DNA of 64,000 nucleotides, taken from the NCBI RefSeq assembly GCF_001677435.1, contig NZ_CP016268.1, positions 1,043,001 through 1,107,000 on the forward strand. Reading direction: 5' to 3'. This DNA is from Woeseia oceani. GTDB lineage: Bacteria; Pseudomonadota; Gammaproteobacteria; Steroidobacterales; Woeseiaceae. Under the pieces are notes generated by a model that saw nothing but the letters and a program-made list of their open reading frames with translations, was not told the origin of the DNA and did no database searches. Each line of letters starts with the position of its first letter. The stretch's first letter is position 1. Positions 1 to 64,000 of this stretch are shown in pieces. The position numbers and the translations under genes were made by a program.

Positions 1-1190
1 CTTCCGGTTCCGTTGCTGAAGAATTTCAGTCCGGCTGGTTCGTCGGTAACTTCAAACCGACGTTCGGCAAATACGACGTTACAGAAGCTTATGTTGAAAC
101 CGTAGTGCCGGTTCTCGAAGGGCTCGACGTCAACGGTGCGGTTCGCGCGACGGACTACAGTACGTCAGGCAACGTTACGACCTGGAAGCTTGGCGTGACT
201 TACTCGCCGATCGATGACCTGCGGTTCCGCGCTACACGCTCACGCGACATTCGTGCGCCGAACCTGCAAGAACTGTTTGAAGGCGGCGGAAGCCGCACCA
301 ATACGCTGATCGATCCGTTCAATGCCAATACCAGCATTCAGTTTACTGAGATTCGTACCGGCAACATTGCGTTGACTCCGGAAGAAGCCGACACTTGGGG
401 TATTGGTGCGGTATTCCAACCTACCTTCCTGCCAGGCTTTGGTTTGTCGGTTGACTACTACGAAATCACGCTTGAGGGGGCTATCGGTTCGGTCGACGCG
501 CAAACCATCGTCAATCGTTGCTTCGAAGGGCTGCAACAGTATTGCGCAGCCATCAGCCGTGACAATTCGACCGGCGTCAATCTTATTTCGCAGATCAGTG
601 TCAGTCCGTTCAACTTCGCGGTACGCGAAGCTCGCGGTATCGACTATGAAGCTTCGTACAGAATTTCGCTGGCTGATTTCGCGGGCGGACTGGACGGCGA
701 TCTGACGTTACGCGCTCTCGCGACCAACTACCTCGAGAACTATGAGAACAACGGCATCGATACGCCAACCGACTCTGCTGGCCAGAATAATGAGGGCGGT
801 CCGCCGGATTGGTTGTACCGCCTGGTTGCGACTTATCAGGACGGACCGGTTACGCTGAATCTCATCGGTCGTGGTATCAGTGACGGTGTATACGACAACT
901 CGTTTGTAGAGTGCACCTCAGGTTGTCCGGAATCGACAATTGACAACCGGACAATCAACTCAAACCACATTGACGGTGCGTTCTATATCGATTTTTCAAT
1001 GGCCTATGCCTTTGAGATGGCAGGAAGCGAATCGGAAGCATTCTTGTCAATCACCAACCTTGGCAATCGGGACCCGGCGATTGTTGCCAACGGTCCTGGC
1101 GGCAGTGCGTACGGCAATATCTCAACAAACCAGACGCTGTACGATATTCTCGGTCGTAACTTCAATCTTGGCCTGCGTTTCCGCTTCTGA
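1..1190 (+). CDS. TonB-dependent receptor, C-terminal part (5' end outside window)
   Basis: The reading frame is open from base 3 to the TGA ending at 1190, so about 395 C-terminal residues of a larger outer-membrane receptor are present. The first in-frame GTG at 105 is internal, because upstream codons still match the family. The sequence aligns throughout with the complete receptor at 38595-41504: both have TDYSTSG, SRDIRAPNLQELF-like and GGPPDW-like blocks, and this one ends in an aromatic residue (LGLRFRF), as outer-membrane barrels do. It covers the second half of the beta barrel. Such receptors import oligomers or chelates using TonB energy. The amidohydrolase starts 40 bases downstream on the same strand, so the two are probably co-transcribed and the ligand may be an N-acylated amino acid or peptide (inference). 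Confidence 0.9.
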   Translation, partial: SGSVAEEFQSGWFVGNFKPTFGKYDVTEAYVETVVPVLEGLDVNGAVRATDYSTSGNVTTWKLGVTYSPIDDLRFRATRSRDIRAPNLQELFEGGGSRTNTLIDPFNANTSIQFTEIRTGNIALTPEEADTWGIGAVFQPTFLPGFGLSVDYYEITLEGAIGSVDAQTIVNRCFEGLQQYCAAISRDNSTGVNLISQISVSPFNFAVREARGIDYEASYRISLADFAGGLDGDLTLRALATNYLENYENNGIDTPTDSAGQNNEGGPPDWLYRLVATYQDGPVTLNLIGRGISDGVYDNSFVECTSGCPESTIDNRTINSNHIDGAFYIDFSMAYAFEMAGSESEAFLSITNLGNRDPAIVANGPGGSAYGNISTNQTLYDILGRNFNLGLRFRF

Positions 1191-1230
1191 TTCGTTGCAA
1201 GCAATTAAGACAAACTCCTGAGGACCAAAG

Positions 1231-2850
1231 ATGGCTATAAATGCAATGTTGAAATCCGCTGTTAGTAACACATTCCGGCGCTTGCCGACCGCTCTGTTGT
1301 GTATTGGCATGGCGCTCCCTGGTGCGGCGTTGGCGGAGGATTTTGACATTCTTATCAAAGGTGGTGTCGTCGTGGATGGTTCCGGCGCACCGCGTTTTGA
1401 TGCAGATGTAGCCATCCGCGGTGATCGCATAGTTTTTGTTGGCGAAGTACCGGCGGATGCGACAGCCGACAAAGTCATCGACGCGACGGGAAGAATCATC
1501 GCTCCCGGGTTTATCGACCCGCATTCCCACGCCGCGCCGGGCATCGAAACGGCAGAGCTTGCCGCTGCCGAGCCGATTTTGTACCAGGGAATAACCACCG
1601 TCATGATCAACCCCGACGGCGGTGGCCCGGCGGACCTCAAGCCGCAAATCGATAACATCAATCGCATCAAGCCGGGCGTCAACGTGGTGCCGACGATCGG
1701 GCACAACGGCGTACGTCGTGCGGTCATGCAGACGGACGACCGTTCACCGACCGATGCAGAACAAGCTGAAATGGAGCGTCTGGTCAGGGCCGCCATGGAA
1801 GCGGGTGCTTTTGGTTTGTCGACCGGGCCGTTCTACGTGCCAGGCAAATACTCGACAACGGAAGAGTTGGTTGGATTGGCACGGGTTGCAGCGGAATTTC
1901 CGAACTCGTTTCATATCAGCCATATTCGGGACGAATCAAGTTATGACGTTGGTGTCATCGGGGCCATCGAGGAAGTCATACGCATTACGCGGGAGACTGG
2001 CCTGCCTGGCGTTGTTACCCACATGAAAATGCTCGGACCGCAGGTCTGGGGGAAATCCAAAGACGCGATTCGTATCATCAATGCAGCGCGCGCCGAAGGA
2101 CTCGAAATTTGGGCCGACCAGTACCCTTACTCGGCATCCGGCACCGGTTTGCAGGCTGCGCTGGTTCCGGGTTGGGCGCAGGCAGGTGGCGAAGCGGCCA
2201 TGATCGAGCGCCTGGAAGATGCCGAGCAGCTCAAAGAAATCCGGCCTGAGATGGCGCAGAACCTTGAGCGTCGTGCGGGGCCGAACGCTGTCATGATCCG
2301 AGATTACCCGCCGGCACCCGAGTACGTTGGCAAACGACTGGACGACATTTCCAGCTTGCGCGAAGAAGAACCGCTGGATACCGCCATTGAAATGTTAAAG
2401 AACGGCGGGGCGCCGATTATCTCCTTCAATATGTACGAGCGGGATCTCGAAGCGATCATGCGTCAACCCTGGACGATGACCAGTTCTGACGGTTCGCTGG
2501 TTACGCCAGGAAAAAGCCTGAATCATCCGCGAGCCTATGGTGCATTCCCGCGCAAGATCAAACGCTACGTGCTGGACAGCGGCATTCTGACACTCGAACA
2601 GGCCATTCATTCGTCATCTGGTTTGACGGCCAGCGTTTTCTCGATCGAAGACCGCGGGCTTATCCGTACGGGCCATTTTGCCGATATTCTGGTGATCAAT
2701 CTGGATACTGTTAGCGATCGTGCCACGTACCAGGATCCCGAAGTCTTGTCCGAGGGTATGGATTACGTGATCGTGAACGGCAAAACGGCAATCGATGCCG
2801 GCAAGCTGGTACCGAGCCGGTCGGGGCGAGTGCTGTTGCGGGACCACTAG
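1231..2850 (+). CDS. Exported D-aminoacylase-like amidohydrolase
   Basis: This 539-residue amidohydrolase-superfamily protein belongs near the N-acyl-D-amino-acid deacylases. A signal peptide ends near residue 35 (GAALAED), so it should act in the periplasm. The metal site shows HSH at 98-100, HISHIRDE from 228, THMK from 263 and SSDGS in the C-terminal half. The family's C-terminal ending is also present (GHFADILVIN, YVIVNGK). In characterised D-aminoacylases a cysteine follows the GVTT block as a metal ligand. Here the equivalent stretch is GITTVMINPDGGG with no cysteine, so the substrate or metal arrangement may differ. AGGA lies a few bases before the ATG. It sits between a TonB receptor and an NhaC antiporter whose GTG directly follows its stop codon, which suggests one operon for uptake and hydrolysis of acylated amino acids or peptides. 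Confidence 0.85.
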   Translation: MAINAMLKSAVSNTFRRLPTALLCIGMALPGAALAEDFDILIKGGVVVDGSGAPRFDADVAIRGDRIVFVGEVPADATADKVIDATGRIIAPGFIDPHSHAAPGIETAELAAAEPILYQGITTVMINPDGGGPADLKPQIDNINRIKPGVNVVPTIGHNGVRRAVMQTDDRSPTDAEQAEMERLVRAAMEAGAFGLSTGPFYVPGKYSTTEELVGLARVAAEFPNSFHISHIRDESSYDVGVIGAIEEVIRITRETGLPGVVTHMKMLGPQVWGKSKDAIRIINAARAEGLEIWADQYPYSASGTGLQAALVPGWAQAGGEAAMIERLEDAEQLKEIRPEMAQNLERRAGPNAVMIRDYPPAPEYVGKRLDDISSLREEEPLDTAIEMLKNGGAPIISFNMYERDLEAIMRQPWTMTSSDGSLVTPGKSLNHPRAYGAFPRKIKRYVLDSGILTLEQAIHSSSGLTASVFSIEDRGLIRTGHFADILVINLDTVSDRATYQDPEVLSEGMDYVIVNGKTAIDAGKLVPSRSGRVLLRDH

Positions 2851-4668
2851 GTGGCGGGCGGCAATAGCTCTCAATCGGGCCTGGAGACTGAGCCAGCGGC
2901 GTCGCAATCGTTACGCGCGAGATTGGCCAGGGCTGGCAGCAGTCCGCCGTTTTTGTTCATACTCGCGGCTCTGCTGGTCTCCGTCTGGATATCGTCAAGC
3001 GTCAATCCGACCTGGGTTGAGCAGAAAACTACCTACAATGTAGAAGTCGCTGACGACGGCAGCCTGACCTACCGTTACAAAGGTCAAAGCACGCGCATTG
3101 ATGACGTGGTGCCGTACGAGCAGTCGCCTTTGCGTCAGTCTGAGTTGGACAAGTTAACAGAGGCGCCGGGACTTGAACGCCAATGGGTGTCGGAGACGCT
3201 CGCCTCCGGCGGTGACACGGCGGTGCGTTACTCGCTGCTAGAAGCGCGGTTTCATTTCGGCGTCTGGTCATTGCTACCAGCACTGGCCGCTATTGTTTTG
3301 TGTCTGATAACCAAAGAAGCGCTCCTGTCCCTGTTTATCGGCACGGTTATCGGTGCCTTCATGCTGGGGCGGTTCGATATTACGGACGCGGTGCTTATAC
3401 CGAGCCTTGCCAGTACCAGCGCGGCGTCGGTGTTGCTGTTGTACTTGTGGCTGGTTGGCGGCTTACTGGGCATTTGGTCGCGGACAGGTGCCGCTCAGGC
3501 GTTCGCGGAGTTCATGACACGGCATTTCGTCAAAGGTCCGCGAACCGCCAAGTTCGTGTGCTGGATGATGGGTGTACTGTTTTTTCAGGGGGGAACGATC
3601 AGCGTTGTGCTGGTTGGGACGATCGTCAAACCGGTGGCTGACAAAGAGCGCATTAGCCATGAGGAGCTTGCCTATATTGTTGACTCCACTGCATCGCCCA
3701 TCGCTTCGCTGATTGCGTTCAATGCCTGGCCAGCCTACGTGCAGGCATTGATATTTGTACCCGGCGTCAGCTTTCTGGCGACAGAAAATGATCGTATCCG
3801 GTTTTTCTTTGACAGTATTCCGTTCAGCTTCTACAGCCTGTTTGCCGTGCTCGGCACCTTGTTGCTGTCGTTCGGCGTGATGCACGTGGCGGGGCCGGGT
3901 TTGCGCCGTGCGCGCGAACGCGCGCGCTCAACCGGTGAGCTGGATGCGCCGGGCGCATTGCCACTCAGTGCGAAGGAAATACAGATACCCGACATACCGG
4001 AAGGCTATCGGCCAGGCTTGTCCGAGTTCTTCTTGCCATTGATCCTGCTGATCAGTATCGCTGTCGGTACCTTCGTATACACCGGTACACCTCGCGTGAA
4101 CTGGGGTTTCGGTGCGGCATTGATGTCGGCTATTTGCCTTGCGTTGTTTAACGGCATGAGCCTGCGCAACGTAATCGAAGGACTAGGCTCAGGTCTCAAA
4201 GGCGTGGTGCTTGCCTCGGTCATTCTGCTGATGGCAGTGACAATTGGTGGTATCAGCCAGGAGGTAGGCGCGGGCATCTACCTGGTTGAATTGCTCGGCG
4301 ACCAGATTTCCTACTGGATGCTGCCAGTGGCGCTGCAACTGATCACGATGGTTATCGCCTTTTCAGCCGGTACCAGCTGGGGTACCTACGCGATCGCATT
4401 TCCACTGGCCATGCCGCTGGCCTGGGCTGTTGCGATAAACAGTGGTGTTAGTGATCCCGCCTTGTTCATGTCGATATGTTTTGCGACTGTATTGAATGGC
4501 AGCGTGTACGGCGATCAATGTTCACCTATTTCAGATACGACAGTGCTCAGTGCAATGACAACAGGTTGTGATCTCATGGACCACGTCACGACGCAGATCG
4601 TGCCTGCGAGTATTGCGGCGGGATTGGCGGCGATACTGTGGACTGTACTCACCATAGCGCTGGTGTAG
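2851..4668 (+). CDS. NhaC-family Na+/H+ antiporter
   Basis: This 605-residue inner-membrane protein of the NhaC/ion-transporter family exchanges sodium (or a sodium-coupled organic solute) for protons. The GTG start immediately follows the stop of the amidohydrolase, so translation is probably coupled. There is one membrane segment at about residues 33-50, then a hydrophilic stretch (51-135), and then about ten further segments from residue 139. The hydrophilic stretch is larger than in short NhaC proteins and probably faces the periplasm. Family blocks visible include [48 protein letters not shown] and [19 protein letters not shown]. NhaC-like proteins beside peptidases or amidohydrolases are sometimes amino-acid carriers, so the transported solute is open. 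Confidence 0.88.
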
Positions 4669-4691
4669 TGACGGCCAGCGTGCGTGCGTTA

Positions 4692-5582
4692 TCAGCGGTC
4701 GTCGCTGGACTTGATGACCTTCTTCATGAGTCGCACGAGTTTCTCTGCAAGCTGGGATAACGGACGGTCTTCAAGAAACGTGCAATACACAGTAAGTGGC
4801 GCCATATCAGCGAGCGGCCGGTAATCCAGCGATTCGCTCATGTTGGCGCGGGCGGTGAATTCGTCAATGATTGCGAAACCCACTCCGTGGCGCACCAGTG
4901 CTGCTGCAACATAGTAGGTCTGTACGGTGATTTTCTGGCGCGGCGGAGTGGGCTGGTCAGGGTCTTCATTGAACAGTGAGCCGACATAGCCGGAGCCAGA
5001 CAGTCCGATTAGTTTGCGCGAAGCCAGCATTTCCTGCGTAAGTTCGGGTGGTGCGTTGGCAAAATTCTCACGCCGAAACAATGCGACCATGTTGCCTTGC
5101 CCAACACGAATGGCTTTCAGGCGAGGGTGGCTCGGCGCATCAAAGCTGATCGCCAGGTCGCAACGGCGCTCGTACAGTGATCTAAGGATGTCCTTGTTGT
5201 GCAAGGTTTGAATATCGAGGGATACCGCCGGTTCCAATTCGTGCAGCATCGCAACGGCAGATGGGGCGACATCCAGGCCGAGCGATGGCAATACCGCCAA
5301 ACGCAGCGAACCGTCGCCATGTTTGAGATTCGCTGTTGTCTCACGTAACGATTCGTAACGTTGATAAAGCTCCTGCGCCTCCCGATAGATAACATGTGCC
5401 TCTTCGGTTGGCACGAGCCGCCCTTTGACCCGGCGAAACAGCGGCAACCCTATGCGGCTTTCTGCGTGTCGTAGCACCTTGCTCACTGAAGGTTGCGAAA
5501 CGTGCAACAGCCGCGCTGCTGCGCTGACTGAGCCGGTTTGATAAACGGCGTGGAAGATTTCGATATGGCGGAGGTTCATCAT
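4692..5582 (-). CDS. LysR-family transcriptional regulator
   Basis: This 296-residue protein has the standard LysR layout. The N-terminal winged helix-turn-helix is at about residues 3-62 (MNLRHIEIFHAVYQTGSVSAAARLL, SQPSVSKVLRHAE), followed by a periplasmic-binding-like effector domain (RLAVLPSLG, GVGFAIIDEF). Two tandem ATG codons begin the frame and the first is taken. It is convergent with the NhaC gene (23 bases between stops) and divergent from the small-protein/SSS operon that begins about 260 bases away. By the usual LysR rule its target is the divergent symporter operon, with an amino-acid-like co-inducer (inference). Confidence 0.92.
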   Translation of the reverse strand: MMNLRHIEIFHAVYQTGSVSAAARLLHVSQPSVSKVLRHAESRIGLPLFRRVKGRLVPTEEAHVIYREAQELYQRYESLRETTANLKHGDGSLRLAVLPSLGLDVAPSAVAMLHELEPAVSLDIQTLHNKDILRSLYERRCDLAISFDAPSHPRLKAIRVGQGNMVALFRRENFANAPPELTQEMLASRKLIGLSGSGYVGSLFNEDPDQPTPPRQKITVQTYYVAAALVRHGVGFAIIDEFTARANMSESLDYRPLADMAPLTVYCTFLEDRPLSQLAEKLVRLMKKVIKSSDDR

Positions 5583-5841
5583 AAGGCGGCGATCCGGGCG
5601 TTCTTTGTGACCAAGCGATACAAGTCGAGTGCCGGATCATACGCTGATTGGAGGACAGTTTCGTAACTGCCACTTGTATGCCGGGCATTTTTCCGCCAGT
5701 TCATCATCGACTCATGCATAACGTTGCAGCACTCCGTACTGTTTTTCTGAGCGTTGCAGGTTTGGCGGGGCTTGGTCTCCAGCGGATTAAGTGGCAAAGT
5801 CTTCAACGAGCTGTTCAGCCGTAGCAGGAAGGGGAGGTGCA

Positions 5842-5964
5842 TTGTTTAATCTACCACCGTTCACGTTGGCCGTAGTTGTGGGAGTACCGGCATTCTGGAT
5901 TCTCTACACCTGCGTTTTCTGGTACCTGTCGCGTCACTATGACCGTGCGGATAATGACCAATGA
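5842..5964 (+). CDS. 40-residue membrane protein ahead of SSS symporter
   Basis: A TTG start at 5842 follows a strong GGGGAGG ribosome-binding sequence by 4 bases. It gives a 40-residue protein whose stop TGA overlaps the ATG of the symporter (ATGA). One hydrophobic helix fills about residues 7-28 (VVVGVPAFWILYTCVFWYL) and is followed by a charged tail (SRHYDRADNDQ). A short one-helix protein directly before a sodium:solute symporter is a recurring arrangement (symporter small accessory proteins; YhdT before PanF), so it is probably an accessory subunit. A GTG at 5791 in the same frame is an alternative start but lacks such a ribosome-binding site. The ORF is too short for default gene callers. 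Confidence 0.72.
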   Translation: MFNLPPFTLAVVVGVPAFWILYTCVFWYLSRHYDRADNDQ

Positions 5965-7511
5965 GCATCCAGTTGGTATTCCTGCTGCTCTATTTCATTG
6001 CCATGGTCGGTATTGGTGCTGTTGTCATGCGTCGCAGCGGCCGTGGTACCGAAGAGTTCCTGCTCGGGGGGCGGTGTCTTGGCCCCGGCGTTACTGCGCT
6101 CAGACTGCAAAGCTCATCGATGTCCGGCTACATGTTTCTGGGCGCGGGCTCGCTCGGCTACACCCAGGGCTATTTCGGGATGTGGTACGCGCTCGGCGAT
6201 ATCGGCGGCGGTATTCTCAACCTGTCGGTGCTCGGCAGACGAATGCGAAAACTCTCGCAGATTCTGGGCTCAATCACTTCAATCGAGTACCTAGAGCACC
6301 GCTATCCGTCGAAATGGACCCGTGGCATTGCTGCGCCTATCGCACTTTTTTGTATCTTCTTTTACGTGCTGGCGCAGTTCATTGCGGGTGGGCGCGGTCT
6401 TGAAATTGTCTCTGGTGTTTCTTATCCCGTCGCTCTCGCCGTAGCCATAGGAGTTATCGTTCTTTACACCTACCTCGGTGGCTACCTGGCGGTTGCATAC
6501 ACAGACTTTGTACAAGCCATCGTTATGCTCGTTGGCATGCTGTGGGTCCTGATTGGAACATTGCAGGCTGTTGGTGGCTTGAGCGACGGAAATCAAGCTA
6601 TTGGCGCGCTGGATCCCACCTTGCTGACAATGTGGGGGCGCGGTCTGGCATTCGAGGGTCAGTGGGGCATCGTGATCGGAGCGTTGCTGATCTTTTCAAT
6701 CGGCTACATGGGCTGGCCGCACGTGGTGGTGAGTCACATGGCTATGAAACGGCCGGGCGTTGCCAGGAAAGCCGGCGTCTATTCACTGCTCTTCAACGTA
6801 CTTTTCATCCCGGGTCCCTATTTGATCGGTTTGTTTGCATTGTTGCTGGTGCCGACGTTGGCCAATCCGGAGATGGCAGTATTTTCTGTCGCGGAAGCCG
6901 TGCTGCCGCCATTTGCTGTTGGGATTGTGATGGCGGCGATAATGGCGGCCATCATGTCAACCGCCGATGCTTTGTTGCTGCAGTCGGGGACGATAGCCAG
7001 CCAGGACATCTACGCGCGATTCATCAACAGAAGCATGTCCGAGCAACAAATGGTTTGGGTGTCGCGGGTCATCGTATTGAGCCTGGCGGTCATCGGCTAT
7101 GCCATTGCCGTTGTGGAACCGCCGGCCGTCGCCAGTATCGTGATCTTTTCGACAACCGTATTGGGTAGTGCGTTTGTGCCTGCCTACGTTTGTGCAGTCT
7201 GGTGGAAGAAAGCCAATGCCGCAGGAGCGATCGCTTCCATGCTTGCTGGTACGCTCAGCTCGGTCAGTTGGGAGTTGTTGGCGATGCCCGCGGCTACGGG
7301 TCTGGACCCGATGGTTATTGGCCTGGCGCTGTCGACTACGACGATAGTCGTGGTCAGCTTGCTGACACAAAAATCGCACCCGGTACCCGAGCGAATTCGA
7401 CGAGCAATTGATGAGACAGCGAGACTCTCCCCGATACCGGCTTCGCTCCGTCGCGGGCAAGATTCCAGCCTGTCGGCACAAGCCGATATTCTGGCGCGCG
7501 AACATAGTTGA
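5961..7511 (+). CDS. Sodium:solute symporter (SSS family)
   Basis: This 516-residue inner-membrane symporter of the SSS family has about 13 predicted membrane segments. Family features include the early GTEEFLLGGRCLGPGVTALR block, LQSSSMSGYMFLGAGSLGYTQGY, the TYLGGYLAVAYTDFVQA block and a late IMAAIMSTADALLLQSGT block typical of the sodium site. The ATG overlaps the preceding small ORF and the stop overlaps the next start (TGATG), so three genes form one tightly coupled operon. The substrate cannot be read from the sequence. The LysR neighbour and the nearby amidohydrolase make an amino acid or related organic acid plausible. It resembles the proline/pantothenate branch more than the sugar branch. 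Confidence 0.9.
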   Translation: MSIQLVFLLLYFIAMVGIGAVVMRRSGRGTEEFLLGGRCLGPGVTALRLQSSSMSGYMFLGAGSLGYTQGYFGMWYALGDIGGGILNLSVLGRRMRKLSQILGSITSIEYLEHRYPSKWTRGIAAPIALFCIFFYVLAQFIAGGRGLEIVSGVSYPVALAVAIGVIVLYTYLGGYLAVAYTDFVQAIVMLVGMLWVLIGTLQAVGGLSDGNQAIGALDPTLLTMWGRGLAFEGQWGIVIGALLIFSIGYMGWPHVVVSHMAMKRPGVARKAGVYSLLFNVLFIPGPYLIGLFALLLVPTLANPEMAVFSVAEAVLPPFAVGIVMAAIMAAIMSTADALLLQSGTIASQDIYARFINRSMSEQQMVWVSRVIVLSLAVIGYAIAVVEPPAVASIVIFSTTVLGSAFVPAYVCAVWWKKANAAGAIASMLAGTLSSVSWELLAMPAATGLDPMVIGLALSTTTIVVVSLLTQKSHPVPERIRRAIDETARLSPIPASLRRGQDSSLSAQADILAREHS

Positions 7512-8017
7512 TGGTGCAGTACGCCTTTCAGCCAGAGCTCGATGAAAACGATGCCTGGCACGCAATTGAAGAGCGGCTGCCAGATATCAGCAGGGTTGCC
7601 GCCGAGTTGCGGCACCACCCGTTTTCCGGATTCATTCATCGTGTTTACTGCGACATGCGGGACCGGTCGCGTGCTGAGGATGTGCATACGCTTGTTGACC
7701 GATATACCGGCAAGGCCTACCTGACGCCAGTGTGGCCGAAACTGGAAGTGCTGCCGGAGAGCAGTGCGGTTGGCAGCGCAGCCGACCCTGGGTGGAATTC
7801 AGTTTCTTTCGAGCACGCGCAACAGCTTGCGTTGCAACTGCTGCGCACGGCAACGTTGCGCCGATTACGCCTGCTGCGTCGCAAGGCACCCGAAAAGAAA
7901 CAAGGCTACGAATTAATATGGAAACCCAACTGGGTGTTAACCGGCATGCATGGACGTCAGGAGCTGAGAATACTGGTCGACGGCCTGAGCGGATCGTACT
8001 ACGTGATCGGATCGTGA
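7511..8017 (+). CDS. Hypothetical protein co-transcribed with SSS symporter
   Basis: I do not recognise this 168-residue protein. The ATG at 7511 shares its A with the symporter's TGA. It has no signal peptide or membrane segment and should be cytoplasmic. The N-terminal half has patterns such as DAWHAIEERLPDI and HHPFSGFIHRVYCDMRDR. The C-terminal half has a strongly basic helix (LRTATLRRLRLLRRKAPEKK) and ends in an apparent beta-rich stretch (QELRILVDGLSGSYYVIGS). It may assist or regulate the symporter, or only share its transcript. Coding is supported by translational coupling and the uninterrupted frame; function is unknown. Confidence 0.65.
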   Translation: MVQYAFQPELDENDAWHAIEERLPDISRVAAELRHHPFSGFIHRVYCDMRDRSRAEDVHTLVDRYTGKAYLTPVWPKLEVLPESSAVGSAADPGWNSVSFEHAQQLALQLLRTATLRRLRLLRRKAPEKKQGYELIWKPNWVLTGMHGRQELRILVDGLSGSYYVIGS

Positions 8018-8435
8018 TACCCGCCGTTGAGCTGTTGACAGACAGAGTGCCAAGCCTCCACCCCTCGGCCAAATGGGTTACAGAATGTGCGCGATTTGAC
8101 GAGCATGCCGGTTGCAAAAATGCGATAGGGCATAAAGCACAAACGCTGGCGCAAACCGATAGTGTTTGTGCCTTCCGTTGCTCCTCTAGTAGTAACGCAT
8201 TGAGCCCTGGTTCACCATGACCACGGCGGTGACCGGTGGATCCCGAGAGTAACTGTTGCGAATTCTTATTGGGCGATTCTGTGTTTGGTAGCACCTCGGC
8301 CACAAATTAGGTGACGTTTGTGGTCACCCGGGTATTGCAAAAATACACCTGAAAATTGCGCTGCTTTTTGTCAATATAGAGTTCGTTTCGGACGCGCAAT
8401 AACAACAGGCAGACAATACCGGTGAGCCAATTCAG
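8018..8435. other. Intergenic region without a recognisable gene
   Basis: These 418 bases separate the symporter operon from the thiolase gene. Short frames here lack family resemblance. Near the right end lies an inverted repeat at 8310-8328 (GGTGAC and GTCACC separated by 7 bases). The stretch after it becomes AT-richer (8335-8400), as expected for a promoter of the thiolase gene. I see no convincing terminator after 8017. Confidence 0.6.
8310..8328. promoter_or_regulatory. Inverted repeat upstream of thiolase (possible operator)
   Basis: GGTGAC (8310-8315) and GTCACC (8323-8328) form a perfect 6-base inverted repeat with a 7-base spacer, 108 bases before the thiolase start. The size and spacing fit a dimeric repressor site. 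The regulator is unknown. Confidence 0.35.
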
Positions 8436-9641
8436 ATGAGCAATTCTTCCTTTGATCAGGTTGTCGTTGCGGGTGTCGGCATGATCCCGTTTGCCAAACC
8501 GGGTGCGTCCGAAAATTTCGATGTCATGGGCGCCCGGGCTGCGACTTTGGCACTGGCTGATGCCGGCCTCGACTACGCCGATATCCAGCAAGCCGTTGTT
8601 GGGTATGTCTACGGTGACTCAACCTGCGGGCAAATGGCCTTGTACCGGGTAGGTATGTCCGGCATTCCTGTCAGCAACGTCAACAATAATTGCGCCACCG
8701 GCTCGACGGCCCTGTTTCTGGCTCGACAGGCCTTGGCAAGTGGTGATGTTGATTGCGTGCTGGTGCTGGGGTTCGAGCAGATGCGGCCGGGCGCTATCGG
8801 TGCAGTGTTTGCTGACCGGCCGGGGCCGTTTGATCGCTTTGATGAAGTCAGCAAGGCCATCACCGGACAGCCGGACTTGCCGCCGGCGTTACGCTATTTC
8901 GGTGGGGCTGGGTTACGGCACATGGAGAAGTACGGCACTACCCTTGAGGATTTTGCTGCTATTCGGGCGAAAGCGAGTCGCCATGCTGTGCACAATCCCA
9001 ACGCGGTATTTCGCAATGAGGTCAGCCGGGACGATGTGCTCAATTCGCCGGTCCTTTGGCCGGGGGTCATGACCCGGTTGATGGCCTGCCCACCCACTTG
9101 CGGTGCGGCGGCGGCGGTGCTGGTGTCGCCGGCGTTTGCGAAAAAACACGGCATTGATACAACAGTTCGTATTGTTGCGCAAAGCATGACCACTGATCGA
9201 CCAGCGACGTTTGCGTCGAATGACATGATGCAACTGGTAGGCTACGGTCTTTCGCAATCCGCCAGTCACCAGGTGTACGAAAGCGCCGGTGTTGGGCCCG
9301 ACGACATTGACGTGGCAGAGCTGCACGATTGTTTTGCTCACAACGAGTTGATCAGTTACGAGGCTTTGGGGTTATGCCCGGAAGGCGGTGCGCAGCAATT
9401 CATCGCGGATGGTGACAATACCTATGGCGGCAAGGTGGTTACCAATCCGTCCGGCGGTTTGTTATCCAAAGGCCATCCACTCGGTGCGACCGGCCTGGCG
9501 CAATGCCATGAGCTGGTGTCGCAGCTCCGCGGCACTGCAGAGCATCGCCAGGTTGCAGGCGCAAGACTGGCCTTGCAGCACAATCTTGGTCTCGGTGGCG
9601 CCTGCGTCGTTACGCTCTATCAGCGGGTTGACCCCGCTTAG
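8436..9641 (+). CDS. Thiolase-fold acyl-CoA acetyltransferase / lipid-transfer-type thiolase
   Basis: This 401-residue thiolase of the SCP-x/lipid-transfer subgroup cleaves or condenses acyl-CoA thioesters. The acyl-accepting cysteine is Cys86 in NNNCATGSTAL. ELHDCFAHNELISYEALG and the C-terminal GGLLSKGHPLGATGLAQ supply the histidine block of this subgroup. The N-terminus (VVVAGVGMIPF) is the usual start of SCP2-type thiolases. The expected second active cysteine of classical thiolases (CxG near the C-terminus) is not present in that form: LGLGGACVVTLY occupies the place. It stands alone on the plus strand and converges on the MFS gene, so it has its own promoter. The acyl-CoA synthetase 1.3 kb away is a possible metabolic partner. 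Confidence 0.88.
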   Translation: MSNSSFDQVVVAGVGMIPFAKPGASENFDVMGARAATLALADAGLDYADIQQAVVGYVYGDSTCGQMALYRVGMSGIPVSNVNNNCATGSTALFLARQALASGDVDCVLVLGFEQMRPGAIGAVFADRPGPFDRFDEVSKAITGQPDLPPALRYFGGAGLRHMEKYGTTLEDFAAIRAKASRHAVHNPNAVFRNEVSRDDVLNSPVLWPGVMTRLMACPPTCGAAAAVLVSPAFAKKHGIDTTVRIVAQSMTTDRPATFASNDMMQLVGYGLSQSASHQVYESAGVGPDDIDVAELHDCFAHNELISYEALGLCPEGGAQQFIADGDNTYGGKVVTNPSGGLLSKGHPLGATGLAQCHELVSQLRGTAEHRQVAGARLALQHNLGLGGACVVTLYQRVDPA

Positions 9642-9666
9642 CGTCAGACTTTGGCCGGTCTCCGCC

Positions 9667-10929
9667 CTATTGTGGGAGGTCTAGATCGCTCGCGATGTGG
9701 CGCGAGCCCCGCCAGAACCACCAAAACGCGAGCAGATTCAACGGTACGATTGACAACAGGCCGTAGCGCAGAGAATCGTCGCCGAATGCCGGGTTCAGCA
9801 GGTCACTGATCAAGCCCACGACGACCGGCCCAAAGCCCATGCCAATCAGGTGAATAACGAGCAGGAACAATGCGACCGCGACGGCACGCATGTTGTTTTT
9901 AGCCAGTCGTTGCAGCAGCGCGAGTACTGGGACAGTGACGACCGATACCGTGATGACCGGAGCGAGAAACAATGCTGCCGAGAGTCCCGGCCATGGTGCG
10001 ATGTACATGCCAAGCGTCGGTGGGAAGGTTACGAGCATCGCGATGGCCGGAATGGTCAGATAGGCGGATACATTGCGCGACGACAATCGATCAGCAAGCA
10101 CTCCACCGGCAATCATTCCGATGCCACCACCGATTCCTCCGACGAGCCCTATGGTTGTCGCCATTTGCATCAGGCTCATGTCGAATGTCCGCATGAAATA
10201 GGCGGGTGTCCAGGTGTTCACAGACGATGCAACGAAGCCGATGAGTGCAAAGGCGGGGAAGAAGTACCGGCAGCTTTTTTTGCTGTAGAGGTATTTGATA
10301 GTTTCAATGAGTGTGTAGCGATTTTGCTCTGGCCGGGATGCCGGGTCGTCAACCAGCCCGCGCTCCGGTTCGCGAAAAGCCAGCCGAAATATGACCGTCA
10401 TGACCAGCCCAACGATGCCGAGGATGACGAACGTCATGCGCCAGCCGACGATCGTTTCGAGGTAACCGCCGGCCAGGCCAGCCAGCATGGTGCCAACCGG
10501 CACGGCTACGTGATAGATGCCGATCGCCTTGCCGCGGTCCGTGGGTTTGAAAAGATCACCAATCAAAGAGTTGGCCGATGGCGTCAGGCCGGCTTCACCT
10601 ATGCCCACACCCATACGTGCGATTGCGATCGTCAGGTAGCTGCTTGCAGCACCGGTCAGTGCGGTCATCACACTCCATATTGCAGAGCAGGCGGTGACCA
10701 ATTGCGTGCGACTGAATCGATCCGCGAGCGTGGCAATCGGCAGTCCCATTACCGTATAGAACAGTGCAAATGCGAGTCCAGCCACGAAACCCGCTTGCGT
10801 GTCTGTCAGCGATAAATCGTGCTTGATGGGTTCCAGTAAAATGTTGATGATGTGCCGATCAATGATGTTGATCACGTACACGGATACCAGCAAGCTGAGC
10901 ATGAACCATTTATGGCGCGAATTGGACAC
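9667..10929 (-). CDS. MFS transporter, last gene of the fucose operon
   Basis: This 420-residue major facilitator protein has about 12 membrane segments. The signature loop between helices 2 and 3 is present (GLPIATLADRFSRTQLVTA), and FVAGLAFALFYTVMGLP and IDRHIINILLEPIKHD resemble the spinster-like/organic-anion branch. It begins with GTG at 10929, with AGGA 9 bases upstream. The acyl-CoA synthetase lies 43 bases upstream on the same strand, so the carrier is probably the distal gene of the fucose catabolic operon and may import L-fucose or a fuconate. Spinster-type carriers also move hydrophobic acids, so the substrate is uncertain. Confidence 0.85.
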   Translation of the reverse strand: MSNSRHKWFMLSLLVSVYVINIIDRHIINILLEPIKHDLSLTDTQAGFVAGLAFALFYTVMGLPIATLADRFSRTQLVTACSAIWSVMTALTGAASSYLTIAIARMGVGIGEAGLTPSANSLIGDLFKPTDRGKAIGIYHVAVPVGTMLAGLAGGYLETIVGWRMTFVILGIVGLVMTVIFRLAFREPERGLVDDPASRPEQNRYTLIETIKYLYSKKSCRYFFPAFALIGFVASSVNTWTPAYFMRTFDMSLMQMATTIGLVGGIGGGIGMIAGGVLADRLSSRNVSAYLTIPAIAMLVTFPPTLGMYIAPWPGLSAALFLAPVITVSVVTVPVLALLQRLAKNNMRAVAVALFLLVIHLIGMGFGPVVVGLISDLLNPAFGDDSLRYGLLSIVPLNLLAFWWFWRGSRHIASDLDLPQ

Positions 10930-10972
10930 GGGGTGTTTCCTGCCTTTTTATGTTGTCACGGCTGAGCCGTTC

Positions 10973-12523
10973 TTAGCTGGCGGATTGCAGTCTTGCGTTG
11001 TATTCCTGCAGTAATTGAAGCTTCATCACTTTTCCCAGCGTATTGCGTGGAAAGCTGGATTCATAAACAATGACTTCACGAACTCGTTGGTGTTTCGCGA
11101 GACGTTCGTTGACCCAGTCGCAGATGCTGGCAGCATCGACATTTTGGGTTGCAGAAAGCACAACAAAGGCCACCGGCACCTCACCCCATTTGTCATCGTC
11201 AACGCCTATCACTGCGGCGTCACTGATTGCTGCATGTGACAGCAGTACGGATTCGATATCGATGGGGTAGACGTTCAGGCCGCCGGACAAGATCATGTCC
11301 TTCAGTCTGCCGCGTAGTGTAAGAAAACCCTGCTCGTCGAACTCACCGACGTCCCCGGTCCGGATATAGGTACGACCATCGACGGTCTTCCATACGAGAT
11401 CGGCATTGGCTTCGGCACGATTCCAGTAGCCACTGAGCAGTCCATCCGAACAGCCGACAATCTCGCCTGTACCTTCAAATGTTATGTCCTGGCCGCTGGC
11501 GTTCACGATGCGCAGGTCACAGCCCAGTATGGGCCGGCCAACCGAGTGCCAGTTGGTTTGCATGTCCTGTGGGGACATGATGGTCGCAACGCCTTCTGTC
11601 AAACCCCACAGCTCGTAAAGTGCATTGCCTGTGAGCCTTTGAATCTCGCGTTTGACGGGTTCGGGCATCGGTGAACCGGCCGTGATGGCCGATTCAAAAC
11701 AGGTGAGACCGGCATTCTCGATGTCAGGGTGTGCCAGCAGGGCTTGCGCCATTGCGGGCACGATGAATCCGTGCGTGGGTTTCAGGCTTCTTACCGCGTC
11801 AATAAAAGCATCCGGCGTGAAGGCAGGCAGTATCGCCGTCGTCGCTCCCATCCATTTTGCGGGGCTCCAGCTTAACCACGCGCCATTGGAGTGCATTGGA
11901 ATGGCCGACAGCGCGACACTCCGATAATGAAAGCGGAACTCCGCGGCAAAGGTGGAAGCAAACGCCAGACGGGCACCGTGACTGTGCGCAATTCCCTTCG
12001 GAGTTCCGGTCGTGCCCGATGAGTAAATGATGACGGCGAGTTCTTCGGCTCTCAGCGTTATACCGGGGTTGTCGGAGCTCTGTGTTTCAAGCCAGCTTGC
12101 AAACGCCGGTCCTGCCGCAACGACCTGCCCTTTGGCGGGCATCGCAGCGTCTGCCAGGGCTTTGTACTCGGTGCTTGTAAAGAGTGTCGTAACCCCGGCA
12201 TCCGTCAGCATTCGATTGAGTGCCTCGGCGTTCAGCATGGGTGAAAGGGGTACCGCGACCGCACCTGCACGCCAGATACCAAGCAACACTTCGTGTGCCC
12301 ATGTACTGTTGGTGACCAGCATTCCCACCCGGTCTCCTCGTGCGACTCCGGCATGCAAGAGCGTATTGCCTATCCGATTGCCGGCCGCATTGTAATCGGA
12401 CCAGCTAAGTCGTTGGTCGCCTTCGATCAAGGCAATTTCCGCACCCCGATACGTGCCGTGTAATGCAATCTGCTCAGCAAGGCTCGTGAATCCAGGTGAG
12501 AAGGGCAGTGCTGTCGTGGCCAT
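10973..12523 (-). CDS. Class I acyl-CoA synthetase (AMP-forming)
   Basis: This 516-residue ANL-superfamily ligase activates a carboxylic acid to its acyl-adenylate and then its CoA thioester. The phosphate-binding loop is VIYSSGTTGTPKGIAHSH (about residues 165-182). LWGLTEGVA, YIRTGDVGEFDEQGFLTLRG and RLKDMILSGGLNVYP are the later core motifs, and the catalytic lysine block is PRNTLGKVMKLQLL. It starts 5 bases after the stop of the fucose-dehydrogenase-like SDR, with GGAGAG about 9 bases before the ATG, so it belongs to the same operon. The known fucose route gives pyruvate and lactate directly and does not need a ligase, so its role here is unclear. It could activate an aromatic or short-chain acid released with the sugar. 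Confidence 0.88.
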   Translation of the reverse strand: MATTALPFSPGFTSLAEQIALHGTYRGAEIALIEGDQRLSWSDYNAAGNRIGNTLLHAGVARGDRVGMLVTNSTWAHEVLLGIWRAGAVAVPLSPMLNAEALNRMLTDAGVTTLFTSTEYKALADAAMPAKGQVVAAGPAFASWLETQSSDNPGITLRAEELAVIIYSSGTTGTPKGIAHSHGARLAFASTFAAEFRFHYRSVALSAIPMHSNGAWLSWSPAKWMGATTAILPAFTPDAFIDAVRSLKPTHGFIVPAMAQALLAHPDIENAGLTCFESAITAGSPMPEPVKREIQRLTGNALYELWGLTEGVATIMSPQDMQTNWHSVGRPILGCDLRIVNASGQDITFEGTGEIVGCSDGLLSGYWNRAEANADLVWKTVDGRTYIRTGDVGEFDEQGFLTLRGRLKDMILSGGLNVYPIDIESVLLSHAAISDAAVIGVDDDKWGEVPVAFVVLSATQNVDAASICDWVNERLAKHQRVREVIVYESSFPRNTLGKVMKLQLLQEYNARLQSAS

Positions 12524-12528
12524 TGCTG

Positions 12529-13332
12529 CTATCTCTCCGATTTCAGAATAGTACCGAGGGCTCGGTCCAGGTGGACGTAGCCGCCGTCGACGAACAAGTG
12601 CTGGCCGGTGGTGTGCCCGGCTCGCGCCGACAGCAGGAATGCCACCATTGAGGCAATTTCCTGCGGTTCAGTCATTCTCTGGCCTAGTGGTATGCGGGCT
12701 TTGATGTGCGTGAGTGTTTCGTCCGGCTCCTGCAACGTCTGCAGCCAATTCTCGTAGGCCGGTGTCATTACTTCAGCAGGCACTACGGCGTTGACGCGTA
12801 TCCCATGGCTCAGCAGTTCGACCGCCCACTCGCGGGTCAATGCCAGCAGCGCGCCTTTCGCAGCCGCGTAACCAGAGGTACCACCTTGGCCGGTTACGGC
12901 CGTCTTGCTGGCGATGTTAACGATCGCGCCCTTGGTTTCCTTGAGCGCTGGCAGCGCGTAGTGAACCAGGTCAAAACAATGGAACAGGTTCTCCGCAATT
13001 GAACGGGCGAAGGCTTCAGGTGAGCCCTCGGTCAAGCCCGCACCGTCGTTTCTGCCGGCATTGTTGACGATGCCGTCTATACGTCCGAGCTTCTCCAGCG
13101 CGGTGTTGACTGCCTGTGCGCACTTGTCTTGCGTATCGAGGCGCAAGGGCAGGTGCAGAGCAGCTTGACCTGCCTCGCGGAGTTCGGCGATCAGCGCGTT
13201 GGCTTCTGTTATCGCAGGGTCGATGACTACGGGAATGGCGCCTTCAGCCGCTATCGCCTTGCAGATCGCCTGGCCAATGCCGCGCGCGCCGCCACTGACC
13301 AAAAAAACTTTGTTTTCCAGTTGCAGATTCAT
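12529..13332 (-). CDS. SDR-family dehydrogenase, probable L-fucose dehydrogenase
   Basis: This 267-residue short-chain dehydrogenase has a cofactor-binding motif SGGARGIGQ (about residues 13-21), NNAGR, and a catalytic set with Ser in IVNIASKT and Tyr/Lys in GYAAAKGALLAL. It ends with the usual GQHLFVDGGY block. The ATG at 13332 lies 2 bases beyond the stop of the lactonase gene; a TTG two codons earlier is less likely. In Burkholderia and Xanthomonas L-fucose clusters an SDR oxidises L-fucose to L-fuconolactone and sits with the same four partners found here. That places this gene at the first step, by context. The specificity (fucose, galactose or arabinose) cannot be told from sequence alone. 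Confidence 0.82.
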   Translation of the reverse strand: MNLQLENKVFLVSGGARGIGQAICKAIAAEGAIPVVIDPAITEANALIAELREAGQAALHLPLRLDTQDKCAQAVNTALEKLGRIDGIVNNAGRNDGAGLTEGSPEAFARSIAENLFHCFDLVHYALPALKETKGAIVNIASKTAVTGQGGTSGYAAAKGALLALTREWAVELLSHGIRVNAVVPAEVMTPAYENWLQTLQEPDETLTHIKARIPLGQRMTEPQEIASMVAFLLSARAGHTTGQHLFVDGGYVHLDRALGTILKSER

Positions 13333-13334
13333 GA

Positions 13335-14162
13335 TCAAAATACCCCATAGGCGGCGCTGGCTGTTCCGCCCATAACCAGCGCGACCTCTGCGTCGCTCAA
13401 TCCTTGTATGGCTCGTTCAGTGACGCTGACAACCTGATCCCAGGATGCGGCCAGGCGGCAGACCGGCCAGTCCGAACCGAACATGAGGCGTTTCGGTCCG
13501 AAGGCCTCGAGCGCAACTTCGATATACGGCGTCAAATCCTGCTCTTGCCAGGTCAACCAGTTGGCTTCAGTGACAAGCCCCGACAACTTGCAGTAAACGT
13601 TGTCATGTTTCGCCAGCTCATACATCTCGAGTGCCCAGCGTTCTATTCTGCCTTCCTTGATCTCAGGCTTCCCAAGGTGATCCACAATGAAAATCTGTGT
13701 GGGGAAATCGGCAACGAGAGCACGGGCCGCTGTCAGGTGTTTGGGATACACGAGAAGGTCGTAGGTATAGTTTTGCTTTCCCAGCGCTGCAATACCGCGC
13801 CGGAACGCCGGGTCGTCAATATAGTCCGGCTCTCTCGATTGCAGAATCTGGCGAAATCCGGCGAGTGCGGAATAGTCGGCAAGCGCGTCCAGCTTGGCGT
13901 CTATTTGCGTTGATTTCAGGTCGACCCAGCCCACTACTTTTCGTATCCACGGGTATTCTGCCGCAAGCGATAGCAACCACTTTGTTTCGTCCATCGATTC
14001 GTCGGCTTGCACGGCGATACTGCCGGCAAAGCCGTGACGTTGCATGTCAGGAAGCACGTCGTCCGGCAGGAAATTGCTGCGCAAGACCTGCATAGAGTCG
14101 TCAATCCAGGCATCGCGAACCGGGTCAAAATTCCAGAAGTGCTGATGGGAATCGATCTTCAT
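13335..14162 (-). CDS. L-fuconolactonase-like amidohydrolase (COG3618)
   Basis: This 275-residue amidohydrolase-2 (COG3618) enzyme hydrolyses a sugar lactone to the aldonic acid, here most likely L-fucono-1,5-lactone to L-fuconate. The N-terminal metal motif is MKIDSHQHFWNFDP. Later motifs are IVDHLGKPEI, VYCKLSGLVTEANW and LMFGSDWPVCRL, the last carrying the Asp of the family. I chose ATG 14162, because a longer TTG-initiated form would overlap the upstream FAH gene by 32 bases. It lies between the FAH hydrolase and the fucose dehydrogenase in the operon, as in characterised L-fucose clusters. Confidence 0.87.
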   Translation of the reverse strand: MKIDSHQHFWNFDPVRDAWIDDSMQVLRSNFLPDDVLPDMQRHGFAGSIAVQADESMDETKWLLSLAAEYPWIRKVVGWVDLKSTQIDAKLDALADYSALAGFRQILQSREPDYIDDPAFRRGIAALGKQNYTYDLLVYPKHLTAARALVADFPTQIFIVDHLGKPEIKEGRIERWALEMYELAKHDNVYCKLSGLVTEANWLTWQEQDLTPYIEVALEAFGPKRLMFGSDWPVCRLAASWDQVVSVTERAIQGLSDAEVALVMGGTASAAYGVF

Positions 14163-14175
14163 TCGTACCGGCTGG

Positions 14176-15051
14176 TCAGGCGACGACAGTTTGCCGGGCG
14201 ACGCCAAGGTGGTCTATCCCGAGTTCGACGATGTCGCCTGGCCGCAGGTAGCGGGGCGGTTTGAGGCCGAGCCCGACGCCCGATGGTGTGCCAGTCGAGA
14301 TGATGTCGCCGGGCAACAGGCGCATGCGACAGCTCAGGTAACTGACTATGGTTGGAATGTCGAAGATCAGATCGCTCGTCGAACCGTCCTGCATGATCTC
14401 GCCGTTCAATTTCAACCAGATCCTCAAAGCATGCGGATCCGGTATTTCGTCGGCGCTGACAAGATACGGTCCGAGGGGGGCGAAGGTGTCGTAGCTCTTG
14501 CCCTTGACCCACTGGCCGCCGCGGCGAAGCTGAGTTTCCCGTTCGCTGACGTCGTTGTGCACGACGTAACCAGCGACATAGTCCAGCGCTTCGGTTGCGG
14601 GGACGGTATAGCACTCCCGACCGATAACTACAGCCAATTCAACTTCCCAGTCGGTTTCTGTTGCGAGTGCGGGCTCGCCGTGCAACGGGTAGTTGGTAGG
14701 GATGCAAATATCGTCAAAGGGGCCTGTGATGGACGTGGTTGATTTGGTGAATACGACCGGTTCCTCTGGAATATCCATGCCGCTTTCTTTGGCGTGTGTT
14801 GCGTAATTCAGGCCAATACAAACCAGTTTGGACGGGCGCGCGACCGGCGGGCCGAGACGTTCGTCCTGGGCAACCAGGGGACAGTTGTTTTCGTTCTGCT
14901 GCAACCACGTTGCAAGCCGTGAAAGGCCGTCGTTCGCAAAGAAAGCCTCGTTCCAGTCTTCGCCGAAACGGCGGCAATCCAGACGAGTGCCGTCGCTGGT
15001 CTCAACGCCGGGTTGTTCTTGTCCTGATTGTCCGAATCGAATTAATTTCAT
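14176..15051 (-). CDS. FAH-family hydrolase, probable 2,4-diketo-3-deoxy-L-fuconate hydrolase
   Basis: This 291-residue fumarylacetoacetate-hydrolase-family enzyme has the metal-binding pattern CIGLNYATHAKESG, EPVVFTKSTTSITGP, then ETDWEVELAVVIGRE, and the C-terminal GDIISTGTPSGVGLGL. In the non-phosphorylative fucose route this family cleaves 2,4-diketo-3-deoxy-L-fuconate to pyruvate and L-lactate, the last step. Its gene is 2 bases from the stop of the 2-keto-3-deoxyfuconate dehydrogenase, which is consistent with that assignment. The fold is shared with other 2-keto acid hydrolases, so the substrate assignment rests on context. Confidence 0.88.
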   Translation of the reverse strand: MKLIRFGQSGQEQPGVETSDGTRLDCRRFGEDWNEAFFANDGLSRLATWLQQNENNCPLVAQDERLGPPVARPSKLVCIGLNYATHAKESGMDIPEEPVVFTKSTTSITGPFDDICIPTNYPLHGEPALATETDWEVELAVVIGRECYTVPATEALDYVAGYVVHNDVSERETQLRRGGQWVKGKSYDTFAPLGPYLVSADEIPDPHALRIWLKLNGEIMQDGSTSDLIFDIPTIVSYLSCRMRLLPGDIISTGTPSGVGLGLKPPRYLRPGDIVELGIDHLGVARQTVVA

Positions 15052-15053
15052 GG

Positions 15054-15821
15054 TCAGATCTTGAGTCCTGTAAAGCCACCATCCAGCGAAAAATCGGAGC
15101 CCGTAATAAAACCCGCATCAGTTGAACACAGGAACACGGCCATTGCAGCTACCTCTTCCGGTGTGCCCATGCGGCCAATCGGTTGGGTGGCAGCCAATTT
15201 CGCGAACATGGCGGTCTCCTGCCCCGGGTAGTTCTTTTTTAAGTAGTCATCGACGAAGGGCGTGTGAATTCGCGCTGGAGAAATCGCGTTGCAGCGCACA
15301 CCCGCCGCAACGTAGTCCCGGGCTATGGAGCGCGTCATGGCGAGCACGGCTCCTTTGCTCATCGAATACGCGAATCGGTCCTCGAGACCGATGCTGGCAG
15401 CCACGGAAGCGATGTTCACAATCGAGGCCGCGCCATTCGCGATGAGCCTGTTGATGCACGCATGGGTAACGTTGTAGAGTCCCTTGACGTTGACCTGGTA
15501 GACGCGATCGAAGTCTTCTTCGGTCGTGGCGGCGATATTGCCGATGTGTGATACGCCGGCATTGTTTACCAGTATGTCCAGTTTTGCCGGTGCGTTGGAC
15601 AGAGCGTTTCGAACTGCCGTGTGGTCAGCAACATCGCATTGCAGGTAGATCACAGCGCCGGCGTTCTGCTCCGGGGCGGGCTGTCCGGCAAGCGTAGCGG
15701 GCGTATCACGATCCAGCACCCATACCCTGGCGCCATGTTCTATAAAGCGTGCTGTTATGGCCGCGCCAATTCCGCTGGCGCCACCCGTAACCACGGCGTT
15801 TTTGCCCGCCAGCTGAGCCAT
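15054..15821 (-). CDS. SDR-family 2-keto-3-deoxy-L-fuconate dehydrogenase
   Basis: This 255-residue short-chain dehydrogenase has VVTGGASGIGAA at the N-terminus, LVNNAGVSHIG, catalytic Ser in IVNIASVAA, Tyr/Lys in FAYSMSKGAVLAM, and a C-terminal TGSDFSLDGGF. The stretch SPARIHTPFVDDYLKKNYPG is characteristic of the fuconate branch of SDRs as I remember it. The enzyme would oxidise 2-keto-3-deoxy-L-fuconate to the 2,4-diketo acid using NAD. The start is taken at ATG 15821 (MAQLAGKNAVVTGG), which gives the usual distance to the glycine motif. A GTG at 15842 would add seven residues. It is the second gene of the operon after the dehydratase. Confidence 0.85.
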   Translation of the reverse strand: MAQLAGKNAVVTGGASGIGAAITARFIEHGARVWVLDRDTPATLAGQPAPEQNAGAVIYLQCDVADHTAVRNALSNAPAKLDILVNNAGVSHIGNIAATTEEDFDRVYQVNVKGLYNVTHACINRLIANGAASIVNIASVAASIGLEDRFAYSMSKGAVLAMTRSIARDYVAAGVRCNAISPARIHTPFVDDYLKKNYPGQETAMFAKLAATQPIGRMGTPEEVAAMAVFLCSTDAGFITGSDFSLDGGFTGLKI

Positions 15822-15884
15822 CTCTGTTTGCACCAGGTTCACCTTGTTCGTGTCGAGAGCGTTACCAACGCTGTAGTCGTCGTT

Positions 15885-17213
15885 CTAGCCTACCCTTCTG
15901 CGCCAAACGGGCCCACCGGGGTATTCGTATTGCCGCAGCGTGTGTTGCTTCATCTCAATACTAAAGCCTGGTTTGTCCGGCGCGACATAGCGCCCGCGCC
16001 GAACCGTCACCGGGTCAAGGAAATGCTCGTGCAAATGGTCCACGTATTCGATCAACCGGCCGTCCAGGGGGCCGCCCAATGCAATGAAGTCGAACATCGC
16101 CAGATGTTGGACCTGCTCACACAAGCCCACGCCCCCTGCATGAGGGCAAACCGGAATGCCGAATTTCTTCGCCAACAGAATGATCGCGATATTTTCGTTC
16201 ACACCGGCGACCCGGCAGCTGTCAATTTGGCAGAAATCGATTGCGCCGAGCTTCATCAACTGTTTGAAGGTGATGCGGTTCTGGCAATGTTCGCCTGCGG
16301 CCAGCTTGATCGGCTTTACGGCATCTGCAATTGCGGCGTAGCCGAGTATGTCATCGGGGCTGGTAGGTTCCTCTATCCAAAGCGGGCGAAATTCCGCGAG
16401 GCGCTTGATGTGCGTGATCGCTTCATCGACTTCCCATACCTGATTCGCATCCATCATCAGCGAGCGGTCAGGCCCTATCGTTTCGCGAATCAATGCAGCG
16501 CGTCGCAGATCATCGTCCAGTGACGTGCCGACCTTCATTTTCAGGTGATTCCAGCCGTCATCGATTGCGCTTAGACAGAGTTGGCGGACTTTTTCATCCG
16601 AATAGCCGATCCAGCCGGCCGACGTTGTATACGCCGGGAACCCGTCGGCCAGCAACGTTTCGATCCGGGCCTCTTTACCAGCCTCGGCTTCTTTTAATAG
16701 CGCCAGCGCTTCGTCCGGGGTCAGTGCATCGCTCAGGTAGCGGAAGTCGACGCAACGCACGATTTCTTCAGGGCTCATTTCCGCGAGCAAGCGCCACAGG
16801 GGTTTCCCGCTGGCTTTGGCGTGCAGGTCCCACACAGCATTGATCACCGCTGCCGCGGCAAGATGGACGACGCCTTTCTCGGGACCCAGCCAGCGAATCT
16901 GATCATCGCCGGTCAGTGCATTCGAGAACGCGGCGGAATCAGCAACGATGGACTCCAGCGAACGATTGATTGCGTGATGCGCAATGGCATTCAGCGCAGC
17001 GCAGCAGACTTCATTGCCGCGACCAATAGTAAATGCCAGCCCGTTGCCCTGCAGGCCGGGTTGATTGGTTTCCAGTGTCAGGTATGCGGCGGAGTAGTCC
17101 GGGGCGCTGTTCATCGCGTCGGAGCCGTGTTGCTCGTCGCTGGTTGGGAACCGAATATCGCGAATACTGAAGCCGGTTATCCGAATGTTTGTGGCCGAAC
17201 TGAATGTGCTCAC
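15885..17213 (-). CDS. L-fuconate dehydratase (enolase superfamily)
   Basis: This enolase-superfamily dehydratase removes water from L-fuconate to give 2-keto-3-deoxy-L-fuconate, using Mg2+. The N-terminal capping domain has DIRFPTSDEQHGSDAMN and LAFTIGRGNEV, which are specific for the fuconate dehydratase group. The barrel shows the KxK base (HLKMKVG), metal ligands in LMMDANQVW, IEEPTSPDD and AAGEHCQNR, and the His of CPHAGGVGLCE. I start at GTG 17213: AGGA lies 7 bases before it, and this gives 442 residues, the family's normal length. The open frame continues upstream to 17306 but with low-complexity, non-conserved residues. It is the first gene of the fucose operon. Confidence 0.92.
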   Translation of the reverse strand: MSTFSSATNIRITGFSIRDIRFPTSDEQHGSDAMNSAPDYSAAYLTLETNQPGLQGNGLAFTIGRGNEVCCAALNAIAHHAINRSLESIVADSAAFSNALTGDDQIRWLGPEKGVVHLAAAAVINAVWDLHAKASGKPLWRLLAEMSPEEIVRCVDFRYLSDALTPDEALALLKEAEAGKEARIETLLADGFPAYTTSAGWIGYSDEKVRQLCLSAIDDGWNHLKMKVGTSLDDDLRRAALIRETIGPDRSLMMDANQVWEVDEAITHIKRLAEFRPLWIEEPTSPDDILGYAAIADAVKPIKLAAGEHCQNRITFKQLMKLGAIDFCQIDSCRVAGVNENIAIILLAKKFGIPVCPHAGGVGLCEQVQHLAMFDFIALGGPLDGRLIEYVDHLHEHFLDPVTVRRGRYVAPDKPGFSIEMKQHTLRQYEYPGGPVWRRRVG

Positions 17214-17543
17214 GTGTTGATCCTGGTGGGCTGCTGTAGCTGTTGTAGTTGTGTTGCCGATGCCATGCAGTTGGGCGCTTCGGCTGTGTTTTGGTGCTGA
17301 ACACATAGCATGTTCCGCTACGCCTGGCAGGCGGTTCGCCGCTTGTGGACGACCGCGCCCGGTAGGCGCTTGACTGTCTTGCGAACGGTCAATAAGATCA
17401 CTTATGAAAAAAACATTTATATATGAAACTTAGAAAAAGATACCTTTCACATTCCGGAATGTCAATTTGCGTCTGCAAATACTTTGATGTGCGCTACATT
17501 GCGGATTTGACCTCTACCGCATCGACCAGGGCAGGCCTTCGCA
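17214..17543. promoter_or_regulatory. Divergent promoter region between fuconate dehydratase and GH172
   Basis: These 330 bases separate the leftward fucose operon from the rightward glycosidase genes. The centre (17395-17450) is strongly AT-rich, unlike the flanks, and holds a perfect 14-base palindrome at 17449-17462. A TATATATGAAAC stretch at 17418-17429 shares nine bases with a palindrome upstream of the IclR gene (24408-24417). Coordinated control of both arms by the IclR regulator at 23427-24206 is a reasonable inference. Confidence 0.55.
17449..17462. promoter_or_regulatory. Perfect 14-base palindrome, probable operator
   Basis: ACATTCCGGAATGT is identical to its reverse complement. 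It lies 82 bases before the GH172 start and 236 bases before the fuconate dehydratase start, in the AT-rich divergent region. This is the size of a site for a dimeric repressor such as an IclR- or LacI-family protein. Confidence 0.5.
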
Positions 17544-18644
17544 ATGACTGAGTTTTACGACGTTCCGGCACATGTACACAGTCGCTCGATTACGTTCGAG
17601 AATCCAACGGGAGCGAAAGGTTCCGGCGGCACGATAGCCAGCCCCCTCGGTACCGGGCGCAAGGGCAGTCCGGCCCGAATGATCCCTCCCGGCGCAACGC
17701 TGGAGTTGGCGAACATTGAAGGCCCTGGCGTTATCCGGCACATGTGGATGACAACCTACAATGTAGCGGATGCGATGCGAGGTCTTGTGCTGCGAATCTA
17801 CTGGGACGGTCAGGAGCATCCCAGCGTCGAGGCGCCGTTGGGGGATTTCTTCGGCTTTGCCCACGGCAAGACGGAGCCGTTCAGTACCGCGGTGCATTCC
17901 GTCTCCGAAAAATATGGCATGAATATCTGGTTGCCCATGCCGTTTCAGGAGAATGGCCGGGTGACCATCAGCAATGATCTGGATATCGAAGTGCTGTTTT
18001 TTTATCAGATCGATTACACCGTAGGTGATGTGCACGCTGCGGGTTTCGGCCGCCTGCATTCACAGTTTCATCGTCAGAACCCCACCAAGTTACGAGACGA
18101 TTTCGAGATTCTTCCCCGGCGCTCGGGTGCCGGCCGTTACCTCGGCGCGGTACTGGGTATTCGCCCGTCTGACCCGAATTGGTGGGGCGAGGGTGAGGTA
18201 AAGATTTACCTGGACGGCGACAGGGAGTTTGCAACGATCGTTGGGACCGGCGCGGAAGACTACGTGGGCTTGTCGTGGGGCGTTCAGCAGAATGCGCTGT
18301 TATATAACGGCGCCAACCTGGTTACCGGCGAGAGGCTCGATTCCGGTCCGGTGTCGATGTACCGCTGGCATATCCCGGATCCTGTCTACTGGCATCAGGA
18401 TATTCGCGTCACCGTGCAGCAGATTGGTCTGCAACCTCCGGTTGCAACCTTTGCCGAGTACCAGGCCGGTTTATACGAGCGCGAGGACGACTGGTCGAGT
18501 TGCACATTCTGGTACGAAGCAGTTCCCAGCGCGCCCGTCGCCAGCATACCGTCCTTGCAGGCCCGTTTAAGTGGCCTGGAGTTGACACCGGACCGCAACG
18601 CTTTGCCGCTGCAATCCGGGACTAACCGTGCCTCGGGACTGTAA
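17544..18644 (+). CDS. GH172 (DUF2961) glycoside hydrolase
   Basis: This 366-residue DUF2961 protein belongs to the family now classed as GH172. Characterised members act on alpha-D-fructofuranosides, difructose dianhydride or alpha-D-arabinofuranosides. Visible family motifs are GPGVIRHMWMT, SVEAPLGDFFGFAHG, WLPMPFQENGRVTISN, GEGEVKIYLDGD and IVGTGAEDYVGLSW, the last containing conserved acidic residues. There is no signal peptide, so it should be cytoplasmic and act on imported oligosaccharides. It is the first gene of a rightward unit with GH116 and the DUF4380-like protein. Whether its furanosidase activity serves fucose-containing glycans is inferred from the divergent fucose operon. Confidence 0.85.
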   Translation: MTEFYDVPAHVHSRSITFENPTGAKGSGGTIASPLGTGRKGSPARMIPPGATLELANIEGPGVIRHMWMTTYNVADAMRGLVLRIYWDGQEHPSVEAPLGDFFGFAHGKTEPFSTAVHSVSEKYGMNIWLPMPFQENGRVTISNDLDIEVLFFYQIDYTVGDVHAAGFGRLHSQFHRQNPTKLRDDFEILPRRSGAGRYLGAVLGIRPSDPNWWGEGEVKIYLDGDREFATIVGTGAEDYVGLSWGVQQNALLYNGANLVTGERLDSGPVSMYRWHIPDPVYWHQDIRVTVQQIGLQPPVATFAEYQAGLYEREDDWSSCTFWYEAVPSAPVASIPSLQARLSGLELTPDRNALPLQSGTNRASGL

Positions 18645-18669
18645 CGGTGGCAAATGCAGCGTGAATGAC

Positions 18670-21207
18670 ATGAGCAAGCCTGACTGGCCAGTTCTGACTT
18701 CGTATACCGGCCCCCACTTGCGCAACATCGCAATGCCGCTCGGCGGCATGGGCGCGGGCTCGGTTTCGATCGGTGGCAGCGGCGACTTGCGGGATTTCGA
18801 GCTGTTCAACAAGCCGTCCAAGGGGTTCGTGCCGAGCTCCCTGGATATTGCGCCTTGCGTCATGATGCACATCAGTAAGGCCGGTTCAGGCAGTGAACTA
18901 CGCCTGATTGAAGGACCTGTCGACAGCGCTGATTATCAAGGCAGCGTCGGCTGCCGACGGCCTAACCATGGAATACCCCGTTTTCGCGAATGCCGTTTCG
19001 ATGCCGCGTACCCGTTGGCGCAGGTCCATCTGACCGATGATGATGTGCCGGTGTCGGTAACAATGCAGGCATTCAGTCCGGTCATTCCGGCCGATGCTGA
19101 CAGCAGTTCACAGCCGGTGATTCAGCTCAGGTACGTCCTGCACAATCATTCGAGCGATCCCGTGCAAGTCGCGACCATCGCGACACTGCCGAACTTCATC
19201 GGCATGGACCCGAAAAGTCGCGAGCTGCTGGGCAATGGTCGGGTGCGCTACTCCGGGCCGAATAACAACCGTATCGAGGTTCGGCAAAGCGAGCAGGTCC
19301 AGGGGCTCTATTTCTTTTCCAACGACGTAGACCGCGGGAGTCAAAACTTTGGTTCGGTCGCGCTGGCAACCGCTGCAGCAGAGCAAACCAGCGCGCGTAC
19401 CTGCTGGCTGGACAATAAATACTATTCTGCGTTGCTTGATTTCAGAAATGACCTCGATGCCGATGGCCGTTTGAGTGACCGAGAGCAGGTCACTACAGAT
19501 GTACCGACCGGCTCTCTGGCGGTGCATTGTGATTTACAACCGGGCGAATCCCGGTCAGTGACGTTCTTCCTGACCTGGCACTTTCCCAACCGCATGGACT
19601 GGACCAGCGGCAAGCACGATGAATTGGTGGGTAATTGGTACACCGCTCAATACACTGATGCATGGAATGCCATGGAGCAGCTGGTGCCGCGCATGCCAGC
19701 GCTGGAGGCAACCACCGTCAAGTTTGTTCGCGCTCTGTGCGAAAGCGATGTGCCGGCGGCGATCAAGGAAGCAATGCTGTGCAATTTGTCGACCCTGTTC
19801 ACCGAAACCTGTCAGCGGCTGCCGGACGGCACCTTTTGCAGCTTCGAGGGTTGTGGCGATCAGCAGGGTTATTGCGAAGGTTCCTGCACGCATGTGTGGA
19901 ACTACGAGCAGGCTCTGGCCTTTTTGTGGGGCGAGCTTTCTCTGGGCATGCGCGAGGTTGAGTTCGAACTGGCGACCGGCGAACGGGGCGACATGGCATT
20001 CCGTGTCATGCAGCCGTTTGCCACGCGTGCGCGTGACTTCGGCAAGGTGGCGGCCGACGGCCAGATGGGCTGCATCATGAAGATGTACCGGGACTGGACC
20101 CTGAGCGGCGACACGGCGCGGCTGCGGCGCCTGTGGCCCCGGGTCAGAAAGGCGCTGGAGTATTGCTGGATCGTTGGTGGCTGGGATGCAGATCAGGACG
20201 GGCTTATGGAAGGTTGTCAGCACAACACCATGGACGTCGAATATTACGGACCCAATCCGCAAATGCAGTTCTGGTATCTCGGGGCCTTGCGCGCCGGGGC
20301 TAAGATGGCGGCCGCGATCGGCGACGAATCGTTCAGCGAACGGTGCGGCCAGTTGTTCCATGCGGGTTCAACCGCCACTGATGAAGTCCTGTTCAACGGC
20401 GACTATTACGAGCACAAATATATCGAGCCGGCGATCCCGGGTGCGATTCCCGCAGAACAAATACTGTTTCCGGACAAGCCTGCGGATCGTAGCCACCAGC
20501 TGCTGGATGGGTGTTTGATCGATCAGTGCGTTGGGCAGTTGATGTCCCATGTCTGTGGCTTGGGCTATCTCGGTGATCCGCGAAACATTAGAAAGGCGCT
20601 CTCCAGCGTTGCCAAATGGAATCAGCAAGACGGCTTTCATGGGCACTTCAATGTCATGCGGACATTTGCCCTGGGTGACGAAAAGGCGCTGCTGATGGCT
20701 GCATACCCGAAAGGGCCGCGGGGCGAATTTCCGTTTCCCTATTTCAGTGAAGTGATGAGCGGCTTCGAGTACAGCGCTGCGGCCGGGATGATTTTCGAAG
20801 GGCTGCGTGAACAAGGGTTGTCCTGTATCAGGAATATCAGGGATCGGTACGATGGCAGGAAACGAAATCCTTTTGATGAAGCTGAGTGCGGGCATCACTA
20901 CGTCCGCGCACTCGCGAGCTGGGCTGCCGGGCTCGCATGGACCGGGTTCCATTACTCCGCGATAACCGCCGAACTGCGGGTCAACGGCGAGGATGGCTGC
21001 TGGTTTTGGTCCAACGGCTACGCCTGGGGTCAGTACCGCATAACGGGCACGTCGTTTCAGCTCAGTGTGTTGCACGGCGAGTTGCTGATCTCGGAGGTTG
21101 TAGTCCGTGGTCGGGGCCAGCGTCGTGTCGACACCGGGCCTGTAAAGCTGTCAGCCGGCACTGAGCCCCTACGTCTGGATATCGTTGCAGACCACGTGAG
21201 GCCGTAA
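18670..21207 (+). CDS. GH116-family glycoside hydrolase (beta-glucosidase type)
   Basis: This protein of about 845 residues resembles bacterial relatives of non-lysosomal glucosylceramidase (GH116). The N-terminal beta domain opens with IAMPLGGMGAGSVSIGG. The catalytic helical barrel has FEGCGDQQGYCEGSCTHVWN followed by YEQALAFLWGELS, then DGLMEGCQHNTMDVEYYGPN, which should carry the general acid Asp. A C-terminal ECGHHYVRALASWA block is also family-like. GH116 enzymes cleave beta-glucosides or beta-xylosides with retention. There is no signal peptide. I prefer ATG 18670, 25 bases after the GH172 stop; a GTG at 18628 in frame would overlap the previous gene. It is co-transcribed with GH172. 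Confidence 0.85.
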   Translation: MSKPDWPVLTSYTGPHLRNIAMPLGGMGAGSVSIGGSGDLRDFELFNKPSKGFVPSSLDIAPCVMMHISKAGSGSELRLIEGPVDSADYQGSVGCRRPNHGIPRFRECRFDAAYPLAQVHLTDDDVPVSVTMQAFSPVIPADADSSSQPVIQLRYVLHNHSSDPVQVATIATLPNFIGMDPKSRELLGNGRVRYSGPNNNRIEVRQSEQVQGLYFFSNDVDRGSQNFGSVALATAAAEQTSARTCWLDNKYYSALLDFRNDLDADGRLSDREQVTTDVPTGSLAVHCDLQPGESRSVTFFLTWHFPNRMDWTSGKHDELVGNWYTAQYTDAWNAMEQLVPRMPALEATTVKFVRALCESDVPAAIKEAMLCNLSTLFTETCQRLPDGTFCSFEGCGDQQGYCEGSCTHVWNYEQALAFLWGELSLGMREVEFELATGERGDMAFRVMQPFATRARDFGKVAADGQMGCIMKMYRDWTLSGDTARLRRLWPRVRKALEYCWIVGGWDADQDGLMEGCQHNTMDVEYYGPNPQMQFWYLGALRAGAKMAAAIGDESFSERCGQLFHAGSTATDEVLFNGDYYEHKYIEPAIPGAIPAEQILFPDKPADRSHQLLDGCLIDQCVGQLMSHVCGLGYLGDPRNIRKALSSVAKWNQQDGFHGHFNVMRTFALGDEKALLMAAYPKGPRGEFPFPYFSEVMSGFEYSAAAGMIFEGLREQGLSCIRNIRDRYDGRKRNPFDEAECGHHYVRALASWAAGLAWTGFHYSAITAELRVNGEDGCWFWSNGYAWGQYRITGTSFQLSVLHGELLISEVVVRGRGQRRVDTGPVKLSAGTEPLRLDIVADHVRP

Positions 21208-21270
21208 TGGCGTCATTCGTCAAAAGAGCGCCGCTATCAGCATGCGGCAAGTCAATTCAGGAGCCGCAAG

Positions 21271-22194
21271 ATGGCTGAATACAAAATTTCTGCTTACCGC
21301 GACTGGCCAAACTGCGCGTATGTGCAGCATGGCGATCTGGAGTTGATCGTAACCCTGGACGTTGGGCCTCGGGTCATCAGTTGTCGTCTGAACGGTGGGG
21401 CGAACCTGTTCAAGGAGTTTGCAGAAGAGCTCGGGTGTATGCGTGCGGACAAGTACATGCTGTTCGGTGGCCATCGGCTTTGGCATGCGCCGGAAGAGCA
21501 TCCGCGGAGCTACAGTCCGGATTTTGATCCGGTTAGCAATGACTGGCGAGATTCGGTCTTGCGGTTGGTGCAAAAAACGGAGCCAACAACGGGGGTTCAA
21601 AAAGCAATCGATCTGCATTTTGAAGAGGGCGGCAGAGTGCGGTTGCAGCACTGCTTGACGAATACCAATCTCTGGAGCGTCGAACTTGCGGCCTGGAGTG
21701 CGACGTTATTGGCGCCCGGCACACGGGCGATCGTTCCGCAGGAGGACTTCAGGCCACACCCCGAGCATTTGTACCCCGCGCGAACCTTAACGTTGTGGCA
21801 CTACACCCGCATGGGTGATCCGCGTGTACGCTGGGGTGATCGTTTCATCGAGCTGCGTGAAGACAGTAACGTCGACTACAAAATCAAGTTCGGCTTGTTG
21901 AACAAACAGCGCTGGGCGGCGAGCTGGAATCACGGGGTTCTGTTCATCAAGACCTTTGGATTCCGCGACGGCTTGAGATACGCGGACATGGGCTGCAATT
22001 TCGAGGCGTTTACCATGCCGGGTTTTCTGGAACTGGAAAGCCTGGGTCCACTGCAAGTGCTGGAGCCGAATGCGACCTTGTCGCACGAGGAGATCTGGCA
22101 TTGCTGGCCATGCCCGGTGCTGCCGGAGGATGAAGAAGCATTGCAAGCGGCTTTACAGCCGTACCTTGCGCAGCTGGTTTTTCCGGGTGGCTAG
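21271..22194 (+). CDS. DUF4380-like, aldose-epimerase-fold protein
   Basis: This 307-residue protein appears to have an aldose-1-epimerase/galactose-mutarotase-like beta-sandwich of the DUF4380 type. The N-terminus has LELIVTLDVGPRVISCRLNG, then KYMLFGGHRLWHAPEEHPRS, with His and Glu residues in places where mutarotases carry them. Later blocks are TRAIVPQEDFRPH and PGFLELESLGPLQVLEPN, then EEIWHCW. A ribosome-binding AGGAG lies just before the ATG. It ends 4 bases inside the convergent hydrolase gene. It could be a mutarotase, or bind the sugar released by the two glycosidases before it; function is not established for this family. Confidence 0.7.
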   Translation: MAEYKISAYRDWPNCAYVQHGDLELIVTLDVGPRVISCRLNGGANLFKEFAEELGCMRADKYMLFGGHRLWHAPEEHPRSYSPDFDPVSNDWRDSVLRLVQKTEPTTGVQKAIDLHFEEGGRVRLQHCLTNTNLWSVELAAWSATLLAPGTRAIVPQEDFRPHPEHLYPARTLTLWHYTRMGDPRVRWGDRFIELREDSNVDYKIKFGLLNKQRWAASWNHGVLFIKTFGFRDGLRYADMGCNFEAFTMPGFLELESLGPLQVLEPNATLSHEEIWHCWPCPVLPEDEEALQAALQPYLAQLVFPGG

Positions 22195-23390
22195 CGCCAG
22201 AAACCGTCGTCGCGGGTCTGATAGCCGAGCGCTTTGTACATTTCATCGATAAGGGTTTGCGCTCGGTCATCAAGCGACGGCGAGCCGTTCATCTGATTCA
22301 TCGTGTAGGCAAACGAGAACTCCTCGGCAGGGTCGGCAAATGCGATTGAGCCGCCCATGCCCGGGTGCCCAAACGCGCGCTCGCCGATTGCGTAGCCGGT
22401 ACCAGCTGGCACGCGACCCAGACCCCATGATTTTGCGAACCCCAGCGTGAAGCAGGTTGCGATACCCAGCGTCTGGTCCTTGCCCGACGCCGATGTTGCG
22501 TAAGCCATGCGCGCCAGGGCATCTGCGCTAAGCAGGCGTTTGCCGGCAAACGAACCGTCCAGCGACAGTGGTGCGTACAGACGCGCCAGCGACCTGGCGT
22601 TGGTTATGCCACCGCCAGCTGGCATCTCCGCGGCGCGGCTGGTGGAGTCGTTCAGATTGAGCAGGAAAGCGCCGAGATTATTTCTCACGTGCGCAGCGAC
22701 AGGATTCACCGAGGCCGGCGGCGCGGTTGTGTTCGGCAGCATGGTCGGCGCCACCCGCGGTTCTTCCTCTGGAGGCAAGCCAATCCAGAAATCCAGGTCC
22801 AGCGGCTCGGCAATTTCCCGTTGGAAGAACTGCCTGACCGAGAGGCCGGTAATGCGGAAGATCAATTCATTCAGCAAGGCGCCAAAACTCAATGCATGGT
22901 AGCCGTGCGTCGTTCCTGGTTCCCAGAACAGCGGTTCCTGCGCCAATTGTGCAGCGAGTTCGCGCGAGTCGCACACTTCATCCGCGGTCAGTGTTTTTCG
23001 CAGAGCCGGCAGGCCTGCCTGATGATTGAGCAGCATCCAGACAGGAATGGTGGTTGTACAGTCCTTCTGAAACTCCGGCCAGTATTTGGAAACTGGCGCA
23101 TACAGGTCCAGAGCACCCGCATCGGCGAGCATATGAACGCACAAGGCCACCGCCCCTTTGGTGCAGGAGAATACGCGGGTGATGGTGTTTTCCTGCCAGT
23201 CGATGGATGCCGCGGAGTTTGCGCTACCGCCCCAAAGGTCGATCACCGGTTCGCCCCGCAAGATAACGCATAGCGACGCGCCTGCTTCCCCCCGCTCGGT
23301 GAAGTTGCGGGTAAATGCGGCCTGGACATCCGAAAAGTCCGGCTTGCAGTAGCCCGACACGGTGCCGCCCTTCAGGGTCTGTGAGTTCAT
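22191..23390 (-). CDS. Serine hydrolase, beta-lactamase fold (EstB-like esterase)
   Basis: This 399-residue class C beta-lactamase-fold serine hydrolase is probably an esterase. The nucleophile motif SxxK is in VFSCTKGAVALC, the tyrosine motif is in HGYHALSFGALLNEL, and a HPGMGG block near the C-terminus corresponds to the third box (often H/K-x-G). There is no signal peptide, so a cytoplasmic carboxylesterase or sugar-ester deacylase is more likely than a true beta-lactamase. ATG 23390 is preferred, with GGTGGG seven bases upstream; GTG 23402 is the alternative. It is downstream of the IclR gene on the same strand, and its stop overlaps the stop of the DUF4380-like gene. Confidence 0.85.
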   Translation of the reverse strand: MNSQTLKGGTVSGYCKPDFSDVQAAFTRNFTERGEAGASLCVILRGEPVIDLWGGSANSAASIDWQENTITRVFSCTKGAVALCVHMLADAGALDLYAPVSKYWPEFQKDCTTTIPVWMLLNHQAGLPALRKTLTADEVCDSRELAAQLAQEPLFWEPGTTHGYHALSFGALLNELIFRITGLSVRQFFQREIAEPLDLDFWIGLPPEEEPRVAPTMLPNTTAPPASVNPVAAHVRNNLGAFLLNLNDSTSRAAEMPAGGGITNARSLARLYAPLSLDGSFAGKRLLSADALARMAYATSASGKDQTLGIATCFTLGFAKSWGLGRVPAGTGYAIGERAFGHPGMGGSIAFADPAEEFSFAYTMNQMNGSPSLDDRAQTLIDEMYKALGYQTRDDGFWR

Positions 23391-23426
23391 GAAACTACCC
23401 ACCGTGGACCTGTTTGGACTGCAGCG

Positions 23427-24206
23427 TCAGAAGCCGCCATAACGCGGGCTCAGTGCGGACAGTGCTTTTGATGCATCCATCAGGTGTTGAAGGGCATCGG
23501 CAACGGGCACAGCGGCGGCGCGGCCTTTCAGGAACGGCACGGTCAGGCAGGCAATCACGTGTTCGTGATCGCCCATGAAGACCGGGCAGGAAAGATCTTC
23601 AACACTCTGTACCAGTGAGCTCTTGCGGCGCACATACCCTTTACGCCTGGCCTTATCGAGTGTGTTGTTCATCTCGTCAATATCGATATCGCCGTTTTGT
23701 TTCGAATACCGCCTTAGTAATCGTGTGCGTTGCTCCTCGTCCATCCATGCCAGCAATGTGAGGCCGGATCCGGATTCATACAGGTCCAGATGATGACCTA
23801 CGCGAACCGCTATCCCAACGCTGGAAGGGCTTTCGACGCGCGCGATCACAACCATCCGATTGCCGCTTGCGACCGCAAGATGGCATGACTGCAGCGTCGC
23901 CTCGGATAAGGCGTGCAGAGTCGGGAAGGCTGCTTCAACCAGTGTTCCCACCGGGCTTGCGAGCATTCCGAGGTCGAACAGGCGGTTCGAGATACTCAAC
24001 GCATCGCTGGCCGTGTCGCGAATCAGGTAACCCCTTTCCACCAGCACGGCCGTCATTCGGTATAACTCGCTTCTTGAGCGATTCAGTACGGACGCAATTT
24101 GTGTAAGCGTCATGGGTTCTTTCACGTCGGCCAGCAGCTCGAGTATCTCCAGTCCCTTGTCGAGGGCGGGTGCTCGGTAAACTGTGGATTTCTCTTTCTT
24201 GGCCAT
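23427..24206 (-). CDS. IclR-family transcriptional regulator
   Basis: This 259-residue IclR-type regulator has a winged helix-turn-helix at about residues 12-75 (LEILELLADVKEPMTLTQIA, NRSRSELYRMTAVLVERGYL). A GAF-like effector domain follows, with VGHHLDLYESGSGLTLLAW and ARRKGYVRRKSSLVQSVEDL, then FMGDHEHVIACLTVPF. IclR proteins commonly control sugar-acid and aromatic catabolism, with a keto-deoxy acid or similar inducer. The fucose operon and glycosidase genes nearby are natural targets. It precedes the serine hydrolase gene by 36 bases and is probably co-transcribed with it. Confidence 0.92.
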   Translation of the reverse strand: MAKKEKSTVYRAPALDKGLEILELLADVKEPMTLTQIASVLNRSRSELYRMTAVLVERGYLIRDTASDALSISNRLFDLGMLASPVGTLVEAAFPTLHALSEATLQSCHLAVASGNRMVVIARVESPSSVGIAVRVGHHLDLYESGSGLTLLAWMDEEQRTRLLRRYSKQNGDIDIDEMNNTLDKARRKGYVRRKSSLVQSVEDLSCPVFMGDHEHVIACLTVPFLKGRAAAVPVADALQHLMDASKALSALSPRYGGF

Positions 24207-24920
24207 TGGCTTCAGCTGTCTTCGAAAACTGGTGGGTACCTAGAGTGCCATTATCCTCAGCAGCGAGCGCTAATGCCATGACCGCGAATCTCGCAGGTAG
24301 TCTTGCGGTCACAGCCCGCGCCGTACGGGCCGCATTGTCGAGGGTTGGTAGCGGACTCCCGAAGCTTGACAACCTACAGGCATGATAGTGACGACGCCTG
24401 AGAATAATCATATATGAACAGTACGTTTATAGGAAATCAGCTAAGCCGAATGCCTCGAGGGGGCAAACATATTAGACGACTGCTCTTTCGTTCTTTGATT
24501 TCGACTGGTCAGACATGCAGATACAGCCGTGTGCCGGCGTCATTGCCTGCGTGGGTAATATCGGCAAGGCACGGTCCACCGGCACTGAGTTGTCCTGCAG
24601 CGCTTTGCTCGGCAATGGCTTCAGCGTTCGTTTGATCGGCGCGCACTTTATTTCGCGATCCTCTACGGACTTTACCTCGGCAACAGAAGGGTTCATTCCG
24701 TCCGCTACCGTTTGGCGCAAGCGCCAAAAAAGGGACAGGGGCGGCGCATCTCCGATAGGAAGGCGCCAGGGCGGATTGGGACGTCGACAGTTCGTTCAGC
24801 TTTTCTTACCGGTCTGCCTCACCCAAAAACCTGACAATTTCCACGCCGCTGGATTCTTACCGGATGCTGGAATTCATGATTGGCTGCGCGCGGCAGACAG
24901 AAGTGCTGCGACCGAGGGTG
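24207..24920. other. Intergenic region upstream of IclR, no recognisable gene
   Basis: No convincing gene lies here. Short frames on both strands are arginine/alanine-rich and match no family I know. A perfect 10-base palindrome (TCATATATGA, 24408-24417) lies about 200 bases upstream of the IclR start. The stretch from about 24500 may be decayed coding sequence, since a receptor-like fragment follows it. Confidence 0.5.
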
Positions 24921-25053
24921 AGCTTGATCGTCAAGAATCTCACGGATGAGAACAAGAACGACCTATGGCTTCACGCCGGACACCAGTGCCGACCTGGTAT
25001 TGCTGACGATGCCACGTCATGTCGCGACGGGGTCTGGATTCCTGATCCGGTAG
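24921..25053 (+). pseudogene. Possible remnant of a TonB-dependent receptor C-terminus
   Basis: Translation from 24921 gives SLIVKNLTDENKNDLWL, which reads like the conserved NLTDE strand near the end of TonB receptors. After about 17 codons the resemblance is lost. In the next frame LVLLTMPRHVATGSGFLIR then precedes a stop at 25051-25053, about where a barrel would end. No intact receptor precedes it. The pattern suggests a frame-disrupted relic between the IclR and antiporter genes. The match is short and could be chance. Confidence 0.3.
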
Positions 25054-25057
25054 CGAT

Positions 25058-26287
25058 TTACTGTCGCACGTTAATACTGGCAGCAGGTGGCTCGTGAGCG
25101 TTGTTCTTGCGAGCCACTCGCAGAATGCGGGCCGCGAGACCTACGGTCGAGCCTTGCAATAACAGCGAGGCAACCACAATCACGAAGACGATGTTGAAGA
25201 ACTCCGCGGTTACCGGGCCCGGTGTTATCACCGGGAAAATTGCCAGGTAAATCGGCACAGCGCCGCGTAATCCAACCCAGCTGATAAATGTCTGCTCCCG
25301 AACGCGGAAGCCGAGAGGGGCGATGCAGCTCAATACAGCAATCGGCCGAGCGATGAAGATCAGGACGGCGGCGATGGCGAGACCTGCGGGCAGCATTCCG
25401 ATCAGGGCGCTTGGCGTGACCAAGAGGCCAAGCATCAGGAACAGAACAATCTGACTCAGCCACTGCAAACCTTCGTTGAAATGCAGAATTCGCTTCACCG
25501 GACGTTGCAGTCGCGCCGAGATGACGAGCCCACACAGGTAGATCGCGAGGAAGCCGCTGCCACCCAGCAAATCGGTTCCGGCAAATACGCTCATTGATCC
25601 GGCCAGTGCCATCGGGGGGTACAGTCCCTCGGACAATTCCAGCCGATCGAGCAGTTTCGTAATCGTAAGTCCGCCAGCAACACCCATCAGTACACCGAGC
25701 CCTATTTGCAGCAGCAGCAACGGGACAAAGTTACCAAGTGACGATAATGCGAAGTCATCCCCAGAGTTCACGAGCGTAGTCAGTGCAATGGTCAGGAAGA
25801 TGGCCATCGGGTCATTGAGGCCGGATTCGAGGGTCAGCGTGTTCTGCAATCGCGATGGCAGGCCGATTCTGCTTTGCTGTATCAGCAGGAAGGTCGCCGC
25901 CGCGTCGGTTGAGGCGACTACCGCGCCCAGCAGCAAGCCGATGGCGAGCGGGACGTCCAGTATCCAGGTTGCTGCGAGTCCTGCGACGGCTGCGGTGAGT
26001 ACCACGCCCACCGTCGCCAGCAGTGTTGCCGGCAAGCGTGCGCCACGCAGTTCACGAAGATTGGTCTCCAGGCCGCCCGCGAACAGTATGACGGCCAGTG
26101 CAACACCGCCTACCTGATAGGCGGCGGAAAAATTACTGAACTGCACCTGCCCTGGACCGTCTTCGCCAGCGAGCATGCCACCGATCAGGACCAGTAACAA
26201 AATGGGCGCGCCAAGGCGGTGCGAGATGGGAATCATCAGGAAGCCCATGAACACAAGCAGGCTGGCAAGCAGTAGTGATTGTTCCAT
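25058..26287 (-). CDS. CPA1-type K+/Na+:H+ antiporter, short form
   Basis: This 409-residue membrane protein matches the transport domain of NhaP2/CvrA-type potassium/proton antiporters, with about 12 membrane segments. Family blocks are HRLGAPILLLVLIGGMLAGE, LFAGGLETNLRELR, GAVVASTDAAATFLL, TLESGLNDPMAIFLT (Asn-Asp of the ion site) and SWVGLRGAVPIYLA. The start is ATG 26287, with AAGGT 4-5 bases before it. NhaP2/CvrA proteins usually continue for a further 150-180 residues with RCK_C and CorC-type domains. This one stops just after the last helix with a short polar tail (KNNAHEPPAA). The end lies next to the receptor-like remnant, so truncation by rearrangement is possible; a naturally short version is the alternative. 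Confidence 0.85.
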   Translation of the reverse strand: MEQSLLLASLLVFMGFLMIPISHRLGAPILLLVLIGGMLAGEDGPGQVQFSNFSAAYQVGGVALAVILFAGGLETNLRELRGARLPATLLATVGVVLTAAVAGLAATWILDVPLAIGLLLGAVVASTDAAATFLLIQQSRIGLPSRLQNTLTLESGLNDPMAIFLTIALTTLVNSGDDFALSSLGNFVPLLLLQIGLGVLMGVAGGLTITKLLDRLELSEGLYPPMALAGSMSVFAGTDLLGGSGFLAIYLCGLVISARLQRPVKRILHFNEGLQWLSQIVLFLMLGLLVTPSALIGMLPAGLAIAAVLIFIARPIAVLSCIAPLGFRVREQTFISWVGLRGAVPIYLAIFPVITPGPVTAEFFNIVFVIVVASLLLQGSTVGLAARILRVARKNNAHEPPAASINVRQ

Positions 26288-26477
26288 ATTCACCTTTGAT
26301 CCATGTCCGGTTCCTACCCTGGCTGCAGTTCTGCTGCTAGCGACGGCCCGTAATTACCCGCCCGGTACCTGTCCGTTTTTTGACGATTGATGCGAGCCTG
26401 TTGTTTCGCCTCGTACCGCTGTGATGTTACTGGCTGGATAGAATTTAACTGTATTGCTGTTTGTTCGAGCGCAAAAA

Positions 26478-26915
26478 TCAGCGCGCGAGCCGATCGAGCA
26501 TTTCTATGGTTTTTCGTACGCCATCAGCCGACAACGTCGACGACTTCAGTAACGACGTCATCGAGTCATCGACTACCATTGAGGCGTCGTCAACCACCTC
26601 GCGACCGGCGGGCGTCAAAGTTGCTATCGCGAGCCGCGCGTCGCGTTCACTCTTGACCGTTGTGACCATGCCAAGCTTTTCGAGCGGCCGCAGTGCGCGC
26701 GTAACTCCCGAGGGCGTAACTCCCATTGCGTAGGCGAGGTCGACCCGGCTGGCCTGCATGTCGTGAGCTTCAGCCAGAGTCCGCAACAGCCGGTACTCAG
26801 CGAGGCTGATACCCCTTACTGCTGACAAGCTGTTGCTCAGTCGCCGTTCCAGGCGGTGCCATGCGGCAGCGAAGCTTAGTGCGAGCTGCTGCGGTTCTTT
26901 GCGGGTGGTTTTCAT
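26478..26915 (-). CDS. MarR-family transcriptional regulator
   Basis: This 145-residue MarR protein has helical dimerisation ends (AWHRLERRLSNSL; TIEMLDRL) and a central winged helix, RVDLAYAMGVTPSGVTRALR, then PLEKLGMVTTVKSERDARLA. The open frame extends upstream to 27188, but conserved sequence begins only at ATG 26915, and a perfect palindrome lies 21-34 bases upstream, where an autoregulatory operator is expected. MarR proteins of this length usually repress their own gene and a neighbour such as a transporter or detoxifying enzyme. The antiporter gene 190 bases downstream on the same strand is the likely target. Confidence 0.88.
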   Translation of the reverse strand: MKTTRKEPQQLALSFAAAWHRLERRLSNSLSAVRGISLAEYRLLRTLAEAHDMQASRVDLAYAMGVTPSGVTRALRPLEKLGMVTTVKSERDARLAIATLTPAGREVVDDASMVVDDSMTSLLKSSTLSADGVRKTIEMLDRLAR

Positions 26916-26935
26916 CCGCAGGATGCTAACATATA

Positions 26936-26949
26936 CGTGACTAGTCACG
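26936..26949. promoter_or_regulatory. Perfect palindrome upstream of MarR (autoregulatory operator)
   Basis: CGTGACTAGTCACG is a perfect 14-base palindrome centred about 27 bases upstream of the MarR ATG. It is followed directly by a second copy of the right arm (AGTCACG, 26954-26960), as if an additional half-site were present. Position and symmetry fit a MarR dimer site overlapping the promoter. Confidence 0.65.
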
Positions 26950-27096
26950 CAATAGTCACGAGGTTGCCGGTTGATCAGAGTGACCTGGCCGGTCGGGAGG
27001 TGGCTGCGGCGCCGCAACCATCCGGTGTATCGATGGGTACGCACACTGCCATGGCGCAGCCCGGGTGTGTTTCCGGAGCGCGCCATGGCACTTGGG

Positions 27097-27981
27097 CTAC
27101 TTGCGAATTTCGATGCTCCAGTCGGCGCCGGAACCGATGCCGTGAGTGTCGGCAAAGCTGCCCTGATTGATCGCAAGCGACACGTCATTCAGGCTGTTCA
27201 GGTACAGAATGGGTTCGCCCAGTTCCACGGCACCAAAGGTTGTGAAGTAGGGCACTTTGCCTTGCCACGCGACCTGACCTTTGTTGAGCACGCGAACATT
27301 CAGGATGTCGCCGGGTTTGGCGCCAAGCTTGCGGAATGTATCGCGGTAAACATTGCTCCAGACATTGCCGAACTGGATGTCGAGGATGGGGATGTTGCCC
27401 CGGATCACGCCGTCCGCAAAGGTCGCGCGCTGATAGGGAATGCTCACGACTTCGTTTGCCAGTGATTGGCCAACTTCCTCAAAGGAAATGATACCGGCGG
27501 CCAGTCGTGCGCCAGTGTAGGCGTACACGTCGCGGCCATGGAAGGTATACGATTCCTCAGAGTTCGCGAGACGGTTGACGGCTTCATCGATCTCCCGCAC
27601 GGCCTTGATGCCCAGCGACTCGGCAACAAACGTCAGCGTGCCATTGTCCGGCGTTACAAAGTAGTGCCCGGACCGCGTCTCGAGGACTACCGATTTGCGC
27701 TTGGTGCCCACGCCGGGGTCAACAACGGAAACAAAGACCGTGCCTTCAGGCCAGTACTCGGCCGCCTGTACAAGGCGCAATGACGCTTCCCAGATATTGA
27801 ATACGGGAACGTCGTGAGTCAGGTCATAAATGCCGAGGTCGGGCGATACGCCGACAGCGACACCTTTCATGGAAGCCACGGCGGCATCCTTGAGCCCGAA
27901 ATCCGACTGGAGGACCAGCGGGCTGCCTGCCCAGCTTGCGGGTGAAAGTAGTAGTAAGGCCAATAGAATTCGTCGCTTCAT
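27097..27981 (-). CDS. Exported SAM hydrolase / SAM hydroxide adenosyltransferase (DUF62)
   Basis: This 294-residue member of the DUF62 family splits S-adenosylmethionine with hydroxide to adenosine and methionine; chlorinases and fluorinases share the fold. Motifs are LQSDFGLKDAAVASMKG, IYDLTHDVP, SVVDPGVGT, YFVTPDNGTLTFV, TFHGRDVYAYTGARLA and LDIQFGNVWSN. The start ATG 27981 has GGGAG 6 bases upstream. It opens with a clear signal peptide (MKRRILLALLLLSPASWAG), which is unusual because SAM is cytoplasmic, so the protein is probably periplasmic and may use another substrate. The longer frame to 28050 lacks support. It lies upstream of the MarR gene on the same strand, 180 bases away. Confidence 0.87.
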   Translation of the reverse strand: MKRRILLALLLLSPASWAGSPLVLQSDFGLKDAAVASMKGVAVGVSPDLGIYDLTHDVPVFNIWEASLRLVQAAEYWPEGTVFVSVVDPGVGTKRKSVVLETRSGHYFVTPDNGTLTFVAESLGIKAVREIDEAVNRLANSEESYTFHGRDVYAYTGARLAAGIISFEEVGQSLANEVVSIPYQRATFADGVIRGNIPILDIQFGNVWSNVYRDTFRKLGAKPGDILNVRVLNKGQVAWQGKVPYFTTFGAVELGEPILYLNSLNDVSLAINQGSFADTHGIGSGADWSIEIRK

Positions 27982-28418
27982 GATTGCTCCCGATGCCGTA
28001 TGCCTGTCTTCTGATTCTGAAGAATAGGCGACTTCAGGCCGTGCCGTCATGCCCGTTTCGCTATGGCCCGTTCGATTCGTGCGGCGGCGAAGTCGGGTAT
28101 TGCCCGTACATCTCTATTGCCGGCGATGGCCCTTCAGGGGCCTTCGTATACGGGTCGCCAGTTGTTGAGCAGCGCCTGTGGCTATGGGTCTGCCACGCGC
28201 TGCCGGGCAGCTGGGTCCGGCAGCCTGTGGATCGCCGGCGCCACGCCAACACCTCGTGCACGGTCCCCGTCTGGTACGATCGCGCCGCTTGCGATAGGCC
28301 GCTGACAGGCCATCGTCAGCCAGGCAAGGCAGAGTATGCAGGCACGGCACTCGCTGTGCGACAGAGTGGGCGGCGGGTATCGCCGCGCCCAGAGAGACCC
28401 GAAACGGACGAGCTATTG
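27982..28418. other. Intergenic region, no gene recognised
   Basis: These bases separate the leftward SAM hydrolase from the rightward cupin gene. The cupin frame stays open back to 27984, but its translation upstream of 28419 is cysteine- and arginine-rich and has no cupin features. No clear promoter or palindrome stands out. Confidence 0.5.
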
Positions 28419-28745
28419 ATGTGCAGGCAAAATTCAACCGGCAGCGCCACACCGACTATCCTGATTGAGAACGGCAGAACTCGCGTAACTCGTTGGACAT
28501 TTTCCAAACGCGGAGACAACACCGGCTGGCACGAACATGAATACGATTACGTTGTTGTACCGTTATTTGATGGGCAACTCGAAATCGAAGACGAAAGCGG
28601 CGCGCGGGCTGAAGTTCCGATGACCCACGGCGCACCGTATTTCCGACCAGCGGGCGTGCGCCACGATGTCATCAATGGCAATGACTTTGAATGCGCATTC
28701 GTGGAGGTGGAGTTTCTGGAGCAGCCAGCGACAGCGGGTTGCTGA
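28419..28745 (+). CDS. Small single-domain cupin protein
   Basis: This 108-residue cupin has its first motif in GDNTGWHEHEYDYVVVPLFDG (His, His and Glu ligand positions) and its second in PYFRPAGVRHDVING (His). Such small beta-barrel proteins bind a metal and often act as dioxygenases, isomerases or small-molecule sensors. The ATG at 28419 begins the conserved part. It stands alone on the plus strand, converging on the creatininase gene. The substrate is unknown. Confidence 0.78.
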   Translation: MCRQNSTGSATPTILIENGRTRVTRWTFSKRGDNTGWHEHEYDYVVVPLFDGQLEIEDESGARAEVPMTHGAPYFRPAGVRHDVINGNDFECAFVEVEFLEQPATAGC

Positions 28746-28834
28746 CTTCGCTGCTGCGTTCCGTGCGTTCAGGTATTGCCGGATGATGAGTTCACCGGGC
28801 AACCGGCAAGTGCAACCGTGGAAGGGTCAGTAAA

Positions 28835-28866
28835 CGGCGGGACGAAGTGGTGACCGCGTCCCGCCG
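28835..28866. terminator. Hairpin between convergent cupin and creatininase genes
   Basis: CGGCGGGACG (28835-28844) and CGTCCCGCCG (28857-28866) form a perfect 10-base stem with a 12-base loop. It lies 42 bases past the creatininase stop and 90 bases past the cupin stop. On the minus strand it is followed by TTTACTG, a weak T run. It probably serves as a shared terminator. Confidence 0.55.
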
Positions 28867-28907
28867 GGTCTTGTGTATTGCAGACTGTGCAGTGGTCTGC
28901 CGCCAGG

Positions 28908-29798
28908 TTACTGGGCTTCGACTGATTTGCGAATGGCGGCCACGGTCAGATCGGCACGCTTTTTCAAGAGCGCGAGGCCCCATTTCCGTGCAGTTTCCCT
29001 GTCGCTGATGGACACGCCGTCAATTGTGGCCAGATCAGCGTCAACCCGCGCCTGCCAGCGGACCGTCTGAGGATCCGTCAGCATCATCAGGAAGGTGCTG
29101 GACGGATCGTCATGCACGCCGTCGCGCACACCCTTTTTCGTAACACCGGCATCGAGGAGTACCTGATCGGCATCGTTCCAGCTGGCGTAGTATTCCGGAA
29201 TGTAGTGTACGCGGGGCGTGCCACCCCAGGCGGCATTCAGCTGCTCAGCAATGGATTGCAGGATGGACTGACTGCTGCCGCCATTGTCACTGAGTAGCAC
29301 GATATTCTTGAAGCCATGCGCACGCATGCTGACGGCGACGTCGGTCATGATGGCTTCGTAGGTTTCATCACGAACGCTGATTGTGCCGACCGTGTCCATG
29401 TGCCCGCTGCGGGTTTCGGGATCACCTTCGGGCACGAAGGCATTGACGGGTGCGCACAATGCGTTGCCAAGGTCACGCGCGATCGCATCGCAAGTCGCTT
29501 GCAGGACGTAGTTGTGTTTGCCGAGTGCCAGCCACGGGCCGTTGGGTTCAACACCGCCGCCGGGAATGATGATGGTGGTCTTGCCGGAAGCCATCGCGTC
29601 ACGTACATCCATCCACGTCATTTCTTCCAGCCAGACGGTATCGGCAGGAGGTAATGGGTTTGGTGTATCAGCGCAGTTGTAAACACTGCGCTCGCACTTG
29701 CCCCCACCGGTTGAGCGTTGTTCTTCGAGTTGCGCGCATGCATTGGTGGATACCGCGAAACAAGCGAACAGGCAAAGTGAGCGTAAAAACGGTGACAT
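28908..29798 (-). CDS. Exported creatininase-family protein with altered metal site
   Basis: This 296-residue protein is related to creatininase (creatinine amidohydrolase) and mycofactocin-type hydrolases. The start ATG 29798 has GGAGG nine bases upstream and begins a signal peptide ending near STNACA, so the protein is probably periplasmic. Ordinary family members carry E-x-H-G-P and a following T-D as metal ligands near the N-terminus. Here the stretch is GGGVEPNGPWLALGKHNYV: the Glu remains, but the His is Asn and the Asp place is His. Later conserved blocks include VLLSDNGGSSQSI. It is divergent from the double Lrp regulator. An amide or cyclic guanidino substrate would fit the neighbourhood; true creatininase activity is doubtful. 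Confidence 0.82.
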   Translation of the reverse strand: MSPFLRSLCLFACFAVSTNACAQLEEQRSTGGGKCERSVYNCADTPNPLPPADTVWLEEMTWMDVRDAMASGKTTIIIPGGGVEPNGPWLALGKHNYVLQATCDAIARDLGNALCAPVNAFVPEGDPETRSGHMDTVGTISVRDETYEAIMTDVAVSMRAHGFKNIVLLSDNGGSSQSILQSIAEQLNAAWGGTPRVHYIPEYYASWNDADQVLLDAGVTKKGVRDGVHDDPSSTFLMMLTDPQTVRWQARVDADLATIDGVSISDRETARKWGLALLKKRADLTVAAIRKSVEAQ

Positions 29799-29920
29799 CA
29801 GGCGTTCCTCCGGGGTGTCAGGCAGCAAGCTTGGGGTTTCGAATTATCTGCAAATTAATAAAAATAGAGAAAATTCGGGGAAAAAGAGCTTATTAATACT
29901 TCATAATTTCTTTAGAATAA

Positions 29921-29935
29921 AGAAAAAACGCAATA
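29921..29935 (+). repeat. 15-base direct repeat, copy 1 (candidate Lrp-type site)
   Basis: AGAAAAAACGCAATA occurs here, between the divergent creatininase and double-Lrp genes, and again at 31220-31234, before the triheme cytochrome gene. Both copies have the same orientation, and a TCTTTAGA/TTCTAGA-like stretch lies 9-19 bases upstream of each. The surroundings are AT-rich. A binding site of the intervening regulator is the simplest explanation. Confidence 0.5.
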
Positions 29936-30117
29936 GTCGTTAGAACCCTTTCCTCGTGTGCAGCCGTCGAGCGAACCCCGCGACCGCTTGATGCCGCCGT
30001 TTGACGGCCAGGCGACAAACGGCGGCTGGCAAAGCCCGCAATCTAGTTCAGGTAGGTCAAAGGCGCTACCCTAGCTGCTGTTGTGGTCGCATGCGAACGA
30101 GAAGGGGACTGTTGCGG

Positions 30118-31029
30118 GTGGATCAACTCACAAAAAATATAATCGCGATCCTGCGGCGTCACGGTCGTATTTCATACTCTGACATCGCCCGCGAGCTGGG
30201 TACTACCCGTGACTTCGTCGCAAGGACGGTTAACCCCCTGATTCAGTCCGGCGAGCTCCGGATTATTGCGGGACCACACCCGCGAGTGCTGGGTTTGACG
30301 GTGTCAGCGCACTTGTCCATCAAAGTAAGCGGGAATATCGAGCCGATCCTGAGCTCGTTGGAGGAAATGGAGTCACTGGTGTTTATTTCGGTGGCTGCCG
30401 GTGCCTATCAAATCATTGCGGAAACAGGTTTGCCCAGCATGGCCGATCTCGGTCAGCAAGTAGCAACGATTCGGGCAATCGAAGGTGTTACTGAAGTGCA
30501 GGTGCTGTTGTACGAGCGGATATTGAGCAGCTTCTTTCTCGGCGAAGAACCTGAATCCTTTGATCATAACTTCGACGAAGTCGACATCAGCATCATCACA
30601 CTGCTGCAGCAGGACGGTCGCGCGAGTTACGCCGACATTGCGCGTAACGTTGGTCTCTCGCTGAGCGGCTGCCGAACGCGGGTACAGCGCTTGCTGGAAT
30701 CCGGCGTCATGCAGATAGGGGCTATCAAGAAACGCTCGGACATGACCGACGACCTGTTGTTCGGTATTGGTATCAACGTGCACGCGAATCAGACTGACGT
30801 TACGCGTCGAATAGGCGAAGAGCCGGGCCTCGAATTCATGGCCCGCACGGTAGGACGATTCGACATTATTGCCACGCTGAGTTTCAACTCGTTGCGGGAT
30901 TTCAACCAAATGGTTTCCCAGTTGCTGGCGCTGCCTACTGTCACCTTCTGTGAGCAATGGCTGCACGTGCAAATCGTACGCGAACGCTATGACCGCACAC
31001 TGGAGCATCTGAAAGTATCTGCCGGCTAG
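30118..31029 (+). CDS. Double Lrp/AsnC-family regulator
   Basis: This protein of about 303 residues contains two consecutive Lrp/AsnC units. Unit one has a helix-turn-helix (residues 4-50; IIAILRRHGRISYSDIAREL) and a RAM-like domain to about 145. Unit two repeats this (IITLLQQDGRASYADIARNV at about 155-175, then a RAM domain to the end). Single Lrp proteins are about 150-160 residues, so this is an in-frame tandem duplication or fusion that could bind DNA as a pseudo-dimer. GTG 30118 gives a typical AsnC N-terminus, with an AGAAGGGGA sequence ten bases upstream; ATG 30091 is an alternative. Lrp regulators answer to amino acids, which fits the arginine/GABA genes downstream. Confidence 0.85.
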   Translation: MDQLTKNIIAILRRHGRISYSDIARELGTTRDFVARTVNPLIQSGELRIIAGPHPRVLGLTVSAHLSIKVSGNIEPILSSLEEMESLVFISVAAGAYQIIAETGLPSMADLGQQVATIRAIEGVTEVQVLLYERILSSFFLGEEPESFDHNFDEVDISIITLLQQDGRASYADIARNVGLSLSGCRTRVQRLLESGVMQIGAIKKRSDMTDDLLFGIGINVHANQTDVTRRIGEEPGLEFMARTVGRFDIIATLSFNSLRDFNQMVSQLLALPTVTFCEQWLHVQIVRERYDRTLEHLKVSAG

Positions 31030-31485
31030 CCTGCGCCACAGCGAGCGCTTACGGGGCGATTGCGGCTGGCGGCAAACCCGCGTAGAACAGCCGCCGTTGC
31101 CCGGGTTTCCATGGCGTCCGATTGGAAATTCAAAATGCTGTAACAGTGTGTATAAAGCGATAAAACGCATTCCAGAATGCCTTCACTTGCTCAAATAATT
31201 GTTCTAGACTGCAAATAATAGAAAAAACGCAATATTTGGGGTGAGCGTCTGAGCCGCAGCAGGCCTGGACGATGGGGGTGCCGGTCGCCGTCTTGGCTGC
31301 CGGGCATGAGCCATTGCCTGAGAATCACGCGGGTGACCGGATTGGCCGCGAGGCCACTGACCGGTCGGTGGCGTTGTAACGGTTTCTGGCAAAAGCGTTG
31401 CGGGCCGGGCAGCTGGTCAGGGATAAAGTGGCGCGGCTAATCGGGGTCGATAGCGGCGCCAGCCGAAAGTAGGGAGTTTCAGATT
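31030..31485. promoter_or_regulatory. Leader/promoter region of the triheme cytochrome and aruI genes
   Basis: This 456-base region has no recognisable gene. It holds an AT-rich core (31130-31240) with an inverted repeat at 31167-31180 (GCATTC and GAATGC, 2-base spacer) and the second copy of the 15-base repeat at 31220-31234. It is the natural promoter for the cytochrome-aruI unit and a likely target of the double Lrp protein. Confidence 0.5.
31220..31234 (+). repeat. 15-base direct repeat, copy 2
   Basis: This is identical to 29921-29935. It lies 252 bases before the start of the cytochrome gene and 40 bases after the 31167-31180 inverted repeat. See copy 1 for the interpretation. Confidence 0.5.
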
Positions 31486-32736
31486 TTGAATTCATGGAGA
31501 ACTATGGGCCGCATGCTTTACCCGGTCGCGATAGCTGCCTTGTGCTTTGCAGGTATGTTCGGCGCATCGAACACGCAGGCGGCCGACGACATTGAACGTG
31601 GAAAATACCTGCTGACGGCAGGCAACTGCGCCAGTTGTCACACCGTTGATGGCGGCGAATTCATGGCGGGCGGCCTGAAATTTGATACGCCGTTTGGCGT
31701 CATTTATTCCACGAATATCACGCCGGATCCGGACACGGGTATTGGCAGCTGGACGGCAGAACAGTTTCTGACTTCGATGCGCGAAGGTGTTCGCCCGGAC
31801 GGGCAGCACTTGTACCCTGTCTTCCCGTATACGGCGTACACGAAGATGACGGACGAGGACATCCTCGCCATCTTCAGCTACTTGCAGAGCATCACGGCCG
31901 TGCGGCAACGCACACCAGAGAACGAACTCTCATTTCCGTTCAATCAGCGTTCACTGTTGTTCATGTGGAAAGCGCTGTTTTTCGATGAAGGGCCTCTCGA
32001 GGCCGACGCTACACAGACTGATGAGTGGAATCGCGGCGCCTACCTGGTTGAAGCTCTCGCGCATTGTTCCGTCTGTCATACGCCGCGGAATTTCATGGGG
32101 GCCGAAAAATCAAGCCTGCGAATGACCGGCGGCACTTACAACGACAAAGTGCCGACGGGCGACGTGCGCCCGTGGGCTGCGCCCAATCTGACGTCGGCAC
32201 AAAGCGGCCTGGGCCTATGGCCGGTAGAAGAAATTGCCGCGTATTTGCAGAACGGGCAAAACCGTTTTGTCACTACCTTTGGCCCGATGAACGAAGTGAT
32301 ACTGAACAGTACACGCTATCTGGATCGGGCCGACGTCAATGCCATGGCGGTATACCTGAACAGCCTGGAAGCCAACGAGCAAAAGGGCGGACCGGCACCG
32401 AGTGCCGAAGTCATGCGCCAGGGTGAAACACTGTACAACGTGCATTGCGGTACCTGTCATTTGCCGACCGGCCTTGGCGGTGACGACTCTGGCCCGCAGC
32501 TTGCTAACGGCAGCCTGGTCGTCCGTGCGAGCAATCCCGCGTCCTTGATCAACGTCATTCTTTACGGCCCTGAGCTACCGGATCCACCGCTGCCAACGGA
32601 GCGCTGGAAGCCGATGGAACCGTTCGGTGATTTGCTGTCGGACGAAGAACTCGCGGCGCTGGCAACCTTCGTGCGCAACAGCTGGGGAAATTCTGCCGGG
32701 GCCGTCAATGCCGACCAGGTAAAGGAACACCGCTAG
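31486..32736 (+). CDS. Triheme periplasmic cytochrome c
   Basis: This 416-residue exported cytochrome carries three haem-binding CxxCH sites at residues 48-52 (CASCH), 194-198 (CSVCH) and 321-325 (CGTCH), in three c-type domains. That layout is typical of the cytochrome subunit of membrane-bound alcohol, gluconate or aldehyde dehydrogenases. A signal peptide precedes residue 33 (NTQAADD). The TTG start at 31486 follows AGGGAG by 9 bases; ATG 31504 is possible. No dehydrogenase flavin, PQQ or molybdenum subunit lies next to it, so its electron donor is unknown. The aruI gene begins 52 bases later, so both may be co-transcribed. Confidence 0.87.
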   Translation: MNSWRTMGRMLYPVAIAALCFAGMFGASNTQAADDIERGKYLLTAGNCASCHTVDGGEFMAGGLKFDTPFGVIYSTNITPDPDTGIGSWTAEQFLTSMREGVRPDGQHLYPVFPYTAYTKMTDEDILAIFSYLQSITAVRQRTPENELSFPFNQRSLLFMWKALFFDEGPLEADATQTDEWNRGAYLVEALAHCSVCHTPRNFMGAEKSSLRMTGGTYNDKVPTGDVRPWAAPNLTSAQSGLGLWPVEEIAAYLQNGQNRFVTTFGPMNEVILNSTRYLDRADVNAMAVYLNSLEANEQKGGPAPSAEVMRQGETLYNVHCGTCHLPTGLGGDDSGPQLANGSLVVRASNPASLINVILYGPELPDPPLPTERWKPMEPFGDLLSDEELAALATFVRNSWGNSAGAVNADQVKEHR

Positions 32737-32788
32737 TGAAGACAGTGTTCGGAAATGGCCTGCGTACTGTGCAGGCGCGGACAGCGTC

Positions 32789-34390
32789 ATGCTGACCTGT
32801 GGCGAACTGCTCGTGCAGCTCCTGGAAGATGCCGGAGTCGACACAGTCTTCGGCATTCCCGGCGTGCACACCGTGGAGCTCTACCGGGGTTTGCCTGCAA
32901 CCAACATCCGGCACATTACGCCTCGCCATGAGCAAGGTGCCGGCTTCATGGCTGATGGCTACGCGCGGGTTACCGGGCAACCCGGCGTATGCTTCATTAT
33001 CACCGGCCCCGGAATGACCAACATCGCGACCGCGATGGGCCAGGCGTACGCTGATTCCGTTCCCATGCTGGTCATTTCGAGTGTCAACAATTCGTCAGAA
33101 CTTGGGCTTGGCAACGGACATCTGCACGAGCTGCCCAACCAGCGCAATCTGACCTCGGGTGTGACAGCGTTCAGCCATACGCTGATGACACCGGATGAAT
33201 TGCCTGCCGTCCTGACCCGGGCATTCGCCGTTTTTTCAGGTGCGCGGCCAAGGCCCGTGCATATTGAGATACCGCTGAACGTCATTACCGCCGCGGCAGA
33301 TCACGTGCGGCCCACGCTTGGGGCTTTGCCCAGCAGGCCGGGCCCCAGCCCGGCGGCAATTGCGGCCGCCTGTTCGCTGCTGCATGAAGCACGGCAACCG
33401 GTGCTCTTGTTGGGTGGCGGAGCGGCGCATGCCAGCACTGAGGCTGTTGCCCTGGCGGAAGCGCTCGATGCGCCGACGGCAATGACGATCAATGCCAAAG
33501 GGGTGCTGCCAAAAGGCCATCCCTTGTCACTGGGTTCCAATCAGTCGTTGCCGGCCGTTCGTAAACTGGTCGCCGATGCCGATGTCGTTATTGCCATTGG
33601 CACCGAGCTTGGCGAAACCGACTATGACGTCACCTTCGACTCCGGCTTCCGTGTCGAATGCCCGCTGATACGCATTGATATCGATGCCCAGCAATTGAAT
33701 CGCAACTTCCCGGCTGATGTCGCCATCGTCAGTGATTCGGCCATGGCGATGCAGGCGTTGCTGGCAAACCTGCCGCAACGCAAATCGGTTGGCGACGGGG
33801 CGAAACGTGCGGCAGCAGTGCGGCAAACGCTGGATGCGCAATGGCCGGCCAAATGGACCGGGCAGCGGCGGATGTTCGAGTTGTTGCAGAACGTATTGCC
33901 GGATGCCATTTTCGTTGGTGATTCAACGCAAACGGTGTATTCCGGAAATCACCTGTTTGAGGCGAGCCAGCCGCGTTCCTGGTTCAATGCCTCGACCGGC
34001 TACGGCACCCTGGGCTATGGATTGCCCGCCGCTATCGGTGCCAAGCTGGCTCAGCCAGATCGTCAGGTCATCGCCCTGGTTGGTGACGGTGGCTTGCAAT
34101 TTACGCTGACTGAGCTGGCTGCGGCTGTTGAGGCGGACGCGCCTGTCATCGTCTTGCTCTGGAATAATCTGGGCTACGGTGAGATCAAGCGTTACATGCT
34201 GGAACGCGATCTGCCAACGATCGGTGTTGATATTTACACACCGGACTTTATTACCATCGCCCGCGGTTTCGGCTGTCACGCCGAATCAGCAACGAGTTTC
34301 GAACATTTACGTGAACTTGTGGAAACGGCATCGACGGCCAATCGACCGACGATCATAGAGTTGTTCGAAGACGCGGACTTCCTTCAGTAG
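32789..34390 (+). CDS. aruI: 5-guanidino-2-oxopentanoate decarboxylase (ThDP enzyme)
   Basis: This 533-residue thiamine-diphosphate enzyme of the acetolactate synthase family strongly resembles AruI, which decarboxylates 2-ketoarginine to 4-guanidinobutyraldehyde in the arginine transaminase pathway. The N-terminus TCGELLVQLLEDAGVDTVFG, followed by IPGVHTVELYRGL and TPRHEQGAGFMADGYAR (catalytic Glu), and GPGMTNIATAMGQAYADS match that enzyme as I know it. The C-terminal ThDP motif is VGDGGLQFTLTELAAAVEAD with the closing NN in LLWNNLGYGEIKR. The partner transaminase AruH is not in the window, but GbuA, GabT and GabD follow. It is convergent with the amidohydrolase gene. Confidence 0.88.
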   Translation: MLTCGELLVQLLEDAGVDTVFGIPGVHTVELYRGLPATNIRHITPRHEQGAGFMADGYARVTGQPGVCFIITGPGMTNIATAMGQAYADSVPMLVISSVNNSSELGLGNGHLHELPNQRNLTSGVTAFSHTLMTPDELPAVLTRAFAVFSGARPRPVHIEIPLNVITAAADHVRPTLGALPSRPGPSPAAIAAACSLLHEARQPVLLLGGGAAHASTEAVALAEALDAPTAMTINAKGVLPKGHPLSLGSNQSLPAVRKLVADADVVIAIGTELGETDYDVTFDSGFRVECPLIRIDIDAQQLNRNFPADVAIVSDSAMAMQALLANLPQRKSVGDGAKRAAAVRQTLDAQWPAKWTGQRRMFELLQNVLPDAIFVGDSTQTVYSGNHLFEASQPRSWFNASTGYGTLGYGLPAAIGAKLAQPDRQVIALVGDGGLQFTLTELAAAVEADAPVIVLLWNNLGYGEIKRYMLERDLPTIGVDIYTPDFITIARGFGCHAESATSFEHLRELVETASTANRPTIIELFEDADFLQ

Positions 34391-34427
34391 AACGACACGC
34401 GGCGGGTGACGTAGTGCAATTGCAACG

Positions 34428-35711
34428 CTAGGGCAGTTCGGCCCGATCGACCGGTTTTCCGCGCAGGTAAACGGCAGCAATTGTGCGGGTGTTCGTAATG
34501 TCGTCCAGCGGATTGCCCTCCAGCACTACAAAGTCGGCGGACATGCCAGGTGCCAGCGTGCCACGATCGGCGAGCTGCAGAAATTCAGCCGCGTTGCGAG
34601 TTGCGGCAAGGATGACATCCAGGGGGCTCATGCCCGCAGCGACCATGTCGGCCATTTCTTCGTGAACAGACCACGGTTTGTCACCGCCCGGAAAATCAAA
34701 ACTGGTATCTGTGCCAAGTACGATTAGCGTTCCATGCCTGTGCATGCGCAACAAATTGCGTGCCTGCAAATCGAAAAAGGCACGGGCATCCGCGTCTCTA
34801 TTGCTGGCCTGTTCAAGCTTCTCGATCTCGGTCGCTGCAACCAGCGGAGCGAGCCACTGGTAATCTGTTGCGACGCCGCGTGCCGGCAGATTCGGGTTCA
34901 ACACCACCGGGTTCTGCGCAAGGAGTTGCATGAACTCGTCATCGATATCGCGATCGCGTATGCCGTGTGCAAATGCATCGACACCTGCTCGTAACAGGCC
35001 CTTGGCATCGCTCAGTTCGAAAACGTGTGCCGTCACCTGGCGATTGCTGGCATGGGCTTCTGCAATTACGGCGCTGTACAACGGACTGTCCAGTTTCGGG
35101 TAGCGATCGTTCCTGTCGTCTACCCAGATTTTGATCAGGTCGACACCGCGTGTGACGTTGTCGCGGACGGCGTCGCGTCCCTCCTCAGGGCTGGTGATCC
35201 AGATCGGTGCCGTTTCCCGGCCAACTTCGGGTGCGGTTATGCCGCGCCCTGCAGTAAGAATGCGGGCCGCACCGTCCACCGGCTGGTCGCGAACATCGAA
35301 AGCGGCGTCGCTGGTATCAACCCCCAGACTGGCAACCGTGCCGACTCCAAACACGGCGAGACGGCGCAGGTCACGAAGCAAACTCTCGCGTGACTGATTT
35401 GTGTGAGCATGGGTGTCGATAAACGCAGGTACAATCGTCTTGCCTTGGGCATCAATACGTCGTGCACCCGCCGGTACTGCAATACCTGCGCCAACCTGCA
35501 GTATCGAGTTGCCGTCCAGCAGTAACGTGGCTGACTCGATAGTTCCGAGGTTCGTTGCAGTTACCAGGCGTACATTCTCGAACGCCGTTAACCTGGCAGC
35601 TGTTGACCCTTGTTCGCCGTCAGCCGCGCTGCCGGACGCATACAAGCCGAATGCGGCAGCGGAGAGTAGCGCTGCTAACCTGTTTGCTCGCTTATCCGGG
35701 ATGTGTTTCAT
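34428..35711 (-). CDS. Exported amidohydrolase-family protein
   Basis: This 427-residue metal-dependent amidohydrolase has a signal peptide ending near SGSAADG, so it is probably periplasmic. The site shows HAH at 101-103 (AFIDTHAHTNQ), a Lys ligand candidate in VDLIKIWVD, then TAHVF and DAFAHGIRD histidines, and the Asp in LGTDTSFDFPGG. It resembles the imidazolonepropionase/Xaa-Pro-type amidohydrolase group. Its start overlaps the guanidinobutyrase stop by 4 bases (ATGA), so the two are translationally coupled. It may release a guanidino compound outside the cytoplasm for import and GbuA; that is inference. Confidence 0.83.
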   Translation of the reverse strand: MKHIPDKRANRLAALLSAAAFGLYASGSAADGEQGSTAARLTAFENVRLVTATNLGTIESATLLLDGNSILQVGAGIAVPAGARRIDAQGKTIVPAFIDTHAHTNQSRESLLRDLRRLAVFGVGTVASLGVDTSDAAFDVRDQPVDGAARILTAGRGITAPEVGRETAPIWITSPEEGRDAVRDNVTRGVDLIKIWVDDRNDRYPKLDSPLYSAVIAEAHASNRQVTAHVFELSDAKGLLRAGVDAFAHGIRDRDIDDEFMQLLAQNPVVLNPNLPARGVATDYQWLAPLVAATEIEKLEQASNRDADARAFFDLQARNLLRMHRHGTLIVLGTDTSFDFPGGDKPWSVHEEMADMVAAGMSPLDVILAATRNAAEFLQLADRGTLAPGMSADFVVLEGNPLDDITNTRTIAAVYLRGKPVDRAELP

Positions 35712-36763
35712 TTGCGTTGCCCGGTTAGCGCCGGGCTGAATACCATCAGACTCAATATTTCGAACAACAGTTGCGATCCTATGTGGGCCGTGTTCGTAGT
35801 TGCATCGTATTGCGGCGCGACTTCAACAACGTCACCACCGACGATATTCAGGCCCTTCAGACCGCGCAGTATTTGAATCGCTTCCCGGCTGCTCATGCCG
35901 CCGACTTCCGGCGTGCCCGTGCCTGGCGCGAAAGCCGGGTCCAGTGCATCGACGTCAAACGTGACGTACACGGGGCCGTCGCCAACAACTTCTCTCGCTT
36001 TCGCGATCACCGCGTCACAGCCCAATCGATTGATGTCTTCGATATGCATGACGGTCATGCCGGCATCTTCCGAGAACTCCCACAGGTATTCTGAGGAGCC
36101 GCGGATGCCTATCTGAATGGAGCGTGCGGGGTCGAGCACGCCGTCAAGCACGGCATTGCGAAATGGCCCGCCGTGGTGGAACTTCGAACCGTCGTATTCG
36201 CCGCCGGTATCGCAGTGCGCATCGAAGTGAATCATGCCGACTGGTTGGTCGCTGCCAAATGCGCGCAAAATCGGGTGCGTAACCGAGTGATCGCCACCGA
36301 CCGCGAGTGGGACTACACCGGCTTTTACGATCCGGGTGAAAAACGATTCAATGTCGTCGTGACAGCTGTCGAGAGAAAAGCGGCTGCGAAACGGTACGTC
36401 GCCGATGTCACCGACGCGTAAATCACTGACGGGCATGCAATCAAGCTCGTGGTTGTAAGGACCGATCCGCTCGATGGTGCGCATCGCTCGTGGTCCGAAA
36501 CGTGCGCCAGGGCGATTGCTTACGCCAAGGTCCATCGGTACGCCGACCAGGGCCACTTGCAGATTCTCGAAATTGTCACTGCTGGCTGCGCTAGGCATGT
36601 ACGGAGCGGACAACAGCGTCGAAATTCCAGCGTAAGGTGCGTTGCGCGTGCCTTCCGCATTAAAGAGTTGTTCGGACACTCTTTGGAATATGGGGTTGAG
36701 CTCCTTTTCGCTGTGGCCATCCGTGTACTTGGAACGTAGCCGATCCAGGTTCTTGCGATCCAT
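35708..36763 (-). CDS. gbuA: Guanidinobutyrase / agmatinase-type ureohydrolase
   Basis: This 351-residue ureohydrolase of the arginase family hydrolyses a guanidino compound to urea and an amine. The two-manganese site is complete: GGDHSVTHPIL (His), HFDAHCDTGGEYDG (D-x-H-x-D) and TFDVDALDPAFAPGTGTPEV (D-x-D). Length and sequence are closer to GbuA/GpuA than to arginase. Substrate is most likely 4-guanidinobutyrate, the product expected after AruI and an aldehyde dehydrogenase; agmatine or guanidinopropionate are alternatives. The start ATG 36763 has AAGGA 7 bases before it. It forms an operon with the exported amidohydrolase, and the SSS symporter lies 97 bases upstream on the same strand. 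Confidence 0.87.
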   Translation of the reverse strand: MDRKNLDRLRSKYTDGHSEKELNPIFQRVSEQLFNAEGTRNAPYAGISTLLSAPYMPSAASSDNFENLQVALVGVPMDLGVSNRPGARFGPRAMRTIERIGPYNHELDCMPVSDLRVGDIGDVPFRSRFSLDSCHDDIESFFTRIVKAGVVPLAVGGDHSVTHPILRAFGSDQPVGMIHFDAHCDTGGEYDGSKFHHGGPFRNAVLDGVLDPARSIQIGIRGSSEYLWEFSEDAGMTVMHIEDINRLGCDAVIAKAREVVGDGPVYVTFDVDALDPAFAPGTGTPEVGGMSSREAIQILRGLKGLNIVGGDVVEVAPQYDATTNTAHIGSQLLFEILSLMVFSPALTGQRK

Positions 36764-36860
36764 TCTGTGATCCTTGACTTGTCTCAATGCAGTCGGCGTT
36801 ACAGCCGATTCGAGTTCGTAGTGAAAGTTGCTTACTCAGCGCCTCTGGTAATACCTGCAC

Positions 36861-38240
36861 TCAGGCAGAGCTCTGTACTACCGCTGGGCGCTGCGTAAGC
36901 AGGCTGACAATGACGAAGCTCGCAAGGCCGATTGCGAGGCTGTAGTAAATGGGTGTGTTGGCATCGATACCATCGCGGAACATAAATATTGCAGCGGTTA
37001 TGAAGCCAAGTGACATGCTGGCCGTCGCGCCAGCCGGTGTCGCCGCACGCCAAAAAATCGCGCCGATCAGCGGAATCAACATGCCGCCAACCAACATGTT
37101 GTAAGCAAGGGCCAGCGCGCTTAGTACGTCATCGACAACCAGGGCTACCACGAGTACGAGGGCGCCCGTAAACATCGTGCCGATTCGGTTGATTCGCAAA
37201 CCGGACGGTTGGCCGCCGCGAAAACGCGGCAGCAGGTCTTCTGTGAAGGTGCTGGATGCGGCCAGCAATCCGGCGCTGGCCGTCGACATCATGGCGGCCA
37301 TTGCCGCAGCGATCACGATGCTGCGAACGCCTTCCGGCAAGCTGGTCTGAATTACGGCGGCGTAGGCGTTGTTGACGTCGTCGAGATCCGGCAGCAAGAC
37401 TCTGGCGCTCATGCCGATGACGGCGGCAGCAAGTCCGTAAAGTATGCAATACAGGCCCGACGCGCTGCCTGCATAGCGGGCAATCTTTGGGCTCCGGGCA
37501 GTAAACACGCGCTGCCAGATATCCTGGCCGATCAATACCCCGAATGTGTATATGAGAATGTAGGTAATGATGGTGTCAGTACCGATGGCCGTAAAGCTGA
37601 AAGCCGACTGCGGCAGTACCGCCATCAATTGATCCCAGCCACCGGCCTGGTTCAGCGACATCGGCAGCAACAGGAAAAACATGCCAACAGTGGCGATCAT
37701 GAACTGGACCATGTCCGTCAACGTCAACGCCCACATGCCGCCTATTGTTGAATAGATTACAACGATGCCACCGCTCAAGAGAATGGCCGACCACAAGGGC
37801 AGGCCGAGAAATACCTGCAGGATCGTGCCTATACCCAGCGTGGATACAACGCCGATCATCAGCGCGTAGGCAAACATGATGACGGCACTGAGTTGCCGCG
37901 TGATCGGGTTGTAGCGGCGTTCGAGTACCTGCGTTACCGTGAATATCCGCAGTTTCATCAGCGGTTCGGCGAGGAACAGGTTGAGCAGGACGATGCCTAT
38001 GCCCAAAGAAGCGCACAGCCAGACACCGGAGATACCGTGCACGTAGCCGAGACGCACGCCGCCGATGGTCGCGGCACCGCCCAATACAGTCGCGGCCATC
38101 GTACCCATGTATAATGACGGCCCAAGATTTCGGCCGGCGACAAGGTAGTCTTCTTGGGAGTCTGAACGGCGCATGCCGATCCAGCCTAATGTCAGCATTC
38201 CGGCCGCATACAGAACGATAACCACGATATCTACTAGCAT
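36861..38240 (-). CDS. Sodium:solute symporter (SSS family) upstream of gbuA
   Basis: This 459-residue inner-membrane SSS symporter has about 12-13 helices. Recognisable family stretches are EDYLVAGRNLGPSLYMGTMA, LGGAATIGGVRLGYVHG, YSTIGGMWALTLTDMVQF (sodium-site helix region) and AAAMAAMMSTASAGLLAASS. As first gene of the unit with gbuA and the amidohydrolase, it probably imports guanidinobutyrate, agmatine or a related solute. This is inferred only from the neighbourhood. It differs clearly from the SSS protein at 5961-7511. Confidence 0.9.
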   Translation of the reverse strand: MLVDIVVIVLYAAGMLTLGWIGMRRSDSQEDYLVAGRNLGPSLYMGTMAATVLGGAATIGGVRLGYVHGISGVWLCASLGIGIVLLNLFLAEPLMKLRIFTVTQVLERRYNPITRQLSAVIMFAYALMIGVVSTLGIGTILQVFLGLPLWSAILLSGGIVVIYSTIGGMWALTLTDMVQFMIATVGMFFLLLPMSLNQAGGWDQLMAVLPQSAFSFTAIGTDTIITYILIYTFGVLIGQDIWQRVFTARSPKIARYAGSASGLYCILYGLAAAVIGMSARVLLPDLDDVNNAYAAVIQTSLPEGVRSIVIAAAMAAMMSTASAGLLAASSTFTEDLLPRFRGGQPSGLRINRIGTMFTGALVLVVALVVDDVLSALALAYNMLVGGMLIPLIGAIFWRAATPAGATASMSLGFITAAIFMFRDGIDANTPIYYSLAIGLASFVIVSLLTQRPAVVQSSA

Positions 38241-38594
38241 CTATTAATCCCCCCGCAGGATTGTAATTGCCGTTGCCTGTGCAAGTTCTTGCATGGCCTG
38301 GCTTTTCTCTTTGTCCAAGTGCACGCCACAGCGAATGCTTCTGTGGGTGGAGTGATGTGTGCGTGTGAATCTATAGCCACTGTGCTGAGCGGTCAAAAGT
38401 ACCGCCCGACACTGGTGGGGCACTGACGCGGTGAGCGACGGTGCGGTAAATTCTGTACCGGCACGAAATGTTGCAATTTGTTTAATAAAGACTAGTATAG
38501 TCGCATAATCGTTGGCGAACTGCACAAATAATTTGCCAAAGTTTACAAAAAAGCCTGAAATAACGCATAAGTATTTCCAAGCGGGGGACGAAAG
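38241..38594. promoter_or_regulatory. Divergent promoter region between SSS symporter and TonB receptor
   Basis: This 354-base region separates divergent genes and becomes AT-rich on the receptor side (38470-38580). It contains an inverted repeat at 38490-38502 (GACTA and TAGTC, 3-base spacer). Near 38562 an AACGCATAAGTATTT stretch partly resembles the 15-base repeats at 29921 and 31220. No gene is seen. Confidence 0.5.
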
Positions 38595-41504
38595 ATGGTG
38601 ATTGAACGGACGGCGGCAACGCCTTTACTTACAGATGCTGCGCGCAAGGCGAGTCCAGTCGGGTCGATGACTCGCCTGCTGTCCGCTGTCGCAGTGTCGC
38701 TTGCGGTAGCAGCAGGCGGCAGCAGCGCAGCACTGGCACAGCAGCCCGCAGGCGCTGCTATAGAGGAAGTGGTCGTCACCGGCAGCCGCATCGTAAGGGA
38801 CGGCTATGATTCGCCAACCCCAACGACGGTCGTGGGCAGCGAACAGATTCAAAGTCAGGCGGCACCAAACCTGATTGATTACCTCACCAATCTGCCAAGT
38901 TTTGCCGGCAACTACACGCCGCAAAGCAGCAGCCAGAACGTCAGTTCAGGCGCGGCCGGCACAGCTTCAGTGAATCTTCGCAATCTGGGCACCAACCGGA
39001 CCCTGGTCCTGCTTGACGGGCAGCGTTCTGTGCCGTCAACCATTACTGGTCTGGTCGATGTCAACACAATTCCCCAGCAGCTGATCGAGCGCGTTGAAGT
39101 GGTAACCGGCGGTGCTTCTGCCGCTTACGGTTCAGACGCAGTCAGTGGTGTAGTCAACTTCATTCTTGATAAAGACTACGTTGGCTTTAAATCCGAATTG
39201 TCCGGCGGCATCACAAGCTACGGTGACAATGGCAACTTCAGTATCGCGATGACTGCGGGTACCGAGTTTGCGAATGGCCGTGGGCACCTTATTGTCAGCG
39301 GGCAGGAAAAGCGCCAGCACGGCGTCATCACCGGTGACCGTCCCTGGAACTTGCAGGGCTGGCAGATTATCAATAATCCGGACTACACGGATACGAATGG
39401 ACAGCCACGGCGTTTGCTGTTGTCAGAGATTGCGCCGTCGAATGCAACGCCCGGTGGCCTGATCGTTGACGGCCCGCTGCGCGGGGTTGCTTTCGGTGAA
39501 GGTGGAACGCCTTATCAGTTCCAGTTTGGTCCGTTAATTTCCGGCAGTGCCATGCAAGGCGGCGACTGGGAAGACAGTTCGCTGCACCTGGTTGGTCAGT
39601 CTATCGAGCCGCGCATTGGCAGCCGCAACCTGTTCGCCCGCGCCAGCTTTGCATTGACTGACGCGGCGGAAATTTACTTCCAGTCCAACTGGTACAAGAA
39701 CAGCAACTATTCGCACGCCTACCCGAATGACGGTTACTTCGGTGGCTTGATGATTCAGGCTGACAATCCGTTCATACCGGCCAGTGTTGCCGCGCAGATC
39801 GCGACGCTCGGCATTACCGAATTCGAAATGGGTCATTCATTGCGCGACATGGGTACCGTATCTATCGACACGGGCCGCGTCGTGACGCGCAACGTACTGG
39901 GCATTACCGGTGACTTCGACGCGTTCGGTTCCTCCTGGGGCTGGGATGCGTACTATCAGTACGGCGTTTCCGAAGGTTCCGAGTCCGCGTACAACTCGTC
40001 CAATCTGGTTGCTGTTGACGAAGCCATGGATTCGGTTATCGATCCGGACACCGGCGCCATTGTTTGCCGTTCAAGCCTGACCGATCCTGGCAATGGCTGC
40101 GTACCCTACAATCCGTTTGGTATCGGCGTGAACACGTCAGCTGCGCTTGACTACGTGGTCGGCGACGTATCGCATCGTGATCAGAAATTTGTTCAGGAAT
40201 CGGCCGGTGTCGCCGTACAAGGCGCGCCGTTCACGAACTGGGCTGGGGACGTATCGTTCGCAACCGGTCTGGAATACCGCAAGGAAAAATCATCGGGTGC
40301 TTCGACCGAGCTTGACCTGCAGCGCGTATTCTTCGCCGGCAACTACCGACCGACGTTTGGCGAATACGATGTTACCGAACTGTTCATGGAAACGATCGTA
40401 CCGCTGGCCGTTGACAGGTCCTGGGCACGCGCTCTCGACCTGAACGCTGCCGTTCGTTTCACCGACTACAGCACCTCGGGCTCCGTGGAGACGTGGAAAG
40501 CCGGTCTGACCTACATGCCGATCGATTCGCTGACATTGCGCACCACCGTGTCACGCGATATCCGCGCGCCGAACCTGAGTGACCTGTTCAACGCAGGACT
40601 CAGTGTTAACCAGAACGTCATCGATAATGCGACAGGCAACTCCGTAACCACCGAGAACATTACCGGCGGTAACACCGCACTGCGGCCTGAAATTGCTGAT
40701 TCCTTTGGTATTGGCCTCGTGTTCCAGCCTGAGTTCCTGCAGGGCTTCAGCGCTTCAGCTGACTACTGGGAAATTGACGTGTCCGACGCAATCAATACGG
40801 TTTCGGCACAGAACATCGTCGACCTTTGCTTCCAGGGGAACACAGACTTTTGTGCGGCCATCAACAATGGCAGCCCATTGCGGGAGACGACGGGCTCGGA
40901 TCGAAACACGATTCGCATTCAGCCTTTCAACCTGGCGCAACAGCTGGCCAGTGGCGTGGACCTCGAAGCCAGCTACGCGTTGCCGGCACAAGTCTTCGGC
41001 GGCGACATCGGCATGCGCTTCCTGGCGACACACTTCATCGAGAACTACCGCGATGACACGTTGACCCAGCCTACCGATACCGTTGGTGAGAACCGTGGCA
41101 GTGGTCCACCGGACTGGCGCTGGAATGCATCGCTTAACTTCAGTCGCGAAACCTTCTCGGCGACCTTGAACGCTCGCGGCGTCAGCGACGGCGTGTTCAG
41201 CAATACGCAGATTGAATGTGTATCGGGTTGCCCGGTTTCTACGATTGCGAACCCGACAATCAATGTGAATCACCTGTCCGGTGCTACTTACCTGGATTTG
41301 TCGTTGAGCAAGACCACCTACGCCGGTAGCGATAACGGCATTGAAGTGCAGTGGTTCCTGAACGTGAAGAATCTCGCGAACAAGGATCCGGTACTGGCAG
41401 TAGGTGGTCCGGGTGGTATTCCTTACGATACCGTTTCGACCAATGCGGCAAACTACGATACACAAGGCCGGGTATTCCGGGCTGGTGTTCGGGTGTCGCT
41501 GTAA
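38595..41504 (+). CDS. TonB-dependent outer-membrane receptor
   Basis: This complete 969-residue receptor has a long leader with a signal peptide ending near AALAQQ (residue 50). The TonB-box-like EEVVVTGSRI comes next. The plug domain follows (YLTNLPSFAG, LRNLGTNRTLVLLDGQR, VEVVTGGASAAYGSDAVSGV, NFILDKDYVG), then the beta barrel ending in RAGVRVSL. GGGGGA lies just before the ATG. The plug is of the type common in receptors for plant polymers, peptides or organic molecules rather than siderophores. It is a paralogue of the receptor at the window's left end. It precedes the secreted DUF1592/DUF1552 genes, with which it may share a transcript and substrate. Confidence 0.93.
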   Translation: MVIERTAATPLLTDAARKASPVGSMTRLLSAVAVSLAVAAGGSSAALAQQPAGAAIEEVVVTGSRIVRDGYDSPTPTTVVGSEQIQSQAAPNLIDYLTNLPSFAGNYTPQSSSQNVSSGAAGTASVNLRNLGTNRTLVLLDGQRSVPSTITGLVDVNTIPQQLIERVEVVTGGASAAYGSDAVSGVVNFILDKDYVGFKSELSGGITSYGDNGNFSIAMTAGTEFANGRGHLIVSGQEKRQHGVITGDRPWNLQGWQIINNPDYTDTNGQPRRLLLSEIAPSNATPGGLIVDGPLRGVAFGEGGTPYQFQFGPLISGSAMQGGDWEDSSLHLVGQSIEPRIGSRNLFARASFALTDAAEIYFQSNWYKNSNYSHAYPNDGYFGGLMIQADNPFIPASVAAQIATLGITEFEMGHSLRDMGTVSIDTGRVVTRNVLGITGDFDAFGSSWGWDAYYQYGVSEGSESAYNSSNLVAVDEAMDSVIDPDTGAIVCRSSLTDPGNGCVPYNPFGIGVNTSAALDYVVGDVSHRDQKFVQESAGVAVQGAPFTNWAGDVSFATGLEYRKEKSSGASTELDLQRVFFAGNYRPTFGEYDVTELFMETIVPLAVDRSWARALDLNAAVRFTDYSTSGSVETWKAGLTYMPIDSLTLRTTVSRDIRAPNLSDLFNAGLSVNQNVIDNATGNSVTTENITGGNTALRPEIADSFGIGLVFQPEFLQGFSASADYWEIDVSDAINTVSAQNIVDLCFQGNTDFCAAINNGSPLRETTGSDRNTIRIQPFNLAQQLASGVDLEASYALPAQVFGGDIGMRFLATHFIENYRDDTLTQPTDTVGENRGSGPPDWRWNASLNFSRETFSATLNARGVSDGVFSNTQIECVSGCPVSTIANPTINVNHLSGATYLDLSLSKTTYAGSDNGIEVQWFLNVKNLANKDPVLAVGGPGGIPYDTVSTNAANYDTQGRVFRAGVRVSL

Positions 41505-41714
41505 GTTATTGAATTGATTGGCTGTCTGGTGCAGCAAGGGGTTGCGCCAGACGGACCAGTCGAGGCCGGTCGCACGTTGCGATTTGTTTTTCTTCGCGTA
41601 GTATCAGCGAAGAATTTGGGCCAAAGATTAAGTGTGACAATCAGATTGTTTGTATCGGGCCGTTTTGCAACCCGACTTTCAGATCAAGGTCCATTCGAGC
41701 CGGGGGGCTCCAGC

Positions 41715-43466
41715 ATGCGCCAGTACGAAAACAAGACTCCATCCGGAACGGCAGAAGTCGCTGTTCCCGCTTTGGCCGACCAGCCCCGTCAGGGTGCCTT
41801 GGCCGGCTGGTTGGTAATGGCGGCTGCCACCTTGCTGACAGCCTGTGGAGGAAGCGAGCTGGCTGAACCGGAAAGTTCGGGCACACCGCTGCGCGTTCGC
41901 CTGATGACCGGCGAGCAGTTCTCCAACACGATGGCTGATATTTTCGGGGCGGATATCAGTAATGCCGTCCCCGCACCCTTGCCACCGCTGACGCGAACCG
42001 ATGGTCTGCTCGCGTCCGGCGCTGCGTCGGTCGGGTTGACCTCGGACCAGGCGCAGCAGTTGCAGCAAGCCGCAACGGCGATAGCCGCGAAAGTGGTGGA
42101 CAAGAAGCACCGCGATTTCCTGATTCCCTGTAAACCCGAATCACTGACCGAGCCGGACAATCTCTGCGCCACCGAGTTTCTGAAAGAAACGGGCCGGCTG
42201 CTGTACCGCCGCCCGCTCGATGAAATGCATGTGTCGGTGTTGGCGGACGTAGCGGCCGATGGCGCACTCCAGACGGATGACTTTTACGCGGGACTGGCCG
42301 TTGCACTGGAAGTCATGCTCATCAGTCCGGAAGTCATCTTTATCGTAGAGTCCTCCGAACCTGATCCCGACAATCCGGGGCAGGAACGTCTGGATGCATT
42401 TACGCTCGCGTCGCGCTTGAGCTTTTTCCTGTGGAATTCGGCGCCCGATGCGGAGTTGCTGGATGCTGCTGAGAACGGCGAACTCGATACGGAGGATGGT
42501 CTTGCCAGAACCGTGGAGCGCATGCTGTCCAGTTCGCGACTTGAAGACGGCCTGCGTGCATTCTTTGACGACATGATGGAATTCGACGACTTCGCGAGTC
42601 TGGCAAAAGACCCTGTCGTTTACCCAACGGTCACCGGTGCGACACTCGCTGATGCCCGCGAACAGACATTACGCACAGTGATCGACCATGTGCTGATACG
42701 CGATCTCGATTACCGCGACCTGTTTACGACGCGAAACACGTTCATGTCGATGAATCTCGCGGCAATATACGGTGTACCCACCAACAACGGATGGGTGCCC
42801 TATGAGTTTCCGGAGGACAGTAAGCGTGCGGGTTTGTTGACACAAGTCAGCTTCCTTGCCGCGCATTCGCACTCAGTGCGCAGTTCACCAACCTTGCGTG
42901 GCAAAGCACTGCGCGAGCTGTTTTTGTGCCAGGTTGTGCCGCCTCCGCCGCCCGATGTTGACTTTTCATTGCTGGAAGATGCCGGTGATGTAGCGACGGC
43001 CCGAGAGCGTATTGATATTCACACCACCAACCCATCGTGCGCTGGTTGTCATTTGATCACCGACCCGATTGGTCTGGCGTTGGAGAATTTTGACGGCGCC
43101 GGCAACTACCGGGAGAAAGAAAATAATGTCGTGATCGACACGACCGGAGTGCTGGACGGCGTCAATTACGGTGATCCGGACGGTCTCGCGGTTGCGTTGC
43201 GTGACCATGAAAAGTTGCCGACCTGCCTGGTCAATCGCGCGTACGCCTACGGTACTGGTGGTCCGGTGGACATGCGCAGTGACCGCGAGGTTCTCGAATT
43301 CTTTGAAGCACGTTTTGTCGAACAAGGTTACAAAGTGAAAGACCTGTTGCGCGACATTGCAACGAGTCAGGTGTTCAAACAGGTACGCCCCGGTAACCGC
43401 TCAGAAGCTGTTGTCGCCAGTGCGAGCAGCATTGTGCAGTCGCACCTTGCCCGTACCCCGAACTAG
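41715..43466 (+). CDS. DUF1587/1595/1592/1588/1585 haem-type lipoprotein
   Basis: This 583-residue secreted protein has all five planctomycete-type domains in order: DUF1587 (LMTGEQFSNTMADIFG), DUF1595 (LYRRPLDEMHVSVL), DUF1592 (FTLASRLSFFLWNSAPDAEL), DUF1588 (RAGLLTQVSFLAAHSHSVRS, then CQVVPPPPP) and DUF1585 (CAGCHLITDPIGLALENFDG). The CAGCH site should bind one c-type haem. A lipobox LLTAC ends at Cys44. The start ATG 41715 is chosen because the longer frame to 41514 has no signal-like or conserved sequence. In many marine bacteria it is paired with a DUF1552 protein, as here. The biochemical role of the pair is not established. Confidence 0.87.
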   Translation: MRQYENKTPSGTAEVAVPALADQPRQGALAGWLVMAAATLLTACGGSELAEPESSGTPLRVRLMTGEQFSNTMADIFGADISNAVPAPLPPLTRTDGLLASGAASVGLTSDQAQQLQQAATAIAAKVVDKKHRDFLIPCKPESLTEPDNLCATEFLKETGRLLYRRPLDEMHVSVLADVAADGALQTDDFYAGLAVALEVMLISPEVIFIVESSEPDPDNPGQERLDAFTLASRLSFFLWNSAPDAELLDAAENGELDTEDGLARTVERMLSSSRLEDGLRAFFDDMMEFDDFASLAKDPVVYPTVTGATLADAREQTLRTVIDHVLIRDLDYRDLFTTRNTFMSMNLAAIYGVPTNNGWVPYEFPEDSKRAGLLTQVSFLAAHSHSVRSSPTLRGKALRELFLCQVVPPPPPDVDFSLLEDAGDVATARERIDIHTTNPSCAGCHLITDPIGLALENFDGAGNYREKENNVVIDTTGVLDGVNYGDPDGLAVALRDHEKLPTCLVNRAYAYGTGGPVDMRSDREVLEFFEARFVEQGYKVKDLLRDIATSQVFKQVRPGNRSEAVVASASSIVQSHLARTPN

Positions 43467-43489
43467 ATTGAGGACAAGGAGGTAGTCGA

Positions 43490-44824
43490 ATGAAAAAGCT
43501 GAACAGACGTCGGGTTTTGAAAGGAATGGTGAACGGCACGGCAGTCACCATCGGCCTTCCGCTCCTTAATTGCTTTCTGAACGACAACGGCACCGCGCTG
43601 GCATCCGGCGCGCCGATACCGACCCGATTCGGCACCTGGTCCTGGGGACTGGGCATGAATAAAGAGATCTTCGTGCCGAAGACCACCGGGACGAATTACG
43701 AACTGCCGCCAGAAGTGGCTGCGCTGAAGCCGGTTCAACAGCACATCAACATGTTTACCAACTACCATGTGTTCAAAGATGCGGCACCGAATCTTTGTCA
43801 CCACACGGGCTGGGTAATCCTGCGGTCCGGTATCGCACCGTTAACGAGTGCGAACCGGCCGGGCGAAACCATTGACGTTACTGTCGCCAAGAAGATTGGC
43901 AACAGCACGCGTTTCCGTATTCTGAGTGCGACCGCGACGGGCGACGTGCGGGACAGCTTCAGCTACGAAAACGGCAATTCTGTTAACGCTCCGGAGTGGT
44001 CGCCATTGCGGTTCTACGAACGCCTGTTTGGCGGCGACTTTCAGGACCCGAATGGTGCGGAGTTCAAACCCGACCCACGCGTACTTGTCCGCAAGAGCGC
44101 GCTGTCACACGTGTTGGAAGAAACCCGCAAGCTGAGCAAGGAACTGGGTACCGAAGACCGTGCACGGCTGGACCAGTACTTTACCGGCCTGCGTGACCTG
44201 GAACGTCGCTTCGACCTGCAATTGACCAAGCCGGATCCGCGTGAAGCGTGTGTGGTAAGCCCGCGGCCTGAAGACCTGCCTACCGGTCTCGACGCCGATC
44301 TCGTTGCCAAGCGTCACCGCATGATGACCGATCTGATGCTAATGGCGGTGGCTTGCGATCAAACGCGGGTCTTCAACATGTTTTATGCCGCCGCGTTCTC
44401 GGCGACCACGAAGCCCGGCTATGACAAGCCGCATCACACTGCCACTCATGAAGAAGCGGTGGTCGAAGAAGAACATTGCCAGCCGAACGTCTCGTGGTAC
44501 ACGCGCCGCGCGATGGAAGAGTGGTCGTACTACGTTCAGTCGCTGGCTAACTTCAAAGAAGGCGACGGCACGATGCTGGACAACGTTTTTGTCTATGCAT
44601 CGACGGATCAGTCGTTTGCCAAGATTCATTCCATCGAAGGTATACCGATGTTCAGTGCGGGTCGTGCCGGTGGCCGTATCAAGTCGGGAATGCATCTGGA
44701 CGGTGGCACAAGTCCGGGTACACGACTGGGCTATACGGCACTGCGACTCATGGGCGTTGATGTACCGTCCTGGGGTGATCAGAGCAACAAAACGTCCAAT
44801 GAGATCAGCGAGATCCTCGCCTGA
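43490..44824 (+). CDS. DUF1552 protein with Tat-type leader
   Basis: This 444-residue DUF1552 protein begins with a twin-arginine-like leader (KKLNRRRVLKGM, hydrophobic to about residue 38), which suggests export of a folded, cofactor-bearing protein. Family blocks are FGTWSWGLGMNKEIFVPK, MFTNYHVF, CHHTGWVILRSG and THEEAVVEEEHCQPNVSWYT, and FVYASTDQSFAKIHSIEGIP. The family is loosely related to the DUF1501/alkaline-phosphatase-like fold in some classifications. The gene follows the DUF1592 gene by 23 bases with a very strong AAGGAGG site. The two are almost certainly one functional unit at the cell envelope; the substrate is unknown. Confidence 0.88.
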   Translation: MKKLNRRRVLKGMVNGTAVTIGLPLLNCFLNDNGTALASGAPIPTRFGTWSWGLGMNKEIFVPKTTGTNYELPPEVAALKPVQQHINMFTNYHVFKDAAPNLCHHTGWVILRSGIAPLTSANRPGETIDVTVAKKIGNSTRFRILSATATGDVRDSFSYENGNSVNAPEWSPLRFYERLFGGDFQDPNGAEFKPDPRVLVRKSALSHVLEETRKLSKELGTEDRARLDQYFTGLRDLERRFDLQLTKPDPREACVVSPRPEDLPTGLDADLVAKRHRMMTDLMLMAVACDQTRVFNMFYAAAFSATTKPGYDKPHHTATHEEAVVEEEHCQPNVSWYTRRAMEEWSYYVQSLANFKEGDGTMLDNVFVYASTDQSFAKIHSIEGIPMFSAGRAGGRIKSGMHLDGGTSPGTRLGYTALRLMGVDVPSWGDQSNKTSNEISEILA

Positions 44825-44855
44825 CGGCATAAGCTATTCGATTTGTCCGCACGCC

Positions 44856-44882
44856 CCGGCGCGCTCCTGGTAGCGGCGCCGG
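44856..44882 (+). other. Intercistronic hairpin
   Basis: CCGGCGC (44856-44862) and GCGCCGG (44876-44882) can pair with a 13-base loop between the DUF1552 gene and the next gene. No T run follows, so it is more likely a processing or mRNA-stability element than a terminator. Confidence 0.35.
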
Positions 44883-44910
44883 TTGCGTGTTGATGGATCC
44901 GGGAATTCAT

Positions 44911-46314
44911 ATGTTTGCGAACGAAAACAGGTGCCATACGCGTGCCGGCTGCCTAACGACGATGCTCACAGCGTGCACCGCTGTGCTGATGTTTGCACTG
45001 TCACCGCTGTCACTGGCTGACCATCATCTGGCTGGCGAATCCGCCATGCTGGAAGCCTACGTTGACGAACCGATGCCCGCCGGCTTTCGTGTTGAACACA
45101 CGGAAACAGAAGGCCCGGTCTTCGCCGACGAGCAAGGGCGAACCTTGTACAAGTGGCCATTGTCGCGTTTGCGCAATGGCTACAGTGGTGAGGCTCCGGG
45201 CAAACCCGGCTGCTACGACGAAGTACTGACGGTGACGGCGGGTTTGATGAGCCCTTACCCCCCGGGCGTCACACTGCCGGACCTGGATACTCGCCCAAGT
45301 TGCACTGACTTGTGGCCACCGGTATTTGCCGCGGATGATGCAGAAGACATTGGCGAATGGACGATTCTCGAGCGCAAAGACGGGTCCCGGCAATGGGCCT
45401 ACGACGAGCAGCCCCTGTATACGTCCGTTCTCGATGTTGAGCCGGGCGATGTTTACGGCGGTTCAACACGGCGTAGCGGCGGAGATTCTCCGGCGGTACG
45501 GGTGCCGATCAAACCCAGTCCCGAAGTTCCGCCGGGGTTTGACGTGCGCACGACAACCATTGGCCGTATGTTGACCACGGACAAGAACGAGTCGATCTAC
45601 GCGAACGAGGGTGATACGGCTGACAGTACCGTCTGCGATCACGAATGCGCGCAGGTCTGGAATCCGGTGATCGCGCCGTCAATGGCCAGACCGTTGGGGG
45701 ACTGGACCACGTTTGAACGTTCGCCAGGTTTGTTTCAGTGGGTGTACCGGGGCAAGCCTCTCTACACCTATGCCCGGGACTCTGGCTCCTGGAGCCAGTT
45801 GGGCAGCGACGAGCCAGGCTGGTCGAATGTCTTTACGCAGCACACGCCAGAGCCTCCGGCGAGCTTTACGGTTCAGGAGACGCTGGTTGGCCAGGTGCTC
45901 GCTGATCGCCGGGGTATGAGTATATACACTTACATATGTGGCGATGATTCGATGGACCAGTTGAGTTGTGATCACCCCAGCGACACACAAGTCTACCGAC
46001 TTGCGATGTGCGGTGGCGGCGACATCGAGAAATGCCTGCTGCACTGGCCGTACGTCGAAGCGGGTGCCAGCGAAACCAGCGATAATCGAACCTGGAAGAT
46101 TGCCCTTATCGACCCACAGACCGGCCGTTACGCCAGCGAGGGGCAGGAAGGCGCGCTGCGAGTATGGACATACCGGGACCGACCGGTTTACACCTATGGC
46201 GGTGACGAGAAACCCGGCGACCTGAACGGTGCCGGGACAGGCGAATGGCGCGGTCAGCGAAACGGCCTCAAGGCATTCTTTGTAAGAGATGACTACTTCA
46301 GGGGGATACTCTGA
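44911..46314 (+). CDS. Secreted protein with three COG4315-like (Yx(FWY)xxD) repeats
   Basis: This exported protein of about 467 residues (hydrophobic leader ending near SLADHH) contains three tandem units of the type seen in small lipoproteins of COG4315. Each unit has a D-x-x-G-x-x-[LI]-Y start (ADEQGRTLYKW; TDKNESIYANEGD; ADRRGMSIYTYICGDD), then cysteines and W-x-P/W-N-P, then G-D-W or equivalent, and closes with W-x-Y-x-x-x-P-[LV]-Y-T (QWAYDEQPLYTS; QWVYRGKPLYTYARD; RVWTYRDRPVYTYGGD). Cysteine pairs suggest disulphides. ATG 44911, six bases after GGGA, is preferred over earlier in-frame starts. Fourth in line after the TonB receptor and the DUF1592/DUF1552 pair, it is probably part of that envelope system. 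Confidence 0.8.
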   Translation: MFANENRCHTRAGCLTTMLTACTAVLMFALSPLSLADHHLAGESAMLEAYVDEPMPAGFRVEHTETEGPVFADEQGRTLYKWPLSRLRNGYSGEAPGKPGCYDEVLTVTAGLMSPYPPGVTLPDLDTRPSCTDLWPPVFAADDAEDIGEWTILERKDGSRQWAYDEQPLYTSVLDVEPGDVYGGSTRRSGGDSPAVRVPIKPSPEVPPGFDVRTTTIGRMLTTDKNESIYANEGDTADSTVCDHECAQVWNPVIAPSMARPLGDWTTFERSPGLFQWVYRGKPLYTYARDSGSWSQLGSDEPGWSNVFTQHTPEPPASFTVQETLVGQVLADRRGMSIYTYICGDDSMDQLSCDHPSDTQVYRLAMCGGGDIEKCLLHWPYVEAGASETSDNRTWKIALIDPQTGRYASEGQEGALRVWTYRDRPVYTYGGDEKPGDLNGAGTGEWRGQRNGLKAFFVRDDYFRGIL

Positions 46315-47531
46315 TGGCGAAAGATACGAACAACGGTAGTTTGGCTGCGCTGATGCCGCGTAATCGTGCTGGATCGCGTAGTGTGCTCGCGGCAGTGGGC
46401 TGCGCTGCGCTGGGACTCTTGTTCAGTTCTGTCAGTATGGCGCAGGAGAATGCGGCACCGCCCAACGGCACTATTGGCTTCGCCTTGACGGACTTGTTCT
46501 GGTCGGTCTATCAAACACCGAATGCCAAAGAAGAATGCCCGCAAGGCTTCAATGACGGGCCGCGGGAACAGTACGACATACTGTACCCGGATCCGGCCAA
46601 GCGGACCGTGGTCAATACGCGCCTGGCCCGTGAAATTGAAACCTGGCACCCGACCACGGAGCCCGAAGACTTTGTGTTCCACTCGGCATCAGGTCCGTAT
46701 TCCTACGGACTGAATCTGGACGGCAAAGTTGACGAAAACGACTACCAGCACCCAAACGGCGAACAAGGCATCGACAACCAGGTGTATCGCGCCGTTGGTT
46801 GCATCATCGGTTTTCGTGGTCCGGACGGTGTCGAGTACATTTTCCAGAACAAGGCGATCACAGACGCCGTTTACAACCGGACGATGTTCGAGTTGACCGG
46901 CGTCGATGACCTGCAGAACGATGACCACGTCGTAATGACGATTTATCGCGGCATGGATAAGTTGCTGACTGATGCAACTGGCGACAAGGTGATTGCGGGT
47001 GGATCGCAGCGAATCGATACCCGCTGGGGGCGGCGTCTCATCCAGCAGACCACTGGCAAGATTGTTGACGGTGTTCTGACGACCGAGCCAGTGGCAGAGA
47101 TGCTCATTCCGTGGATGAACCTGGGCGTACCGACATTCCAGTTGATTCGGGACATGCGGGTGCAGTTCAACCTGACGCCAACGGGTGCTACAGGCGTCAT
47201 TGCCGGCTATGCGGATGTTGATACCTACTACAAGCAGTTGATTCGTAATGATTCAACGCACCATCTCAGCAACGGCCAGATTTCCGGTGTGTCTTTGTAC
47301 AAGGCACTACGCCGCTTTGCGGATGCCTATCCGGATCAGAATACGGGTGAAAACACCGCAATCTCGACCTCACTGGATGCGAAGCTGACTCAGGTCTATA
47401 TTGTTCACCCGGACGGCGATGAAGCGAAAGCGGCTTTGCTGCAGGAGGTCAGGAACGGCAGTCTGTCAGCGTCAGCGACGGGTGCAGAGGTCCTCAAGGG
47501 CGAACGCACCAGCGGTTCGGATTCACGATAG
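46314..47531 (+). CDS. Secreted hypothetical protein, DUF1592-operon member
   Basis: I do not recognise this 405-residue protein. The ATG overlaps the TGA of the repeat protein (TGATG), with GGGGGA nearby, so translation is coupled. A signal peptide ends near residue 43 (SVSMAQ). Visible features are an EF-hand-like loop LDGKVDENDY at 135-144 within SYGLNLDGKVDENDYQHPNG, a CxxGF block, and GVPTFQLIRDMRVQFNL near the C-terminus. It has no haem motif. It is the last gene before a strong hairpin and probably works with the three preceding secreted proteins. Confidence 0.72.
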   Translation: MAKDTNNGSLAALMPRNRAGSRSVLAAVGCAALGLLFSSVSMAQENAAPPNGTIGFALTDLFWSVYQTPNAKEECPQGFNDGPREQYDILYPDPAKRTVVNTRLAREIETWHPTTEPEDFVFHSASGPYSYGLNLDGKVDENDYQHPNGEQGIDNQVYRAVGCIIGFRGPDGVEYIFQNKAITDAVYNRTMFELTGVDDLQNDDHVVMTIYRGMDKLLTDATGDKVIAGGSQRIDTRWGRRLIQQTTGKIVDGVLTTEPVAEMLIPWMNLGVPTFQLIRDMRVQFNLTPTGATGVIAGYADVDTYYKQLIRNDSTHHLSNGQISGVSLYKALRRFADAYPDQNTGENTAISTSLDAKLTQVYIVHPDGDEAKAALLQEVRNGSLSASATGAEVLKGERTSGSDSR

Positions 47532-47585
47532 AGTTAAACAGGAAGCTAGCAACGGTTACTGGTAGCTGATCCGCGCAACATTGCA

Positions 47586-47643
47586 CCCGTTCCCGAGCTT
47601 GACCGGCTGGCCCGCTCATGCTCGGGAACGGGCTATTTTCACG
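47586..47643 (+). terminator. Strong hairpin between the secreted operon and gabT
   Basis: CCCGTTCCCGAGC (47586-47598) pairs perfectly with GCTCGGGAACGGG (47620-47632), giving 13 base pairs and a 21-base loop, followed by CTATTTTC. It ends the secreted operon and lies 22 bases before the gabT start, so it may also affect gabT expression. Confidence 0.7.
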
Positions 47644-47653
47644 GAATATCATC

Positions 47654-48958
47654 ATGCAAGAACTTGCCAAAAAAGAATCAACGGGCGCGACTTTACTGGA
47701 GCGTCGCAGCAATGCAGTCGCACACGGTGTAGCGACCGCAACGCCGTTTTTTGCCGATACGGCCGAGAACGCGGAAATCCATGATACCGAAGGGCGACGC
47801 TATATCGACTTTGCGAGTGGCATCGGCGTGCTTGCGACGGGTCATCGTCATCCCCGGATCATGGAAGCGGTTCAGCAGCAGCTCGGACGCTTCAGTCATA
47901 CCGCTTTCCAGGTCATGGCTTACGAGTCTTACGTGGAACTGGCGGAGCGCCTGAATGCGATCGCACCCATAGCGGGTCCGGCAAAAACTGCCCTGTTTAC
48001 GAGTGGCGCAGAGGCTGTTGAGAATGCAGTCAAAATCGCTCGCTGCGCGACCGGCCGGCCCGCGGTAATCGCGTTTGGCGGAGCCTTTCACGGCCGGACG
48101 ATGATGACCTCGGGATTGACCGGCAAAGCGGTACCGTACAAGGCCATGACCGGCCCGGTTTCGCCTGAGATTTTCCGTGTACCGTTTCCTGTCGAGCACC
48201 GGGGAATCAAGCTGGAAGACACACTCGCCGCCGTGCAATCGCTGTTCAAGTGCGACGTTGACCCGTCACGGGTTGCAGCAATCATCATCGAGCCGGTACA
48301 GGGTGAAGGCGGCTTCCACGTCGCGTCGACTGAGCTGATGCAGGCTTTGCGCGCTGTTTGCGACCAGCACGGCATTTTGCTGATCGCCGATGAAGTGCAA
48401 TCCGGCTTCGGGCGTACCGGCAAGGTGTTTGCAATCGAACACACCGGCGTCAAGCCGGACATGATTACCGTGGCCAAATCCCTCGCCGGTGGCTTTCCGT
48501 TGTCAGGCGTGATTGGCCGTGCCGAAGTCATTGATTCAGTGCCGCCTGGCGGACTCGGTGGCACCTATGGCGGCTCACCCATAGGCTGCGCAGCAGCGCT
48601 CGCGGTGCTCGACGTTATCGAAGAGGAAAAACTGCTGGAGCGTGCCGAAGCTATTGGCCAGAGCATCCGTTCCAAGCTGGCTCCTCTGATGCAGACAGGC
48701 AGCGGCGCGAATATCGCCAACTTGCGCGGCCAGGGCGCCATGCTGGCGTTCGATATCGTCAAGCCATCGACAACTTACGAACCGGACGCGGAGCGTGCAA
48801 AACGTATCGTTGCCAACGCGCTGTCCAACGGCCTGATTGTTCTGACCTGCGGAACGTACGGTGACACAGTGCGTATCCTGACGCCTTTGACAATCGCAGA
48901 CGAAATGCTTGAACAGGGCATGGATATTCTTGTAGCGTCTATTCGGGCCTGCGAGTAG
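47654..48958 (+). CDS. gabT: 4-aminobutyrate aminotransferase
   Basis: This 434-residue class III PLP aminotransferase transfers the amino group of GABA to 2-oxoglutarate, giving succinate semialdehyde. Motifs: FASGIGVLATGHRHPRI, FTSGAEAVENAVKIAR, FGGAFHGRTMMTSGLTGK, EPVQGEGGF, LLIADEVQSGFGRTGK, and the Schiff-base lysine in ITVAKSLAGGFPLSGVIG. The sequence is typical of GabT rather than ornithine or acetylornithine enzymes. ATG 47654 gives the usual N-terminus. Together with gabD 700 bases downstream and gbuA upstream it completes conversion of guanidinobutyrate to succinate semialdehyde. Confidence 0.92.
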   Translation: MQELAKKESTGATLLERRSNAVAHGVATATPFFADTAENAEIHDTEGRRYIDFASGIGVLATGHRHPRIMEAVQQQLGRFSHTAFQVMAYESYVELAERLNAIAPIAGPAKTALFTSGAEAVENAVKIARCATGRPAVIAFGGAFHGRTMMTSGLTGKAVPYKAMTGPVSPEIFRVPFPVEHRGIKLEDTLAAVQSLFKCDVDPSRVAAIIIEPVQGEGGFHVASTELMQALRAVCDQHGILLIADEVQSGFGRTGKVFAIEHTGVKPDMITVAKSLAGGFPLSGVIGRAEVIDSVPPGGLGGTYGGSPIGCAAALAVLDVIEEEKLLERAEAIGQSIRSKLAPLMQTGSGANIANLRGQGAMLAFDIVKPSTTYEPDAERAKRIVANALSNGLIVLTCGTYGDTVRILTPLTIADEMLEQGMDILVASIRACE

Positions 48959-49015
48959 CTGTTTGCGACTGGCCGTGGCTTAACCCTATTAGGTATGACT
49001 GGAGTTACTACAACA

Positions 49016-49423
49016 ATGAATTTACCAAAAAGCTTCGCTGCCAGTGCGGTAGCGGCGGTCCTGATGGCCGCTTTATCGGCTTGCGGATCCGCTCCGAAAG
49101 GCGATGTTGCCCACGGCGCAGAGCTCTACGCTCAATGTTCTGCTTGTCATGCAATGCAGGAAAATAATCTTGGCCCGGCACACTGCGGCCTGTTCGGGCG
49201 CAAAGCGGGTACGGTACCCGGCTTTGGCTATTCCAGCGCCATGCGCGAATCCGGTATCGTCTGGGATGAAAAGATCCTCAGTGAATTCCTGGTTTCACCG
49301 TTTTCCTATTTGCCAGGGACCGTTATGGGTTTTGCCGGTTTTCCGAATGAGCAGGACCGTCTTGACGTGATTGCGTATATGAAGCAGCAGACCAGCGACC
49401 CGTCAGTTTGCCCGACAAGCTGA
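49016..49423 (+). CDS. Small class I cytochrome c lipoprotein
   Basis: This 135-residue monohaem cytochrome c has a lipoprotein leader with lipobox LSAC (Cys23), so it is membrane-anchored in the periplasm. The haem site is CSACH at about residues 41-45, and a distal Met is likely in PGTVMGFAGF. The central GPAHCGLFGRKAGTVPGFGY is typical of cytochrome c2/c550-like proteins, with Cys in place of the more usual Leu or Asn. ATG 49016 is preferred to ATG 48995, whose upstream AGG is too close. It lies between gabT and gabD, ends in a perfect terminator, and probably carries electrons for an envelope dehydrogenase. Confidence 0.87.
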   Translation: MNLPKSFAASAVAAVLMAALSACGSAPKGDVAHGAELYAQCSACHAMQENNLGPAHCGLFGRKAGTVPGFGYSSAMRESGIVWDEKILSEFLVSPFSYLPGTVMGFAGFPNEQDRLDVIAYMKQQTSDPSVCPTS

Positions 49424-49429
49424 TTATGA

Positions 49430-49463
49430 CGGGAGGGGCTCGGCCCCTCCCGTTTTCGCTTTT
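49430..49463 (+). terminator. Rho-independent terminator after cytochrome c
   Basis: CGGGAGGGGC (49430-49439) and GCCCCTCCCG (49443-49452) form a perfect 10-base-pair GC-rich stem with a 3-base loop, followed by TTTTCGCTTTT. This is a textbook terminator beginning 6 bases after the cytochrome stop. Confidence 0.92.
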
Positions 49464-49661
49464 CCCGGAGCATTCAGTGATTGGACCTCGCGGCCCACTC
49501 CGAAAAACCTGAACCGTCAGACACCGCGACCATACCCGACTTTCATAACCCATTCCCCACATTGCCGGCTGACTCCCTGAGTCGGTCTTGCGCTTTCCTC
49601 CTACTCGGACAGTCAGCCTAGACCGTCTTGCGGGCGGTCGGCGTACTATCTGGAGCGACCC

Positions 49662-51128
49662 GTGAACATCAGCAACCTCGACGACAAACAACTGTTCCAG
49701 ACCCGCGCATTCATAAACGGTGAATGGCAGGATGCTGACGATGGCTCGAGCTACAACGTCGATAACCCGGCAACCGGTGAGAGGATTGCGGACGTTGCTC
49801 GTTGCGGCGCTGGCGAAACCAGGCGCGCAATAGACGCTGCCAATGCCGCTTTGCCAGCCTGGCGGGCGAAGCCGGCCAAACAGCGGGCGGCACTGCTCCG
49901 GCGCCTGTTCGATCTGATGATGGCCGCGCAGGAAGATCTTGCGCAAATCATGACGGCTGAGCAGGGCAAGCCCATTGCTGAATCCCGCGGAGAGATCGCG
50001 TATGGCGCCAGTTATATCGAATGGTTTGCGGAAGAGGCCAAGCGCGTGTACGGCGACACCATACCGGCACCGGACAATGACAAACGCATCGTCGTCGTTC
50101 GTCAGCCTGTCGGTGTAGTAGCCTGCATCACACCGTGGAATTTTCCGAACGCGATGCTGGCTCGCAAGATTGCGCCCGCGTTGGCGGCGGGTTGCACGGT
50201 GGTCTGCAAGCCCGCCAACGAGACACCGTTGTCGGCAAATGCATTCGCAGAACTCACTCGTCGCGCCGGTATTCCGGCTGGCGTCGTGAACGTAGTGAGC
50301 GGCCAGACGGCCGATATAGGCAAAGAACTGACCGGCAACCCCATTGTTCGCAAGCTGACCTTCACCGGTTCTACACCGGTCGGCAAATTTCTTACCGCCG
50401 AATGTGCGAAAACCATGAAACGTACCTCCATGGAGCTGGGTGGGAACGCGCCTTTCATCGTGTTTGACGATGCCGACCTGGACAGTGCGGTCGCAGGGGC
50501 TATTGCCAGCAAGTTCCGCAATGCGGGTCAAACCTGCGTTTGTGCCAACAGAATACTTGTGCAGGATGGCATCTACGATGAGTTCATCGAGAAATTGGCC
50601 GCTGCAACGCGTGAATTGAAAGTGGGTCTGGGCTCGGAAGCAGGTATCGATATCGGCCCATTGATCAACGCCAAGGCTGCGAACAATGTCGTGTCGTTGA
50701 TAGACGATGCCAAAGAGCACGGTGCGAGAGTGGTGATTGGCGGCGGTTACGCTTCGGCAGGCCAAAACTTCGTGCAGCCGACAGTATTGAGCAACGTCAA
50801 CCAGAAAATGCGCGTATTCCACGAAGAAATATTCGGACCGGTCGCGCCGGTATTCCGTTTTACCTCAGAAGACGATGCCATCCGCATGGCGAACGATACG
50901 CCGTTTGGTCTGGCCTGTTATTTCTTTTCCCGCGACATTGGCCGGGTCTGGCGCGTTAGTGAGGCGTTGGAATACGGCATCGTCGGGATCAACACCGGAA
51001 TGACCACCAGCGAAACAGCCCCTTTCGGTGGCATCAAGGAGTCGGGCCAGGGACGTGAAGGCTCTAAATACGGCCTGGATGACTACCTTGAGATCAAATA
51101 CCTTTGCATGGGTGGCATCAGTCACTGA
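49662..51128 (+). CDS. gabD: Succinate-semialdehyde dehydrogenase (NAD(P)+)
   Basis: This 488-residue aldehyde dehydrogenase is of the GabD type and oxidises succinate semialdehyde to succinate. The NAD-fold signature is CITPWNFPNAMLARKIAP and KLTFTGSTPVGK. The catalytic Glu lies in MELGGNAPFIVFDDADLD and the catalytic Cys in FRNAGQTCVCANR. The C-terminal PFGGIKESGQGREGSKYGLD, then DYLEIKYLC, is characteristic of GabD. It begins with GTG at 49662, with TGGAG 6-7 bases upstream. It could also oxidise 4-guanidinobutyraldehyde (the KauB step), since no other aldehyde dehydrogenase is present here. It has its own promoter, after the terminator at 49430-49463. Confidence 0.92.
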   Translation: MNISNLDDKQLFQTRAFINGEWQDADDGSSYNVDNPATGERIADVARCGAGETRRAIDAANAALPAWRAKPAKQRAALLRRLFDLMMAAQEDLAQIMTAEQGKPIAESRGEIAYGASYIEWFAEEAKRVYGDTIPAPDNDKRIVVVRQPVGVVACITPWNFPNAMLARKIAPALAAGCTVVCKPANETPLSANAFAELTRRAGIPAGVVNVVSGQTADIGKELTGNPIVRKLTFTGSTPVGKFLTAECAKTMKRTSMELGGNAPFIVFDDADLDSAVAGAIASKFRNAGQTCVCANRILVQDGIYDEFIEKLAAATRELKVGLGSEAGIDIGPLINAKAANNVVSLIDDAKEHGARVVIGGGYASAGQNFVQPTVLSNVNQKMRVFHEEIFGPVAPVFRFTSEDDAIRMANDTPFGLACYFFSRDIGRVWRVSEALEYGIVGINTGMTTSETAPFGGIKESGQGREGSKYGLDDYLEIKYLCMGGISH

Positions 51129-51535
51129 TCTGCGCCTGGTATTGGCGGGCTGTTAGGCGGCAAGGTGGTGTTCGCAATGCCCGACTGCGACCCTGATCAC
51201 ATTGTTGCGGGTATTGCCGGGTAGGATAAGCCGGGTACCCGATTGAGTCCTGGTACCGTCAAGCGCCTGCAGTGCAGGGCTGTGCGGTCTGCAGAGCCGA
51301 ACAGGGCGACAGCGCCCCAGTCCGTGCAGGGCAACTATTTCACCGACCGTCAGCACCGAGCGTGGTCCCGGCCAGGAAGTGGGCAGCCAGCGAGGTCCGC
51401 AGGTTGCCGATCGAGGCGAGCCGTGCCCGAATGAACGCGGGTTGCCGTATTGGCTCTATCTTGACCGGTGACAGGCCTCGATGCGCAATTAGCCAGGTAC
51501 TGCAGCCTGCAGAAGGCAACGGTATTCGCGCGCAG
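51129..51535. other. Intergenic region, no gene recognised
   Basis: These 407 bases lie between the convergent gabD and GST genes. Frames on either strand are short, arginine- and proline-rich and match nothing I know. No clear terminator follows gabD. Confidence 0.5.
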
Positions 51536-52153
51536 TTACCCGGCGGGCGGGTCCACATCATCCAGGGCATTGGCGCGCTGCAGTGCGTCGCGACCACTTA
51601 TCCTGGACCAGTAATCCTCGAAGGCGGGTCGCTTATCGAGGGTGCCGAATTGCAATCCCCAGCCAACATGCGAGCCGACGTACACGTCGGCAGCAGAAAA
51701 CGTATCGCCCGCGATGAACGGCCGTTCCTGGACCGCGGCTTCAAGTGTGTCGACCACTGTCGCCAACTTGCCGTAGCCAACCATGCGCTCCCGTTCAACG
51801 GGCACTTCCACTCCCAAAGCCTTGTTGTTTAACGCAGATTCCAGCGGCCCGGCAACAAAGAACAGCCAACGATAGTACGCGGCGCGTTCGGTCAGGGGCG
51901 GTGCCAGTCCTGAGTCCGGAAACGCGTCGGCGAGGTAGGCGCAAATGGCCGCACACTCCGTGATGATCGCAGAGCCGTGCTGCAATGCCGGGACTTTGCC
52001 CATCGGGTTTACGGCGAGGTATTCGGGCGACTTCATATCAGCACCGTACTCAAGGATCACAGTTCGGTAGGGAGCAGCAACCTCCTCGAGCATCCATCGC
52101 GCGATTCTTCCGCGGGACATTGGGTTTGTGTACAGCACGATATCCTGGGTCAC
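51536..52153 (-). CDS. Glutathione S-transferase
   Basis: This 205-residue cytosolic GST conjugates glutathione to electrophiles or isomerises substrates. The thioredoxin-like N-terminal domain has IVLYTNPMSRGRIARWMLEE (active Ser position) and NPMGKVPALQHGSAIITECA, the cis-Pro and Glu-Ser/Thr glutathione-binding block. The helical domain has RPFIAGDTFSAADVYVGSHV, the N-capping-box Asp motif. GTG 52153, six bases after GGAG, is preferred; the TTG at 52165 would add four residues. It lies between the gabD and glutamine-synthetase genes. A role in detoxifying aldehydes from amine catabolism is possible but unproven. Confidence 0.9.
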   Translation of the reverse strand: MTQDIVLYTNPMSRGRIARWMLEEVAAPYRTVILEYGADMKSPEYLAVNPMGKVPALQHGSAIITECAAICAYLADAFPDSGLAPPLTERAAYYRWLFFVAGPLESALNNKALGVEVPVERERMVGYGKLATVVDTLEAAVQERPFIAGDTFSAADVYVGSHVGWGLQFGTLDKRPAFEDYWSRISGRDALQRANALDDVDPPAG

Positions 52154-52358
52154 TGTGGTCTCCAAATTCTGATAGGGCTAAAAGAAAGCAACCGGAAACA
52201 AGTAGCGGTCGCGAACCATTGTTAAGCGCAGGCACGCTGACTTGAATGACAACCGATTGCAACGACGTTATCAAGGCATGTCCCTGGTTGACGGCGGCAC
52301 GACGCTAATAAACCAAAGGGTTGCCTATGCAGCTCTTGAGTGCCGATACCGATTGTGC

Positions 52359-53735
52359 TCAGACATTCAGGAGCAAATGCTCTCTTTCCCAGGGGCTGAT
52401 TTCACGATGGAACTGACGCATTTCCTCGCGCTTTACCTCATCGTAAATCATGCAGAATTCCTGCCCGAGTATGTCGTGAACGGCATCAGCCGATTCGAAC
52501 CGCCGCAATGCCTCGTCCAGCGTTGTGGGTATGTTGTAGGCGTCATCGTCAAGTTCGCCGGCAGCCGGTTGACCTGGCTCGGTTTTTTCCAGCAAGCCGA
52601 GGTAGCCACATGCCAGACCAACCGCTATCGCGAGGTAGGGGTTGCAGTCGACACCCACAACCCGGTTTTCCACGCGGCGGTTTTCGGCTGAAGAATTCGG
52701 CACTCGCAGACCGGTTGCGCGATTGTCGAAGCCCCAGGCGAAATTGGTTGGCGCACTGGAGTTGGAGTCTGCTTCGAAGCGCCGGTAACTGTTAACGTAC
52801 GGCGCCATCAACGGTAACGCCTGCGGCAGGTATTTTTGCGAGCCGCCAATGAAATGCATGAATGATTCGCTCGCTTTGCCCTCGGCGTCACTGAAAATAT
52901 TATTGCCACTGACCACATCGATAATACTCTGGTGCACGTGCATTGCAGAGCCGGGCTGATCTCGCATGGGTTTGGCCATGAACGTGGCGAACATTCCATG
53001 GTTCAGGGCGGCTTCACGGATAATACGTTTGAAGTAGAACACCTGGTCAGCGAGCAATACGGGGTCACCGTGAGTGAGGTTGATCTCAACCTGGCCTGCA
53101 CCGTCTTCCTGAATCACCGTGTCGATAGTCAGACCGGCATGCTGTGCGTAATCGTAGATAGTGTCGATAACCGGGCCGTAATCGTCGACCGCGGACATGG
53201 AATAGGACTGGTTGCCGCTGCCGCGTCGGCCGGTACGGCCGATAGGCGACTGGATAGGTTCGTTAGGGTCGATATTGGGTTTGATCAGGTAGAACTCGAG
53301 CTCGGGCGCGACGACCGGCTTCCAGCCCTTGTTCGTATACAGCTGAACAACGTGCTTCAACACATTGCGCGGTGCGATCCGTACAGGGTTGCCGTCCCGG
53401 TCGAACAGGTCGTGAATAATCTGCAAGGTCGGTTCTTTGGCCCAAGGCACTGCTTTCGCGGTTGACATGTCAGCCTTCAGAACGAGATCACCTTCCGCCC
53501 ACTGATTGGCGATGTCCATCTCAACATCGTGGCCGGTAATCGTCTGGTAGAAAATCGACACCGGCAAATACGTTTCGTGTTGCGGATCAAACATGCGTAC
53601 GGGCATCGACTTGCCACGCGACATGCCGGCAAGGTCAGGAACTATGCATTCCACTTCGTCGACGTCCCGCCCATCTCGGTATCGTTGAAATGCTTCGGGG
53701 AGGTCTTGCAGCCATTCCTGATTGTGCCTTTGCAT
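52359..53735 (-). CDS. puuA: PuuA-type glutamine synthetase (gamma-glutamyl-amine ligase)
   Basis: This 458-residue glutamine-synthetase-fold ligase resembles gamma-glutamylputrescine synthetase (PuuA/SpuI) and related amine-glutamylating enzymes more than GlnA. Metal-site motifs are APELEFYLI, QEDGAGQVEINLTHGDP and GSAMHVHQSI. The C-terminal part has RRFEADSNSSAPTNFAWGFD and the Glu/Arg block RRVENRVVGVDCNPYLAIAV. Gamma-glutamylation of putrescine, GABA-related amines or ethanolamine feeds the same GABA route served by gabT and gabD. It is monocistronic on the minus strand. The exact amine is not determinable from sequence. Confidence 0.88.
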   Translation of the reverse strand: MQRHNQEWLQDLPEAFQRYRDGRDVDEVECIVPDLAGMSRGKSMPVRMFDPQHETYLPVSIFYQTITGHDVEMDIANQWAEGDLVLKADMSTAKAVPWAKEPTLQIIHDLFDRDGNPVRIAPRNVLKHVVQLYTNKGWKPVVAPELEFYLIKPNIDPNEPIQSPIGRTGRRGSGNQSYSMSAVDDYGPVIDTIYDYAQHAGLTIDTVIQEDGAGQVEINLTHGDPVLLADQVFYFKRIIREAALNHGMFATFMAKPMRDQPGSAMHVHQSIIDVVSGNNIFSDAEGKASESFMHFIGGSQKYLPQALPLMAPYVNSYRRFEADSNSSAPTNFAWGFDNRATGLRVPNSSAENRRVENRVVGVDCNPYLAIAVGLACGYLGLLEKTEPGQPAAGELDDDAYNIPTTLDEALRRFESADAVHDILGQEFCMIYDEVKREEMRQFHREISPWEREHLLLNV

Positions 53736-54161
53736 CCGAGGGACTCCGTAGTCTGACTTAGGTCGAAATTAGTGATAGTAACTGCTTATTCTGGCCGCTG
53801 TGCGCGGTTTTAAGTACTTTTTTCGTCGGGCGGGCCGCTGTTTCCGGTACAACATTTTGCTTGTCCTGCTCGTGAAACCGTATGTACATAGAGGTAACCC
53901 GATTTGCGAGGATCGGCTGCGTTGCGCCATGCTGAAACGGTAATTTGAAAAATGCGATTTTGCTCTATACTGACGCACGCTGAAATCCGACCCGCCTGTC
54001 ACTGTAAAAGCCCAATCGGCTCAGTTGACATGGTTGGGCTGCCGGCTGCCGGCGCACGGTCTGAACAAGAACAACCTTGATCCTCGCGCAGTATTGCGCT
54101 GAGATGATGGTAGCAGTCACTTCGTATTCTTACAGCCTTGGCTTCTAACAATGGATGGCAA
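53736..54161. promoter_or_regulatory. Divergent intergenic region with sigma70-like promoter
   Basis: This 426-base region lies between the divergent glutamine synthetase and VanX-like genes. On the plus strand TTGAAA (53945-53950) and TATACT (53966-53971) form a sigma70-like promoter with a slightly short 15-base spacer, leaving a leader of about 185 bases before the VanX-like gene. No small gene is recognised in the leader. Confidence 0.45.
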
Positions 54162-54857
54162 ATGAAAAACTTCAATGTCGTACTCCTGGCCTGTGTTCTG
54201 TTCGCATCCGCCTACGGTTGCAGTCAACAATCCGTTCGTCAGGATGACGGGCGCGATGGTTTTGTTTACGTGCATGACGTTATCCCGGACGTGATTCTTG
54301 ATGTGCGCTATCACTCCAACGACAACTTCATGGGCACTGTGGTGGATGGTTATCACCGCGATGTGATCCTGATCAGCAAGCCGGCTGCTGCTGCGCTATC
54401 GAAGGTACAAGACGATCTGCGGCAACAAGGTTTTGGCCTGAAGATTTTTGATGGCTACCGGCCACAAAAGGCGGTGAATCATTTCGTCCGCTGGTCCGAG
54501 AATCCTGCTGACCGTTTGACGAAGCAAACTTACTACCCGGACCTGCCGAAGGATCGTTTGTTCGAGTTAGGCTATATTGCGCGCAAATCCGGGCATACGC
54601 GCGGCAGCACACTGGACCTGACCGTCGTCAATCTGGCCAGCGGCGAAGAACTCGATATGGGCAGTCCATGGGATTTCTTCGGTGAAGTCTCGCACCATGA
54701 TTCGCCGCTGGTCGACAGTACAGCCACCGCCAATCGAGAATTATTGCGGCAAACGATGGTGCGTCACGGCTTCTTGCCGTATGCCAACGAGTGGTGGCAC
54801 TACACGCTGGCAAACGAGCCATACCCGGATACGTATTTCGATTTCAACGTGGAATAA
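54162..54857 (+). CDS. VanX/DdpX-type D-Ala-D-Ala dipeptidase lipoprotein
   Basis: This 231-residue M15D zinc peptidase of the VanX/DdpX type cleaves D-Ala-D-Ala dipeptides. The zinc and catalytic set is complete: SGHTRGSTLDLTV supplies His and Asp, and NEWWHYTL supplies the catalytic Glu and third His. The substrate Arg is likely in FDGYRPQKAV. ATG 54162 starts a short leader ending SAYGC (Cys20), which suggests a lipoprotein in the periplasm, where it could salvage D-amino-acid dipeptides from peptidoglycan. VanX of resistance operons is cytoplasmic, and no VanA/VanH is present, so glycopeptide resistance is not indicated. It lies 176 bases from the stop of the convergent PGM1-like gene. 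Confidence 0.88.
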   Translation: MKNFNVVLLACVLFASAYGCSQQSVRQDDGRDGFVYVHDVIPDVILDVRYHSNDNFMGTVVDGYHRDVILISKPAAAALSKVQDDLRQQGFGLKIFDGYRPQKAVNHFVRWSENPADRLTKQTYYPDLPKDRLFELGYIARKSGHTRGSTLDLTVVNLASGEELDMGSPWDFFGEVSHHDSPLVDSTATANRELLRQTMVRHGFLPYANEWWHYTLANEPYPDTYFDFNVE

Positions 54858-55033
54858 CCGGGCCGGCGCGCGAATCGCCTGAACTCACCGGGCAGCCACA
54901 ACATGAAGCGTCGTTGCGGCCTGATCCATCCCAGCCGGGTTTTCCAGGTTGTTTGCAAGAGGGTCATGCACTGCTCGTCAGGGTGGCTGCGCACCCGCTT
55001 GTACGGTAAATCCGGTACGGCCCGGATCCCTGA

Positions 55034-56599
55034 CTATTCCATACTCAGGTAGCGATCGAAAATTGGTGAGGCTTCGCCATGACCGGCGTCTCCGGTCTGC
55101 GCGTCCAGCAACGCCGTGGTTCTCTCAAACAAGTCCTGAGCGTCAGCTGCGCTGTCCCCGATCGCCGTCATGCCGATCTTGCCGTACTGCGACAACGCGC
55201 CAATCATGTAAAACAGCACCCCGGTGCCGGTCGTATGCCGAAAATTCAGTCCGTGCCGGGTGATGATTTCGAACAGGTCTTCCGGCAGCAAGCCACGGTA
55301 TTCAGCGGACTTGAGATTGTCCGTCGCACTGTAGAATTTCGTTTGCTGATTCGGCGTACGAAAAAGGCCGCTCGATTCATCCAGTTGACCGCCGGTGAGG
55401 AACTCAAGCGCATGAAACGGTGGCGTCGTGCCACCCATTCGAAGATTGATTTCGATGGCGTACGATTGCCACTGGCCATTCGCATCACGACAGACCAGGA
55501 AGTCGATGCCGAACCGGCCTATCACGCCTTTTTCGCTCAGTGTACGGCCAATCTTGTTTGCCTCTTCCTGTAACAGCGAACGGTAGTCGTTGCTGGCCGG
55601 GAAGCGACAACCGAGATAAACCTGCCCGGTTGAGCCGCCCAAAACCTGTTCATGGCTGGAAACAATCGCGCTTTGCCCATCCGGGTGGATGCGCATTTGC
55701 ACGCTGGGCGAACGTACTTCACGGGCGTCGATCATTTCTTCAACGATGCCGCCCATGATTGCAAATTTGCAAATGAACTCTGTGTAGCACTCGCTCAACG
55801 ATGAGAAGCGCAGTGCATGCAGTGCCGTTCGAATAGCGTCAGTGCTGTTGTCATCGGGATAGTCAAAGAGCCCGTTTCCTTCACCGGAAAACCCTTCGTT
55901 CAGTTTGACGACTGCACGCCGGAGTCCCGGTCGCGCCGACTTCAGAGACTGCAGTGCATCGACTATGTCCTGTTCGTTGTACAGGTCTTCATAACCGGCG
56001 GGGTGTCTGACACCGGCTTCCGTGAAAGTCTTGCGACTGCCGCTCTTGGTGCCGAATGACAGCAGCTCGGGATCAACGCCATTCAGCGGTATGCCCAGGC
56101 TGACAGCGAGCCGCCGTTCAAGGTCGGTGGAGTTGTAGCAGGTCAGGTAGGCGCGCGAGGCATCGTCAATGCGACTGCGCAAGCGAGCCAGCATGCGCGG
56201 TCGTTCCAGTATCTTGGCCGTTAACGGGCGCGAACTGGCGTCATAGACTGACATCATGTGCAAGCGTTGCCGGGCGTGGCTGACCGGTATGCCCTCCAGC
56301 ATCTGCAGGTAATAGTCGACAATTTCGGCATGCACTGGCTGGCTGGTGACGTAGATGACCCGTGCATTCGGGTTGCGCAGCCGGATCAGCGCAAATAGCA
56401 GGCGCTCTTCGTAATACGATGCGCCGGTTACCTTAGCGAGTTCTTCCTGATTAACACTAAGGGACGGCACGATGACCGATGTATGTTCGTACATCGGATC
56501 CGCCTTGATGTCCGCCCAAACCCGTCGCAGATTGGGTTTCAGTCGCGAGAATTCCTGTTTCTCTTTGGCTAGATCCGGCATATCGGGTCGGTTCCCCAT
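55034..56599 (-). CDS. PGM1-related ATP-grasp peptide ligase-like protein
   Basis: This 521-residue ATP-grasp protein resembles PGM1, the ligase of pheganomycin biosynthesis, and its bacterial relatives. The first half looks like a pre-ATP-grasp domain (SVIVPSLSVNQEELAKVTGA, YEERLLFALIRLRNPNARVI). The second half has ATP-grasp motifs: RRAVVKLNEGFSGEGNGLFD (Lys binding ATP, glycine loop), VEEMIDAREVRSPSVQMRI, IGRFGIDFLVCRDANG, and the Mg2+ set in YAIEINLRMGGTTPPFHALE. ATP-grasp enzymes join a carboxylate to an amine via an acyl phosphate. ATG 56599 lies 5 bases past the stop of the previous ATP-grasp gene; the longer frame to 56692 would overlap it. It is the last gene of the cluster's leftward operon. 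Confidence 0.8.
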   Translation of the reverse strand: MGNRPDMPDLAKEKQEFSRLKPNLRRVWADIKADPMYEHTSVIVPSLSVNQEELAKVTGASYYEERLLFALIRLRNPNARVIYVTSQPVHAEIVDYYLQMLEGIPVSHARQRLHMMSVYDASSRPLTAKILERPRMLARLRSRIDDASRAYLTCYNSTDLERRLAVSLGIPLNGVDPELLSFGTKSGSRKTFTEAGVRHPAGYEDLYNEQDIVDALQSLKSARPGLRRAVVKLNEGFSGEGNGLFDYPDDNSTDAIRTALHALRFSSLSECYTEFICKFAIMGGIVEEMIDAREVRSPSVQMRIHPDGQSAIVSSHEQVLGGSTGQVYLGCRFPASNDYRSLLQEEANKIGRTLSEKGVIGRFGIDFLVCRDANGQWQSYAIEINLRMGGTTPPFHALEFLTGGQLDESSGLFRTPNQQTKFYSATDNLKSAEYRGLLPEDLFEIITRHGLNFRHTTGTGVLFYMIGALSQYGKIGMTAIGDSAADAQDLFERTTALLDAQTGDAGHGEASPIFDRYLSME

Positions 56600-56604
56600 G
56601 GTGT

Positions 56605-57831
56605 TCAGGATGCGTGGACAGTAATGGTCTCGCCGATGTCGTTCATGATACGGCGCAATTGATCGTAGTCCGGGTGGCGGACCCGCATCCATGCATTGGC
56701 CATGTAACCGGCTTCAACGGCTTGTGTCGGGGTGCCAGGTTCCGGGAAATGCGCGGCGACTACGCAGTCGCCGTAGCGATCGCTGATGTCATTCACGCCC
56801 GAGTAGCCATTGATGTGGCCGTCTCGTTCCGGCCGCAAGGCGATCATGCCGGCGGCGTAGCGGCGTGAAGGTTTGCTGTGTGGTCTGCCGTTGACGATCG
56901 CTGTAGCCCATTCGAAATACAGGTCGAATTCGTTGGCGGCATTATAAACGTCCCACTGACCGACGCCGGGCGGTCGGCAGCCTATCTCGGAGAACTTCAG
57001 GCCTTTGGGCCCATAGAACCACTCCATGTGAGTGGCCGATGTACCAATGCGCAGGATCTTGTTGACCTCACGGGCCATGGCGCGAACTTCGTTGTAGCCT
57101 TCCGCAGCGATACGGTTGGTCGTAATCATTTGCGGTGATATCCACCGTTCCCGCATGGCTTCCAGGACGTTGGGGTAGTAGTGCGTAATAAATTCGTGCG
57201 TGACGTTGCCGTTTATAGTCAAAGTATCGATGAAGCCTTCGTGGCCTTCAATGAATTCTTCGATGGCGACCTCGACGCCATTGCCGAGGCCGCATTCCTG
57301 AATGACCTGCTGCAGATGTGTTTCTTCCCTCACCTTGTAGGTAGCTGACGCACCGGCCCCGGCTGGCGGCTTGATAATCAATGGGTAGCCTGTACTGGCT
57401 GCGAAGTCGTAGGCGTCCTGCGCGCTGCGCGCCCGCGTCGACTGTGCGCAGGGTACACCCGCTGCACGCAATGCGTCTTTCATGGCGGGCTTGTCGCGGC
57501 AGAGAAACGCGGTCTCCACTGTGGTTCCAGGTATGCCGGTCGCTTTGCGGACATGTGCAGCAGCCATGATGTGCGCTTCAACTGTCGCTTCGAGCCGGTC
57601 CACCCACAGCACTTTCTGAATTCTGCGTACCGCCTCCAGCAGGGAGGGTTCATGTACTACCGAGCGTACCTGGACATAGTCGCCCAGCCACGTTTTCAAT
57701 TCGTCGCTGAGATAATCTGCGGGACGTTCACCAATACCAATAACATGTGCACCGGTTTTGTACAGTGCACGCACAAACTCCCGTTGATTGAAAGGGAATG
57801 ACGGCTCGATGAAGATGACGTTCAACGTCAT
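56605..57831 (-). CDS. ATP-grasp ligase (carbamoyl-phosphate-synthase-like), paralogue A
   Basis: This 408-residue ATP-grasp ligase has an N-terminal Rossmann-like domain (LNVIFIEPSFPFNQREFVRA, HVIGIGERPADYLS). The central ATP-grasp has YPLIIKPPAGAGASATYKV, the VEVAIEEFIEGHEGFIDTL block, HMEWFYGPKGLKFSEIGCRP (Mg2+ Glu and Arg) and PPGVGQWD. It is a clear paralogue of the product of 59383-60600. Its ATG overlaps the glycogen synthase stop by 4 bases, so glgA and this ligase are translationally coupled, and the PGM1-like ligase follows. A peptide- or amide-forming step on an amino acid or sugar-acid substrate is expected, but the substrates are unknown. Confidence 0.82.
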   Translation of the reverse strand: MTLNVIFIEPSFPFNQREFVRALYKTGAHVIGIGERPADYLSDELKTWLGDYVQVRSVVHEPSLLEAVRRIQKVLWVDRLEATVEAHIMAAAHVRKATGIPGTTVETAFLCRDKPAMKDALRAAGVPCAQSTRARSAQDAYDFAASTGYPLIIKPPAGAGASATYKVREETHLQQVIQECGLGNGVEVAIEEFIEGHEGFIDTLTINGNVTHEFITHYYPNVLEAMRERWISPQMITTNRIAAEGYNEVRAMAREVNKILRIGTSATHMEWFYGPKGLKFSEIGCRPPGVGQWDVYNAANEFDLYFEWATAIVNGRPHSKPSRRYAAGMIALRPERDGHINGYSGVNDISDRYGDCVVAAHFPEPGTPTQAVEAGYMANAWMRVRHPDYDQLRRIMNDIGETITVHAS

Positions 57832-59294
57832 GTACCGAGTTTGCGAAACAGTTCGGTATACAGTTGTGCCTGGCGAACCCAGGAGAAATCTTGTGCCATA
57901 CCATTCTGTACGACCTGTTGCCAGAGTGGCTTGTTCTGGTACAAGTCCAGTGCGGTATTGATTGCCCAGGTCAGTGCCGCTTCGTTGTAGCTGTTGAAAA
58001 CTATGCCGGTGCCACTGCCGTTCTCAGGGTCGATAAGTTGTACCGAGTCCGCCAGACCACCCGTTTTCCGGACTATGGGTACGGTGCCGTACTTCAGGCT
58101 GTACATCTGGTTGAGCCCGCACGGCTCGTACAGCGATGGCATCAGGAACAGGTCACTGCCTGCCTCAATCGCGTGTGCAAGACGTTCGTTGTAGCCACGA
58201 TAAAAGCACACCTTGTCCGGGAACTTGCGTTGCAACCACTGGAAGAACTCTTCGTAGTGCGCTTCGCCGCTACCGAGTACGGCAAGCGAGAAATCGCGTG
58301 TAGCCAGTAGTGCGGGCAAGACCTGGTCGACGAGATCGATGCCTTTCTGGCTGACCAGCCGGGTGACGATACCGATCATTGGCCGGTCAGGCGTCACGGG
58401 TAACCCCAGGTCTAACTGCAACTGTTTCTTGCAAGTGGCTTTGCCACGCATGTCCTGCGCTGAGTACGTGGCGGCAATGCGCTCGTCCGTGGCCGGGTTC
58501 CAGTCGTTGTAGTCAACGCCGTTCAGTATGCCAACCAGCGTACTACTGCGCGCGCGCAGCAGATCCTGCAGCCCCATGCCGTACTCATCGGTCTTGATCT
58601 CTTCGGCATAGGTCGGACTTACCGTGGTCAGCACGTCCGCATGCAGTACACCGGTTTTCAGGAAATTGATGCGGCCGTTGCCCAAATCGTCCTGATGCAG
58701 TTCACTGACCGATCCACCGAGATCGAGGTCAGCAATAATGCCGGCCCCGAAAACGCCCTGATAACCGATGTTGTGTATGGTTAACACTGTGCGCGTATTG
58801 GCGAACAGCTTGTCCCATGAGTAGTAGGTTTTCAGGTAGAGCGGAATCAAGGCCGTGTGCCAATCGTGGCAATGCATGATGTCCGGGGCGAACTGCATGT
58901 GCTGGCACATGACGATCGCTGCGCGCGATAGCAGGATGAATCGAAGGTGTTCATCTTCGCTGTTGGTATAGATGCTGCCACGATCGTAAAGCTCCGGACA
59001 TCGCAACAAGTAGATTGTCAACGTCGAGCCGGGCAATGTGGTCGAGTCGATTGAGAAATGCCCGTCGCGATGGCCTATACGAATTGCGATGTCCTGTAGC
59101 CCTTGTACCGGCGCAATGTCGAGCGCCTGCGTGTCGATGGAGTCGTAATACGGCATCAGGAGCCGAACATCATGGCCGGCATCGTGCAGTGTTGCTGACA
59201 ATGCCGCGCTGACATCAGCGAGACCGCCGGTCTTGGCCAGCGGGGCGACCTCGGAACTGGCGAGGCAGATATTGAGTTTGCGGGTAGCGGGCAC
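57828..59294 (-). CDS. glgA: Glycogen (starch) synthase, GT5
   Basis: This 488-residue GT5 glucosyltransferase extends alpha-1,4-glucan using ADP- or UDP-glucose. The glucose-nucleotide lysine motif is LAKTGGLADVSAALSATL at the N-terminus. HCHDWHTALIPLYLKTYY, TIHNIGYQGVFGAG, DRPMIGIVTRLVSQKGIDL and MPSLYEPCGLNQMYSLKYGT (catalytic Glu region), then KTGGLADSV, are all present, so it should be active. The start is GTG 59294. It is not accompanied by glgB, glgC or glgX, as in ordinary glycogen operons. It is coupled to an ATP-grasp gene downstream and divergent from a second one 88 bases away, which suggests a role outside plain storage glycogen. Confidence 0.92.
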   Translation of the reverse strand: MPATRKLNICLASSEVAPLAKTGGLADVSAALSATLHDAGHDVRLLMPYYDSIDTQALDIAPVQGLQDIAIRIGHRDGHFSIDSTTLPGSTLTIYLLRCPELYDRGSIYTNSEDEHLRFILLSRAAIVMCQHMQFAPDIMHCHDWHTALIPLYLKTYYSWDKLFANTRTVLTIHNIGYQGVFGAGIIADLDLGGSVSELHQDDLGNGRINFLKTGVLHADVLTTVSPTYAEEIKTDEYGMGLQDLLRARSSTLVGILNGVDYNDWNPATDERIAATYSAQDMRGKATCKKQLQLDLGLPVTPDRPMIGIVTRLVSQKGIDLVDQVLPALLATRDFSLAVLGSGEAHYEEFFQWLQRKFPDKVCFYRGYNERLAHAIEAGSDLFLMPSLYEPCGLNQMYSLKYGTVPIVRKTGGLADSVQLIDPENGSGTGIVFNSYNEAALTWAINTALDLYQNKPLWQQVVQNGMAQDFSWVRQAQLYTELFRKLGT

Positions 59295-59382
59295 GTCGGG
59301 TCCGATGGCTGTTGTTTAGGTGCTATTCTAACCCGACACTACGGGCGCCGCTTCGCGCATTGCGAACAAAGGCTGTGATTCG

Positions 59383-60600
59383 ATGAACGTGCTGATCCTG
59401 TCGCCGGGATATCCGGCCGATATGCCCGAGTTCACGCGCGGGCTGGCGGAATGCGGTGCCAATGTATTTGGCGTAGGGGATCAGCAGCCCGAGCAGCTTC
59501 CGCCACAGGTCCGTCGCTGCCTCTCCGCATATGTGCATGTATCGTCGCTCTGGGACAGCCAGCAGGTTATTGCTGCTATCCATGCCCAGTTGCGCGGTCA
59601 TACCCTGGATCGTATCGAATGCCTTTGGGAGCCGGGCATCATGCTCGCCGCGGAACTGCGCCAGCAATTCGGCGTAGCCGGTTTGACGGTGGAACAGGCG
59701 CATCGCTTCCGGGATAAAGAAGCAATGAAGCTTGCGCTCGACGCAGCTGGCATTCGCACGCCTCACCACGTTGCCGTAAGCAGTATTGCAGCGTGCTGGG
59801 AAGCCGCGGACAGGATTGGCTATCCATTGGTCCTGAAACCCATCGCCGGCGCAGGTTCAGCAGACACTTATCGGGTTGCAAGTCGCGACGAGTTGCGTGC
59901 TGTATTGCCGCGGTTACGGCACGTGCCGACGGTCAGCGTCGAGGAGTTTATTGACGGAGAAGAGTACACATTCGACACCATCACTATCGACAACGAAGTC
60001 GCATACTACAACGTGGCATGGTATCGGCCCCGACCGTTGATAGCGCGTAGTCATGAATGGATCAGTCCGCAGGTAATCGCGCTACGCGATATTGCGAATC
60101 CCGAATTGCAAGCGGGTATCAAGATGGGTCATGACGTGATTAATGCGCTCGGCTTTGACAGTGGCTTTACACATATGGAGTGGTATCGGAAAGCAGACGG
60201 GGAAGTGGTCTTCGGCGAGATCGGTGCACGTCCGCCCGGGGCGCATCAGGTTGATCAAATGAAGTTCGCCTGTGACTTTGACGTATTTCGAGTCTGGGGA
60301 CAGTCTGTGACTTCGCGGCAACTCGAGATGACGATTGAGCGCCGATATAACGTCGCGACGATCTACAAACGTGCGCAAGGCATGGGCAGGATTTCGCGAA
60401 TTGAAGGTGCAGGGCAGTTGCAACAGCGGTTCGGCGAGCACGTCGTCTGGAACGCCTTGTCACAACCAGGTACCCCGCGGCGTGACTGGTTGCAAACCCT
60501 GGTATCTGACGGGTTTGTTATGTTGCGCCACCCGGATCTGGCGGAAACGCTATCGATGGCCGATGCCGTAGGCAGCGAGCTGCACCTGTACGCTGACTGA
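59383..60600 (+). CDS. ATP-grasp ligase, paralogue B
   Basis: This 405-residue ATP-grasp ligase is built like the product of 56605-57831. Rossmann-like start: MNVLILSPGYPADMPEFTRG, GANVFGVGDQQPEQLP. Core: YPLVLKPIAGAGSADTYRV, VSVEEFIDGEEYTFDTITI, FTHMEWYRKADGEVVFGEIG, and ARPPGAHQVDQM. The two share the pattern of IEPSFP/LSPGYP start and the PPGxxQ block, but differ in the substrate-side helices, so they probably act on different substrates or successive steps. It is the only plus-strand gene of the cluster, starting 88 bases from glgA across a shared divergent region and ending 4 bases from the convergent esterase. Confidence 0.82.
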   Translation: MNVLILSPGYPADMPEFTRGLAECGANVFGVGDQQPEQLPPQVRRCLSAYVHVSSLWDSQQVIAAIHAQLRGHTLDRIECLWEPGIMLAAELRQQFGVAGLTVEQAHRFRDKEAMKLALDAAGIRTPHHVAVSSIAACWEAADRIGYPLVLKPIAGAGSADTYRVASRDELRAVLPRLRHVPTVSVEEFIDGEEYTFDTITIDNEVAYYNVAWYRPRPLIARSHEWISPQVIALRDIANPELQAGIKMGHDVINALGFDSGFTHMEWYRKADGEVVFGEIGARPPGAHQVDQMKFACDFDVFRVWGQSVTSRQLEMTIERRYNVATIYKRAQGMGRISRIEGAGQLQQRFGEHVVWNALSQPGTPRRDWLQTLVSDGFVMLRHPDLAETLSMADAVGSELHLYAD

Positions 60601-60604
60601 ATCG

Positions 60605-61336
60605 TCAGGCAAATTCTGCCAGGTATTTCGGCAGCATCTCGCGCCAGGTTACCCAGTCATGATGGTAGGTGCTGCCCCAGGGATCGACGCGGTTGGGTAT
60701 GCCTTTCGCGCCAAGCACACGTGCCATGCGCCAGGACTCGCCGATGTCTTCGTAGTTTCCTTCGCCAGTGGGAAGAAGAATCAAGCGGCTCCGCAAGGTT
60801 TCGAGTTGCTCATTCTCAAGATCGGGCAAATAGTGCAGTGGGGACGAGAAGTAAAAATCCTGATTGAATCGTCCTTCAAGGTACTTCGACAGGTCGTAGG
60901 TGCCGCTCATGGCGATCGCGAGCTTGTAGGCATCAGGGTGTCTGCAAACCGTTGCGACGGCGTTGAATGCTCCGATCGATGCGCCTGCCGCAACGATTTC
61001 GATGTTCTCAGTGGCGCAGTCCTTGCGAATGGCGGGCGTCACCTCCTGATAGATAAACGCGTCAAACAAATTCTGCAGTCGCGAACAGTACTCGGCTGAT
61101 TCATTGCCAGAGATCCACGCTCGTCCTGCCACGGAATCGGTCGAGTAAACCTTAATTCGGCCTGCATCAAGTAGTGGCTGAAGTGCGCGGATCAAATGAA
61201 AGCGTTCGATCTCTTCAGCATCGCCACCGGCGGTCGGGAACAGTAGTACCGGTGTGCCGTAATTGCCCCAGCGAACCAGTTGTACCTCGCGCTCGATTCG
61301 CGGAGAGTACCAACGGAATGTTTCTTTGGCGCTCAT
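60605..61336 (-). CDS. Alpha/beta-hydrolase esterase (COG4947-like)
   Basis: This 243-residue alpha/beta hydrolase has its nucleophile elbow in IVAAGASIGAFNAVAT (Ser in GASIG). The acid and histidine of the triad probably lie in LLPTGEGNYEDIGESW and GSTYHHDWVTWREML. Length and the opening MSAKETFRWYSPRIEREVQL fit the small esterase family near COG4947 (esterase-D-like). It has no signal peptide. Its start overlaps the stop of the RimK-like gene by 4 bases, so it belongs to the leftward operon with that ligase and the CBM48-type esterase. It may remove or transfer an acyl group on the cluster's product. Confidence 0.8.
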   Translation of the reverse strand: MSAKETFRWYSPRIEREVQLVRWGNYGTPVLLFPTAGGDAEEIERFHLIRALQPLLDAGRIKVYSTDSVAGRAWISGNESAEYCSRLQNLFDAFIYQEVTPAIRKDCATENIEIVAAGASIGAFNAVATVCRHPDAYKLAIAMSGTYDLSKYLEGRFNQDFYFSSPLHYLPDLENEQLETLRSRLILLPTGEGNYEDIGESWRMARVLGAKGIPNRVDPWGSTYHHDWVTWREMLPKYLAEFA

Positions 61337-62574
61337 GCCGCGACGCCTTCACCTTGCCGCCAGCTTTGTATGCGACTCCAGAACAGCTCGGTGAATTCAT
61401 CAATCTCGTGTTCCGGGTACAACGCGCTGACTTTCTTTCGTATTGCGTCGCGTACAGTTTCGGTGCCGAAGAAAGCCAGCGCAACCTCATCCAGGTGACC
61501 TAGGTGCTTGTCACAAAATTCGTAGAATTCATCAGCACTGAAGCGATTCTCCGCAATGGCGACGTAACCTGCCAGTTTTTCGTCGAACGGAATGTCTTTA
61601 TCCGCAATTTTGTAATAGGCCTGCCAGTTGAGGTCGGTGTTTAACTTTCGCTTTGTCGCTGCACAAAATAATGACCAACGGAGGTTGGCCTTTATCAGCC
61701 AGGGGAAGTGGAAGTGCAGAGAGGTAACCTGTGAGTCGGGGCAGGCATTGGCAAAATCGATAGGATGCCAAACGCCGTTACTGCGCAACGATTCACAGGA
61801 GTTGAAATCCCAACCAAAGAACGCGTTGATCACCATGGTCATGTTGGCCAGCTGGTTTTCATCCTGGGTCGACAGGAAGTCGACGTCCATCCGGTAGCGA
61901 TCGTGAAGCGGTGCCTCCGGGTTGTAGTTAACACATAGCCATTGCGGACCCAGGCCAATACAACGAACAAAGGCATCGTAATTTGGCACGCCTTGTTGCA
62001 AGTGCATCAGCCGGGTACCGCTATGTTCGTAAGCTTCCTGCAACGCCGTGCGGTCTGTGATGGCGGTAACGCCGACCCATGCACCACCGTCATAAGGCTT
62101 CATGAATTGTGGGTAGCCTATGCTGTCGCCAATAGCGCCCAGATCGAACAATTTGGCGTACTGCTTTAAGGTTGCCTGCAAGTCTGCTGATTCGGTGTAC
62201 TCTTTCGGCGGGATCATCCAGGTAGGCGGGATTGGGAAGCCGAGCCGCATCATCGCGGCGTAGGTGGTGTGTTTCTCCATGGACTGCAGCGTCCATGGGT
62301 TGTTGAAGACGTACAGGTCGTCCATCACGATGGATTTCTTTATCCATTCACGGGAGGTGTGATACCAATGCGTCAAGCGATCGACAACAACATCGTACTG
62401 GCAAGGTTGTTGCAGGTTGAACGGCTCGATGTACACCCGGTCAACTTCGAACTGCAAACGATCCTTGCCGTGCGGGACGTCAAGATCCAGTTCTTTGATC
62501 AGGGCTTCATAGCAAATTGGCCAGCAAATGTCCGCGCCCAGTGAGAGTCCGATACGACGTGTGATGTTTGCCAC
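61333..62574 (-). CDS. RimK-like ATP-grasp ligase, third type
   Basis: This ATP-grasp protein of about 413 residues is distinct from paralogues A and B. The N-terminal part has RRIGLSLGADICWPICYEAL and YDVVVDRLTHWYHTSREWIK. The ATP-grasp region has KHTTYAAMMRLGFPIPPTWM, YPQFMKPYDGGAWVGVTAI and MHLQQGVPNYDAFVRCIGLG, then QWLCVNYNPEAP and later DFNSCESLRSNGVWHPIDFA. I start at GTG 62574, because AAGGAG lies 7 bases before it. ATG 62580 is too close to that site but cannot be excluded. It ends 4 bases into the esterase gene and starts 72 bases after the CBM48-type esterase gene. Such RimK-like ligases usually add an amino acid to a carboxylate. Confidence 0.8.
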   Translation of the reverse strand: MANITRRIGLSLGADICWPICYEALIKELDLDVPHGKDRLQFEVDRVYIEPFNLQQPCQYDVVVDRLTHWYHTSREWIKKSIVMDDLYVFNNPWTLQSMEKHTTYAAMMRLGFPIPPTWMIPPKEYTESADLQATLKQYAKLFDLGAIGDSIGYPQFMKPYDGGAWVGVTAITDRTALQEAYEHSGTRLMHLQQGVPNYDAFVRCIGLGPQWLCVNYNPEAPLHDRYRMDVDFLSTQDENQLANMTMVINAFFGWDFNSCESLRSNGVWHPIDFANACPDSQVTSLHFHFPWLIKANLRWSLFCAATKRKLNTDLNWQAYYKIADKDIPFDEKLAGYVAIAENRFSADEFYEFCDKHLGHLDEVALAFFGTETVRDAIRKKVSALYPEHEIDEFTELFWSRIQSWRQGEGVAA

Positions 62575-62646
62575 GGTCATGCTCCTTGCCAATGCTCACT
62601 CACCAAAGTGATGGTGGGCCGTCTGTGTTGAAGAGGTTCGTGCGTG

Positions 62647-63780
62647 TTATTCGTATACCATCCATACCGGTCCTGGAAACAACCATGACAGCCCGTTGCG
62701 TTGTCGGTCCCGCCAGTTTTCCCAATTGTGCGCGTCGCGTGCTTCTTCGAAACGGACATCGATTCCTTGTTGTTGCAAACGCGGCACCAGCGAGCGATTC
62801 TCGTAGATGAGTGACTCATAGATACCACAGCTCATATAGATCTTGTCAGCAGGGCAGCCAGGTCGTTCGCGAAATTCGTTGATGAATCTCACCACCGGAT
62901 CAAAAATCGGACCGCGTTTGTGTCGGCCAAGATCGCTGAATGCAAATGAGCCCGACTGCAGCAACAGCCGTCCGAACACTCCAGGGTACCGCCAGGCGGC
63001 ATGTAGTGCCGCGACACCACCGAAGCTGGCGCCCATCAGGCCGCGCGCAGCAGCGTCATCCTGCAAGGGGAAATGCTCAGTCATGTACGGTAACAGTTCT
63101 TCGGCGACAAACTTCGCGTGTTGATCGTTCCCGGCATATTCCTTCAGCCGGTCCGGCGACTGCACGAGTGCCACGATCATCTGTGGGATTTCCAGAGCCT
63201 GTATCAGATTGTCGAGAACAATTTTCAGGTCAGCGTATTTCAGGTAGTCGACCCCATCGTGCACAATCAATAGCGGATACCGACGGTTGTTGCGGAAGCG
63301 GGCCGGAAGGTACACGTGAACTTCTCTGCTTGAGTTGAGTGCGGTGCTGTGAACGTTATGTGTTTGCAGTGTGCCGCTACGCGCATGGTCGTCGTGCAAT
63401 GTCCATTGCGGTCTGCGATAACCGGCGCCCTGGCAAACTGAATTGGCACCGAACGGGTCGTGGGCGCGAATTGCATTCAGTGGGTCAAGGATGAGCTCGC
63501 GATTGCCGCTTTTCTCAACTTCAAACTTGTACTCGATGCGGGAACCGGCGGGCAATTCGATTGTTGTTGCCCACAGGTCGGTGCCTGGCTGACGTTGCAG
63601 TGGTTGCGCCGTATCCAGACCGGCGATCCAGCATCGCAGGAACACCGCGTGCACATCGCCGCGGTATACGAACGTGATGTTGTCGCCTTCAACGAGTGGG
63701 AAGGCGGAGCGTTCGACGAAAGTATCAATCGCGCTTGCCGATGGATTGGACTTAAGCAGTGTCGTCAGCGCGGCGTTCAT
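62647..63780 (-). CDS. CBM48-like plus Fes-type esterase
   Basis: This 377-residue two-domain protein has an N-terminal immunoglobulin-like domain (about 30-120: VFLRCWIAGLD, then LWATTIELPAGSRIEYKFEV and DPLNA) like the E-set/CBM48 domain of glycogen-processing enzymes. A C-terminal enterochelin-esterase-type alpha/beta hydrolase follows: VHVYLPARFRNNRRYPLLIV, nucleophile Ser in GLMGASFGGVAALHAAWRYP, and a catalytic His in EARDAHNWENWRDR. It has no signal peptide. The stop of the gene upstream overlaps its start by 4 bases. The glucan-binding-like N-terminus fits the glgA neighbour: it may act on an acylated glucan or on a peptide-glucan conjugate. Confidence 0.83.
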   Translation of the reverse strand: MNAALTTLLKSNPSASAIDTFVERSAFPLVEGDNITFVYRGDVHAVFLRCWIAGLDTAQPLQRQPGTDLWATTIELPAGSRIEYKFEVEKSGNRELILDPLNAIRAHDPFGANSVCQGAGYRRPQWTLHDDHARSGTLQTHNVHSTALNSSREVHVYLPARFRNNRRYPLLIVHDGVDYLKYADLKIVLDNLIQALEIPQMIVALVQSPDRLKEYAGNDQHAKFVAEELLPYMTEHFPLQDDAAARGLMGASFGGVAALHAAWRYPGVFGRLLLQSGSFAFSDLGRHKRGPIFDPVVRFINEFRERPGCPADKIYMSCGIYESLIYENRSLVPRLQQQGIDVRFEEARDAHNWENWRDRQRNGLSWLFPGPVWMVYE

Positions 63781-64000
63781 TGCAGTTCCGGACTTTCCAG
63801 TAAGCCATCGTCTGTCATTCGCTTTGCCAGTTCGCTGCGTTTTAGTTTGCGTCCGGAAAAATGCAGCTGCGCACCGCTATCGAGAGTAATACAGGTCGCC
63901 GGCGAGAATCGGCGGCTCATCAGGCCGACCCGCACCTCGTCTTTCGTGCGCAGTCGTCGCTGGGCATCCGGCATGAAAACATAGCCGGGCAGCAATCCAG
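63777..64000 (-). CDS. Unknown protein, C-terminal part (continues beyond window)
   Basis: The last 74 or so codons of a minus-strand gene are visible, and the frame is open to the window edge, so its start lies outside. The sequence PGYVFMPDAQRRLRTKDEVR, then SRRFSPATCITLDSGAQLHF, looks beta-rich and basic and matches no family I can name. Its stop overlaps the start of the CBM48-type esterase by 4 bases, so it belongs to the same operon. An internal TTG at 63995 is not necessarily its start. Confidence 0.6.
   Translation of the reverse strand, partial: GLLPGYVFMPDAQRRLRTKDEVRVGLMSRRFSPATCITLDSGAQLHFSGRKLKRSELAKRMTDDGLLESPELQ

What the first reader, a model, noticed from the sequence alone, without database searches (positions are those of the whole stretch)
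38595..47531. TonB receptor followed by a four-gene secreted operon of unknown purpose
Receptor, DUF1592-type haem lipoprotein, Tat-exported DUF1552 protein, triple-repeat protein and an unknown exported protein lie in one direction, ending at a strong hairpin. DUF1592/DUF1552 pairs recur in environmental bacteria, but their function is not established. The linked receptor and the haem motif point to envelope redox processing of an imported compound. The two extra proteins may be dedicated partners.
Basis: partly seen in the sequence, partly recalled or inferred. Interest (0 to 1): 0.65.

Follow-up and report, generated by a model that had tools for sequence, protein, structure and literature searches.

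The report
Recurring secreted redox gene module
Four exported proteins of unknown function form a fixed gene set that recurs in marine bacteria next to known electron-carrier genes, so they are probably parts of an unrecognised enzyme that oxidises nutrients outside the inner membrane and feeds the electrons to respiration.

Summary
Receptor (38595-41504), one-haem DUF1592 lipoprotein (41715-43466), Tat-type DUF1552 protein, triple Lipoprotein_15 protein and a protein of no known family (P5) lie in line and end at a 13-bp perfect hairpin (47586-47632). The set recurs: four copies in this genome, each with a receptor nearby, and, as far as contigs reach, the same order in ten other Woeseiaceae genomes. 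A related set without the repeat protein lies in another class. The link is one-way, though: canonical DUF1592/DUF1552 pairs in seven sister loci lack P5 and the repeat protein. The DUF1552 here is a divergent subfamily (HTxTHE, not HxxSHH).

It lies upstream of DUF1592 in 8 of 8 testable relatives' loci; its window orthologue is at 31504-32736, beside a 2-ketoarginine decarboxylase gene. Four loci carry a HiPIP-type gene. Best reading (0.5): a periplasmic dehydrogenase passing electrons to the quinone/cytochrome pool, with the receptor a local addition. Catalytic subunit, electron direction and substrate are not shown; structure predictions failed.

The parts
38595..41504 (+). TonB-dependent receptor, 969 aa; a paralogue lies near each of the other three copies of the set (40-46% identical)
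41715..43466 (+). DUF1592-type lipoprotein, 583 aa, one CxxCH (CAGCH), lipobox LLTAC; likely start ATG 41715
43490..44824 (+). DUF1552 variant with twin-arginine start, motif HTATHE in place of HxxSHH
44887..46314 (+). Triple Lipoprotein_15 repeat protein with signal peptide (read by eye)
46314..47531 (+). P5: exported protein of no known family, two invariant cysteines (C75, C163)
47586..47632 (+). 13-bp perfect inverted repeat closing the unit, short T-run
31504..32736 (+). Tri-haem cytochrome c, homologue of fructose/glucose/alcohol dehydrogenase cytochrome subunits; orthologue of the gene upstream of DUF1592 in relatives
32789..34390 (+). 5-guanidino-2-oxopentanoate (2-ketoarginine) decarboxylase family (AruI), 52 nt after the tri-haem cytochrome
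35708..36787 (-). Agmatinase/guanidinobutyrase-type ureohydrolase (context gene)
36861..38240 (-). Sodium:solute symporter (context gene, candidate inner-membrane uptake)
47651..48958 (+). GABA aminotransferase (context gene; ORF opens at 47618 inside the hairpin, likely start 47651)
48995..49423 (+). Cytochrome c550-like protein (context gene; 88 bits, below the curated cut-off of 240)
49662..51128 (+). Succinate-semialdehyde dehydrogenase (context gene)

Best explanation
The four secreted proteins are the specific subunits of a periplasmic (lipoprotein-tethered) oxidoreductase. It oxidises a small substrate and hands electrons through the one-haem DUF1592 lipoprotein to a tri-haem dehydrogenase-type cytochrome, and so to quinone or an oxidase. 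In this genome each copy has its own TonB receptor, bringing a substrate through the outer membrane. In the window the product probably enters the arginine/guanidino route (symporter, AruI, ureohydrolase, GabT, SSADH). Shown: gene set, copies, order, congruent trees, cytochrome and HiPIP neighbours, motif change. Inferred: complex formation, electron direction, DUF1552 (with P5) as catalytic part, the nitrogenous substrate.
For: Four complete copies in one genome; 4 of 4 DUF1592 and 4 of 4 DUF1552 genes of the genome (E <= 0.001) are in them. Tri-haem cytochrome gene upstream of DUF1592, same strand, in 8 of 8 relatives' loci that reach that far (gaps -17 to 164 nt in seven, 491 nt in L038); 485 nt downstream of P5 in another family (L120); fourth gene after P5 in the row of own copy 4; and in the window at 31504. 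It matches the fructose dehydrogenase cytochrome subunit at 1.1e-78. Trees of the four proteins and the cytochrome agree (3-8 shared splits per pair, 0.14-0.27 with shuffled labels); with outgroups removed all five separate type A from type B cassettes, a paralogue split. HiPIP-type genes in four loci, three over the Pfam cut-off; cytochrome c' in L119. AruI starts 52 nt after the cytochrome gene.
Against: No catalytic cofactor site is known to me in DUF1552, P5 or Lipoprotein_15. Both structure predictions failed (mean pLDDT 28.0 and 30.8). No tri-haem homologue lies near own copies 1 and 2, and none was seen in the 19 kb of L119. In L038 a quinoprotein dehydrogenase gene precedes HiPIP and cytochrome, and in L037 a GMC oxidoreductase gene lies near the set; these could be the cytochrome's true partners there. 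AruI is in 1 of 101 family genomes at E <= 1e-100, so the arginine link is local. Flanks differ between loci. Tree agreement partly reflects shared species history.
Confidence: 0.5

Rival explanations
1. Electrons flow the other way: the DUF1592 cytochrome, fed from the quinone pool through the tri-haem cytochrome, reduces an extracellular or periplasmic oxidase or monooxygenase-like partner, as proposed for Cellvibrio Cbp2D and lytic polysaccharide monooxygenases.
For: A cytochrome domain (X183) of Cbp2D can reduce such an enzyme in vitro (PMC8981238, abstract, section 5 and passages). Cbp2D also has an X132 domain with a CxxCH and a DUF1587 annotation, which looks like the DUF1592 block (my inference). 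cbp2D is important for growth on insoluble cellulose (PMC12542752, passages). In L031 the gene before the tri-haem cytochrome encodes a large protein with a Laminin_G_3 domain, counted among carbohydrate-binding modules in PMC5615132.
Against: The tri-haem partner belongs to a family whose best solved matches are dehydrogenase subunits. No carbohydrate-binding module or such monooxygenase was recognised among 38 window proteins scanned. Three Teredinibacter X183 domains did not feed such an enzyme (PMC10916295, passages).
Confidence: 0.2
2. The cytochrome and HiPIP serve classical dehydrogenases nearby; the four proteins are an envelope or binding module that merely shares neighbourhoods with them.
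For: A PQQ-type gene lies before HiPIP and cytochrome in L038, and a GMC gene near the set in L037. Own copies 1 and 2 have no tri-haem gene near.
Against: In 7 of the 8 testable relatives' loci the cytochrome gene lies 164 nt or less from DUF1592 (in L031 it overlaps). Among the flank proteins of those loci that were scanned (none from L028, only some elsewhere) no GMC or PQQ subunit was found. Trees agree.
Confidence: 0.15
3. Iron or haem acquisition: the receptor imports an iron chelate and the cytochromes reduce it.
For: Receptor plus cytochromes; weak similarity to siderophore, haem and B12 receptors.
Against: All 23 receptor models listed are far below their cut-offs. Relatives keep the set without such a receptor. 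Many neighbours are catabolic.
Confidence: 0.05
4. The window copy specifically oxidises arginine, agmatine or another guanidino compound in the periplasm, replacing the arginine transaminase step (a special case of the best explanation).
For: AruI (838 bits, cut-off 500), agmatinase, GabT and SSADH families over cut-off around the set; no arginine-transaminase-type gene other than GabT among 38 window proteins scanned; creatininase-like protein at 28908-29828 with homologues beside own copy 1 and in L030.
Against: AruI in 1 of 101 family genomes at E <= 1e-100; orthologous sets elsewhere lie among other genes; some window genes and the rest of the genome were not searched for a transaminase; GabT could act promiscuously.
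Confidence: 0.2

Closest known systems
DUF1592/PSCyt3 with DUF1552 pairs, described as planctomycete-specific cytochrome genes in Verrucomicrobia (PMC5615132)
   Same: Same Pfam families; that paper reports PSCyt3-encoding genes usually next to one family of unknown genes and no known function (section 13 read).
   Different: Here one haem motif instead of two or three, HTxTHE instead of HxxSHH, plus the repeat protein, P5 and a tri-haem cytochrome. Canonical sets in sister genomes have a third gene that encodes an ankyrin protein in the four cases scanned.
Membrane-bound fructose, glucose and alcohol dehydrogenases with a cytochrome subunit
   Same: The tri-haem cytochrome is homologous and is the neighbour in relatives.
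   Different: No GMC, quinoprotein or molybdenum catalytic subunit was recognised among the window proteins scanned, nor in most relatives' flanks scanned (exceptions L037, L038).
Cbp2D of Cellvibrio japonicus and TERTU_3803/2913 (CAZy X132 domain)
   Same: X132 has one CxxCH and a small annotated domain before it (DUF1587 for Cbp2D; printed DUF1687 for TERTU); I infer it is the DUF1592 block. A Cellvibrio protein listed with CBM2 is named DUF1592 domain-containing (PMC6004670).
   Different: Those are large fusions with X183 and other domains; here the block is a lone lipoprotein in a different gene set.
SCO0930-type Lipoprotein_15 proteins
   Same: Same repeat family.
   Different: 74 bits against a curated cut-off of 275; three repeats.

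Membership tests
DUF1592 (PSD4) cytochrome family | Pfam PSD4, PSCyt3, PSD5 and PSD2 over the curated cut-offs | tested here: met
   113, 99.4, 52.5 and 35 bits against 23.3, 27, 34.2 and 25.8
DUF1592 (PSD4) cytochrome family | Two or more haem motifs, as in the canonical sets of the same bacterial family | tested here: not met
   One CxxCH in all 12 full-length cassette members; two in eight and three in one of nine canonical members in L085-L090 and L092; one in the cut-off member of the odd locus L084
DUF1552 (HXXSHH) | Pfam HXXSHH over cut-off | tested here: met
   161.3 bits against 30
DUF1552 (HXXSHH) | HxxSHH-type motif with a final His | tested here: not met
   HTxTHE in 8 of 8 cassette members, HxxSHH or HxxTHH in 8 of 8 canonical members; the odd L084 has HPLGHD. 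Window HTATHE; HxxTHE in L119 and L120
Lipoprotein_15 | Pfam PF03640 over cut-off | tested here: met
   103.9 bits against 24.4
SCO0930 lipoprotein equivalog | NCBIfam cut-off | tested here: not met
   74 bits against 275
FDH/ADH-type membrane dehydrogenase complex | Tri-haem cytochrome subunit | tested here: met
   1.1e-78 to 7w2j_C, three CxxCH; in the window about 9 kb from DUF1592
FDH/ADH-type membrane dehydrogenase complex | GMC, quinoprotein or Mo catalytic subunit beside it | tested here: not met
   None among 38 window proteins scanned, some window genes unscanned; present near the set in L037 and L038 among flank proteins scanned
FDH/ADH-type membrane dehydrogenase complex | Substrate-dependent electron transfer to quinone | not testable with these tools
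   needs protein
Arginine transaminase / guanidinobutyrate pathway | AruI, ureohydrolase, GabT and SSADH families over cut-off | tested here: met
   838/500 (NF005712), 208/174 (TIGR01230), 581/507 (TIGR00700), 695/646 (TIGR01780) bits
Arginine transaminase / guanidinobutyrate pathway | Arginine transaminase (AruH) present | tested here: inconclusive
   None among 38 window proteins scanned; rest of the genome not searched
HiPIP family (neighbour genes in four loci, not in the window) | Pfam HIPIP over cut-off | tested here: met
   L027 33.9, L121 27.2, L038 25.8 against 22; L119 below at 19.6

The most novel reading that the evidence does not exclude
A class of respiratory periplasmic dehydrogenase not seen before. 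Its catalytic part is neither flavoprotein, quinoprotein nor molybdenum enzyme but a DUF1552 variant with P5 and, in most sets, the triple Lipoprotein_15 protein. It uses the same kind of tri-haem cytochrome as fructose and alcohol dehydrogenases and is multiplied in one genome with a different receptor for each substrate.
Probability: 0.3. Interest if true: 0.82.

Novelty: new variant of a known kind. Interest (0 to 1): 0.6.

Why it matters
DUF1592/DUF1552-type genes are frequent in some environmental bacteria (PMC5615132), yet the passages I read give them no function. This locus gives them recurrent partners of known kind (tri-haem dehydrogenase cytochrome, HiPIP), a compact four-gene version, a diagnostic motif change and, if the genome is that of cultured Woeseia oceani as its size suggests, a bacterium in which to delete them. 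That makes an open question directly testable and bears on how an abundant marine-sediment group feeds.

Tried and rejected
No fold search was run on them. Solved-structure profile searches for P5, repeat protein, DUF1552 and DUF1592 gave nothing credible (best E 0.95, none, 0.021, none).

Rows dropped. Weak P5 matches in G394, G406 (contig C8), G450 and G371 (E 2e-4 to 8e-4): the match covers 75-89 residues of a tandem-gene family unlike the set (I recall it as PilT/PilU-like, not scanned). Lipoprotein_15 profile matches in 9 other class genomes, each under a quarter of the profile, were not pursued. Of five HiPIP-pattern matches the one in L091 was taken as chance; L111 is the same place as L119.

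General arginine link rejected: AruI in 1 of 101 family genomes at E <= 1e-100. Iron uptake considered, little support. One search used a DUF1592 query one base out of frame; its DUF1592 rows are void and were replaced. In some searches my ORF filter hid DUF1552 of L120 (recovered) and that of L089. The shuffle control does not remove shared species history; the A/B paralogue split does not depend on it. The paper search was swamped by an unrelated yeast gene; one search found nothing.
Full report
WHAT IS THERE. The 15 members of its alignment gave only scattered weak Pfam hits at E up to 1, best 0.0092. The DUF1592 protein most likely starts at ATG 41715, with a lipobox and one CAGCH haem motif. 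DUF1552 has a twin-arginine start; P5 and the repeat protein have signal peptides (read by eye). Gaps are 210, 23, 62 and -1 nt. A perfect 13-bp hairpin closes the unit (47586-47632).

A MODULE, NOT A CHANCE ROW. The window lies in a one-contig genome of 4,059,891 bases. P5 occurs four times there; each copy follows DUF1592, DUF1552 and the repeat protein in the same order, with a receptor of the same kind 210 to 2386 nt away. All 4 DUF1592 and all 4 DUF1552 genes found in the genome belong to these sets. Of the repeat family one further open frame of 160 residues exists, at 869 kb. The family is Woeseiaceae: locus L005 is named so, and a same-family genome holds a contig of the same length with mirrored matches. 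One paper gives the closed genome of Woeseia oceani XK5 as 4.1 Mb (PMC7082342, passages read); that this is that genome is likely, not shown.

DISTRIBUTION. Family: 14 of 101 genomes gave P5 matches. Three of these have only weak, spurious matches (a fourth has one as a second match), leaving 11 genomes, own included. The 11 loci of the other ten keep DUF1592-DUF1552-repeat-P5 in order as far as the contig reaches. A further genome, G400, has DUF1592-DUF1552-repeat and then the contig ends. Order: 7 of 177 genomes, two of them outside the family, G928 and G847. Class: 1 of 369 (own only). Phylum: 2 of 398, own and G531 of another class. Samples are even draws, so rarity outside the order is only indicated. 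A full-length repeat protein was found in 1 of 369 class genomes; 9 others had partial matches.

OUTSIDE THE FAMILY. L120 (G928) has DUF1592-DUF1552-repeat-P5 and then the tri-haem cytochrome. L119 (G531, another class) has a HiPIP-like gene, P5, DUF1592, DUF1552 (HxxTHE), cytochrome c', a glyoxalase-family protein and a TonB receptor, but no repeat protein or tri-haem gene was seen in 19 kb. L121 (G847) is cut inside P5, so DUF1592 and DUF1552 cannot be tested there; near it lie HiPIP, tri-haem cytochrome, a receptor, a symporter and a flavin amine oxidase. So P5 + DUF1592 + variant DUF1552 is the core (17 of 17 strong P5 loci that can be tested for DUF1552: 4 own, 11 in the family, L119, L120); repeat protein, receptor and carriers vary.

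TWO SUBFAMILIES. In the family sample 36 DUF1552 matches fall into a high-scoring group (20, 249-322 bits), the cassette group (15, 140-163 bits) and one odd gene at 70 bits. In an alignment of eight of each, the motif is HxxSHH or HxxTHH in the first and HTxTHE in the second. None of seven fetched loci of the first group holds P5 or the repeat protein: the co-occurrence is one-way. Those loci pair DUF1552 with DUF1592 proteins of two or three haem motifs, and the four third-gene products scanned are ankyrin proteins.

THE ELECTRON CARRIER. In 8 of 8 relatives' loci whose contig reaches beyond DUF1592 (L028, L029, L030, L031, L033, L035, L036, L038; the other three of the 11 end before) the next gene upstream on that strand encodes a tri-haem cytochrome. 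The window protein of this family is homologous to cytochrome subunits of fructose dehydrogenase (1.1e-78), glucose dehydrogenase and alcohol dehydrogenase. The own genome holds two close homologues (615 and 475 bits): one at window 31504-32736, 52 nt before the AruI gene, and one in the row of copy 4 after receptor, metallo-beta-lactamase-fold protein and HiPIP. None lies near own copies 1 and 2. Trees of P5, repeat protein, DUF1552, DUF1592 and the cytochrome share 3 to 8 splits per pair (mean with shuffled labels 0.14-0.27; at most 4 of 2000 shuffles reach the observed number). With L119-L121 removed each tree separates type A (window and the seven relatives' loci in the trees) from type B (own copies 1, 2, 4 and L038; for the cytochrome copy 4 and L038). 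Some branches within the trees are weak, above all in P5. One genome, G379, has both types. Even in the window, where it is about 6 kb from the receptor and 9 kb from DUF1592, the cytochrome is of type A like its set.

HIPIP. A small Tat-type lipoprotein with a HiPIP cysteine pattern occurs in four loci: copy 4, L038, L119, L121. Pfam accepts three; L119 is just below cut-off. None was found in the window by the same pattern.

CONTEXT AND SUBSTRATE. Around the window set lie AruI, an agmatinase-family ureohydrolase, a symporter, GABA aminotransferase, a cytochrome c and succinate-semialdehyde dehydrogenase, steps of the arginine transamination network in PMC7268258 (passages read). Other loci have flavin amine oxidases with a GcvT-like protein, FAD amino-acid-oxidase-type proteins, hydantoinase A, class IV aminotransferase and a creatininase-like protein, but also PQQ and GMC dehydrogenases and, in L031, a protein with a Laminin_G_3 domain. 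Nitrogenous substrates are a lead, not a result; AruI was found in this genome alone in the family sample.

HOW IT MAY WORK. Shown: a co-inherited set of exported proteins near electron carriers. Inferred: substrate enters through the receptor, is oxidised by the DUF1552/P5 part, electrons pass DUF1592 to tri-haem cytochrome (or HiPIP) to the respiratory chain; product goes in by the symporter. Invariant residues suited to metal binding in DUF1552 include H104, D290, H316, H320, E321, D373 and H380 (14 sequences); that they form a site is a guess.

LITERATURE (open-licence PubMed Central only). Four papers hold DUF1592 or DUF1552; the passages read of three assign no function, and PMC2754498 was seen in the listing only. 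Of 13 papers on the related DUFs I opened three (PMC5615132, PMC7789669, PMC8981238). The 15 Woeseiaceae papers listed of 49 hold no DUF1592. The nearest experimental work concerns Cbp2D of Cellvibrio japonicus, whose X132 domain I take to be the DUF1592 block; PMC10916295 says X132 has no characterised homologues. No paper describing this set turned up.

VERDICT.

Noticed in passing
28908-29828 (-): Creatininase-family protein with a signal-like start; homologues lie between receptor and DUF1592 of own copy 1 (62% identical) and after P5 in L030 (43%). Possible further partner.
   Followed up: partly
L085, L086, L087, L088, L090, L092: Canonical two- or three-haem DUF1592 + DUF1552 sets in sister genomes; the four third genes scanned encode ankyrin proteins; G428 has five DUF1552 genes.
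   Followed up: partly
L029, L031, L035, L036, L037: FAD amine-oxidase-type genes (first four loci) and a GcvT-like gene cluster (all five) recur within about 9 kb of the set (Pfam on one of each).
   Followed up: no
L033 14179-15318; L036 15526-16629: CCP/MauG-type di-haem peroxidase genes near the tri-haem cytochrome, in L036 directly beside it.
   Followed up: no
L121 4153-5796: Gluconolactonase-like (PF08450) beta-propeller protein near P5; TERTU_3803 of Teredinibacter also joins a pf08450 domain to X132 and X183 (PMC10916295).
   Followed up: no
54138-54857 (+): VanX-type D-Ala-D-Ala dipeptidase relative, 242 bits, below the curated cut-off of 320.
   Followed up: no
47618-47651: The downstream GabT ORF opens inside the closing hairpin; the real start is probably ATG 47651.
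   Followed up: partly
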